NCBI GenBank assembly: GCA_020723465.1
Contig: DYIW01000001.1
Span: 14,533 to 52,440, forward strand
Source of the DNA: Phycisphaera mikurensis
Lineage (GTDB): Bacteria > Planctomycetota > B15-G4 > JADJEK01
Direction of reading: 5' to 3'
Length of the DNA: 37,908 nucleotides
A program made the translations under genes and the position numbers. The notes beneath the pieces are model-generated. The model ran no database searches. It was not told the origin of the DNA and was given only the letters and a program-made list of their open reading frames with translations. This document shows, in pieces, positions 1-37,908 of the stretch (positions are counted from its first letter, which is position 1; every line of letters begins with the position of its first letter).

Positions 1-12
1 TCACGTCTAACG

Positions 13-52
13 CGCGAACGGCGGCCGGTGCAACCACCGTCCGCCGTTCGCG
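13..52. terminator. Strong GC-rich hairpin downstream of tRNA-Val, possible terminator
   Basis: Two 18-base arms (13-30 and 35-52) pair with a single mismatch around a four-base CAAC loop. The hairpin lies about 12 bases beyond the 3' end of tRNA-Val on the minus strand, where a terminator for the tRNA pair, and perhaps for the whole fab-ddl unit, would be expected. No T-run follows it on the minus strand, so a standard intrinsic terminator is not demonstrated. It could equally be a 3'-end stabilising or processing structure. Confidence 0.4.
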
Positions 53-64
53 TCGTTCTATTGG

Positions 65-139
65 TGGTGGGCCGTAGTGGACTCGAACCACTGACTTCCA
101 CCGTGTGAAGATGGCACTCTACCACTGAGTCAACGGCCC
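65..139 (-). tRNA. tRNA-Val (anticodon CAC)
   Basis: Read on the minus strand this folds as a complete tRNA. The acceptor is GGGCCGT paired with ACGGCCC, followed by discriminator A and an encoded CCA. The T-loop is TTCGAGT. The anticodon stem CCATC/GGTGG encloses loop TTCACAC, giving anticodon CAC, which reads valine GTG. It lies 86 bases after tRNA-Leu(CAA) on the same strand and is probably co-transcribed with it. Confidence 0.95.
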
Positions 140-225
140 ACGTGTCATTCAGAGCGCCACGCGCGCAGGTGCACGTTAGGCGTTCCGCCCGTTCAAGACC
201 AGCGGAATCGCCGCGCGGCGCGGGT

Positions 226-314
226 TGGTGCCAGAGGGGGGACTCGAACCCCCACGCCCAGTGAAGGACTGCGGATTTTGAATCCGCCGCGTCTGCCAGT
301 TCCGCCACTCTGGC
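226..314 (-). tRNA. tRNA-Leu (anticodon CAA)
   Basis: Class II tRNA on the minus strand. The acceptor is GCCAGAG paired with CTCTGGC, then A and an encoded CCA. It has a long variable arm and a T-loop TTCGAGT. The anticodon stem GCGGA/TCCGC encloses TTCAAAA, so the anticodon is CAA, reading leucine TTG. It begins about 46 bases after the ddl stop and may be co-transcribed with the gene series upstream. TTG is a rare codon in DNA this GC-rich, yet a dedicated isoacceptor is kept. Confidence 0.95.
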
Positions 315-360
315 CCGTTGCATGCCGGCGCCGCGCGCGGCTCAGCATAGCGGCACGCGC

Positions 361-1371
361 TCATCGGCGCCAGGGGCCCACCCAGGGGACGAGCGCCGAG
401 CGCACGAGGACCTCGCACAGCTCGGCGTAGTCCAGCCCGGCGGTGCGCGCCGCGAGCGGGAAGAGCGAGACCGGCGTCAGGCCGGGCAGGGTGTTCAGCT
501 CGAGGAAGACCGGCTCCGCGTCCGCGGGCAGGATGAAGTCCGAGCGCGACAGGGAGCGGCAGCCGAACTCGCGGTGCAGGAGCACCGCGGCCCGGGCGAC
601 GCGCGCGGCCGCCGCCTCGTCGATGCGCGCCGGGCAGATCTCATCCGTCATCCCGGCGGTGTACTTCGCCTCGTAGTCGAAGAAGTCGTGGCCCTTGGGT
701 GCGATCTCGATGAGCGGGAGCGCCCGGGGGCCGCTCACTCCTTCCTCGAGCACCGGGCACGAGATCTCGATTCCCGCGATGGCGCTTTCCACCAACACTC
801 CTCCGCCCGCGGTCACGGCCGCGGCCAGGGCGCCATGCAGGCCCGCGGGCTCTCGCACCCGGGTCACGCCCACGCTCGAGCCCAGGCAGGCCGGCTTCAC
901 GAACACGGGGAACGCCATGTGGGCCGCGGCCGCCTCGACCCGCGCCAGGCCCTCCTCGAGGTTGCCCGCGCCCGCGGCCACGCCCGGCGCCACGCGGACG
1001 CCGAGCGCGCTGGCGACGCGCCGCGCCAGGATCTTGTTCATGGCCAGGGCGGAGGCGCAGACGCCCGAGCCCACGTAACGCAGGCCCAGCGTCTCGAGCA
1101 GCCCCTGCACGGTTCCATCCTCGCCGAAGGGCCCGTGCAGCGCCGGGAAGACCACCTCCGCGCCCCGCTGCAGCTCCCCCACCACCTCCGCCAGGGGCCG
1201 CGGCCGCGCGCCGTCGATGGCCCAGCCGCCGCGCTCGCCGATCACCACCCGCGTGACCGGGTAGCCGCGCTGCTGCAGAGCTTCGGCCACGGCCGTCCCG
1301 GAGAGCAGGGAGATCTCGCGTTCGCCCGAGGGTCCCCCCATCCACACCGCCACGCTCGGCTGGGCACCCAT
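361..1371 (-). CDS. ddl: D-alanine--D-alanine ligase
   Basis: Joins two D-alanines with ATP in the cytoplasm to supply the dipeptide end of the peptidoglycan stem. The 336 residues are the normal bacterial length. Seen in the sequence: the N-terminal GGPSGEREIS segment (the family usually reads GG.S.E..VS), the ATP-grasp loop GSSVGV preceded by FPVFVKPA, and the C-terminal FLELNTLPGLTP signature that carries the metal and substrate ligands. The ATG is preceded by GAGAGGT at good spacing. It follows the UAP1-like pyrophosphorylase by 27 bases, placing two cell-wall precursor enzymes together at the end of the fatty-acid gene series. Nothing appears broken. Confidence 0.95.
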   Translation of the reverse strand: MGAQPSVAVWMGGPSGEREISLLSGTAVAEALQQRGYPVTRVVIGERGGWAIDGARPRPLAEVVGELQRGAEVVFPALHGPFGEDGTVQGLLETLGLRYVGSGVCASALAMNKILARRVASALGVRVAPGVAAGAGNLEEGLARVEAAAAHMAFPVFVKPACLGSSVGVTRVREPAGLHGALAAAVTAGGGVLVESAIAGIEISCPVLEEGVSGPRALPLIEIAPKGHDFFDYEAKYTAGMTDEICPARIDEAAAARVARAAVLLHREFGCRSLSRSDFILPADAEPVFLELNTLPGLTPVSLFPLAARTAGLDYAELCEVLVRSALVPWVGPWRR

Positions 1372-1398
1372 GTGCTGACCTCTCCCGTCCGGCCGCCG

Positions 1399-2814
1399 CT
1401 ACGCGAGAAGCAAGCCGTCACGACAGAGGAGTCGCTCCTTTCTCACGCGCCGGAGGAACTCCTCCTGATCGAGGCTGAAGAGCGGCGAGATCTCGACGCG
1501 GGCCTCGGCGCTGGCGCTCTGGAAGCCCGCGGCCTCGATCCAGGAGCGAAAGAGGCGCGCCAGGTCCGCGCGCGCCGTCTCGGCCGAGTTGTCGCCCGCG
1601 GCGTTCTTCACCGGCGAGAACTCCTGCGCGCGGTCAGTCTCCACCACGAGCGTCCTCTTGGCCAGCGGCAGCGCGTCGAACACGAAGGTCTCGAACTTGC
1701 AGCCGCTCCGCTCGACGAGGGCGCCGCTCGGCTCCTCGTCGCCGACGCAGCGCATGGCCTTGTGCGCGCGGTGGAACGGCAGTTTCACGCCGGCGTCGGC
1801 CAGGACGCGCACGAAGGCCACGGAAAGCGCGTGGATGGCGATGCTGCCGGCGCGGTACAGGAGCCGGCCCTCGGCGTCGCGAGCTTCCGCCAGCTCGCGC
1901 GGCAGGTCGCTGTACTCCACCACGCCGAGCCGGCGCCCGGAGCGAGCGAAGACTCCCACCTTCTCCGCCGGGTCGCGCTTCATCACGACCTTGCTCGACA
2001 TGTCCGACCGAGCCAGAACGTGGTGTCCGAGGAAGGTCGGGTCGAGCACCTTGACCAGCGGGTTGTCCACCTGGAAGTAGAAGATCTGCTCGATGCCGCG
2101 TCGCTCGAGCTCGTCGAGGATCCCCTCGCGCGCGAGCGCGGAAAGCGTGCCGCCGTGGCCGTCCGGCGAAAGGAAGAGGCTGTCCGGAGCAAGGAGCAGC
2201 AGGCGGCCCGCGCCGTCCACGGCCGGGAGCATGCCCTGGCGAACCAGCAGGACGTCGCGTTCGGGCAGGCCGAAGCAGCCATGCTCCGCCAGGAAGGAGC
2301 GCGTCGCCGCGTCGGTCGCCGCGCTCGTCAGGATGAGCAACGGGATGGCCGCGCCGCAGCGCAGCCGCGAGGCGAGCACCTTGGCGCAGTGCCACTCGTA
2401 CAGGGAGCAGCCGCTCACCGGGCCGATGGGCAGACACCCCTTCGGCATGTCGAGGCCAAGCCGCGAACCCTGGCCGCCAGCCACGACCAGCGCGGCGACT
2501 TTGCCCGCGGCGAGCAACTCCTCGCCCGCCCGCCGTGCCCGGTTTACGCGCCGGCGCGCGCCGGCCGTGTCCGGCAGCGGCAGGAAGGGAGCGGGTTCGA
2601 GCCTGGAGAGATCGAGCGCCGCCACGGGCGCGCCGCGCCGCATCTCCTCGACGAGGCGCGCCAGCAGCGCGAGGTCGACGGTCTCGAGCTGCGCCAGCAA
2701 GCGCTCCCGGGCGGGCGGCGCGAGGGCCGGCCAGCAGCGAAACACGTGTTCCTGGCCGGCGCCGGCGAAGGCGTGGCGCAGGCGTTCCTCGCGCTCCGCG
2801 AGCGACTCGGTCAT
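1399..2814 (-). CDS. UDP-N-acetylhexosamine pyrophosphorylase-like (UAP1/UDPGP family)
   Basis: Predicted to transfer UMP from UTP to a sugar 1-phosphate, most likely GlcNAc-1-P, giving the UDP-sugar for peptidoglycan or lipopolysaccharide. The 471 residues match eukaryotic UAP1 along their length. They include the nucleotide-binding loop VVAGGQGSRLGLDMPKG, the segment VDNPLVKVLDPTFLGHH, KVVMKRDPAEKVGVF followed by VVEYSDLP, and the late segment FETFVFDALPLAK then EFSPVKNAAG. These fit UAP better than the glucose-1-P uridylyltransferase branch; the specificity is inferred. The ATG overlaps the stop of the dehydrogenase upstream by four bases (ATGA), so the two are likely translationally coupled. 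Most bacteria use GlmU for this step; no glmU is in the window. Confidence 0.8.
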   Translation of the reverse strand: MTESLAEREERLRHAFAGAGQEHVFRCWPALAPPARERLLAQLETVDLALLARLVEEMRRGAPVAALDLSRLEPAPFLPLPDTAGARRRVNRARRAGEELLAAGKVAALVVAGGQGSRLGLDMPKGCLPIGPVSGCSLYEWHCAKVLASRLRCGAAIPLLILTSAATDAATRSFLAEHGCFGLPERDVLLVRQGMLPAVDGAGRLLLLAPDSLFLSPDGHGGTLSALAREGILDELERRGIEQIFYFQVDNPLVKVLDPTFLGHHVLARSDMSSKVVMKRDPAEKVGVFARSGRRLGVVEYSDLPRELAEARDAEGRLLYRAGSIAIHALSVAFVRVLADAGVKLPFHRAHKAMRCVGDEEPSGALVERSGCKFETFVFDALPLAKRTLVVETDRAQEFSPVKNAAGDNSAETARADLARLFRSWIEAAGFQSASAEARVEISPLFSLDQEEFLRRVRKERLLCRDGLLLA

Positions 2815-3770
2815 GGTCTGGGCTTGCCTTCGATGAGGACCTTGAGCACGCCCGGCTCGGCCGCCCGGGCGAGGGCCGCGGCGCCGTCCGCCAGCGAGAT
2901 GCGGGCGGAGATGAGGGACGCGAGCGGCACGCGCGACGCCGCCATCAGCTCGAGGGCGGCCGGCAGCGAGCCGCAGCGCGAGCCGACCACCTTGACCTCG
3001 TCGATGACGATCGGCGCCAGGTTCGTGGCGTGGGGCGCGGCGCAGGTGGACTTCAGCACCACGGTTCCCAGCGGCTCCACCAGGCGCAGCGCAGCGGCCA
3101 GCCCCTCGGGAGAGCCCGTCGCCTCGACCACGACGGCGAACCGATCCCTGATCTGCTCGGGAACGGGCCTCTCCTCCACCGCGATCGGGAAGGGCACGCG
3201 CCCGGGACGGCGGCCGAAGAGCGTCACGGAGTGGGATTTCTCGGCCAGCACGTAGGCGCAGAGCACGCCGATGCGGCCGTCGCCCAGCACGGCGACGCGT
3301 TGCCAGGGCGCGATGTCCACCTGCTCCACCACGCGGCAGGCGGCGGCGAGCGGCTCGGCGAAGACCGCGTGCTCGTCCGGCACGGCGTCCGGGACGCGGT
3401 AGAGGTTCCTCTCCGGCAGGGTGAAGGTGTCCTGGAAGACCCCGTCCCGGCCGAGGATGCCGAGCACGGTCCGAGACGGACAGTGATTCGGCAGGCCGCG
3501 GCTGCAGAAGTCGCAACGTTGGCAGGCGCAGTTGATCGCCCCCACCACGCGCGCGCCCTGCAGGCCGGGAGAGGCGGCTTCTACGACCTCGCCGACGAAC
3601 TCGTGGCCGAGGACGCCGCGGAACCCCAGGTAGCCGCGAGCGATCTCGAGGTCCGTGCCGCAGACGCCGGCGAGGCGCATGCGGATGCGCGCCTCACCGG
3701 GCGGCAGCGCGGGCGGTTCGTTCGTGGTGACGACGCACACCGAGCGGCCGTCGAAGCACAGCGCCGTCAT
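2811..3770 (-). CDS. Zinc-dependent medium-chain alcohol dehydrogenase family protein
   Basis: NAD(P)-dependent oxidoreductase of the MDR superfamily, substrate unknown. At 319 residues it is slightly shorter than usual. Visible features are the catalytic-zinc cysteine in GVCGTDLEI, GHEFVGEV, a four-cysteine structural zinc lobe (CACQRCDFCSRGLPNHC), and a Rossmann segment VLGDGRIGVL. It lies 21 bases after fabF and overlaps the UAP1-like gene by four bases. A polyol- or threonine-dehydrogenase-like activity is possible, but the sequence does not settle it. Its place between fatty-acid and nucleotide-sugar genes may mean only co-expression. Confidence 0.85.
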   Translation of the reverse strand: MTALCFDGRSVCVVTTNEPPALPPGEARIRMRLAGVCGTDLEIARGYLGFRGVLGHEFVGEVVEAASPGLQGARVVGAINCACQRCDFCSRGLPNHCPSRTVLGILGRDGVFQDTFTLPERNLYRVPDAVPDEHAVFAEPLAAACRVVEQVDIAPWQRVAVLGDGRIGVLCAYVLAEKSHSVTLFGRRPGRVPFPIAVEERPVPEQIRDRFAVVVEATGSPEGLAAALRLVEPLGTVVLKSTCAAPHATNLAPIVIDEVKVVGSRCGSLPAALELMAASRVPLASLISARISLADGAAALARAAEPGVLKVLIEGKPRP

Positions 3771-3791
3771 CGCGTGCGCTCCCCTCTGACT

Positions 3792-5033
3792 TCAGGTGAG
3801 CTTGCCGATCGCCAGGCAGACGTTGTGGCCTCCGAACCCGAGCGAGTTGGAGATGGCGTAGCGCACGTTCATGTCGCGCGCCGCGCCCGGCACGTAGTCG
3901 AGGTCGCAGGCCGGGTCGGGGTGTTCGAGGTTGAGGGTCGGGTGCACCACGTTGCGCTGCACGGTCATCGCCAGGGCGGCGAACTCGAGCGCCGCCGAGG
4001 CGCCGAGCAAGTGGCCAACCATCGACTTGGTGGAGGAGACCGCCAGGCGCCGAGCGTGCTCGCCGAAGACCCGCTTGATGGCCGTGGTCTCCACGGCGTC
4101 GTTGTACGGCGTCGACGTGCCGTGAGCGTTGACGTAGTCCACCTGGTCGGGAGCGAGCCCCGCGTCCCTCAGGGCGAGCGCCATGGCCTGCGCCGGACCG
4201 ATGCCATCCTCTTGCGGAGCGGTGATGTGGAAGGCATCGGCCGTGGAGCCGAAGCCGAGCACCTCGGCGTAGATCCTGGCTCCGCGCCGCCGGGCGTGCT
4301 CCAGCTCCTCGAGCACGACGATGGCGGCGCCGTCGCCCATGACGAAGCCGTCGCGCTCGGCGTCGAACGGCCGGCTGGCCGCCTGCGGGTTGTCGTTGCG
4401 CCGCGACAGGGCCTTCAAGGCGCAGAAGCCGGCCAGACCGAGAGGCGTGATCGCGGTCTCGGAGCCGCCGCTGAGGATGACGTCCGCCTCGCCGTACTGG
4501 ATGGTGCGGAACGCCATGCCGATGGCGTGGCCGGCCGAGGCGCAGGCGGAGCCGCAAACGAAGTTGGTCCCGCGCAGGCCGTACCTGATGGAGATCTGGC
4601 CGGACATGGCGTTGACCATGAGCTTGGGGATGAAGTGCGGGGAGATGCGCTTGGGCCCGCGTTCCAGCAGGACCGAGTGCATCTCCTCGAGTTCATGGAT
4701 CCCGCCGATGCCCGAGCCCGCGACGCAGCCGATCCGCTCCGGGTCGCACTTGTCGAGCTGCAGGCCGGAGTCCTTCAAGGCCTCGCCGGCCGCGACCAGC
4801 GCGTACTGCGTGAACAGGTCCAGCTTCTTCCCCTCGACCTTGGGAAAGTGGTCCTCCTCGCGGTAGTCGCGACACTCGCCCGCGAACTGCGTGGGATAGT
4901 CGCTGGCATCGAAGCGCTGCACGGGAGCGATACCGCTCCTCCCCTGCACCAGGCCGTCCCATGTCTTCTCCATGCCGATGCCCAGGGAGGAGAGGGCTCC
5001 GAGCCCGCTCACCACGACGCGCTTCTTGGCCAT
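3792..5033 (-). CDS. fabF: Beta-ketoacyl-ACP synthase II
   Basis: Condenses malonyl-ACP with acyl-ACP in each elongation round of type II fatty-acid synthesis, in the cytoplasm. The 413 residues are typical of FabF. The Cys-His-His triad is present: the cysteine near residue 164 in GSACASAGHA, the first histidine in NAHGTSTPYND and the second in SMVGHLLGASAA. The glycine-rich C-terminal segment NSLGFGGHN is also there. It is the last of the core fab genes, 75 bases after acpP, the order found in many bacteria (acpP-fabF). I see no sign of polyketide-type extra domains. Confidence 0.97.
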   Translation of the reverse strand: MAKKRVVVSGLGALSSLGIGMEKTWDGLVQGRSGIAPVQRFDASDYPTQFAGECRDYREEDHFPKVEGKKLDLFTQYALVAAGEALKDSGLQLDKCDPERIGCVAGSGIGGIHELEEMHSVLLERGPKRISPHFIPKLMVNAMSGQISIRYGLRGTNFVCGSACASAGHAIGMAFRTIQYGEADVILSGGSETAITPLGLAGFCALKALSRRNDNPQAASRPFDAERDGFVMGDGAAIVVLEELEHARRRGARIYAEVLGFGSTADAFHITAPQEDGIGPAQAMALALRDAGLAPDQVDYVNAHGTSTPYNDAVETTAIKRVFGEHARRLAVSSTKSMVGHLLGASAALEFAALAMTVQRNVVHPTLNLEHPDPACDLDYVPGAARDMNVRYAISNSLGFGGHNVCLAIGKLT

Positions 5034-5108
5034 CTACCTGGTCCGTCCAGAAGGCGATCCGGCCGCCGAGGCCACCGGACCGAGAAGTTCGGATGGGATC
5101 CCGGCGAC

Positions 5109-5348
5109 TCAGCTCATCCGCTTCTGGATGTAGTCGACCGCGTCTCCCACGGTCTGGATCTTCTCGGCGTCCTCGTCCGGGATGTTGATGTCGAACTCGT
5201 CCTCGAACTCCATCACGAGCTCGACCGTGTCCAGGGAGTCGGCGCCGAGGTCGTTGATGAACGACGTGCTGGCCTGGATCTTGTCGCGGCTGGCGCCCAT
5301 CTGCTCGCAGACGATGTTGATGACGCGCTCCTCAATACTTGCGCTCAC
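5109..5348 (-). CDS. acpP: Acyl carrier protein
   Basis: Carries growing acyl chains on a 4'-phosphopantetheine attached to Ser38, in the motif [11 protein letters not shown]. The protein is 79 residues and acidic, with the usual helix II segment [12 protein letters not shown] chose the GTG start because a strong Shine-Dalgarno sequence, GGAGGAGG, precedes it by five bases and it gives the standard ACP N-terminus MSASIEERV; the frame stays open further upstream but is not needed. It lies between fabG and fabF, after a 141-base gap that may hold its own promoter. That would fit the high ACP level cells need. Confidence 0.95.
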
Positions 5349-5399
5349 TGCGTCCTCCTCCAGGGAAGTGAATCCTGCCGCCACCGGCAAGGGATGGTT

Positions 5400-5428
5400 A
5401 TTGAAAATGGCGCGACGGTCCAATGCAA
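5400..5428 (-). promoter_or_regulatory. Possible internal promoter for acpP
   Basis: In the 141-base fabG-acpP gap, locally richer in A and T than its surroundings, the minus strand carries TTGCAT, a 17-base spacer and TTCAAT, resembling sigma70 -35 and -10 boxes with three and four matches. A second pairing shifted by five bases (TTGGAC, 17 bases, TAACCA) is also possible. A separate acpP promoter inside a fab cluster is known from other bacteria. This assignment rests on sequence resemblance only. Confidence 0.25.
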
Positions 5429-5489
5429 CGCTTTTCCAGGGCTACCTGGACCACGCAACCTGCGATTCTCCAAAGGCCTAGAACACTCG

Positions 5490-6242
5490 TCACATCGCCA
5501 TGCCGCCGTCGGCGAGCAGCACGTGGCCGGTGACGTAGGAAGCGAGATCGGAGGCCAGAAACAGCACCGCGCCCGCCACGTCCTCCGGCGTGCCGAACCT
5601 GCCGAGAGGAATGGCCTTTCTCGACTCCTCCTTCACCTCGGCCGGCAGGGCCCCAGTCATGTCCGTCGCGATGAAGCCGGGCGCCACGGCGTTGACCGTG
5701 ACGTTCCGGGAGCCGAACTCCTTGGCCAGGGACTTGGTGAGGCCGAGCAGGCCCGCCTTGGCCGCGGCGTAGTTCGCCTGGCCCGCGTTGCCGGTGATGC
5801 CGATGACCGAAGCCACGTTGATGATCCGCCCGGCGCGCGCCTTGGTCATGGTGCGCGCCAGCGCCCGGCAGAAGTTGAAGCAGCCCTTCAGGTTCACCGC
5901 GAGTACGCGGTCGAAGTCCTGCTCCGACATGCGCAGGAAGAGGCCGTCGCGGGTGATGCCGGCGTTGTTGACCAGGATGTCGAGGCGGCCCAGCTCGGCG
6001 AGCGCGCGCTCCGCCGCCGCGCCCGCCTGGGCGAAGTCCGCCACGTCGGCGCCGAGAGCAACGGCCTTGACGCCGAGCTCGCTCACGCGCGCCGCTGCCT
6101 CAGCGCACAGCCCGGCCTCGAGGTCGACCAGGGCGACGTTGGCGCCCGCCTCGGCGAGGCGCAGCGCGATGGCCCGGCCGATGCCGCGCGCCGCGCCGGT
6201 GACGAGCGCAGCCTTGCCGCTCAGGTCGATCGTGACCCCCAC
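5490..6242 (-). CDS. fabG: 3-oxoacyl-ACP reductase
   Basis: NADPH-dependent reduction of 3-oxoacyl-ACP in type II fatty-acid synthesis. It is a 250-residue short-chain dehydrogenase. The cofactor loop is TGAARGIGRAIAL near residues 15-27, the NNAG motif is near 92, and the catalytic Ser145, Tyr158 and Lys162 are present (YAAAK). The C-terminal segment FLASDLASYVTGHVLLADGG is typical of FabG. It starts 20 bases after the fabD stop, within the fabH-fabD-fabG-acpP-fabF series, which supports the fatty-acid role over other SDR activities. Confidence 0.96.
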   Translation of the reverse strand: MGVTIDLSGKAALVTGAARGIGRAIALRLAEAGANVALVDLEAGLCAEAAARVSELGVKAVALGADVADFAQAGAAAERALAELGRLDILVNNAGITRDGLFLRMSEQDFDRVLAVNLKGCFNFCRALARTMTKARAGRIINVASVIGITGNAGQANYAAAKAGLLGLTKSLAKEFGSRNVTVNAVAPGFIATDMTGALPAEVKEESRKAIPLGRFGTPEDVAGAVLFLASDLASYVTGHVLLADGGMAM

Positions 6243-6262
6243 GCGTGCTCCTTTCCCGCCTC

Positions 6263-7195
6263 TCAGGCGTAGTCCCGCACGCCCGGCAGGGAGGTGACGT
6301 TGACCCCGCGTGCCTGCGGCGCCACCTTGCGCAGCAGGCCGGTCAGGACGCCACCCGGCGCCGGTTCAACCAGAGTTTCGACGCCGAGCGCCACGAAGCG
6401 TCGCACCGTCTCCTCCCAGAGCACGGGACGCGTGACCTGGTCGGCGAGATGCCGGCGGATCTCCTCCGGGTCGGACACGAGGTCGCCGGTGACGTTGGCG
6501 GCGAAGGCGATGCGCGGCGGCCGGATCTCGACCTCGGCCAGGGCAGCGCGCAGGGTCTCGGTCGCACTCGCCATGAGCGGCGAGTGGAAGGCGCCGGCCA
6601 CTTTGAGCCGCACCGTGCGCCGGATGTCGAACTCACGCGCGCGGGCCTCGGCCAGGTCGAGCGCCGCCCTGGCGCCGGAAAGGGCGATGGAGCCCGGCGC
6701 GAGGTAGTTGGCCGGCACGAGCACGCCTGCCTCCGCGCCGGCGCGCGCCAGCGCGGCAGCTTGCTCGCGCGTGGCGCCGAGCAGGGAGAGCATGCCGCTG
6801 GGATGCTCCTCGGAGGCGCGCTGCATGGCCTCGCCGCGGCGGCGCACCAGCCTGAGGGCGTCGTCGAGCGCGAGCGCGCCGGCGAACCAGAGCGCGGTGT
6901 ATTCGCCGAGCGACAGGCCGGCGGTCGCGGTGAAGTCCTCGGTGCGGAGGCCGCGCTCGGCGCGCAGCGCCTCGACCACCGCCGCGCTCGTGGCGAAGAT
7001 GGCCGGCTGGCAGATGTCCGTGGCCTCGAGCCGCTCCGCCGGGCCCTGCAGGCACAGCGTCTTCAGGTCGAAGCCGAGCACCTCGTTCGCCCGGTCGAGC
7101 ACGGCGGCGGCGCGCGGCACGCCGGCGATGATGTCCGCCGCCATGCCCGGGTGCTGGGCGCCCTGCCCCGGAAAGACGATCGCCCGCGTGCCCAT
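6263..7195 (-). CDS. fabD: Malonyl-CoA:ACP transacylase
   Basis: Transfers malonyl from CoA to ACP, supplying the extender unit. The 310 residues are full length. Visible are the N-terminal FPGQGAQ, the nucleophile elbow GLSLGEYTAL with Ser95, and the catalytic histidine in GAFHSPLM. The elbow reads GLSLG, not the more usual GHSLG, so the histidine just before the serine is a leucine; I believe this variant occurs in some lineages and does not imply loss of activity. The ATG lies two bases after the fabH stop. Confidence 0.95.
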   Translation of the reverse strand: MGTRAIVFPGQGAQHPGMAADIIAGVPRAAAVLDRANEVLGFDLKTLCLQGPAERLEATDICQPAIFATSAAVVEALRAERGLRTEDFTATAGLSLGEYTALWFAGALALDDALRLVRRRGEAMQRASEEHPSGMLSLLGATREQAAALARAGAEAGVLVPANYLAPGSIALSGARAALDLAEARAREFDIRRTVRLKVAGAFHSPLMASATETLRAALAEVEIRPPRIAFAANVTGDLVSDPEEIRRHLADQVTRPVLWEETVRRFVALGVETLVEPAPGGVLTGLLRKVAPQARGVNVTSLPGVRDYA

Positions 7196-7197
7196 GG

Positions 7198-8187
7198 CTA
7201 CCACTTCAGGCTCACTGCGCCCCAGGTGAGTCCCGCGCCAAAGGCGCACATGACCACGAGCTTGCCCTGCTCGGCGTCGAGGCGGCCGGCGCGTCGCGCC
7301 TCGTCCAGGCCGATGGGGATCGAGGCCGACGACGTGTTGCCGAACCTGTCGATGTTGACGTACACCTGCTCGTTCTGCAGGCCGAGGCGGTCGCGCGCCG
7401 ACTCGAGGATGCGCAGGTTGACCTGGTGGGGGATCACCAGCCCGAGCGCGACGTCCGCGTGGCGCTGGCGGGCCTTCTCGACCAACTCGACCATCCTGCT
7501 CACCGCGAAGCGGTAGACGTCGCGGCCGCGCACGCGCATGTAGTGCTCCCGGTCGTCCACCGTGCGGTGGCTGGCGCTGTGCCGGGAGCCTCCCGCCTTG
7601 ATCTTGATGAAGTCCTCTCCGTCGCCATCCGCGTGCAGGTCGACCGAGAGGATCTCGCCGCGCTCGAACTGGTCGGACAGGATCACGGCGCCGGCGCCGT
7701 CGCCGAAGAGGATGCAGGAGGCGCGGTCCTGATAGTCGGTGACGCGAGAGAGGGCCTCGGCGCCCACCACCAGCACGTTGTGCGCGGCGCCCGTCTCGAT
7801 GAACTTCTGCGCCGTGGCCACGGCGTAGACGAACCCGGAGCAGGCGGCCTGGATGTCGAAGGCGCCGATGTGCCGGGCCTTGAGCCTGCTCTGCAGCAGG
7901 CAGGCCGTGGACGGGATGACGTAGTCGGAGCTGATCGTCGCCACGATGATCATGTCGAGGTCGGCGGCGCTCATGCCGGCATTCGCGAGCGCCTTCACGG
8001 AGGCCTCGATGGCGAGATCGGACGTCGCCTTGTCGTCGGCGATGATGCGCCGCTCCTTGATCCCGGTGCGCGTGGTGATCCACTCGTCCGAGGTGTCCAC
8101 CATCTTCTGCAGGTCGTCGTTGCTGAGCACCCGCTCGGGGACGCAGGCGCCGGTCCCGCGGATGCCGACTCGCCTGGCCGCGGTCAT
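7198..8187 (-). CDS. fabH: Beta-ketoacyl-ACP synthase III
   Basis: Starts fatty-acid chains by condensing acetyl-CoA or another acyl-CoA with malonyl-ACP. The protein is 329 residues, with catalytic Cys116 (QAACSGF), the histidine in IPHQVN and the asparagine in RFGNTSSAS. The ATG start is fixed by a four-base ATGA overlap with the plsX stop and gives the expected N-terminus (MTAARRVGIRGTG). The open frame extends far upstream of this ATG but only as antisense-like shadow. Primer preference, straight or branched, cannot be told from sequence alone. Confidence 0.96.
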   Translation of the reverse strand: MTAARRVGIRGTGACVPERVLSNDDLQKMVDTSDEWITTRTGIKERRIIADDKATSDLAIEASVKALANAGMSAADLDMIIVATISSDYVIPSTACLLQSRLKARHIGAFDIQAACSGFVYAVATAQKFIETGAAHNVLVVGAEALSRVTDYQDRASCILFGDGAGAVILSDQFERGEILSVDLHADGDGEDFIKIKAGGSRHSASHRTVDDREHYMRVRGRDVYRFAVSRMVELVEKARQRHADVALGLVIPHQVNLRILESARDRLGLQNEQVYVNIDRFGNTSSASIPIGLDEARRAGRLDAEQGKLVVMCAFGAGLTWGAVSLKW

Positions 8188-9248
8188 GCGCTGTCTCCGG
8201 GCTTCCCCGTGGTGCTCTCCTGCGTGGGAGCGCAGGATTCCGCTGGCGCGCCGTTGGCGAGATCTGGCCTTTGCGCCAGGCCGGCGACGATGCTCTGGTT
8301 GACGCGTGCGTCCAGGAACTGCCGGGAGACGCGCAAGGCGTTGGCGATCGCCCGTTGATCCGAACGGCCGTGGCAGATGATCATCAGGCCGTCGACCCCG
8401 AGCAGCGGCGCGCCGCCGTACTCGGCGTAGTCGGTCTTGGCCAGCAGCGCCTGGGCGAGCTTGCGCAGCACGCCGGCGTTCTCGCCCTGGGCGTGGCGCG
8501 CCACCTCCTGGCGCAGCAGATCGCTCATGAACTGGCCGAGCCCCTCGCTCACCTTGAGCACGGCGTTGCCCACGAAGCCCTCGCACACCACCACGTCGCA
8601 GCGGCCGGCGAAGAGGTCCTGGCCCTCGATGTTGCCGATGAAGTTGAGGGAGGAGGAAGCGAAGAGCTGACGCGTCCTCTGGATGAGCGGCCCCCCCTTG
8701 GCGTCCTCCTCGCCGATGCTGAGGAGGCCGACCCGGGGTCTCGAGAGCCCGTCGATGCCGACGCGGTAGTCGGTGGCCATCTCCCCGTAGGTGTAGAGGT
8801 CCTCGGGGTTGCAGTGGATGTTCGCCCCCACGTCGATGAGCGTGACGGGACCGCCCGCGGTGGCGAAGGTGGCGGCGATGCCCGGCCGCCGCACGCGCGG
8901 GAGAGTCTTGACGAAGAAGGTAGCGGCGGCGACCATCGCCCCGGTGTTCCCCGCCGAGACGAAGGCATCCACCTGCTTGTCGCGCAGGAGCTTCGCCCCG
9001 ACCACGATCGACGATTTGCGCTTGCGCCGCACCGCCATGCCCGGGTGCTCGTCCATGCCGATGACTTCCGGGGCATCGGCGACGGCGAAGGGGGCGCGGC
9101 CGGCCGTCTCCCCGGCGATCCGGGCCTGGTCGCCGATGAGCAGGAGGTCCTGCGCCGCGACGAACCCGAGCTCCACTGCTCGATAGGCGCCGGCGATGAC
9201 CTCGGCCGGTGCGTGATCCCCGCCCATCGCATCGAGCGCGATCTTCAT
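8184..9248 (-). CDS. plsX: Phosphate acyltransferase PlsX
   Basis: Makes acyl-phosphate from acyl-ACP for the PlsY step of glycerolipid synthesis, at the inner face of the membrane. The 354 residues begin with the family signature IALDAMGGDHAPAEV and contain SAGNTGAMVAA and GANIHCNPEDLY. The C-terminal 30 residues are low-complexity and may be a lineage-specific tail. A GAGG sequence precedes the ATG by eight bases. It sits between rpmF and fabH, the widespread rpmF-plsX-fabH order, linking phospholipid and fatty-acid synthesis. Confidence 0.95.
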   Translation of the reverse strand: MKIALDAMGGDHAPAEVIAGAYRAVELGFVAAQDLLLIGDQARIAGETAGRAPFAVADAPEVIGMDEHPGMAVRRKRKSSIVVGAKLLRDKQVDAFVSAGNTGAMVAAATFFVKTLPRVRRPGIAATFATAGGPVTLIDVGANIHCNPEDLYTYGEMATDYRVGIDGLSRPRVGLLSIGEEDAKGGPLIQRTRQLFASSSLNFIGNIEGQDLFAGRCDVVVCEGFVGNAVLKVSEGLGQFMSDLLRQEVARHAQGENAGVLRKLAQALLAKTDYAEYGGAPLLGVDGLMIICHGRSDQRAIANALRVSRQFLDARVNQSIVAGLAQRPDLANGAPAESCAPTQESTTGKPGDSA

Positions 9249-9334
9249 GGAATCGCCTCAGAAAAAGGACCGCCGCCAGCGCAGCGCCGCGGCCTGCGGC
9301 GGTCCGCCGGGGTGCCGGTCTGGAAGGGGTCGGC

Positions 9335-9526
9335 TCAGCTCTTTTCCTCGAGCGTTTTGGCCAGCACGTCCGTACCCCGGTAATAGCCGCAGCTCTCGCA
9401 GACGGTATGCGGTCTCTTGTACGCGCCGCAGCGAGAACACCGCGTCGCGGCAGGGACAGGCAAGGCAAGGTGCGAACGCCGCTTGCGCTTGCGGTGCTTG
9501 GAAGTCCTGCGCTTCGGGACAGCCAT
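9335..9526 (-). CDS. rpmF: 50S ribosomal protein L32
   Basis: A 63-residue ribosomal protein with the standard start MAVPKRRTSKHRKRKRRSH and four cysteines arranged as CSRCG and CESCG, so it is the zinc-binding form. GAGG precedes the ATG by seven bases. It heads the plsX-fab series as in many bacteria. The 145-base gap to alaS upstream does not contain the yceD/DUF177 gene that often precedes rpmF. Confidence 0.97.
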   Translation of the reverse strand: MAVPKRRTSKHRKRKRRSHLALPVPAATRCSRCGAYKRPHTVCESCGYYRGTDVLAKTLEEKS

Positions 9527-9671
9527 GAAAGTGCCTCGAAATCTGGGGCCGGCGGGCGTTTCCGCTTCGTGCTGCGGCGAGGATCGCCAAAGCGCGCCAT
9601 TCTAGTCCGGCGCGGTCGCGGATCAACGCCTATTTCCCGGTGCCGCGGGCCCTGGCGGGCGGCGGCGCGGG

Positions 9672-12356
9672 TCAGCTCGGCGACCTGGACTCCCACCGCC
9701 CGCGGACGGCTGCCTCGGCCTCCGCCAGGGCGCGCGGCAGGGCAGAGGCGTCCCGCCCCTGGCCCTGCGCCAGGTCCGGCCGCCCGCCGCCCCCTCCTCC
9801 CAGCGCCTGGCCGAGGCGCCGGCACAGGTCGCCGGCCTTGAGGCCGCGGGCCTGCGCGCCCGGGCCGCAGGCGACCACGAGCAGGACCTTGTCCCCTTCC
9901 TGGCTGGCGAGCAAGGCCACCCCATTCAGGTCCTCGCGCAGCAGGCGGTCGGCGAGGGAGCGCAGGTCATCGATACGCACGTCGCCGAGCCTGCCGACGT
10001 AGAGCGTGCCGCCACCCAGGTCGCGCGCGGCGGCGCGGATCTCGTCGAGCGCCCCGGCCGCGGCCGCGCGCCGGCCGCGCGCCAGCTCCTTCTCCAGACG
10101 CGACTTCTCGTCCTGGAGGACGCGGACCCGCCCGGCCAGGTCCTCTTCGCCGCCCTTCAGCAGGTCGCACAGATCGGCCACGAGGCGCTGCCGGCGCTGC
10201 CCGGCGGCGAGCGCGCCCCAGCCGGTCAAGGCGACGATGCGGCGCACGCCGGCCGCGATGGCGGAGTCCGAGGCGATGGTGAACAGGCCGATCTCGCCGG
10301 TGCGCGCGCAGTGCGTGCCGCCGCACAGCTCGAGCGAGTCCGCCCCGCCCTCGCCGCCCTCGCCGTGCACTCGCACCATGCGCACGCGCTCGCCGTACTT
10401 CTCGCCGAACAAGGCGATGGCTCCCTGCGCTCGCGCCTGTGCCTGCGACTCCTCGCTCGCGCTCACGCGCAGATCGTCGAGGATCCGGCCGTTGACCAGC
10501 TCCTCGATCCGGGCGATCTCCTGCGCCGAGGGCGCCCTTTTCGTGGTGTAGTCGAAGCGCAGGTAGTCGGGGTGCACGAGCGAGCCCGCCTGGCTCGTCT
10601 CCTTGCCCAGGACCTGGCGCAGGGCCCAGTGCAGCAAGTGCGTGGCCGTGTGGTTGCGGCGCACGTGGCCGCGCCGCGCGCCGGCGACGCGCGCCCGGAC
10701 CCGGTCGCCCACCGCGAGGGAGCCGGACTCGACCCGCGTCTGATGCAGGCTGAAGCCCTCGGCCTTCTTCGTGTCCAGGACCGCCGCCGTGGCGCCGCCG
10801 GCCGCTTCCAGGCGGCCCGTGTCCCCCACCTGGCCGCCGCTTTCGGCGTAGAACGGCGTGGCGTCGAGCACGACGCTCACCGTTTTCTGGCCGGCGCCGG
10901 CCTCGTTCAGCAAGGCGCCGTCCTCGCCCAGGAGAGCCAGCACCGTCGCCTCGCTTTCCAGGCGCTCGTAGCCGAGAAACGCGGTGGGAGCGACCCGGCC
11001 CTTCAGGCGGCTCGCTGGCCCGGTGCCGAAGATGTCCTCGGCGATCTGCGAACCGGCGCGCGCCCGGCTGCGCTGCTCCTCCATCTCGCGCTCGAACTCG
11101 GCCTCGTCCACCGCGCAGCCCTGCTCCTCGCAGCAGCGCCGCGTGATGTCGAACGGCAGACCGATGGTGTCCCAGAGGAAGAACGCGTCCTTGCCGCTCA
11201 GGCGCCGGTGCGGAGCCTGCTCCAGCAGCACGTCGAGGCGCGCGCGCCCGGCCCGGTAGACCTCGCCGAAGCGCGCCTCCTCGCCGGCGATCGTGTCGCG
11301 GATGAGCGCCGCGCGCTCCCGGATCTCCGGGTAGGCGCCGCCCATGACCGCGGCCACGGTCTCGACCAGCTCGCCCAGGCCGGGCTCCGCTCGCCCCAGC
11401 TCGCGCAGGTCCATGGCCGCGCGCCGGATCACCTTGCGCACCACGTAGCCGCGTCCCTCGTTGCCCGGGCGCACGCCGTCGCTGATGCAGAAGGCGGCGG
11501 CGCGCACGTGGTCGGCGATGCGCTTCATGCGCACGTCGGTGCGCGCGTCCGCGCCGTAGGAACGGCCGCTGATGTCGCCGATGCGGGCGATGAGCGGCTG
11601 GAAGAGATCGGTCTCGAAGTTGTTGCCCTTGCCCTGCAGCACGCGCGCCAGGCGCTCCAGGCCGGCGCCGGTGTCGATGTTCTTGCGCGGCAGCGGCTCC
11701 AGGCGGTTCGGGCCGGTGCGGTCGAACTGGGTGAAGACCAGGTTCCAGATCTCGACGAAGCGGTCGCCGTCCCCGGCTGGATCGGATTCCAGGCCGCGGC
11801 GCGCCGACGCCTCCGGCCCGAAGTCGAAGTACACCTCCGAACACGGCCCGCACGGCCCGTTCGGCCCCTTGCTCGGCGCTTCCGCCGGCCAGAAGTTGTC
11901 CTCTTCGCCGTAGCGCCAGATGCGGGCCGCGGGGAAGCCGATCTCCTGCTCCCAGATGGCCGCGGCCTCGTCGTCGTCGCGGTACACGCTCACCGCCAGG
12001 CGCGCGCGCGGCAGGCCCAGCTCCTGCTCGAGGAACTCGATGGCCCAGGCGATGGCCTCGCGCTTGAAGTAGTCGCCGAAGGAGAAGTTGCCGAGCATCT
12101 CGAAGAAGGTGTGGTGCGAGCGCGTGCGCCCCACGTTGTCGAGATCCGGCATGCGCATGCACTTCTGCGAGGACGCGGCGCGCTTCAGGCCGGGCGGCCC
12201 CTTGCCCAGGAACGCGTCCTTGAACTGGTTCATGCCCGCGCCGGTGAACAGCACGGACGCGTCCCCCTCGGGCACGAGCGAGTCCGAGGGGAAGACCTGG
12301 TGCCCCCGCCGCGCGAAGAAGGCGAGGTATCTGCTGCGCAGTTCGTCTGCTTTCAT
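9672..12356 (-). CDS. alaS: Alanyl-tRNA synthetase
   Basis: Charges tRNA-Ala with alanine and edits mischarged serine or glycine. The 894 residues carry the whole architecture. The class II catalytic core opens with LRSRYLAFFARRGHQVFPSD and has GMNQFKDAFLG and the motif 2 region. The tRNA-recognition part follows, then an editing domain with the zinc ligands HTATH (with HLLH) and CGGTH, a coiled coil around residues 720-760, and a C-Ala domain with GGGGGGRPDLAQG. It begins 26 bases after recA. The recA-alaS order is common, usually with recX between them; recX is missing here. Confidence 0.97.
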   Translation of the reverse strand: MKADELRSRYLAFFARRGHQVFPSDSLVPEGDASVLFTGAGMNQFKDAFLGKGPPGLKRAASSQKCMRMPDLDNVGRTRSHHTFFEMLGNFSFGDYFKREAIAWAIEFLEQELGLPRARLAVSVYRDDDEAAAIWEQEIGFPAARIWRYGEEDNFWPAEAPSKGPNGPCGPCSEVYFDFGPEASARRGLESDPAGDGDRFVEIWNLVFTQFDRTGPNRLEPLPRKNIDTGAGLERLARVLQGKGNNFETDLFQPLIARIGDISGRSYGADARTDVRMKRIADHVRAAAFCISDGVRPGNEGRGYVVRKVIRRAAMDLRELGRAEPGLGELVETVAAVMGGAYPEIRERAALIRDTIAGEEARFGEVYRAGRARLDVLLEQAPHRRLSGKDAFFLWDTIGLPFDITRRCCEEQGCAVDEAEFEREMEEQRSRARAGSQIAEDIFGTGPASRLKGRVAPTAFLGYERLESEATVLALLGEDGALLNEAGAGQKTVSVVLDATPFYAESGGQVGDTGRLEAAGGATAAVLDTKKAEGFSLHQTRVESGSLAVGDRVRARVAGARRGHVRRNHTATHLLHWALRQVLGKETSQAGSLVHPDYLRFDYTTKRAPSAQEIARIEELVNGRILDDLRVSASEESQAQARAQGAIALFGEKYGERVRMVRVHGEGGEGGADSLELCGGTHCARTGEIGLFTIASDSAIAAGVRRIVALTGWGALAAGQRRQRLVADLCDLLKGGEEDLAGRVRVLQDEKSRLEKELARGRRAAAAGALDEIRAAARDLGGGTLYVGRLGDVRIDDLRSLADRLLREDLNGVALLASQEGDKVLLVVACGPGAQARGLKAGDLCRRLGQALGGGGGGRPDLAQGQGRDASALPRALAEAEAAVRGRWESRSPS

Positions 12357-12382
12357 GCGGAACTACCCGTGCCGGGCCGCGC

Positions 12383-13507
12383 TCAGCTCTTGGCCGCGGC
12401 GCCCGAGGCGGGGCGCGGCGCCTGAGCCGCCGGGTCGGCCGGCCGGGCACCCGGGGCGCGGCCCGCTTCCTTGGACGCGCGCTCGGCCAGCGGCGGCAGC
12501 GACGCCTCGCGCACGCGCCGGTCGATGCGCGCCAGCAGGTCGCGGTTGGTCTTGAGCAGCTCGACCGTGCGCTCGCGGCCCTGGCCGAGGCGCTCGCCCT
12601 CGCACGTGTACCAGGAGCCCGACTTGTCGACGACCTTCTTCGCCACCGCGCAGTCGAGCACGTCCCCGACGTAGCTGATGCCCTCGTCGTAGATGATGTC
12701 GAACTCGGCCTTGCGGAACGGGGGAGCGCACTTGTTCTTCACCACCGTGGCCTTGGTGCGGTTGCCGATGCTCTCCTCCCCGGACTTGATCTGGCCGATG
12801 CGGCGGATGTCGATGCGCACCGAGGCGTAGAACTTGAGCGCCCGCCCGCCCGTGGTGGTCTCGGGGCTGCCGAAGAACACGCCGATCTTCTCGCGGATCT
12901 GGTTGATGAAAACGACCGTGGTGCGCGCGCGCGCGATGGCGGCAGTGAGCTTGCGCAGCGCCTGCGACATGAGGCGCGCCTGCAGCCCCACGTGCGCGTC
13001 CCCCATCTCGCCTTCCAGCTCGGCGCGCGGCACCAGCGCGGCCACCGAGTCGATGACGATGACGTCGAAGGCGTTGGAACGCACCAGGATCTCGCAGATG
13101 TCCAGGGCCTCCTCGCCGCTCATGGGCTGGGACACCTTGAAGCGCTCGCCGCTGATGTCCACGCCGAGCTTGCGCGCGTAATTCGGATCGAAGGCGTGCT
13201 CGGCGTCGATGAAGGCGGCGTAGCCGCCGGCCTTCTGCGCCTCGGCGATGACGTGCAGGGTGAGCGTGGTCTTGCCCGACGACTCGGGGCCGTAGACCTC
13301 GACGATGCGGCCGCGCGGCAGGCCCTTGCCGCCGAGCGCGAGGTCGAGCGAGAGCGAGCCCGTGGAGATGCCCTCCTCCACCTGCGGCTCGCCGTCCAGG
13401 CTCATGATCGCCCCCTTGCCGTGGTTCTTCTCGATCTGTGCCAGCGCCGCCTCCACGGCGGCCTTCTTGGACTTCTCCTCGGAGTTCGGTTCAGTCTTGC
13501 TGACCAT
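12383..13507 (-). CDS. recA: Recombinase RecA
   Basis: ATP-dependent strand exchange and, in many bacteria, SOS signalling. The protein is 374 residues. Walker A is GPESSGKTT near residues 73-81, Walker B is [12 protein letters not shown], and loop 2 lies around [21 protein letters not shown]. The C-terminal 60 residues form a long alanine/proline-rich tail after the conserved core. I chose the ATG at 13507, preceded by AGGG nine bases away, over a TTG thirty bases upstream. It lies between thpR and alaS. No recX follows, and I see no convincing LexA box upstream. Confidence 0.97.
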
Positions 13508-13567
13508 CGGCTTCGTCCCTGCGTTGTGCGTGAACAAGATCTCTTTCCGGCCGCGCCTGAGCCGCTG

Positions 13568-13596
13568 ATGGTAGCACGGCGCGCGCCTGCTTCCAG
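13568..13596 (-). promoter_or_regulatory. Candidate recA promoter
   Basis: In the 112-base thpR-recA gap the minus strand reads CTGGAA, a 17-base spacer and TACCAT, with TGC immediately before the last hexamer, an extended -10 (TGCTACCAT). The implied start point lies about 50 bases before the recA ATG. Spacing and the extended -10 are good; the -35 match is weak. Confidence 0.35.
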
Positions 13597-13619
13597 CGGC
13601 GAGCAGCGCCGTGCACGCC

Positions 13620-14183
13620 TCAGGGGCCGGCGCGCCCGGGGCCGAGCGCGCAGCGCTCGACCTCCTCGTACACCGCGCCCGCGGTCCGCAGCGTGCTCCG
13701 CATGAGCGACAACGACCTCACCTGCACCTGCCCGAAGGCGCGGTCGCGCCGCTCCGGCGGCAGGAGCGGGCCCGGGGCGCGGCCCGTCACCCGCGCCAGC
13801 GTCACGTGCGCGGAGAAGGGCCGGCGCTCGCGCTCGAAGCCGATGCGCTCGAGGCCCTGCTCCACGGCCGCGGCCAGAGCGACGAGAGCCGTGCCGCCGT
13901 CACAGCCGGCCCAGAGGACGCGCGGCGCTCCGCGCTCCGGGAAGGCGCCGGTGCCCGCGACCTCCATGGTGAACGGCTTCGCCTGCACAGACGCCGCGCG
14001 CAGGGCGGCGGCAACGGCCGGAATGCGCTCTTCCTCGACCTCCCCGAGGAACTTGAGCGTGAGATGGAGGTTGCGCTCGGCGACCCAGCGCACCTGGACG
14101 CCGCGCGGCGGCGCGGGCCTGGGCAGCCGTGCCAGAGCCGCTCGCGTCGCGTCGTCGAGGAGGATGGCGACGAATGCCCTCAT
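13620..14183 (-). CDS. thpR: RNA 2',3'-cyclic phosphodiesterase
   Basis: 2H phosphoesterase family enzyme (LigT/ThpR) that opens 2',3'-cyclic phosphates on RNA ends. The 187 residues carry both HxTx motifs, HLTLKFLG with His40 and HVTLARV with His126, spaced as in the family. It begins 13 bases after the PfkB gene and precedes recA. A thpR-recA neighbourhood is common in bacteria, often with cinA, which is not present here. The C-terminal half after residue 150 is ordinary. Confidence 0.92.
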
Positions 14184-14196
14184 GGCGGCGCCCGAA

Positions 14197-15099
14197 TCAG
14201 ACCGTGATGAAGCGGATGTACTCGTGGTAGCGGTTCCAGATCTCGGCCTCGCCGATGCGCTGGAAGGGAGCGAGGGAGAAGCCCTCCACCACGAAGGAGG
14301 ACATGAGCGTGCCGAAGATCATGGCGCGCCGCAGCGCCGCCGTGTCGTTCAGGTCGTTTCTCGCCAGGAAGCCCATCATGCCGCCGGCGAAGGAATCGCC
14401 GGCGCCGGTCGGATCGACCACGTGCGCCACGGGGAAGGCCGGGAGCGCGCAGCGGCCGCCCGCACGCGCCAGGAGCAGCGCGCCGTGCTCGCCTTTCTTG
14501 ACGATGACCGCGCGCGGCCCGAGCGCCAGGATGCGCTCGCCCGCGGCGATCAGGTTCGGTTCGCCCGAGAGCAGGCGCGCCTCGCCCTCGTTCAACACCA
14601 GGACGTGGACCCGCGGCAGCAGCCTCTTCAGCTCGTCCGGCGTGCGCTCGATCCAGAGGTTCATCGTGTCGGCCACGACCAGCCTCGGCTGGCGCACCTG
14701 GTCGAGCACGCGCATCTGCGAGGCCGGCGAGCCGTTGGCGAGGAACAGATACTGGCTGTCCCGGTACGCCGCGGGCAGCTCCGGCGAGAAGTCGCCGTAG
14801 ACGTTGAGCTGGACGTCGAGCGTGCGCGCCTCGTTCATCGCGCCCTCGTAGCTGCCGGACCAGGAGAAGGTCTTGCCCGGCACGCGCGCCAGGCCCGTCA
14901 GGTCCACGCGCCTCTGGCGCAGGACCGCCATGAACTCGTCCGGGAAGTCCTCGCCCACCACCGACACGAGGCGCACCGGCGTGAAGAACGAGGCGGCGAA
15001 GGAGAAGTAGGTGGCCGAGCCGCCGAGCACGCGCTCGACGCGGCCGTGGGGAGTGGCGACGCTGTCAAAGGCGACCGTACCGACGACGAGCAGGGACAT
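14197..15099 (-). CDS. PfkB-family carbohydrate kinase
   Basis: Ribokinase-superfamily kinase phosphorylating an unidentified sugar or nucleoside with ATP. The 300 residues have the N-terminal glycine-rich substrate motif VLGGSATYFSFAAS near residues 24-37 and the C-terminal signature DPTGAGDSFAGG near 229-240, where Asp235 is the expected catalytic base. It lies 66 bases after the membrane-protein gene upstream and 13 bases before thpR. The unusually conserved start (VVGTVAFDSVATPHG) resembles a subfamily I remember from uncultivated and planctomycete-type genomes, without known substrate. Confidence 0.88.
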   Translation of the reverse strand: MSLLVVGTVAFDSVATPHGRVERVLGGSATYFSFAASFFTPVRLVSVVGEDFPDEFMAVLRQRRVDLTGLARVPGKTFSWSGSYEGAMNEARTLDVQLNVYGDFSPELPAAYRDSQYLFLANGSPASQMRVLDQVRQPRLVVADTMNLWIERTPDELKRLLPRVHVLVLNEGEARLLSGEPNLIAAGERILALGPRAVIVKKGEHGALLLARAGGRCALPAFPVAHVVDPTGAGDSFAGGMMGFLARNDLNDTAALRRAMIFGTLMSSFVVEGFSLAPFQRIGEAEIWNRYHEYIRFITV

Positions 15100-15165
15100 G
15101 CTGGGCTCCCGGGCGCGAGGACGCGGCGCGCGCAGGCTGTGATTATGGCGCGCGCCGCCTGCCGG

Positions 15166-16416
15166 TCAAGGAGCGCTCTCGCCCTGCGCGGCGACCCGCT
15201 CGGCCTCGCCGGCCGAGACGCGCTCCCGCTGCAGGGCCAGGCTGATCCCGCCACCCAGGGAGACGGCGAGCTGCACCAGGCGGTAGACCAGCGCCAAAGC
15301 CAGCGCGCGTGAGCTGGAGACGCCCTGGGCGCTCCAGAAGTAGACGAAGGCCATCTCGCCCACGCCGAAGCCGGAGGGCGCGAGCGGCAGCGCCATGGCG
15401 ATCAGGCAGATCGGCACCACCGCGAAGTAGGTCGCGCGCGGCACCTCGAGGGCGATGCCCGCGCCGATGGCGCAGAAGCCGCTGACCACGAGCAGGTGCA
15501 CCCCCATGGAGAGGAGCAGGAGCAGCAGCATGAGCCGGGCGCGCGCGCGATAGAGCAGGATGGCCTGGTCCACGGCGCGCAGGGCGCGGCCGAGCGGCAG
15601 GCGCGCCAGCAGGGCGTCGACGCAGAGCAGGCGCCGCACGCCGCTGGAGAAGAACAGACCGATGCAGCCGGCCTCGAGCGCGAGGAAGCCGTAGATCCAC
15701 GGCGCCACGCCGCCGTACTGCTCGAAGCTGATCGGGATCACCAGGGCGGCGACCAGCGCCAGTCCGGTGATGCCGAGAAACCGGTCGGCGAGCAGCGTGA
15801 GCAGCGCGTCCACTACCTTGCCGCGGTGGTCGCGCGCCACGTAGACCGCCTTGACCAGATCGCCGCCGGTGAGTCCCGGCATGACGAAGTTGAAGAACAG
15901 GCCGATGAGGGTGAGGTTGAAGGCGCGGCCGAAGGTCGTGGACAGGGCGGCGCCGAGAAGCAGTCGGTACCAGCGGTACGTGGCGACGAGCGTGGCGGCG
16001 AAGACGCACAGCAGCGCCACGGCGAACAGGCGCACGTCGGCGTTCCGGGCCACGGTGAGGATGCCCTCTTCCAGGCGCCCGGCGGGCGCCTCGGGCGGGA
16101 GGCGCGGCGGCAGCTTCAGGACCTCGCCCGAGGGGAAGGTGACCTCCAGGACGGAGTCGTCGGCGAGGCCCGAGACCCCGGCCAGCAGCACCTCGAGCAC
16201 GCCCCCAGCGCAGTCGAAGCGCACCCTCTGGCCCTCGCGCGCGACGATGGTGCCCGAGAAGACGCGCTCCTCCCGCGTCTCGGTCGCGGCCAGGGTCAGG
16301 CGGTCGCGGAAGGGCACGATCCAGACGACGAAGGCGATCAGCCCGGCCGCGACCAGCACCTTGAGCGCCGGCACGAGGCGCCGCCAGAGCGGCTGGTCGG
16401 CGGCGGCGCCCGTCAT
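15166..16416 (-). CDS. Lysylphosphatidylglycerol synthase/UPF0104-type integral membrane protein
   Basis: A polytopic inner-membrane protein of the LPG_synthase_TM (flippase-like) family; cargo or reaction unknown. The 416 residues start at an ATG that overlaps the DUF366 stop by four bases. TM1 spans roughly residues 18-35. A hydrophilic segment of about 75-80 residues (about 40-118) follows, rich in beta-type sequence, then six to seven further hydrophobic segments. The family signature FFNFVMPGLTGGDLVKAVYVAR and the late PLAPSGFGVGEMAFVYF are present. The soluble insert between TM1 and TM2 is unusual for the short family members and probably faces the periplasm. Confidence 0.85.
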   Translation of the reverse strand: MTGAAADQPLWRRLVPALKVLVAAGLIAFVVWIVPFRDRLTLAATETREERVFSGTIVAREGQRVRFDCAGGVLEVLLAGVSGLADDSVLEVTFPSGEVLKLPPRLPPEAPAGRLEEGILTVARNADVRLFAVALLCVFAATLVATYRWYRLLLGAALSTTFGRAFNLTLIGLFFNFVMPGLTGGDLVKAVYVARDHRGKVVDALLTLLADRFLGITGLALVAALVIPISFEQYGGVAPWIYGFLALEAGCIGLFFSSGVRRLLCVDALLARLPLGRALRAVDQAILLYRARARLMLLLLLLSMGVHLLVVSGFCAIGAGIALEVPRATYFAVVPICLIAMALPLAPSGFGVGEMAFVYFWSAQGVSSSRALALALVYRLVQLAVSLGGGISLALQRERVSAGEAERVAAQGESAP

Positions 16417-16970
16417 CGCACCCAGCGCACCTTGGCCGCGGCGCGGCGCAGGTCCGCGTCCTCGGCGCGATAGCGCTCGAGCAGCTCGCGTGCGAAGGAC
16501 TGCCACTCGACGCCGAGTTCGTCCAGGCCGATCGCCGGCACCGGCACGCCGGCGGTCTCGATGTTGACCGCGAAGTGGAAGAGGCCCGAGACGGGCGAGA
16601 CGGTGGCGACCGAGACGGACGCCTTGCGCGCCTCCAGGAAGAGATCGTCGCCCGCGACGCGGAACGTGCGGCCGCTTCGCTCCGCCAGCAGGTCGGCGGC
16701 GAGGCGGGCGAACAGCCGCTGGCGCAGAACCATGGCCGGGAGCGGCTCGGCGAAGTGCTCGGCGATGAAGTGCACCATGCGCGGGGAGTAGATCTCGGCC
16801 CCGGCGCGCAGATCCTCGAGGTCCACCATGTGCTCGCGCGCCACGCGGCAGGCGCCGCGGAAGGCGACCAGGGAATCCCCCACGATCCCGGCCGTGCGCT
16901 GAGCAAAGAGGGACGAAAGCTGCGAGCCGTCGTAGTCGAGGTCCGCAGGGAGCACCTTGATCTCGAGCAT
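16413..16970 (-). CDS. DUF366 family protein
   Basis: I recognise this 185-residue protein as DUF366, of unknown function, by the start LEIKVLPADLDYDGSQL, then GDSLVAFRGAC, HMVDLEDLRAGAEIYSPRMVHFIAEHF and LRQRLFARLAADLL. It has no signal peptide or membrane segment, so it is probably cytoplasmic. The ATG at 16970 shares one base with the upstream stop (TGATG), and its own stop overlaps the next gene (ATGA), so it is translationally linked on both sides. That coupling ties its function loosely to the HEAT-repeat protein and the membrane protein. The family is best known from archaea. Confidence 0.8.
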   Translation of the reverse strand: MLEIKVLPADLDYDGSQLSSLFAQRTAGIVGDSLVAFRGACRVAREHMVDLEDLRAGAEIYSPRMVHFIAEHFAEPLPAMVLRQRLFARLAADLLAERSGRTFRVAGDDLFLEARKASVSVATVSPVSGLFHFAVNIETAGVPVPAIGLDELGVEWQSFARELLERYRAEDADLRRAAAKVRWVR

Positions 16971-17674
16971 CACGAGCCCTCCCGTGCGTTCACGTCGCTG
17001 GCGGGAGCCTGGCCGGCCTGGCGCGCACGCCACCATGCGATCCACTCGCCGGGCGTGCCTGGAGCACTCTCGTCCCGCCCCTCAGCACGCGCCAGCACGC
17101 AGCAAGCATGGAACGCCACGCCCGGGTCGCGGTCCGCGACGCAAGCGACGACCGCCGGCAGCAAGTCTCCGTCGAGGTGCAGGCCCACGGCGTAGTCGGA
17201 GAGAGCGCGCAGGGCGGCCAGCTTCTCGGCCGTCGAGCTGTCCGCCTCGAGCAGGGGCGCGTAGTGCTTGCGGGCGGCGAAGCCGAGCACGGGCAGGGCG
17301 GTCTCGGCCGCGGCCACCCGCACCGCCGGGCTGGCGTCGGCGAGTCCCGCGATGAGAGCGGCGCGCGCCTCGCCGTCAGGCGGCGCGTCGCGGCACAGGA
17401 CGCCCAGGCCGCGCAAGGCGCCGGCGCGCACCGCGGCCACGGGATGCTGGTGCGCGGCCAGGCAGAGGATGGAGAGAAGCTCCTGCCGCTGCGCTGCAGC
17501 GGCGGGGGGCTCCCGCACCAGGACCGCCATGTTGTCGAGCCAGTCTTCTACCGGGTCCGAAGCCGGTCCGGCCGCTCCGGCCTGGCGGAGGTCCTCGGCC
17601 GCGGAACGTAGGCTGCCGAGCGCCTCGGCTGGAGGCGTGCCGCAAGCGCTCGCCGCGGCGAGGACGGGCAGCAA
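16970..17674 (-). CDS. Exported HEAT-repeat protein, start uncertain
   Basis: About 235 residues with a hydrophobic N-terminus (LLPVLAAASACGTPP) suggesting export, perhaps as a lipoprotein with Cys near residue 11, though ASAC is a weak lipobox. The rest is alpha-helical repeats of HEAT type, for example HPVAAVRAGALRGLGVLC, SPAVRVAAAETALPVLG and DPGVAFHACCVLARA. The start is a problem: the frame stays open into the tmRNA gene, whose CCA end is at 17702. No ATG or GTG lies between there and the signal sequence, and no Shine-Dalgarno is visible. TTG at 17674 is a guess; CTG at 17686 is another. It couples to DUF366 by TGATG. Partner unknown. Confidence 0.65.
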   Translation of the reverse strand: MLPVLAAASACGTPPAEALGSLRSAAEDLRQAGAAGPASDPVEDWLDNMAVLVREPPAAAAQRQELLSILCLAAHQHPVAAVRAGALRGLGVLCRDAPPDGEARAALIAGLADASPAVRVAAAETALPVLGFAARKHYAPLLEADSSTAEKLAALRALSDYAVGLHLDGDLLPAVVACVADRDPGVAFHACCVLARAEGRDESAPGTPGEWIAWWRARQAGQAPASDVNAREGS

Positions 17675-17701
17675 GAGCGCGGCCAGCCGGACGAGAAAAA
17701 C

Positions 17702-18059
17702 TGGTGGAGGCGGCGGGAATCGAACCCGCGTCCCAAGGCGCCGTCGAACGGACATGCTACGCGCGTAGTCGATCAACTGGATCTCGCGTCCGGGCAGCCG
17801 CTCGACAGGCATCCCAGCCGCCATCCCGTGCTTCTCACCCGCCGGAGCCGGGAAAGCCGGCGGGCCAGCCCTCTTTTAGGCGCCGCGCGGACCCCGAGGG
17901 CGCGGATCCATGCGGCGTCGCCGCGACAGGTTACGCGGCGAGAGAGATTGCGGTGTTGTCCGCAGTTACAGTTGTTCTCCGGTTTTTTTCGAGGCCGCCG
18001 GAGACCCTCGGCACGCAGTCCATTCCACGGAACAACCCGGTCGAAACCAGATCGCCCCC
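17702..18059 (-). ncRNA. ssrA: Transfer-messenger RNA (tmRNA), tag ADNTAISLAA
   Basis: Rescues stalled ribosomes by trans-translation together with SmpB. The 5' end GGGGGCG pairs with CGCCTCC of the 3' end, followed by A and an encoded CCA. The conserved GGTTTCGAC lies near the 5' end, and the T-arm has loop TTCGATT. After a pseudoknot-like CTCCGG/CCGGAG pairing, the tag frame opens at GCG (17963-17961) and closes at TAA (17933-17931). It reads A-D-N-T-A-I-S-L-A-A, with the expected LAA end, to which the charged alanine is added. The gene is 358 bases, one-piece, 36 bases after smpB. A T5 run follows the CCA directly. Confidence 0.95.
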
Positions 18060-18070
18060 GTGTGCGCTGC

Positions 18071-18099
18071 ATGATAGCGCCCGCGCGGCGGGAAATCAG
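18071..18099 (-). promoter_or_regulatory. Candidate ssrA promoter overlapping the smpB stop codon
   Basis: The minus strand reads CTGATT (overlapping the smpB TGA), a 17-base spacer and TATCAT, a five-of-six match to the -10 consensus. The mature tmRNA 5' end follows 12 bases after the -10, leaving a short leader for RNase P to remove. This would let tmRNA be made independently of smpB mRNA. The -35 match is only three of six. Confidence 0.4.
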
Positions 18100-18566
18100 C
18101 GCCGCCGGCCGACCGCGCGCGCCATCTCGCGCTCCGCCTCGCGCTTGGCCTTGGCCTCGCGCCGGTCGTAGAGCTTGCGCCCGCGCGCCAGCGCGATCTC
18201 GACTTTGGCCTTGCCCTGGCTGAAGTAGACGCGGAGCGGCACCAGGGTGAAGCCCTTCTCGCGCGTGCGGGCCGCGATCCGGCGGATCTCGAGGCGGTGC
18301 AGCAGCAGCTTGCGCCTGCGCCGCGGATCGTGGTTCATGCGGCTGGCGCAGGCGTACTCCGCGATCTCCGCGCCCTTGAGGAAGACCTCGCCCCCTTCGA
18401 CCGCGGCGTAGGCGCCGGTCAGGTCGCAGCGCTTATCGCGCAGGGACTTGACCTCGGTGCCCACGAGGGCCAGGCCCGCCTCGAAGGTCTCGAGGATCTC
18501 GTACTGGTGGCGCGCCTTGCGGTTGGTGCACACCACGTCGACGCCGGCGCCTTTCTTCTCGGCCAT
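18096..18566 (-). CDS. smpB: SsrA-binding protein SmpB
   Basis: Binds the tRNA-like part of tmRNA and brings it to the stalled ribosome. The 156 residues show the family segments TNRKARHQYEILETFEAGLALVG and GTEVKSLR, then SRMNHDPRRRRKLLLH, GFTLVPLRVYF, and a basic C-terminal tail (YDRREAKAKREAEREMARA) that enters the mRNA channel. The ATG at 18566 gives a standard N-terminus. It is immediately followed by its RNA partner ssrA, an arrangement common in bacteria. It diverges from the cytochrome-like gene across 88 bases. Confidence 0.97.
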   Translation of the reverse strand: MAEKKGAGVDVVCTNRKARHQYEILETFEAGLALVGTEVKSLRDKRCDLTGAYAAVEGGEVFLKGAEIAEYACASRMNHDPRRRRKLLLHRLEIRRIAARTREKGFTLVPLRVYFSQGKAKVEIALARGRKLYDRREAKAKREAEREMARAVGRRR

Positions 18567-18654
18567 GGCGTCATCGTAAACCGCGCCGCCGCCGCGTGGG
18601 AGGTACCAGGGCGGCGGTGTTGCGCGCAGCGGGCCAGGACGTACGATTCCGCGC

Positions 18655-19047
18655 GTGGTGCGATCGTTTCTCAGTCCGCTTCTGGTCGTCGCGCTCGCGG
18701 CCTGCGCCCGCGACGTCCCGGGCAGCCCCCCGCCCTTCGATGTGCGTCCGGCAATGGCGGCCGTGCGCGAGGACGCGGCCCAGATCGCACGCCACCTCGA
18801 TTCGGCCGCGCTCGCGGACGCGATCCTGCCGGCGCGGCGCCTGGCGGAGCTCCGCCTCGCGCCCGGCCTCGCCGCGCCGCCCGGGTTCCGCGAGCTGGAG
18901 CAGGACTTTCGCGCTGTCGCGGCGGATCTCGCGAATGCGCTGGAGGCGGAGGACGGCGCGGCCGCCGCGCGCTCCTTGGATGGGCTGCTGGCGCGCTGCG
19001 CGGCCTGTCACGCGCGCTTCCGTCCGGGCGGGGCCGCGGGCCGCTGA
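18655..19047 (+). CDS. Small lipoprotein with a C-terminal CAACH heme-binding motif
   Basis: A 130-residue exported protein. The N-terminus has a signal sequence (SFLSPLLVVALAAC) ending in a lipobox LAAC, so it is probably lipid-anchored at the cell surface of a membrane. The rest is predicted helical. Near the C-terminus is CAACH followed by ARFR, placed as in cytochrome c' / c556-type four-helix bundles, which bind a single heme at a C-terminal CxxCH. The fold assignment is an inference from motif position and length. Start is GTG at 18655 or the adjacent GTG at 18658, with only a distant AGGA upstream. It stands alone between smpB and tRNA-Leu(CAG). Its redox partner is unknown. Confidence 0.7.
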   Translation: MVRSFLSPLLVVALAACARDVPGSPPPFDVRPAMAAVREDAAQIARHLDSAALADAILPARRLAELRLAPGLAAPPGFRELEQDFRAVAADLANALEAEDGAAAARSLDGLLARCAACHARFRPGGAAGR

Positions 19048-19069
19048 GCGCGCGCCGCGCCGATCTTCC

Positions 19070-19098
19070 TTGAACCCGCGGCGCTCCTCGACTAGATT
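19070..19098 (+). promoter_or_regulatory. Sigma70-type promoter for tRNA-Leu(CAG)
   Basis: TTGAAC at 19070-19075 and TAGATT at 19093-19098 are separated by 17 bases. Each box matches the consensus at four positions. The expected start point lies near 19105, about five bases before the mature tRNA 5' end at 19110. Spacing and position make this the best-supported promoter in the window. Confidence 0.6.
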
Positions 19099-19109
19099 TC
19101 CGTGTTCGC

Positions 19110-19197
19110 GCCGAAGTGGCGGAATTGGCAGACGCACTAGATTCAGGGTCTAGTGCCCGTTACGGGCGTGGGGGTTCAACTCCCCCCTTCGGCACCA
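19110..19197 (+). tRNA. tRNA-Leu (anticodon CAG)
   Basis: Class II tRNA on the plus strand. The acceptor GCCGAAG pairs with CTTCGGC, followed by A and an encoded CCA. A long variable arm is present (GCCCGTTACGGGC), and the T-loop is TTCAACT. The anticodon stem CTAGA/TCTAG encloses TTCAGGG, so the anticodon is CAG, reading the abundant leucine codon CTG. Confidence 0.96.
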
Positions 19198-19408
19198 GAT
19201 TCGCGCGGCGGGCTCGGCGGGAACATCGGCCGGGTCCGCCGCGTCGCTTTCCTGGCGCGGGCTTCGTCCAGGACCCATCGGCGGAGACGGCGCCGCTCAC
19301 GGCGCGTCCTCGTGCCGTGCATCCATTCCGGGGCGGGAGCGGGTTCTTGCCCGCGATCGCTCCGCTCACCGCCCTCCGTCTCCGGGTGGCGGTCGCGAAG
19401 CACCCAGC

Positions 19409-21985
19409 TCACTCCATGCGCGTGGCCGAGGCCACCACCAGGCCGCGCACGCGCAGGGCCGGCGGCACGGTCGCGAGCAGCGCCAGGAGCACGGCGCACA
19501 GGGGCACGAGCGCGATCTCGAGGGGTGTCGCCACGTAGCGCACGTCCAGGCGGCTGATGACCTGGATCGCTTCCACGAGGTGCCGGGACACCGGCAGTCC
19601 CGCGGCCAGGGCGAGGCCGCCGCCGACCAGGCCGAGCGCCGCGGATTCCGCCGCGAGCATGCCGCCGAGCTGCCCGGCGGTGAAGCCGAGCGTCCTGAGC
19701 AGCCCGATCTCGCGCCGCCGCTCCAGCAGCGCCACGGTCAGCGAGTTCCACAGGCCGACGAAGGCGAGCGCGCCCGTGAGCAGGAGGATGACGTGGAAGA
19801 TCCAGAAATCGCGGTTCATGTCGGCCGCGTAGTAGCGTTGGATCTCCCGCGCCGTGCGCACGCGCGCCTGCAGGCGCGGCTCCAGCAGGCCGAGGATGGC
19901 CGCGCGCGTCTGGTCCGGGTCGCGGCCCTCCGCCACGTGGAAGACGTACTGGGTGCCGCGCTCGTCGCCCACGCAGAAGAGCGACATGAAGACGGGCAGC
20001 GCCAGCAAGGCGAAGCTGCGATCGTCGGGGAAGTAGCCGCAGGCGTCGCTGATGGCGGCGACGCGCACCGGGTAGGCGCTGGCGTAGGTCGAGAGGCGCA
20101 CGAAGTCCCCCACCTGGTAGCCGTAGCCGCGCGCCAGGAACTCGGAGAGGATGATCGATCGGCCCTCCCGGAACTCGCGCGCCAGCTCCTCGTCGGCGGC
20201 GAGCTGCGGCGTCCAGCGGATGGCGTGTTCCGGCGGCACGCCGCGGATGGTGAAGGGCGCGTGCACCTCGGCGGACAGGCTGTAGAAGTCAGCCACTCCC
20301 GCGGCGCGCGCGGCCGGTGCGACCTCGTCCTTCAGGACGGCCGCGGCCTGGACGAAGATCCTGCCGCCGAGGGCGCACGCGCCGAAGCGGCGCGTCTCGT
20401 CCTTCAGGCTGGCGGTGATGCCGTGGATCGCCAACACCGCGGCGAGCACCAGGGCGATGCCGACCGCCGAGCCGAAGACGCGGTGGTGCGACCCGCGCGT
20501 CGAGGCCGCGGCGATGGGCCGCTGCAGCGGCCAGGGGAGGAGCAGCAGGTGCAAGAGCGCCTCCACCGCCGCCTGCACCAGGCGCGGCACGAGCAGCACG
20601 GCGCCGAAGGTGAGCGTGAGCCAGAGCGCCATCCAGGCGACGATGCGCAGCACTTGGTCCTGGCGCTCGCCGAGCGGCGGCGACGCGACGATGTAGAGCA
20701 GCAGCAGCCCGCCGGGGAGCAGGGCGAGCACCAGGGCGCGCACGAAGCGCGTCGGATCCGGCCGGTAGGCGATGCGCCCGGCGCGCACCGCCTCGATCAC
20801 CGAGAGGCGGCGCACGCGCAGCAGCGGCGCGATCATCCCCAGCAGGGCCGCGGCCATGCCTGCGCTCACGATCACGAGCACCGCGTCCCAGGGGATCTCG
20901 TGGATGGAGAGCGGCTTGCCGAAACCGAGCGTGGTGATCCCCACGGCGCGCATGAAGTGCGCCAGCGCCAGCGAGAGGGAGAGGCCGAGGAGCGCCCCGG
21001 CCGCGGCCAGGAGCAGGCCCTCGAGCACCACGGCGGCGGCGATCTCGCGGCCGGTGAGGCCGAGGGCGCGCAGCAGGCCGATCTCGCGCACGCGCTCGAC
21101 CAGGGACAGCGAGAAGGCGTTGTAGATGATGAACAGGCCGAGCAGCAGGGAGAGGCAGGCCGCGATGCGGATGGACTTGCGGAAGGCGCGCTGGTCGACG
21201 CGTTCGCCCACGAGCGCGCCCTGAGGGCGCTCCACCACGTAGGCCGACTTGAGCTGCTCGCGCACGTCCTGGTAGATGGCGTCGGGGGCCAGGCGCGCCC
21301 AGTAGAGCGGCTGCACGTGCGCGCCGCGGTACAGTTCGAGGCCGCGCTCGAAGGGCACGAGCACGGCGCCGCGCCGTCCCAGGTCGGCGTCCTCGATCAG
21401 GCCGGCCACGCAGAGCGTCGCGGGCTCGCCCTGGAGCTCCTCCGGGCGCGCCACCAGCACGCCTTCGCGGCACTCGCGCACCGCCGGCAGCACGCGCTGC
21501 AGCACGAGCGCATCCCCCACGCCGAGGCCGAGCTCGGCCGCCAGGCCGAGCGGCAGGAGCACCTCGCTGGCGCCGGGCGAGCTGAAGGACGCGCCCGCGG
21601 CCAGGCGCCAGGCGGCGAAGCACGCGCCGGCCAGCGGGTGCGCGGCGACCAGCTCCAGGTCGCGCGCGGCCTCGGGGCCGCCGCCGGGAGCGAGGGCGCG
21701 GATGCGCGAGAAGAAGACGGGCAGCACCTCCAGCAGGTCGGCCTCACGCAGCAGGGCTTCGGGCACCTCGGGGCGGGGCGTGCCCGCCTCGAGCGGGCGG
21801 ATCTCGACGTCGGGGCGGCCCGAGTACGAGGGACGGCGCAGCACCTCGGTGAGGATGGTGTTGTGGTCGACGATCAGGACCGAGAGGACGGCGGCGATGC
21901 CGACCGCGATGCCGAGGATCGAGGTGAGCGTGCGCGCCGGCCTAGATGCCAAGGACCGCCATGCGATCCGCGATGCGAGCCTCAT
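19409..21985 (-). CDS. ABC transporter permease with two FtsX domains
   Basis: Membrane part of a LolC/MacB-type exporter that uses the ATPase encoded just upstream; the cargo, perhaps a lipoprotein or lipid, is unknown. The 858 residues start with a TM helix near 20-40 and a large periplasmic domain to about 270. A first FtsX domain contains LVERVREIGLLRALGLTGREI. More TM helices (roughly 340-470) and a second periplasmic domain follow, then a C-terminal FtsX domain with LERRREIGLLRTLGFTAGQL. The duplicated layout resembles long YbbP-like permeases. Its ATG lies 44 bases inside the ATPase gene. A start further in (TTG) would remove part of the amphipathic leader, so I kept the ATG. Confidence 0.9.
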   Translation of the reverse strand: MRLASRIAWRSLASRPARTLTSILGIAVGIAAVLSVLIVDHNTILTEVLRRPSYSGRPDVEIRPLEAGTPRPEVPEALLREADLLEVLPVFFSRIRALAPGGGPEAARDLELVAAHPLAGACFAAWRLAAGASFSSPGASEVLLPLGLAAELGLGVGDALVLQRVLPAVRECREGVLVARPEELQGEPATLCVAGLIEDADLGRRGAVLVPFERGLELYRGAHVQPLYWARLAPDAIYQDVREQLKSAYVVERPQGALVGERVDQRAFRKSIRIAACLSLLLGLFIIYNAFSLSLVERVREIGLLRALGLTGREIAAAVVLEGLLLAAAGALLGLSLSLALAHFMRAVGITTLGFGKPLSIHEIPWDAVLVIVSAGMAAALLGMIAPLLRVRRLSVIEAVRAGRIAYRPDPTRFVRALVLALLPGGLLLLYIVASPPLGERQDQVLRIVAWMALWLTLTFGAVLLVPRLVQAAVEALLHLLLLPWPLQRPIAAASTRGSHHRVFGSAVGIALVLAAVLAIHGITASLKDETRRFGACALGGRIFVQAAAVLKDEVAPAARAAGVADFYSLSAEVHAPFTIRGVPPEHAIRWTPQLAADEELAREFREGRSIILSEFLARGYGYQVGDFVRLSTYASAYPVRVAAISDACGYFPDDRSFALLALPVFMSLFCVGDERGTQYVFHVAEGRDPDQTRAAILGLLEPRLQARVRTAREIQRYYAADMNRDFWIFHVILLLTGALAFVGLWNSLTVALLERRREIGLLRTLGFTAGQLGGMLAAESAALGLVGGGLALAAGLPVSRHLVEAIQVISRLDVRYVATPLEIALVPLCAVLLALLATVPPALRVRGLVVASATRME

Positions 21986-22685
21986 TACGCTCGGCTCCCT
22001 GGACGACGTCCGGCAGCAGCAATCCGTCCTTGAGGAAACGCACCAGGTCGGCGTAGGCCGCGTCCCTGGGGTTGTGGGTCACCAGGAGCACGGTGCGCTG
22101 GAGCTCGTCCACGGCCCGGCGCAGCAGCTCGAGCACGTCGCGGCCGGCGCGCGTCGACAGGTTGCCGGTCGGCTCGTCGGCGAGCACGATCGGCGGCTCG
22201 TGCACCACCGCGCGGGCGATGGAGGCGCGCTGCATCTCGCCGCCCGAGAGGGCGTGCGGGCGGCGGTCCAGCAGCCCGCCCAGACCAAACAGCTCCACGA
22301 TCTTCTGGAAGCGGGGATCGGTGCGCGGCCGCTTCACCCCGGCGAGGGAGAGCGGGATGCCGATGTTCTCGGCCACCGTCAGCGTCGGCACGAGGTTGAA
22401 GAACTGGAAGACGAAGCCGATCTGCTCGCGCCGCAGCAGGGTACGTTCCTTCTCGCTCATCTCGGCCAGGTTCCTGCCCGCCACGCGCACCTCCCCGGAC
22501 GAGGGCGCGTCCAGGCCGGCGAGCAGGTTGAGGAGCGTGGACTTGCCGCTGCCGGACGGCCCGGTGACGGCGACGAAGCTCTTCTCCTGCACGGAGAAGG
22601 TGACGTCCTTCAGAGCGGCGACGTGCTGCTTCCCCTGGTCGTAGAGGCGGAAAAGGCTGATCGTCTGCAGGACAGGCGTGGTCAT
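21942..22685 (-). CDS. ABC transporter ATP-binding protein, LolD/MacB type
   Basis: Energises the two-FtsX-domain permease downstream. The 247 residues carry Walker A GPSGSGKSTLL, the Q-loop region FVFQFFNLVPTLT, signature LSGGEMQRASIARA, Walker B IVLADEPTGNL and the switch histidine in LLVTHN. FFNLVPTLTVAENIGIPL is typical of the LolD/MacB group, not of nutrient importers. The gene follows the TMTC-like gene by 79 bases and overlaps the permease by 44 bases. It ends with a tail of about 25 residues after the switch region. Confidence 0.93.
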   Translation of the reverse strand: MTTPVLQTISLFRLYDQGKQHVAALKDVTFSVQEKSFVAVTGPSGSGKSTLLNLLAGLDAPSSGEVRVAGRNLAEMSEKERTLLRREQIGFVFQFFNLVPTLTVAENIGIPLSLAGVKRPRTDPRFQKIVELFGLGGLLDRRPHALSGGEMQRASIARAVVHEPPIVLADEPTGNLSTRAGRDVLELLRRAVDELQRTVLLVTHNPRDAAYADLVRFLKDGLLLPDVVQGAERNEARIADRMAVLGI

Positions 22686-22764
22686 GTGGCGGCGGCTCGC
22701 GCTTGCTGCGCGCTCCTCATACGCTTCCGGGCAGGTCGCGCGCGGCGGAAAAATCCCGCCGCCT

Positions 22765-24918
22765 TCACCGCTGCGGCTCCGGTCCCGCGGCCTCCCGCGG
22801 GCGCGCGCCGCGGTCCGCCTGCTCGGCGAAGAGCCGTTCCAGGCGGCGGAAGTAGATGGCCGCCTCGGCCGTGCGTCCGTCCTCCTGCAGCATGGTGAAC
22901 ATCTCCTGCAGCGCGATGAAGGCGTCGGGATCGAGGTCCAGGGCGCGCTGGAAGCACTGGTACGCCTCCGCCCGGCGCCCCTGCTGCTTGGCGATGTAGC
23001 CGAGACCCTCGTAGCAGCGGCTCAGGCGCGGTTCGAGGTCGAGGATCTCGAGGAAGGCGGTCCGGGCCTCGTCCAGCGAGACGCCCAGGCACAGGTTGTC
23101 CGCCCGTTCGCACATCATCTGCAGCACGATCGCCCGGATGGGCTCCGGGATCTCCAGCGGCGGCCAGGCGCCGCACAGGGCCGCGACGCCCTCGACCAGG
23201 CGCTCGTTCGCCTCGCGCACGTGCGTCACTCCCAGGTCCGCGAGCGTCTTGGCGGCTTCCCGGAGCTGCCAGGCCGTGCGCCGCCAGTTCTCGGCCAGCG
23301 CCGGGTGGTGCGAACCCCGCCGGTGGGCCTGCAGGTAGAACGCGGCCGCGTCCAGGGGGCGGTCATCCACCAGCGCGACGTCGCCCAGCCCGTGCAGCAG
23401 GAGCGGCTCATCTGGTGCGCGGGCCAGCTCCTCTTCCAGGGAGGCGCGCGCGCGGTCGAGCAGGGAGCGCGCCTCGCGCCGCAGCCGCTCCGCGTCGCGT
23501 TCGTTCTGCGCCTGCTGCAGGCCGTCCGCGGCCTGACGCAGGTGGAAGGCGGCGCCCACCCACACCGTGGCGCGGCCGCACAGGGCGGAGAGGGAGCGCG
23601 GGGCGCGCGCCAGCGCCGCCTCGTAGGCCGCCACCGCGGCGTCTCCCTGCCCGCGGCGCCAGAGCGCCTCGGCCAGGCGGATGAGCATGGGTGCCGGGTC
23701 GGTCGCGTGACGCGCGGCGGCGTGGAAGAGCGTGACCTCCGAGGCGTATTCGGCGGAGCGCTGCCCGAAGCGCACGCCGAGGGGCAGCGCCAGCAGGAGC
23801 GCCAGACCGCCGGCCAGCGCCTGCGCGCGCCGCGGAGCGATCCGGCCCGAGAGCCAGCCCAGGCACCAGGAGCAGGCCAGCGCGGCGCCGAGCGACGGCA
23901 TGAACAGGTAGCGCTCGAAGAAGGGAAAGGGCATCTCGCTGAACGCGTAGGTGATGGGGATGACGTTGCAGGCCGGCAGGAGCGCCAGCAGGAACCACCC
24001 TACGCCGCAGCGCACCGCCCGCGGCCCGCAGCAGGCGAGGGCGAGCAGCAGGACGAGGAGCGCGAGGCCGAGCGCCAGGCGCGGGTCCGCGGGCGAGACC
24101 ACCAGGACCGTGTCGCGCACGATGGTGAGCGTGGCCGGCCAGAACAGCAGCCCCAGGTAGGAGGGGAGGTACGCCAGGAAGGTCAAGAGACGCTGGGCGG
24201 CGCCACCCTCGCCCTGCCAGGCATCCGGCGGCGCCACGATCCCGAGCAGGCCGACCTTGACCAGGAAGAAGGCGACGGTGAGGGCGAGCGCGCCGGCGAG
24301 CAGCACCAGCGCGCCGCGGCGCGCTGGCGGACCGGGTCGATCGGTCGCGAGCAGCGGCAGGAGAGCGAGCGCGGGCGCCAGCACCGCGGCCGACTCCTTG
24401 GCGAGCAAGGCGGCGGCGAAGAGCGCGAGAGGCGCGCGCGCGCCTCCCTTCCGCGCGGCGAGCATGGCGGCCAGGACCAGGCCGGTCGCGAGAGGATCGG
24501 TCCGGCCGGTGACCAGGGCCAGGGACTCGGAGTGGACCGGGTGGGCGGCAAACAGCAGGGCCGCCGGCAGGGCCAGCGGTGCGCACACCGCTACCCGGCG
24601 CAGCAGGGCGTAGAAGAGCAGCGCGACCGCGGCGCCGAGCAGCAGGTTGTCCAGGTGGTAGCCCGGAGTCCAGGCTCCGTAGGCGTGGCGCTCCAGCCAG
24701 TAGGTCAGGCCGGTGAGCGGACGGTAGTAGCCGGTGGCCGGTTCGCCGCGTTCGTTCGCGCCAAAGAGGTCGCCGCCGAGGACCACGGCCAGGGAGGGCG
24801 CCTCGACCAGGAGGATCTGGTCGTCATAGACCAGCTCGTTGTCGAGCGTCGGCAGCAGCGGCAGGACGGCGGCGGCGAGGATCAGCAGAACGGCCCAGGA
24901 CGGCCCGCGCAGGCGCAT
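22765..24918 (-). CDS. TMTC-like polytopic membrane protein with C-terminal TPR repeats
   Basis: A 717-residue protein whose N-terminal 400 or so residues form about ten membrane segments and whose C-terminal part is soluble TPR repeats (for example PMLIRLAEALWRRGQGDAAVAAYEAALARAP, and the last repeat AYQCFQRALDLDPDAFIALQEMF). Marks of the TMTC/PMT-like glycosyltransferase group are the early YDDQ at 31-34, HLDNLLLG, FAAHPVHSESLALVTGRTDPLA and ERYLFMPSLGAAL. Such proteins transfer sugar from a lipid-linked donor to protein across the membrane; that activity is inferred, not shown. It lies 22 bases after the DegT-type gene and upstream of the ABC exporter. Confidence 0.8.
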   Translation of the reverse strand: MRLRGPSWAVLLILAAAVLPLLPTLDNELVYDDQILLVEAPSLAVVLGGDLFGANERGEPATGYYRPLTGLTYWLERHAYGAWTPGYHLDNLLLGAAVALLFYALLRRVAVCAPLALPAALLFAAHPVHSESLALVTGRTDPLATGLVLAAMLAARKGGARAPLALFAAALLAKESAAVLAPALALLPLLATDRPGPPARRGALVLLAGALALTVAFFLVKVGLLGIVAPPDAWQGEGGAAQRLLTFLAYLPSYLGLLFWPATLTIVRDTVLVVSPADPRLALGLALLVLLLALACCGPRAVRCGVGWFLLALLPACNVIPITYAFSEMPFPFFERYLFMPSLGAALACSWCLGWLSGRIAPRRAQALAGGLALLLALPLGVRFGQRSAEYASEVTLFHAAARHATDPAPMLIRLAEALWRRGQGDAAVAAYEAALARAPRSLSALCGRATVWVGAAFHLRQAADGLQQAQNERDAERLRREARSLLDRARASLEEELARAPDEPLLLHGLGDVALVDDRPLDAAAFYLQAHRRGSHHPALAENWRRTAWQLREAAKTLADLGVTHVREANERLVEGVAALCGAWPPLEIPEPIRAIVLQMMCERADNLCLGVSLDEARTAFLEILDLEPRLSRCYEGLGYIAKQQGRRAEAYQCFQRALDLDPDAFIALQEMFTMLQEDGRTAEAAIYFRRLERLFAEQADRGARPREAAGPEPQR

Positions 24919-24940
24919 GTTCCTGAAGCCGGCGCCGCGC

Positions 24941-26110
24941 TCAGCGGTGGGAGTCGAAGAAGTCCTTGATCGAGGAAACGACGTACTCCTGCTGGTCGTA
25001 GTTGATCCCCGGGAAGAGCGGCAGCGAGAGCACCTCGTTCGCCGTCCTCTCGGCCTCCGGCAGGTCGCCCGGCGCGTAACCCAGGTGCTTCATGCTCGCC
25101 TGGAGATGCGCCGGGATCGGGTAGTACACCTGGACGCCGATTCCCTGCTCGACCAGGTAGGCGCGCAACTCGTCGCGCTGGTCCACGCGGATCACGTACT
25201 GATGCCAGTTATGCACGCGCTCCCTGGCCACGCGTGGCAGGATGACGTCGTCCAGGAGCTGATGCTCCTCGAACAGCGAGTTGTACGTGGCGGCGGCCTC
25301 GGCGCGCTGCAACGTCCAGTCCGTGAGGTGACGCAGCTTGACCCGCAGGGTGGCGCAGGTGAGGGCGTTCAAGCGGTAGTTGCCCCCCACGATCGGATGG
25401 ACGTTCGCCTCCGACTGCCCGTGATTGCGGATCTGCCGGATCTGCTCGACCACACCCTCGTCCTTGGTCACGACCGCGCCGCCCTCGCCCAGGGCGCCGA
25501 GGTTCTTCGACGGGTAGAAGGAGAAGCAGCCGGCGTCGCCCAGGGCGCCGGCCGGTGTGTCCTTGTAGCGCGCCAGGATCGCCTGGGCCGCGTCCTCCAC
25601 GACCATCAGGCTGAACTGGTCGGCCAGCTCCAGGATCGGGTCCATCTCGCAACACTGGCCGTAGAGGTGCACCGGGACGATGGCGCGGACCTTCGTGTGC
25701 TCGCTGTGGTGCTCGGAGACCTTCTTGCCGTTGATGACGCCGTCATCGACGTAGTCGTAGACACGTTCCGGCTTGATCCCGCACGTCTCGGAGTCGATGT
25801 CGACGAAAACCGGCTTGGCGCCGAGCCTTACGATCGAGGCGACGGTGGCGAAGAAGGTGAAGGGCGTGGTCAGGACCTCGTCGCCCGGGCCCACGCCGAG
25901 GGCCTGGAGCGCGGCGACCAGGGCGTCCGTGCCGTTCGAGACCGCGGCGGCGTACGGCACGCCGATCAGCTCCGCCAGCTCGGTCTCGAAGGCCTGCACC
26001 GCCTCGCCGCCGATGAACCTTCCGGAACGGACGATCTCGTCCATGGCGGCGCGCAATTCATCCATGATCGGCTCATGGAGCAGTTCGAGATCCAGTTGGG
26101 GGACCTTCAT
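24941..26110 (-). CDS. DegT/DnrJ/EryC1/StrS-family aminotransferase
   Basis: PLP-dependent enzyme that usually aminates a keto group on a nucleotide-linked sugar for surface glycans. The 389 residues show FIGGEAVQAFE, SNGTDALVAAL near 58-68, EDAAQA near 172-177 and the PLP lysine Lys202 in FSFYPSKNLGALGEGG, then QIRNHGQ. The ATG at 26110 follows CGGAG and gives the usual N-terminus (MKVPQLDL); the frame is open upstream but lacks a good site. An insert around 119-140 (DYVDDGVINGKKVSEHHSEHTK) seems larger than usual. It heads the series TMTC-like, ABC ATPase, permease, suggesting glycan or envelope modification; substrate unknown. Confidence 0.92.
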   Translation of the reverse strand: MKVPQLDLELLHEPIMDELRAAMDEIVRSGRFIGGEAVQAFETELAELIGVPYAAAVSNGTDALVAALQALGVGPGDEVLTTPFTFFATVASIVRLGAKPVFVDIDSETCGIKPERVYDYVDDGVINGKKVSEHHSEHTKVRAIVPVHLYGQCCEMDPILELADQFSLMVVEDAAQAILARYKDTPAGALGDAGCFSFYPSKNLGALGEGGAVVTKDEGVVEQIRQIRNHGQSEANVHPIVGGNYRLNALTCATLRVKLRHLTDWTLQRAEAAATYNSLFEEHQLLDDVILPRVARERVHNWHQYVIRVDQRDELRAYLVEQGIGVQVYYPIPAHLQASMKHLGYAPGDLPEAERTANEVLSLPLFPGINYDQQEYVVSSIKDFFDSHR

Positions 26111-26157
26111 GGCGTCTCCGTTCCATACCGCTCGGCGCGCTGGCCGCAAACGCGTCC

Positions 26158-26192
26158 ACGGTACACGGGCCTGCCCGTGCTTCAACGTTGAA
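26158..26192 (-). promoter_or_regulatory. Candidate promoter and operator for the DegT-TMTC-ABC unit
   Basis: The minus strand carries TTGAAG (26185-26180), a 16-base spacer and TACCGT (26163-26158). The spacer is exactly an inverted repeat, CACGGGC and GCCCGTG around two bases (26164-26179). The -35 box lies within the perfect 12-base palindrome TTCAACGTTGAA (26181-26192). Two adjacent dyads on a promoter suggest regulator binding. The -10 match is poor, and the whole assignment is inference. Confidence 0.3.
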
Positions 26193-26317
26193 ATCCCGAT
26201 CGAGACCGCTCCGCGCGGCCGGTTCCGGGCGACCCGCGTGCAGGGAGCCGAATCCGGGTGCGGAATCGCGCGGGGCTGCTAGGCTCTGCTCGTTCTCGCA
26301 CTCAGGAGGTCACCGGC

Positions 26318-27148
26318 ATGATTTGCGCGCTGCTGCTCCTCGCCGCCAGCCTGTCGGTGCCGCAGCCGGCAGAAGAGCCGGACGCCGCGGCCATCCTCAA
26401 GCGCGCGGCCGAAGCGCAGCGGGCCGGTGACTTCGCGGGCGAGGTTCTCGACTTCCACGTCAAGCTCTACCTGCAGGTCCGGGACCCGGAACGCGGCAAG
26501 ATGGAGTTCGACGTCGAGCGCAAGTACAAGGCGCCGGACCGCATCTGGACGCTCGTCCGGGAGAAGGCCTTCTCCGACGCGGTCTATGAAGAGGGTTACG
26601 ACGGCACGGGCGCCTGGCGCTACGACCGCAAGACCGAGAAGCTGGTGCGCTATGAGGGCCCGGACTTCAAGACCGACCGCCTCAAGGTCCTCCGGGAACT
26701 GGACGACATGCGGCAGCTCCTGCGGTTCTTCTTCCTCGAGCGGCAGATCGAGAACCTGAAGGAACTGAAGAGGCTCCCGGACGAGCCGGACGAGCAGGGC
26801 GGCGGACCGAGCCTGGTGATCGAGGGCCAGGGCGATCTCGAAGAGGGAGAGGGGGGACTGGTGCGCGTGCGGGCCTGGATGGAGCCGGAGACCTTCGTGC
26901 TGCGGGGTGTGCGGATCGAGGATCTGGAGCAGCCGGGGAAGTCCCTGGGCTTCCGCTTCTCCCACCACCGCCAGACCCCTCAGGGCCTCTACTTGCCGGG
27001 AGCGGTCCAGGTCTATCGGAACGGCGAGGAGGAGTGGTCGGAGAAGATCGCGCTCGTCACCGAGGAAGCAGAGGACGGCGCCGACCAGAACAGCATCCGC
27101 TTCAACGTCGGCCTCACGGACGAGGTCTTCTCGCCGCCGGAAAAATGA
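26318..27148 (+). CDS. Exported LolA-like protein of unknown function
   Basis: A 276-residue protein with an N-terminal signal sequence (MICALLLLAASLSVPQPA) and a mature part resembling outer-membrane lipoprotein carrier/sorting folds: DFAGEVLDFHVKLYLQ, then GKMEFDVERKYKAPDRIWTLV, DGTGAWRYDRKTEKLVRYEG, and later strands ending FRFSHHRQTPQGLYLPGAVQVY. The match is to the general beta-sheet pattern, not to a family I can name, so a lipid-carrier role is speculative. The ATG is fixed by a perfect AGGAGGT seven bases upstream. It overlaps the propeller gene by four bases (ATGA) and heads a three-gene unit. Confidence 0.7.
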   Translation: MICALLLLAASLSVPQPAEEPDAAAILKRAAEAQRAGDFAGEVLDFHVKLYLQVRDPERGKMEFDVERKYKAPDRIWTLVREKAFSDAVYEEGYDGTGAWRYDRKTEKLVRYEGPDFKTDRLKVLRELDDMRQLLRFFFLERQIENLKELKRLPDEPDEQGGGPSLVIEGQGDLEEGEGGLVRVRAWMEPETFVLRGVRIEDLEQPGKSLGFRFSHHRQTPQGLYLPGAVQVYRNGEEEWSEKIALVTEEAEDGADQNSIRFNVGLTDEVFSPPEK

Positions 27149-28194
27149 CGCACGCGCGCGCCGCCCTCGCCCTGCTCGCCGCCTCGCTCGCGGGCGGAGC
27201 GAACGGCTGCGCGGGGGAGCGGAGCGCCGGGCGCGGCGAGGCCTACTTCATCGTGGACGCGGACGCGGCCGGCGGGGAGGCGGGCGCCCTCGGCGGCGCG
27301 CTGTTCCGCTTCGAGCGCGCCACGGGCGAAACACGCCTGTTCTGCGCCGACCCGCGCTTCGTCGACCCGCAGCTCGCGCTTACGGCCGAGGACGGCGACC
27401 TGTTGCTCGTCGACTTCGCCGCCGAACCGGACGGCCGCGGCCGCGCGGGCGCCGTGTTCCGCATCGACGGCCGCTCGGGACAGGTGAAGGCGTGCTTCAC
27501 GCCCCAAGGCTTCGCTGCTCCGACCGGGCTCGCCCTGGGCGTGGGCGGTGAGGTCTACGTCACGGACCGCCGGGCGCGCCCGCCCGGGGCTCAGGGCCAG
27601 GGCGCCCTGTTCGCGCTTTGCCTGGCGGACGGTTCCTGCCGCGTGGTCGCGACCGACGCGCGTTTCGTTGCTCCGGCGTTCGTCCTGCGCCAGGAGGATG
27701 CGTCGCTCCTGCTGCTCGACGCGGACGTTCCGGGGAAGAAGCCCGGAGAGGAGGGGGCCGTCTTTCGCGTCGACCCGAGCCGCGGCGCGGTGAGTGAATG
27801 CGGCCGCCTGGCGGGAGCGGTCTCGCCGCTCGGCCTGCTGGCCGAGCCCGAGGGGACCTTCCTCGTCTTCGACGCCAATGCCGACCCGCGGGGCGCGGGT
27901 GCGCCTCACGGCGCGATCCTGCGCTTCGACCCGGACTCGGGCGCGACCGAGGTCGTGGCCTGCGACCCGCTGTTCCGCGACCCGGTGCGCGGTTGCGTCG
28001 CGGATGACGGCCTCGTGCTGTTCGTGGACGCCAACGCCGATCCGGAGGGGCGCGGGCCGGACCCGGCCGGCCGCGGCCAGAACGCCACGGGCGGGGGCGC
28101 GATCTTCAGCCTGGACCGCGTCTCGGGCGCGGTGCGGGTGGTGGCGGCGCCGGCCGCGTTCGTGAACCCGGTGTGCATCGTGAGGGCGCCGTGA
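27145..28194 (+). CDS. Exported six-repeat beta-propeller-like protein
   Basis: A 349-residue secreted protein, possibly a lipoprotein with Cys22 (GANGC is an atypical lipobox). After residue 35 it consists of six repeats of 51-52 residues. Each has an Asp-rich loop (starting near 38, 90, 141, 192, 243 and 295; best form DANADP) followed by a strand GA(I/V/L)(F/L)R and then PxxxxFxxP. This matches an NHL/SMP-30-like six-bladed propeller, where such loops often bind calcium; the assignment is from periodicity. The last repeat has an insert rich in Gly and Asp. It is joined by ATGA and GTGA overlaps to both neighbours. No enzymatic signature is seen. Confidence 0.8.
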   Translation: MTHARAALALLAASLAGGANGCAGERSAGRGEAYFIVDADAAGGEAGALGGALFRFERATGETRLFCADPRFVDPQLALTAEDGDLLLVDFAAEPDGRGRAGAVFRIDGRSGQVKACFTPQGFAAPTGLALGVGGEVYVTDRRARPPGAQGQGALFALCLADGSCRVVATDARFVAPAFVLRQEDASLLLLDADVPGKKPGEEGAVFRVDPSRGAVSECGRLAGAVSPLGLLAEPEGTFLVFDANADPRGAGAPHGAILRFDPDSGATEVVACDPLFRDPVRGCVADDGLVLFVDANADPEGRGPDPAGRGQNATGGGAIFSLDRVSGAVRVVAAPAAFVNPVCIVRAP

Positions 28195-29255
28195 GGCGCG
28201 TGCTGGCGAGGAGCGCGCTGGCGTTCGGCGTCGTGCTGCTGTGCCTGGGGCTGGCGGAGGTCGCCGTTCGGTGCTTCTTCAGCGCGGGCCTCGAGGAGCC
28301 CGCGCTGCACCCCGAGGCGAACCGCCTCTTCGCCGAGGCCGGCATGCTGCGGCCGGTGGAGCGAGGCGGGGTGCGCTATCTCGGCGCGCCCGGCGCCTCG
28401 GTGGTGGTGCGCGGCATCGAGTACCGGCACAACTCCCTGGGCCTGCGCGACGACGAGCTCGCCGCGGCCGAGCCGCCGGGCCAGGAGTTCCGTATCCTCG
28501 TGCTCGGGGACTCGACGACCTACGGCTGGGGCGTGCGCCAAGAGGAGACCTTCTGCGCCGTGCTCGAACACCTGCTGCGCGAGCGGCGCGCGGCCGGGGC
28601 CGTGCCCTGCACCGTGGTGAACGCCGGGCAGCCCGGCTACAACGCACGCGACGAGGAGGCGCTCTTTCGCCGCCTCTGGGAGCGCGTGCGGCCCGCCCTG
28701 GTGCTGCTCGTCTGGTACCCGAACGACCTCGAGCGGCTCGGCTTCCACGCGGGGCGGGACGGCTTCCTCTTCTGCGATCCCCTGCCCCTGCCCGAGCGCT
28801 GGAAGCCGGAGCTGTGGCGTTCCTTCCTCTACCGCAGGATCTCCACCGGGGTGCTGGAGCACATGCGCCAGAGCGGCAGCTACGTGTTCGGGCAGGGCGA
28901 GAACCGGAGCGACTGCGGCTCGAGGATCGCGGCGCTGCACCGGGCGGTCGCCGCGGCGGGCACGCGCCTCGCCCTCGTCGACATGCCCTGGCTGCTGAAC
29001 GCCGCGGATGGCCCGGTGCTGGCGCAGGAAGGCTACCCCGGCGCCGAGCACAGCGCCTGGCTCGCCGGCATCGCCGCGGCCGAGCGACTGCCCCTCCTGC
29101 CGCTGCTCGACGCGCTCACCGGCGAACCGGCGGCGCGCTACTGGTGCCTGCTCGACCCCCCAGACATTCACCCGAACGCCCTGGCGCACCAGCGCTCTGC
29201 CCAGGCCCTGTTCGACTTCCTCGTCGAGCAGCGGCTCGTGCCCCTGGCGCACTGA
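28191..29255 (+). CDS. Membrane-anchored SGNH/GDSL-type hydrolase
   Basis: Predicted esterase or acyl-hydrolase of the SGNH superfamily. The 354 residues have one N-terminal membrane segment (about 8-27), then block I LGDSTTYGWG with Ser108, block II VVNAGQPGYN, block III WYPNDLE, and block V DIHPN near 325-329. The usual Asp three residues before the block V histidine is Pro here, with Asp at minus two and minus five, a small deviation. The GTG start overlaps the propeller stop (GTGA). It is the last of a three-gene exported unit; a role in trimming or deacylating a surface polymer is a guess. Confidence 0.85.
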   Translation: MRRVLARSALAFGVVLLCLGLAEVAVRCFFSAGLEEPALHPEANRLFAEAGMLRPVERGGVRYLGAPGASVVVRGIEYRHNSLGLRDDELAAAEPPGQEFRILVLGDSTTYGWGVRQEETFCAVLEHLLRERRAAGAVPCTVVNAGQPGYNARDEEALFRRLWERVRPALVLLVWYPNDLERLGFHAGRDGFLFCDPLPLPERWKPELWRSFLYRRISTGVLEHMRQSGSYVFGQGENRSDCGSRIAALHRAVAAAGTRLALVDMPWLLNAADGPVLAQEGYPGAEHSAWLAGIAAAERLPLLPLLDALTGEPAARYWCLLDPPDIHPNALAHQRSAQALFDFLVEQRLVPLAH

Positions 29256-29382
29256 CCACAGCTCGGCGGCGCCGCAACCGAACTCGGCAGCTTGCGTCCA
29301 GCCGAGGCGCGTGGATCGCCCCCTGCCTTGGCAAGGCCAACGCCGCCGCCAGTCGGGAGTCCGAAGAGAATCGGAAGGTGGC

Positions 29383-31116
29383 TCAGAAGCCCGCGCGTTT
29401 GAACCAGCGCTCCAGGTCGGCCGCGGCGAAGCGAATGGAGGTCGGCCGGCCGTGCGGGCAGGCCTGGGTCTCGGGCAGCGCGGCCGCCTGGTCCAGGAGC
29501 GCCGCGATCTCCTCCTCGGCGAGGTCGGTGCCCGCCTTGACCGCCGCGCGGCAGGCCATGCTCATGAGCGCGCGCTCCAGGGGCTCGCGTGCCTCCGCGC
29601 CCGCGCTCGTCTCGCTCTCCAACGCGGCCAGAAGCAGCTCCCGGGCGGAGGCCCCCTGCAGCAGGGCGGGCACCGCGTGTACAGCGAGCGCGGTCTCGCC
29701 CAGGGCCGTGACCTCGAGTCCGAGCCGCGCGAACTCCTCCCCCATCTCCTCGGCGCGGAGCACCTCCGGCCGCCCCACCTCGACGATCTCCGGCACGAGC
29801 AGGCGCTGGCTCCGGATGCCGGCCGCCCGCTGCTCCTGGCGCAGGCGCTCGAAGAGCACGCGCTCGTGCAGCGCATGCTGGTCGACGACGACCAGCTCGT
29901 CTTCCGCCTGGAAGAGCAGGTAGGTGCGAAAGAGCGTGAGCCAGCGCCGGCCGGTGCGCGCCGGCAGGGCCGCGGCGCCGGCCGGGGGCGCGGTCGTTTC
30001 CACAGCCGGCGCCGCGGGCGCGGGCGCGAGCGGGCGCTCCCACACGCCGCGCGGGAAGCCGAGGAAGCGGCGCGCGGGCGCAGTGACGCCAGCAGCGGCC
30101 GCGCCTGGCTCCGCTCCCGGCCGCGGCGCCAGGTCCGCGCCGCGCAGGGCCTCGAGCACGACGTGGTGGACGGCGCGGAACACGCGCGCCGCGTCGCGGA
30201 AGCGCACCTCGGTTTTGGCCGGGTGCACGTTCACGTCCACCTCCGCCGGATCGAGCGAGAGGAACAGCAGGTAGGAGGGCTGCAGCGCCGGGGAGAGGAA
30301 CTGGTGATACGCCTGGCGCAGCGCCGCGCGCAGCGTGCCGTCCTTGACCAGCCGGCCGTTGACGTAGGTGTGCTGGCGTGCCGCGCGGGCGCGCGCCGCG
30401 TCCGGCCGCCCGAGCAGCGCCTCGACGTGCATGCCGGCGCTCGGCCCGCTGGCGGCGATCGCTCCCGCGGCGAGGTCGCGGCCGTAGGCGCTCTCCAGGC
30501 GCTCGCGCCGGGTCGCCGCGGCGGCCGCCTGAAAGAGCACGCGGCCGTCGCTCTTCATGGAAAAGGCCACGCCATCGGCCGCGAGCGCCGCCTGGATCAC
30601 CTGGTCGAGGCAGCGGCTCGCCTCGGCCGCGTCGCCTTTCAAGAAGCGCGCCCGGGCCGGGACGTTGAAGAAGAGGTGCTGCACCTCGACGAGCGTGCCT
30701 GGCGGCGCGCCGCAGGGCCGGGGCTCGCCGGTCGCGCCGCCGGTGCACGCGATCTCGAAGGCCTCCTCCGCGCCGGCCGGGCGCGACACCAGCCGCGCCC
30801 GCGCCACGGCGCCGATGCTCGCCAGGGCCTCGCCGCGAAAGCCGTAGGAGGCGATGGCGAGCAGATCGTCCAGGGCCGAGAGCTTGGACGTGGCGTGCGG
30901 CGCGAACGCCAGGCACAGGTCGGCGCGGTCCATGCCGCAGCCGTCGTCCTGCACGCGGATGAGCCGCTTGCCGCCGCGCTCGATCTCCACGTCGATGCGC
31001 CGCGCTCCCGCGTCGAGGGCGTTCTCGAGCAGCTCCTTGACCACGGAGACGGGTCGCTCGATCACTTCGCCCGCGGCGATGCGGTCCACGACCTCCTGGG
31101 CCAGACGGCGGATCAT
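29383..31116 (-). CDS. mutL: DNA mismatch repair protein MutL (endonuclease-type)
   Basis: Links MutS mismatch recognition to strand removal. The 577 residues have the GHKL ATPase at the N-terminus (AAGEVIERPVSVVKELLENALDAGA, DDGCGMD, GFRGEALASIGA, FFNVPARARFLK), a proline/alanine-rich linker near 335-400, and a C-terminal domain. The C-terminal domain carries the nicking-endonuclease metal motif DQHALHERVLFE, with ACR and CPHGRP, so this MutL should cut DNA itself and the organism probably lacks MutH. The ATG overlaps the holA stop (ATGA). It is the last gene of its series and faces the SGNH gene across 127 bases. Confidence 0.97.
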   Translation of the reverse strand: MIRRLAQEVVDRIAAGEVIERPVSVVKELLENALDAGARRIDVEIERGGKRLIRVQDDGCGMDRADLCLAFAPHATSKLSALDDLLAIASYGFRGEALASIGAVARARLVSRPAGAEEAFEIACTGGATGEPRPCGAPPGTLVEVQHLFFNVPARARFLKGDAAEASRCLDQVIQAALAADGVAFSMKSDGRVLFQAAAAATRRERLESAYGRDLAAGAIAASGPSAGMHVEALLGRPDAARARAARQHTYVNGRLVKDGTLRAALRQAYHQFLSPALQPSYLLFLSLDPAEVDVNVHPAKTEVRFRDAARVFRAVHHVVLEALRGADLAPRPGAEPGAAAAGVTAPARRFLGFPRGVWERPLAPAPAAPAVETTAPPAGAAALPARTGRRWLTLFRTYLLFQAEDELVVVDQHALHERVLFERLRQEQRAAGIRSQRLLVPEIVEVGRPEVLRAEEMGEEFARLGLEVTALGETALAVHAVPALLQGASARELLLAALESETSAGAEAREPLERALMSMACRAAVKAGTDLAEEEIAALLDQAAALPETQACPHGRPTSIRFAAADLERWFKRAGF

Positions 31117-32228
31117 GAGCGCGCCTGGCGCCGCGCCGGAGCGCGCCCGGCCGCCGCCAGGGCACAGAGCCGCACGATCAGGCGCTCGAGCAGCGTCTCC
31201 GGCGGCTCGCTGCTCTTCAGGGCGCGATCCGCTTCGGCCAGGACGTGTACGGCCGCGCTCGCGCGCCGCACCAGCGGCAGGTCCACCTCCTTGCCGAGGT
31301 AGTAGAGCTGGCCCGGGTTCTTGATGGCCAGGACGCGCTGCATCTCCTCCTCGGGACAGTGCGCGGCCCTGAGGGAACGGAACCGCGCCAGCAGGCGCAG
31401 GCGCTGATGCAGGAGCGCCGCGAGCCCGCTGGCGATGCCGCGCGCGTCGTTCACGCGCCGGCCGCCGCGGTCGGTCGTGCCTTCGCGCAGCATGCCGCGC
31501 AGCCGCAGGAGCGCGGCGCGCACGTTCCCCACCGCGACCTCCTGGAAGAGCTGGAACTGGTCCCAGGCGGCGCTCCGCGGCACGAGCGCGCCCACGTCCG
31601 GCAGCGTCACCTCGTTCTTCCCGGCGAGGTAGAGCGAGAGCTTCTCCATCTCCCGGGCGACGAGCATGAGGTCGTTGCCGGTGCGGCCGGCGAGCTCCGC
31701 GGCGGCCCGCGGCGCGAGCTCCAGGCCGTGGGCGCGCGCCTCGGCCAGGATGGCCGCCAGCAGCTCGCTTCCAGCCGGCAGGACGCCCTGGCCGCCGGGC
31801 GCCGCGGCATCGGCCCGCGGCCGCGGGCACTTGATCAGCCCGCCCGTCTTCTTCAGCTCGTTGGCGAAGCGCAGGCGCAGGTCGAGCGAGCGCATGAGCA
31901 GCACCAGGAGGTTGCCCGCGGCGATCTTGAGGGTCGCCTCCAGCGCCTTCCCGTGCCGCTTCCACAGCGCGTCGCCGTCGCGCGCCACGATCACCTTGAG
32001 GCCGCCGAACAGGGGCCGCGAGGCCAGGTCCGCGAGCAGCCTCGACAGCTCGAGGTCGGTCCGCTCGCTGCCCTCCGCGGCGAGCGAGATCACGCTCGCC
32101 GCGTCGCCGGCGCGTTCGAGGATCTGGGCGAGCAGGCGCTCCTTGGCCCGCTCCTCGTCCCCCACCAGGGCAATGACCGGCGGCAGCACCTTGGGGAGGA
32201 CCGGGACCGCCGGCTCGCGCGGGTTCAT
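31113..32228 (-). CDS. holA: DNA polymerase III subunit delta
   Basis: Clamp-loader subunit that opens the sliding clamp. The 371 residues match HolA by layout: an N-terminal AAA+-like part (PPVIALVGDEERAKERLLAQIL, LFGGLKVIVARDGD, NLLVLLM), the central segment LAGRTGNDLMLVAREMEKLSLYLA, and a C-terminal collar (RLLARFRSLRA, LLERLIVRL). It lacks a functional P-loop, as expected for delta. The ATG overlaps the prenyltransferase stop, and its own stop overlaps mutL, both by four bases. The long open frame upstream of the ATG is antisense-like shadow. Confidence 0.88.
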   Translation of the reverse strand: MNPREPAVPVLPKVLPPVIALVGDEERAKERLLAQILERAGDAASVISLAAEGSERTDLELSRLLADLASRPLFGGLKVIVARDGDALWKRHGKALEATLKIAAGNLLVLLMRSLDLRLRFANELKKTGGLIKCPRPRADAAAPGGQGVLPAGSELLAAILAEARAHGLELAPRAAAELAGRTGNDLMLVAREMEKLSLYLAGKNEVTLPDVGALVPRSAAWDQFQLFQEVAVGNVRAALLRLRGMLREGTTDRGGRRVNDARGIASGLAALLHQRLRLLARFRSLRAAHCPEEEMQRVLAIKNPGQLYYLGKEVDLPLVRRASAAVHVLAEADRALKSSEPPETLLERLIVRLCALAAAGRAPARRQARS

Positions 32229-33121
32229 TGCAGCACCTCGATCAACGTGGCCGCGCAGAGCAGCAGGCTGACGCAGCCGTTGGCCGTGAAGAAGGCCAGG
32301 TTCACGCGCGACAGGTCGTACGGCTTGACCAACGAGTGCTCCCAGGCGAGCAGCGCGGCGCAGGCCGCCACGCCCGCGCCGTAGCTGCCGCCGAGCGCCG
32401 CGGCGCGTCCCAGGGCGAGGAGCAGCACCAGCATGGCGGCGTGCAGCAGGCGCGCCACCACGAGGGCGCGCGCCACGCCGCAGCGCGCGGGAATGGAGCG
32501 CAGGCGCGCGCCGCGGTCGAAGTCGACATCCTGGCAGGCGTAGAGGATGTCGAAGCCCGCGGCCCAGCAGAGCACGGCGAGGCCGAGCAGGGCGGGGATG
32601 AGGCACGAGGCGTCGAGCACGCCGCGCACCGCGATCCAGGCGCCGAGCGGGGCAAGGCCGAGCGCCAGGCCGAGGACGAAGTGGCTGGCCGCGGTGAAGC
32701 GCTTGGTGTGCGAGTAGCCCAGGAGGAGCGCCAGCACCGGGAACGACAGGACGAAGGCCAGCGTGTTCAGGAACCAGGCGGCCGCCACGAAGACGCCGCT
32801 CGCGCCGAGGACCAGGAGCGCGACCTCGCGCACGCTCACCAGTCCGGCGGGGAGATGGCGGGCGCGCGTGCGCGGATTCTGTGCGTCGCTCGCGCGATCC
32901 GCCAGGCGGTTGTAGGCCATGGCCGCGGTGCGCGCCGCGACCAGGCAGACGAGCACGAGCAGCACGGTGCGCCAGCCGGGCAGGCCGCCAGTACCCGCCA
33001 GGAACAGCGCCATGAGCGCGAAGGGCAGGGCGAAGACCGTGTGCGAGAAGCGCACCAGCTCCAGGTAGAGGCGCAAGCGCCCGGCCAGGGAGCGGGCGCG
33101 CCGCGGCGGAGCCGAGGTCAT
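32225..33121 (-). CDS. ubiA: UbiA-family prenyltransferase (MqnP/4-hydroxybenzoate type)
   Basis: Attaches a polyprenyl chain to an aromatic quinone precursor in the inner membrane. The 298 residues contain eight or so membrane segments and the two Asp-rich motifs of the family: NRLADRASDAQNPRT near 71-85 and DILYACQDVDFDRGARL. With UbiX and MenG/UbiE nearby, it fits menaquinone synthesis by the futalosine route (MqnP) or ubiquinone synthesis. The sequence alone does not decide which, though KPYDLSRVNLAFF-type ends are familiar from MqnP-like proteins. It is linked by four-base overlaps to ubiX upstream and holA downstream. Confidence 0.88.
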   Translation of the reverse strand: MTSAPPRRARSLAGRLRLYLELVRFSHTVFALPFALMALFLAGTGGLPGWRTVLLVLVCLVAARTAAMAYNRLADRASDAQNPRTRARHLPAGLVSVREVALLVLGASGVFVAAAWFLNTLAFVLSFPVLALLLGYSHTKRFTAASHFVLGLALGLAPLGAWIAVRGVLDASCLIPALLGLAVLCWAAGFDILYACQDVDFDRGARLRSIPARCGVARALVVARLLHAAMLVLLLALGRAAALGGSYGAGVAACAALLAWEHSLVKPYDLSRVNLAFFTANGCVSLLLCAATLIEVLQ

Positions 33122-33720
33122 TCCGCCTCTCCTGACGCCGCGGGCCAGGTGGCGCGCAGCGCGGCGCCGCCATAGAAGACCGCGGCGGCGCGATCGACCA
33201 CGGTGTCCACCAGCTCCTCGACCGTGCGCGGTCCGCCGTAGAAGGACGGCATGGCCGGCAGGACGATCGCGCCGGCCTCGGCCGCGGCCGCCAGGTTGCG
33301 CAGGTGGATGCGGCTGAGCGGCGTCTCGCGCGGCACGAGCACCAGCGGCCGCCGCTCCTTGAGCGTGACGTCGGCCGCGCGCTCGATGAGGTTCTGGGAG
33401 GTTCCCGCGACGATGCGCGCCAGCGTCCCCATACTGCACGGAATGACCACCATGCCGTTCACGGCCGCGCTGCCGCTCGCCACGTCCGCGGCGCAGTCGG
33501 TGGCCGGCAGGCGGCGCACGCGCCGCGCGCCCTGGTCCAGCCAGCCGGCGAGGGGCTGCTCCGCGGGATCCGGCGAGAAACCCAACTCCGCGCGCGCCAC
33601 CAGCTCTCCCGCCGCGGAGATCACGAAGTCGACCTGCGCGCCGAGCTGCACGGCACGCAGGATAAAGCGCACGCCGTACAGGGCGCCGCTGGCTCCGGTC
33701 ATGGCCACGACGAGCCGCAT
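33118..33720 (-). CDS. ubiX: Flavin prenyltransferase UbiX
   Basis: Makes prenylated FMN, the cofactor of UbiD-type decarboxylases. The 200 residues show the FMN-binding start VVAMTGASGALYGVRF, the middle IPCSMGTLARIVAGTSQNLIERAADVTLKE, and RPLVLVPRETPLSRIHLRNLAAAAEAG, all typical of UbiX/Pad1. I chose the ATG at 33720; two TTG codons just upstream are less likely. It overlaps the prenyltransferase by four bases. No UbiD partner lies in the window, so that enzyme must be encoded elsewhere if the pathway is complete. Confidence 0.95.
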   Translation of the reverse strand: MRLVVAMTGASGALYGVRFILRAVQLGAQVDFVISAAGELVARAELGFSPDPAEQPLAGWLDQGARRVRRLPATDCAADVASGSAAVNGMVVIPCSMGTLARIVAGTSQNLIERAADVTLKERRPLVLVPRETPLSRIHLRNLAAAAEAGAIVLPAMPSFYGGPRTVEELVDTVVDRAAAVFYGGAALRATWPAASGEAE

Positions 33721-33750
33721 CAACAACCTGGTCGCGCGGTGCAGGCGCGG

Positions 33751-34503
33751 CTACCCGCCGCCGGCCGCAGCGCGCAGGTCGTAGAGCACGTCGTACAGGG
33801 CGTGCAGGTAGACCACCACCGCCAGGCCGCGGCCGGCGAACACCAGGCCCAGCAGTATACCGGCAATGGCGCGGAAGGCGAACGCGCGCGGTTCGTACGG
33901 CTCGCCGTAGGGCGCGGCGTGGTGGTAGTAGGCGAAGGCGAACGCCGAGACGAGCAGCGCCAGCAGGAAGGCCACGGGACGCGAGGTGCCGCACAGGCGC
34001 AGCGCCAGCACGTACAGTCCGCCCAGCACGATGAGCCGGAACAGCAGCTCCTCGTAGATGCCGGCGCTGATGGACGCCAGCACCGAGTACTCCAGGGAGG
34101 AGGGAACGCGCGGCGTCTGGACGCCGAGCTCGAGCGGGCCGGCCACGAAGGCCACCACCGGGCCGAGCAGCAAGGCGAGCAGCAGGCATTCGATGAGGAA
34201 CGCCGGGAAGAGCCGGACGCAGGGCAGGCGCAGCGCGACCACGCGCCACACCGCCGCCACCACCACCAGGACGAGGAAGGCCTGCAGGTAGCCGGCGGCC
34301 GGGCCGAGGTACCAGAAGAGCTCCTTGAAGGCCTGCTCGACCGCGTTGCGCGTGTCGCTGCCGCCGGCGCGCAGCAGCACCTCATAGAGGACCAGCAGAG
34401 GAGTGACGTAGACCAGCGAGACCGAAACCCTGCGGCTTTCCCGCAGGTACGTCTCGATGCCGAGGGACGCCGCCGCCCGCGCCTCTGCGTTCTGTTGGGC
34501 CAT
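33751..34503 (-). CDS. CPBP-family intramembrane protease-like protein
   Basis: A 250-residue polytopic membrane protein of the CPBP/Abi group, which includes Rce1-like glutamic proteases. About seven hydrophobic segments are visible. The motifs are present: GIYEELLFR with paired glutamates near residues 150-158, then FAYYHHAAP, and HALYDVLYD near the C-terminus. I chose the ATG at 34503 over a TTG three codons earlier. It lies between menG and ubiX, 30 bases before ubiX. Its substrate is unknown, and a link with quinone synthesis is only suggested by position. Confidence 0.88.
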   Translation of the reverse strand: MAQQNAEARAAASLGIETYLRESRRVSVSLVYVTPLLVLYEVLLRAGGSDTRNAVEQAFKELFWYLGPAAGYLQAFLVLVVVAAVWRVVALRLPCVRLFPAFLIECLLLALLLGPVVAFVAGPLELGVQTPRVPSSLEYSVLASISAGIYEELLFRLIVLGGLYVLALRLCGTSRPVAFLLALLVSAFAFAYYHHAAPYGEPYEPRAFAFRAIAGILLGLVFAGRGLAVVVYLHALYDVLYDLRAAAGGG

Positions 34504-34577
34504 GGGGGCCAATCCTACCGGCTCGCCGCTCCTGCCGCAGCGAGCGCAGAAAACGCCAGGCGCTCGCGCTCACGGCT

Positions 34578-35354
34578 TCAAGCGCTGTTCGCGTCCTTCA
34601 GCGCAGAGCACAGCGCCACCACGCCGAACGCCAGGCTCTGCGGCGCCTCGGGCCGGAGGCCGGCGCGCTCCAGCTCGGCCAGGAGCTCGGCAGGGGGCGG
34701 GAAGCGATCCACGCTGGCGGGCAGGTAGCGGTAGGCGGCGGGGCTCTGCGCGCAGAGGGCGGCGATGCGCGGCAGCAGGAAGCCGCAGTAGAGACGCCGG
34801 CAGGCGCCGAACAGGCCGCGCCGCGCCGGCGCGAACTCCAGGATGACGAGCCGGCCGCGCGGCTTGAGCACGCGGGCGATCTCGGCGAAGGCGCGGCCAC
34901 GGTCGCTGAAGTTGCGCACGCCGAAGGCGACGGTGACCACGTCAAAGGCCGCGGCGGCAAAAGGCAGGGCGAGGGCGTCGGCGGCCACGAGCCGCAGTCC
35001 GCGTTCCTTGCGCGCGGCGCGGCGCAGCATCTCCATGCTGAAGTCCGCGCCGAACAAGACTGCTTCCGGGCGTGCCGCGCGCAGCGCCGCCGCCACGTCG
35101 CCCGTGCCGGTGCAGAGGTCGAGCACGCGCGGCCGCGCCAGGCCGGCGAGCGCGGCCGCGGCCGCGCGCCGCCGCCAGGAACGGTCGAGCGTGCCGGAGA
35201 GCAGGCGGTTGAGCAGGTCGTAGCGCCCGGCGATGCGGTCGAACATGGCGCGCACCTGGCGCGCCTCGGGCGCGCCCGGCGTCGGGGCGGCGTCCGCGCC
35301 GCGAAGCTTCGTCGTCTGCACGCGGGGCATGGTGCTGCGGCTCGCGGGCAGCAT
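34578..35354 (-). CDS. menG: Menaquinone/ubiquinone C-methyltransferase
   Basis: SAM-dependent C-methylation of the quinone ring, the last step of menaquinone synthesis (MenG) or a ubiquinone step (UbiE). The 258 residues carry MFDRIAGRYDLLNRLLS, the SAM loop VLDLCTGTGDVA, GADFSMEML, and AFGVRNFSDRGRAFAEIARVLKP then RLVILEFA, all closely typical. The start is uncertain: ATG at 35354 or ATG at 35330, neither with a good Shine-Dalgarno. It heads the quinone-repair series and diverges from ruvB across about 70-100 bases. Whether the product is menaquinone or ubiquinone is not settled by sequence. Confidence 0.93.
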   Translation of the reverse strand: MLPASRSTMPRVQTTKLRGADAAPTPGAPEARQVRAMFDRIAGRYDLLNRLLSGTLDRSWRRRAAAAALAGLARPRVLDLCTGTGDVAAALRAARPEAVLFGADFSMEMLRRAARKERGLRLVAADALALPFAAAAFDVVTVAFGVRNFSDRGRAFAEIARVLKPRGRLVILEFAPARRGLFGACRRLYCGFLLPRIAALCAQSPAAYRYLPASVDRFPPPAELLAELERAGLRPEAPQSLAFGVVALCSALKDANSA

Positions 35355-35427
35355 AGCGCGCCCCGGCGATTCCGCGATCGACTTGAATGGCGCGTCCGAT
35401 ACACTCGCCAGCCAGGAGTCGGACGAC

Positions 35428-36465
35428 GTGACGCGAGACGATGATGCCCAGGCCGTGCGCTACGCCGACCTCAACCGCCGCACCGAGACGGACGGGGCGC
35501 TGCGGCCGCGCACGCTGGACGAGTTCATCGGCCAGGAGCGCGTGCGCCGCAACCTGAGGGTCGCCATCCAGGCCGCGACCAAGCGCGGCGAGCCGCTCGA
35601 ACACCTGCTCCTCTCCGGCCTGCCGGGTCTGGGCAAGACCACGCTCTCGCACATCGTCGCCGCGGAATTGGGCGTGGATATTCGCGTCACCTCCGGCCCG
35701 GCGCTCGAGCGCACCGGCGACCTGGTCGGCCTGCTCACCAACTTGAAGCGCGGCGACATCCTCTTCATCGACGAGGTGCATCGCCTGCCGCGCATCCTCG
35801 AGGAGTATCTGTACTCGGCCATGGAGGACATGGCCATCGACATCGTCATCGACCAGGGCCCCGCGGCGCGCAGCGTGCGCCTCAGCCTGGAGCGCTTCAC
35901 CCTCATCGGCGCGACCACGCGCGAGGGGCTCCTCACCGCTCCCTTCCGCGCGCGCTTCGGGCTGCTCGAGAAGCTCGAGCTCTATCCGGAGGAGGAGCTG
36001 CGCCAGGTCATCATGCGCTCGGCCGAACTGTTGCAGGTAGTGGTCGACGGGCCGGCCGTCGATCTCATCGCCAGCCGCGCGCGCGGCACGCCGCGCGTGG
36101 CCAACCGCCTGCTGCGGCGCGTGCGGGACCTGGCGGACGTGCGCTCGGCGACGCGCCTCACGGCTGATCTGGCGCGCGAGTGCCTCGGCCACCTCGGCAT
36201 CGACGACGCCGGCCTGGAGCAGACCGACCGCAAGATCCTGGCCTGCCTGGCGCGCCACGGCGGCGGACCGGTGGGCATCAAGACCATCGCCGCCGCCGTG
36301 GGCGAGACCGAGGACACGCTCGAAACCGTCTACGAGCCGTATCTGCTGACCCTCGGCTTCCTCATCCGGACGCCGCGCGGCCGCGTGCTCGCCGAGGCAG
36401 GGCGCCAGCACATCGGAGGGAGCACCCCGGGTGGAACCTGCGGGCAGGCGCGGCTGTTTCCTTGA
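35428..36465 (+). CDS. ruvB: Holliday junction branch-migration ATPase RuvB
   Basis: Hexameric motor that moves Holliday junctions with RuvA. The 345 residues show LRPRTLDEFIGQERVRRNLRVAI, Walker A SGLPGLGKTTLS, Walker B ILFIDEVHRLPRILEE, the sensor LIGATTREGLLTAPFRARFG with the arginine finger, and a winged-helix C-terminus (GGGPVGIKTIAAAVGETEDTLE, YEPYLLTLGFLIRTPRGRVL). I chose GTG at 35428 because AGGAG precedes it by about ten bases and it gives a normal N-terminus; upstream in-frame starts would be longer than usual. ruvA and ruvC are not in the window. Confidence 0.96.
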   Translation: MTRDDDAQAVRYADLNRRTETDGALRPRTLDEFIGQERVRRNLRVAIQAATKRGEPLEHLLLSGLPGLGKTTLSHIVAAELGVDIRVTSGPALERTGDLVGLLTNLKRGDILFIDEVHRLPRILEEYLYSAMEDMAIDIVIDQGPAARSVRLSLERFTLIGATTREGLLTAPFRARFGLLEKLELYPEEELRQVIMRSAELLQVVVDGPAVDLIASRARGTPRVANRLLRRVRDLADVRSATRLTADLARECLGHLGIDDAGLEQTDRKILACLARHGGGPVGIKTIAAAVGETEDTLETVYEPYLLTLGFLIRTPRGRVLAEAGRQHIGGSTPGGTCGQARLFP

Positions 36466-36496
36466 GGGTGCGCGGCCGGCGCGCGGCGCCTCGCGG

Positions 36497-37831
36497 GTGG
36501 ACGTGGTGACGCGTTCGGTCGTGCCCGCGGCTTCCCTGGTCCTGACCGCGCTGCTCGGGTGCATCGACGCGGCCATGAGCGGCGGCGCGGCCGTGCGGCC
36601 GGCCGGACCCCGCACCGCTGCGCGTGCCTCCGCGCCCGCGCCGGCGCTCTTGCTCTGGTCCGAGGACACGCCGGCGGCGCCGGCAGCCAGAAGTGCGCCC
36701 GCACGCGCCGCGCTGCCCGTGTTCCTGGAACCGCCGACGGTCCAGGTGAGGCTCGCCTCGGCTCGTCCGGGCAAGGACCTGGCCTTCAGCGTGCACGGCG
36801 CCTACCGCGTGTTCGAGCTGAGAGGCAGCCTCGAGGACGGCGCGCGCGGACCGCTGCTCGCGGCCGGCGACGGGCTGAAGCGCGCGCGCGCCACGGCCGG
36901 GCGCGAGGGCGTGGTCATGAACGGCGAGCTCCTGGCCGGCAAGGCCGTCCTCGTCTGCCCCAGGAACGACGGCGGGCTCGAGCTGGATGGCCGGCGCTAT
37001 CGCGGCGACCTGGCGCTGCTCGCCTCTCCGGGCCAGGAACTGGCCGCGGTCAACCGCGTGGACATCGAGGACTACGTCGCTGGCGTGCTCTTCGGCGAGA
37101 TGCCCAAGCGCTTCGCGGACGAGGCGCTGCGTGCCCAGGCGGTGGCGGTGCGCACCTACGCCCTCTACCACGTGCTGAACGGCAGGGAGCTGAGCGACGA
37201 TCAAGGTTCGCAGGTCTACCGCGGCACCGAGCTCGAGACGGCCGCGGCGCGCAGGATCGCGGACTCCACCGCGGGAGAGGTCCTGACGCACGCCGACCGT
37301 CTGGTCGAGGCGTACTTCCATTCCACCTGCGGGGGCGCCACCAGCTCCGCCGCGGAGGTCTTCAGCGTGCGGGCCGCCGGGGAAGTCCTGGCCGGCGCGA
37401 ACTGCGCGAGCTGCCGCGTCTCCCCCCACTACCGCTGGACGCGCGGCGTGCCGCTCGCCGCAATCGCAGGCCTTTACAAGGGGGCGTTCGGCGCCGCGCT
37501 CACTTTCGAGGTGGCGAGCCGCGACAGCGCCGGCCGCGCCCTGGAGATCGCCGTGCTCGACGCAGCGGGCGCGCGCGTGGACCTGCTGCCCGCGGACCGC
37601 TTCCGCAACCGCTACAACGCCGGCCGGCCGCTCGCCCAGCAGATTCCCTCCGCCCTGATCGACGAGGTGCGCCGCGGCGGCGCGGAGCTGCGGATCAAGG
37701 GCCGCGGCTTCGGCCACGGCGTGGGCTTGTGCCAGTACGGCGCCAACGGCCAGGCGCACGCCGGCGCCTCCTATCGGGCGATCCTGGGCTGCTACTACCC
37801 GGGGGCCGAGATCCGCCGTCTCTACGACTGA
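36497..37831 (+). CDS. SpoIID/LytB-domain lipoprotein
   Basis: Predicted envelope protein acting on peptidoglycan: SpoIID cleaves denuded glycan strands as a lytic transglycosylase, and LytB enhances an amidase. The 444 residues begin with a signal sequence ending in a clear lipobox LLGC near residue 22. A proline/alanine-rich stretch follows to about 85, then the SpoIID domain: VDIEDYVAGVLFGEMPKRF with the putative catalytic Glu, LRAQAVAVRTYALYHV, YFHSTCGGATSSAAEVF, and GRGFGHGVGLCQYGANGQA. The start could be GTG at 36497, 36503 or 36506, or GTG at 36431 overlapping ruvB; those nearest the signal sequence are favoured. A ruvB-spoIID-domain neighbourhood is known from other lineages. Confidence 0.9.
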   Translation: MDVVTRSVVPAASLVLTALLGCIDAAMSGGAAVRPAGPRTAARASAPAPALLLWSEDTPAAPAARSAPARAALPVFLEPPTVQVRLASARPGKDLAFSVHGAYRVFELRGSLEDGARGPLLAAGDGLKRARATAGREGVVMNGELLAGKAVLVCPRNDGGLELDGRRYRGDLALLASPGQELAAVNRVDIEDYVAGVLFGEMPKRFADEALRAQAVAVRTYALYHVLNGRELSDDQGSQVYRGTELETAAARRIADSTAGEVLTHADRLVEAYFHSTCGGATSSAAEVFSVRAAGEVLAGANCASCRVSPHYRWTRGVPLAAIAGLYKGAFGAALTFEVASRDSAGRALEIAVLDAAGARVDLLPADRFRNRYNAGRPLAQQIPSALIDEVRRGGAELRIKGRGFGHGVGLCQYGANGQAHAGASYRAILGCYYPGAEIRRLYD

Positions 37832-37886
37832 TCTACTACTCCCGAGAATCGTCGCGCCGCGCGACGATTCTCGGGAGTAGTAGATC
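37830..37886. terminator. 57-base perfect palindrome at the stop of the SpoIID-domain gene
   Basis: Arms of 28 bases (37830-37857 and 37859-37886) are perfectly complementary around one central base. The first arm begins at the second base of the TGA stop codon. The composition, slightly above 50 percent GC, is lower than the flanks. As RNA this would form an extremely stable hairpin on either strand and would act as a bidirectional terminator or 3' stabiliser. No T-run follows. A second perfect 8-base hairpin (CCGCGGCC, loop ACG) follows at 37887-37905. An assembly fold-back cannot be excluded so close to the window end. Confidence 0.5.
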
Positions 37887-37908
37887 CCGCGGCCACGGGC
37901 CGCGGCCG

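Follow-up and report, generated by a model that had tools for sequence, protein, structure and literature searches.

The carrier protein LolA takes lipoproteins that are released by LolCDE and passes them to the outer membrane, and it is established for LolA that it shields the acyl chain in the periplasm. We know of no description of an arrangement in which a LolA-like gene, a beta-propeller gene and an SGNH hydrolase gene stand together. Among the closest described relatives of such an arrangement are the envelope-lipid operons of lipocone proteins, where both LolA-like carriers and SGNH lipases occur (PMC12419801). In the passages on these operons that we consulted, the LolA-like and the SGNH genes accompany different lipocone families, and in the same source the string "planctomycet" has no occurrence in the main text and one in the full-text count (PMC12419801). 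In a literature search, with most subscription papers outside its coverage, we were not able to find a description of the propeller-SGNH pair, of the triplet or of a LolA-like gene linked to mutL. Each of the parts described below is, or resembles, a known kind, and the arrangement is ordinary in type.

The locus analysed here lies in a stretch of 37,908 nucleotides (the window), which is a part of contig C188 in the genome of a planctomycete (G000; 5.8 Mb in 456 contigs). The genes, which we call g1, g2 and g3, and their surroundings are as follows:

24941-26110, minus strand: gene upstream of g1 and divergent from it; we take its product to be a DegT-type aminotransferase
26304-26309, plus strand: Shine-Dalgarno sequence AGGAGG of g1, 8 nt before the g1 ATG (read from the sequence)
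26318-27148, plus strand: g1, LolA-superfamily carrier-like protein, probably exported, 276 aa, ATG start (ORF, AF2 model, Foldseek, VIA)
27145-27148, plus strand: ATGA overlap of the g1 stop and the g2 start (read from the sequence)
27145-28194, plus strand: g2, predicted six-bladed NHL/YWTD-like beta-propeller, probably exported, 349 aa, ATG start (ORF, AF2 model, VIA)
28191-28194, plus strand: GTGA overlap of the g2 stop and the g3 start (read from the sequence)
28191-29255, plus strand: g3, SGNH/GDSL hydrolase by family, with a hydrophobic N-terminal anchor, 354 aa, GTG start (ORF, Pfam, invariant residues)
29383-31116, minus strand: presumably mutL, named from its sequence, convergent with g1-g2-g3; related genomes mostly have it tail to tail with g1

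The three overlapping reading frames, both junctions and the Shine-Dalgarno sequence of the first gene are all present as the original prediction had described them. Gene overlaps and a Shine-Dalgarno sequence of this kind are ordinary operon features. A comparison with a genome of the same genus (G001) gave dN/dS values of 0.31 for g1, 0.25 for g2 and 0.47 for g3 (the first 29 codons of g3 were left out, and in the G001 g2 one stop codon was passed over). These values fit selection on three protein-coding genes. Scanning positions 26050-29450, we found no sigma-70 promoter, and 2 terminator-like sites compared with 1.3 in shuffled sequences. It had also been proposed that all three products carry export or membrane signals. 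All three have hydrophobic N-termini. In g1 and g3 the N-terminal hydrophobic peak is the maximum of the protein at every averaging length used (11, 15 and 19 residues); in g2 it is the maximum at 11 residues (2.29 vs 1.88) and not at 15 or 19.

The guess that g1 is LolA-like was borne out by its predicted structure and by the PDB matches of the latter. The AF2 model, calculated from an alignment of 26 sequences (the partial g1 of G002 was included, those of G010 and G013 were left out), has a pLDDT of 90.4 and a pTM of 0.84. The first twelve Foldseek rows are all LolA, LolB, sorting proteins or DUF1329 (E 4.4e-9 to 3.9e-5), and the top five VIA matches have Z-scores of 15.2, 15.0, 14.5, 14.2 and 13.8 over 211-218 residues, with an rmsd of 4.7-6.0 A. 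In spite of the good E-values and Z-scores, the Foldseek TM-scores are modest (0.22-0.46 by query length among the matches with E<=0.001), and we therefore assign the model of g1 to the LolA-type fold and do not claim that g1 is LolA.

This fold is common to g1 and to the LolA/LolB superfamily, above all 3bk5, 3buu (lipoprotein-sorting) and 9tp6, with the DUF1329 protein 4z48 (rmsd 5.4-6.0 A in VIA), whereas the identity is 11-15% (Foldseek) and goes without a Pfam match. The entry 9tp6 is LolA3 of P. gingivalis. No Pfam family matched g1 at E<=1 and no NCBIfam model at E<=0.5; among the 8 weak families matched by the 26 g1 members at E<=0.5, PF03548 (LolA) was absent. PF17131 (LolA_like) did not match g1 and matched one of the 26 members at E 0.013, and a further search for it found 3 matches, none of them at g1. 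We also considered g1 as the canonical LolA of its host and rejected this, because G000 carries a separate PF03548 LolA at C345:20852-21358. By analogy with LolA, g1 would most likely be a periplasmic LolA-superfamily carrier that shields an acyl chain of its cargo, either a lipid or a lipoprotein.

Next, we asked where g1 occurs. Using a profile of six g1 proteins and scoring 6 candidates per genome, we found it in all 14 searched genomes of the host's order and in 29 of the 378 other genomes of the phylum (43 of 392 in total; the sample is an even draw from a larger group). We read 27 of these loci besides the window: 13 come from the other genomes of the order and 14 from the 29 non-order genomes with g1. 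The latter were mostly the better-scoring ones, and the 15 left out include G145. In 22 of the 27 loci, g1 and mutL are tail to tail. By tblastn bounds, they are within about 105 bp of each other in 17 loci and 358-3067 bp apart in 5. The interval contains g2 and g3 in G001, and likewise in the window. As for the five loci with no visible mutL, the contigs of G002 and G010 end at g1, those of G229 and G003 end 381 and 2031 bp past it, and in G009 there is no mutL within 8.7 kb beyond g1. Unlike the LolA and LolB proteins with which we compared it, g1 thus adjoins mutL in most loci read; it is a LolA-fold family that has no Pfam model and a nearly fixed genomic address. To our knowledge, envelope transport in Planctomycetota is poorly charted, and a carrier-like protein that all 14 searched genomes of the order possess is therefore a fair target.

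Potentially, g1 could be an uncatalogued, mutL-adjacent LolA-superfamily lineage of Planctomycetota. It would bring lipids or lipoproteins to the outer membrane in genomes in which a classical LolA can hardly be detected, and in the window's family it would have become a private carrier for a g2 lipoprotein and the esterase. We regard this as a long shot. PF03548 was found in 7 of 39 g1-bearing genomes searched (4 of the 14 in the order and 3 of 25 outside it, the latter being 25 of the 29 without G050, G116, G138 and G149). Among 25 non-order genomes that lack g1, 7 had it. This difference is too small to argue from, and there is no clear exclusion between g1 and PF03548.

The second gene had been described as a repeat propeller, and here too the predicted structure and its PDB matches agree. 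In the AF2 model of g2 (pLDDT 86.1), 24 strands form six blades, and VIA aligned it with YWTD and designed six-bladed propellers, among them 3v64 (Z 28.2, rmsd 2.3, 250 aligned) and 1npe (Z 28.1), so that g2 is, as modelled, a six-bladed beta-propeller. Its fold is like that of these two proteins, LRP4 and nidogen, at an identity of 14%; PknD (1rwi) and the designed Pizza6 proteins were matched by sequence profile and have a common repeat style with g2. On the other hand, g2 reaches no family cut-off among the NHL/YWTD propellers or ScyD/ScyE: NHL of Pfam scored 18.5 bits (E 0.002) against a cut-off of 20, ScyE_fam of NCBIfam 35.6 of 80 bits, and the ScyD/ScyE models all remained below their cut-offs.

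Each of the six blades of g2 has an aspartate at or near the end of its first strand. Four of the blades have D there in all seven aligned rows; in the remaining two blades the residue is D or E (the alignment was made without the g2 of G001, which has an in-frame stop, and without two proteins that neighbour g2 in G004). We considered these six residues as a metal site and set this aside; they match what we take to be the usual NHL-type aspartate. Furthermore, a cysteine is found near the end of the N-terminal hydrophobic stretch in all seven rows. The strict lipobox [LVI][ASTVI][GAS]C fits one of them, and the window's copy, ANGC, does not fit; g2 is a possible lipoprotein.

For g3, the prediction of an SGNH hydrolase is supported by Pfam and by invariant residues. 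Lipase_GDSL_2 (PF13472) matches with 49.4 bits (E 9.6e-13, cut-off 32.9), and G106-D107-S108, G146, N178-D179 and D325-x-H327-x-N329 are invariant in 7 rows (the row of G001 lacks the N-terminal part, and the g3 of G013 was left out). The Pfam match and the Ser, Gly, Asn and His blocks together place g3, at the level of sequence, in the SGNH/GDSL hydrolase family. Textbook SGNH esterases have D-x-x-H in block V, which g3 lacks, with D325-x-H327 in 7 of 7 rows. Other SGNH relatives also carry D-x-H, and therefore we keep g3 in the superfamily and do not claim that it belongs to the textbook esterase subgroup. With TesA and the Lipase_GDSL_2 proteins, g3 has the four blocks in common; unlike TesA-type proteins, it has a hydrophobic N-terminal anchor and D-x-H and is coupled to a propeller gene.

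It is this D-x-H arrangement (D325, H327) that could speak for a different activity, namely that g3 is an SGNH-fold acyl- or acetyltransferase, which we liken to AlgX or PatB, with g2 holding the polymer. We consider this quite unlikely, since the best Pfam family of g3 is Lipase_GDSL_2, above its cut-off, since its solved relatives by sequence profile are esterases, lipases and thioesterases (although the best stretches span no more than about residues 92-180), and since a Pfam scan of 19 of the neighbouring proteins found no membrane O-acyltransferase. Because of its membership in the SGNH family, we expect the chemistry of g3 to be the removal of ester groups.

The original prediction had joined the three genes into one system and had suggested that recurrence of the triplet across lineages would support it. 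We could not see such a recurrence. The triplet is found in 3 of the 14 genomes of the order (G000, G001 and G003), which all belong to one of its three families (f1), and a system recurring across lineages was accordingly rejected. What remains of the prediction are the genes and the folds; the tempting three-gene system splits into two units with different distributions. Still, g1, g2 and g3 could be one dedicated envelope system, with g1 as the carrier of a lipid or lipoprotein and with g2 and g3 acting on this cargo. In its favour, all three genes are tightly spaced in 3 of the 3 f1 genomes with the locus, all three products have hydrophobic N-termini, and the fold of g1 is that of lipoprotein carriers while g2 is possibly a lipoprotein. 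The evidence from distribution points the other way and makes this reading unlikely: 6 of the 14 genomes of the order have g1 and no full-length g2 (for G002, one of the six, the absence of g2 is less sure, as its contig ends inside g1), 5 further genomes have g1 and g2 on different contigs with different neighbours, and the gene upstream of g2-g3 differs in each family. In the genomes of the order without the triplet, g1 stands apart from g2-g3 and adjoins mutL wherever the contig shows it, G009 excepted. The presence of g1 does not depend on that of g2-g3. While g1 is present in all 8 genomes with g2 and g3, it is equally present in the 6 genomes of the order without them.

The unit that does recur is the pair of g2 and g3. 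Full-length g2 was found in 8 of the 14 genomes of the order, with at least 383 bits, and nowhere else among the 392 genomes, for each of which 5 candidates were scored. From 383.6 bits the score drops to 39.7 at the next place, and 61 of the 392 genomes have weak partial matches alone. A class-wide search covers the same 14 genomes as that of the order. A profile scan of named genomes showed relatives of g2 on the Planctomycetota MAG contigs JACQZJ010000047.1 and JAEUIB010000071.1, which are apparently the loci of G001 and G003 and not extra ones.

The pair is found at three genomic addresses. In f1 (G000, G001 and G003) it follows g1, and in G000 and G001 it lies between g1 and mutL; in G003 the contig ends inside g3. 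In the second family (f2), the pair of G004 is near a LeuDH-like gene and adjoins topA, and a RibD_C gene on the opposite strand separates g2 and g3. In G013, of the same family, g2 lies at the end of a contig, with a LeuDH-like gene as its neighbour, and g3 at the end of a second contig, with topA as the next gene; here, a contig break has likely split the pair, the two contigs being unjoined. In the third family (f3: G005, G007 and G011), the gene immediately before g2 codes for a zinc-ribbon membrane protein, and past g3 there is a Gfo/Idh-type oxidoreductase gene on the other strand. Beyond the zinc-ribbon gene there is a DUF72-like gene in G007 and G011, while the contig of G005 ends. The proteins of G007 were run against Pfam; the names LeuDH, TopA and DUF72, as well as those of the neighbours in G005 and G011, are presumed, some of them by likeness.

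Directly after g2 comes g3 in 6 of the 8 genomes with g2, and six of the seven junctions that are on a single contig (the window, G001, G003, G005, G007 and G011; not G004) have a 4-base overlap, which tells more than the ordinary operon features of the window. Of all g3 relatives in each of the 8 genomes, the copy next to g2 scores highest. We also calculated a tree of 32 SGNH rows, of which the 24 unlinked ones are a chosen subset of the SGNH proteins of these genomes. The 8 linked g3 fall within one group of 9 (support 87/80, unstarred), the ninth row being another SGNH protein of G013, and the linked label requires 2 changes on the tree.

It may be that the three genes share a transcript by chance and that g2 and g3 have no common substrate. 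SGNH relatives are numerous (G000 has 11 matches, counting g3), and matches of a propeller-like kind are frequent too, as the weak partial g2 matches above show. However, g2 and g3 stay neighbours at three places and nearly always with the same overlap, and the linked g3 cluster in the tree. With so many SGNH relatives to choose from, one would not expect the same one to stay next to g2 by chance, and we find a chance association rather unlikely. The pairing of g2 and g3 is well supported by their genomic linkage, from which we infer that their products are paired as well.

Taken as a whole, the locus probably holds two units in one operon, namely a functional pair, g2-g3, and an independently conserved carrier, g1. 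The pair would be translationally coupled. In it, g2 would be an exported propeller, possibly with a lipid anchor, whose task is to recognise or present a polymer or protein of the surface. Its partner g3 would be an esterase that is anchored in the inner membrane, exposes its catalytic domain on the outer side and removes ester-linked groups from the ligand of g2. The role of the propeller and the substrate are conjecture on our part; an action on a lipid, a glycan or an acylated polymer, as originally suggested, fits the folds. A propeller and an SGNH enzyme are in any case offered here as a testable pair. In the planctomycetes of f1, g2-g3 would have come to sit between g1 and mutL, where they are now probably read from the promoter of g1. 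In this family, g1 and g2 (ATGA in the window and in G001, 3 nt apart in G003) are spaced about as closely as g2 and g3, as one would expect of a three-gene unit, and hence the three may have merged into a single unit in f1.

The locus of G001 has several defects: its g2 has an in-frame TGA at codon 201, the start region of its g3 departs from the frame of the window, and its match to mutL does not reach the length of the window's gene. As the defects affect three adjacent genes, we consider a poor contig more likely than decay. G001 counts among the three triplet-bearing genomes and among the six that show the g2/g3 overlap.

On the mutL side of the gene for the LolA-like protein, the gene order mutL, holA-like, ubiA-like, ubiX-like and CPBP/Rce1-like (window 29383-34503) is kept in many of the related loci that we read, both within and beyond the order. 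Most of these names are provisional; the Rce1-like assignment comes from Pfam. In the related genome G009 (L044 8423-9286), no mutL was found within 8.7 kb of the LolA-like gene, with the contig continuing; this is the only locus read in which the LolA-like gene is so placed.

The G001 contig (L037 1035-4472) is irregular: the propeller gene has an in-frame TGA, the reading frame shifts close to the start of the SGNH hydrolase gene, and the mutL match is short. All three are perhaps assembly errors.

Immediately upstream of the propeller gene, on the same strand, a gene for a zinc-ribbon membrane protein is found in all three genomes of the family f3:

L039 8077-9030, zinc-ribbon membrane protein gene, same strand as the propeller gene
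L040 10195-11259, the same
L041 11078-11998, the same

The G007 protein has weak matches to DUF4013 and the B-box, both under the cut-off. In G004, a diverged propeller-like gene (L042 6364-7335; 31.2 bits against the profile of the propeller gene) lies upstream of the propeller gene, with one gene intervening.

Elsewhere in the window, smpB and a TPR gene flank two genes (19409-22685), one coding for an 858-aa permease of the FtsX/MacB type and the other for an ABC ATPase; the pair is absent from the corresponding stretch of G003 (L038 6917-7599). At the far end, a gene for a SpoIID-domain protein (36431-37831) overlaps the end of a gene that we take to be RuvB-like (35233-36465).
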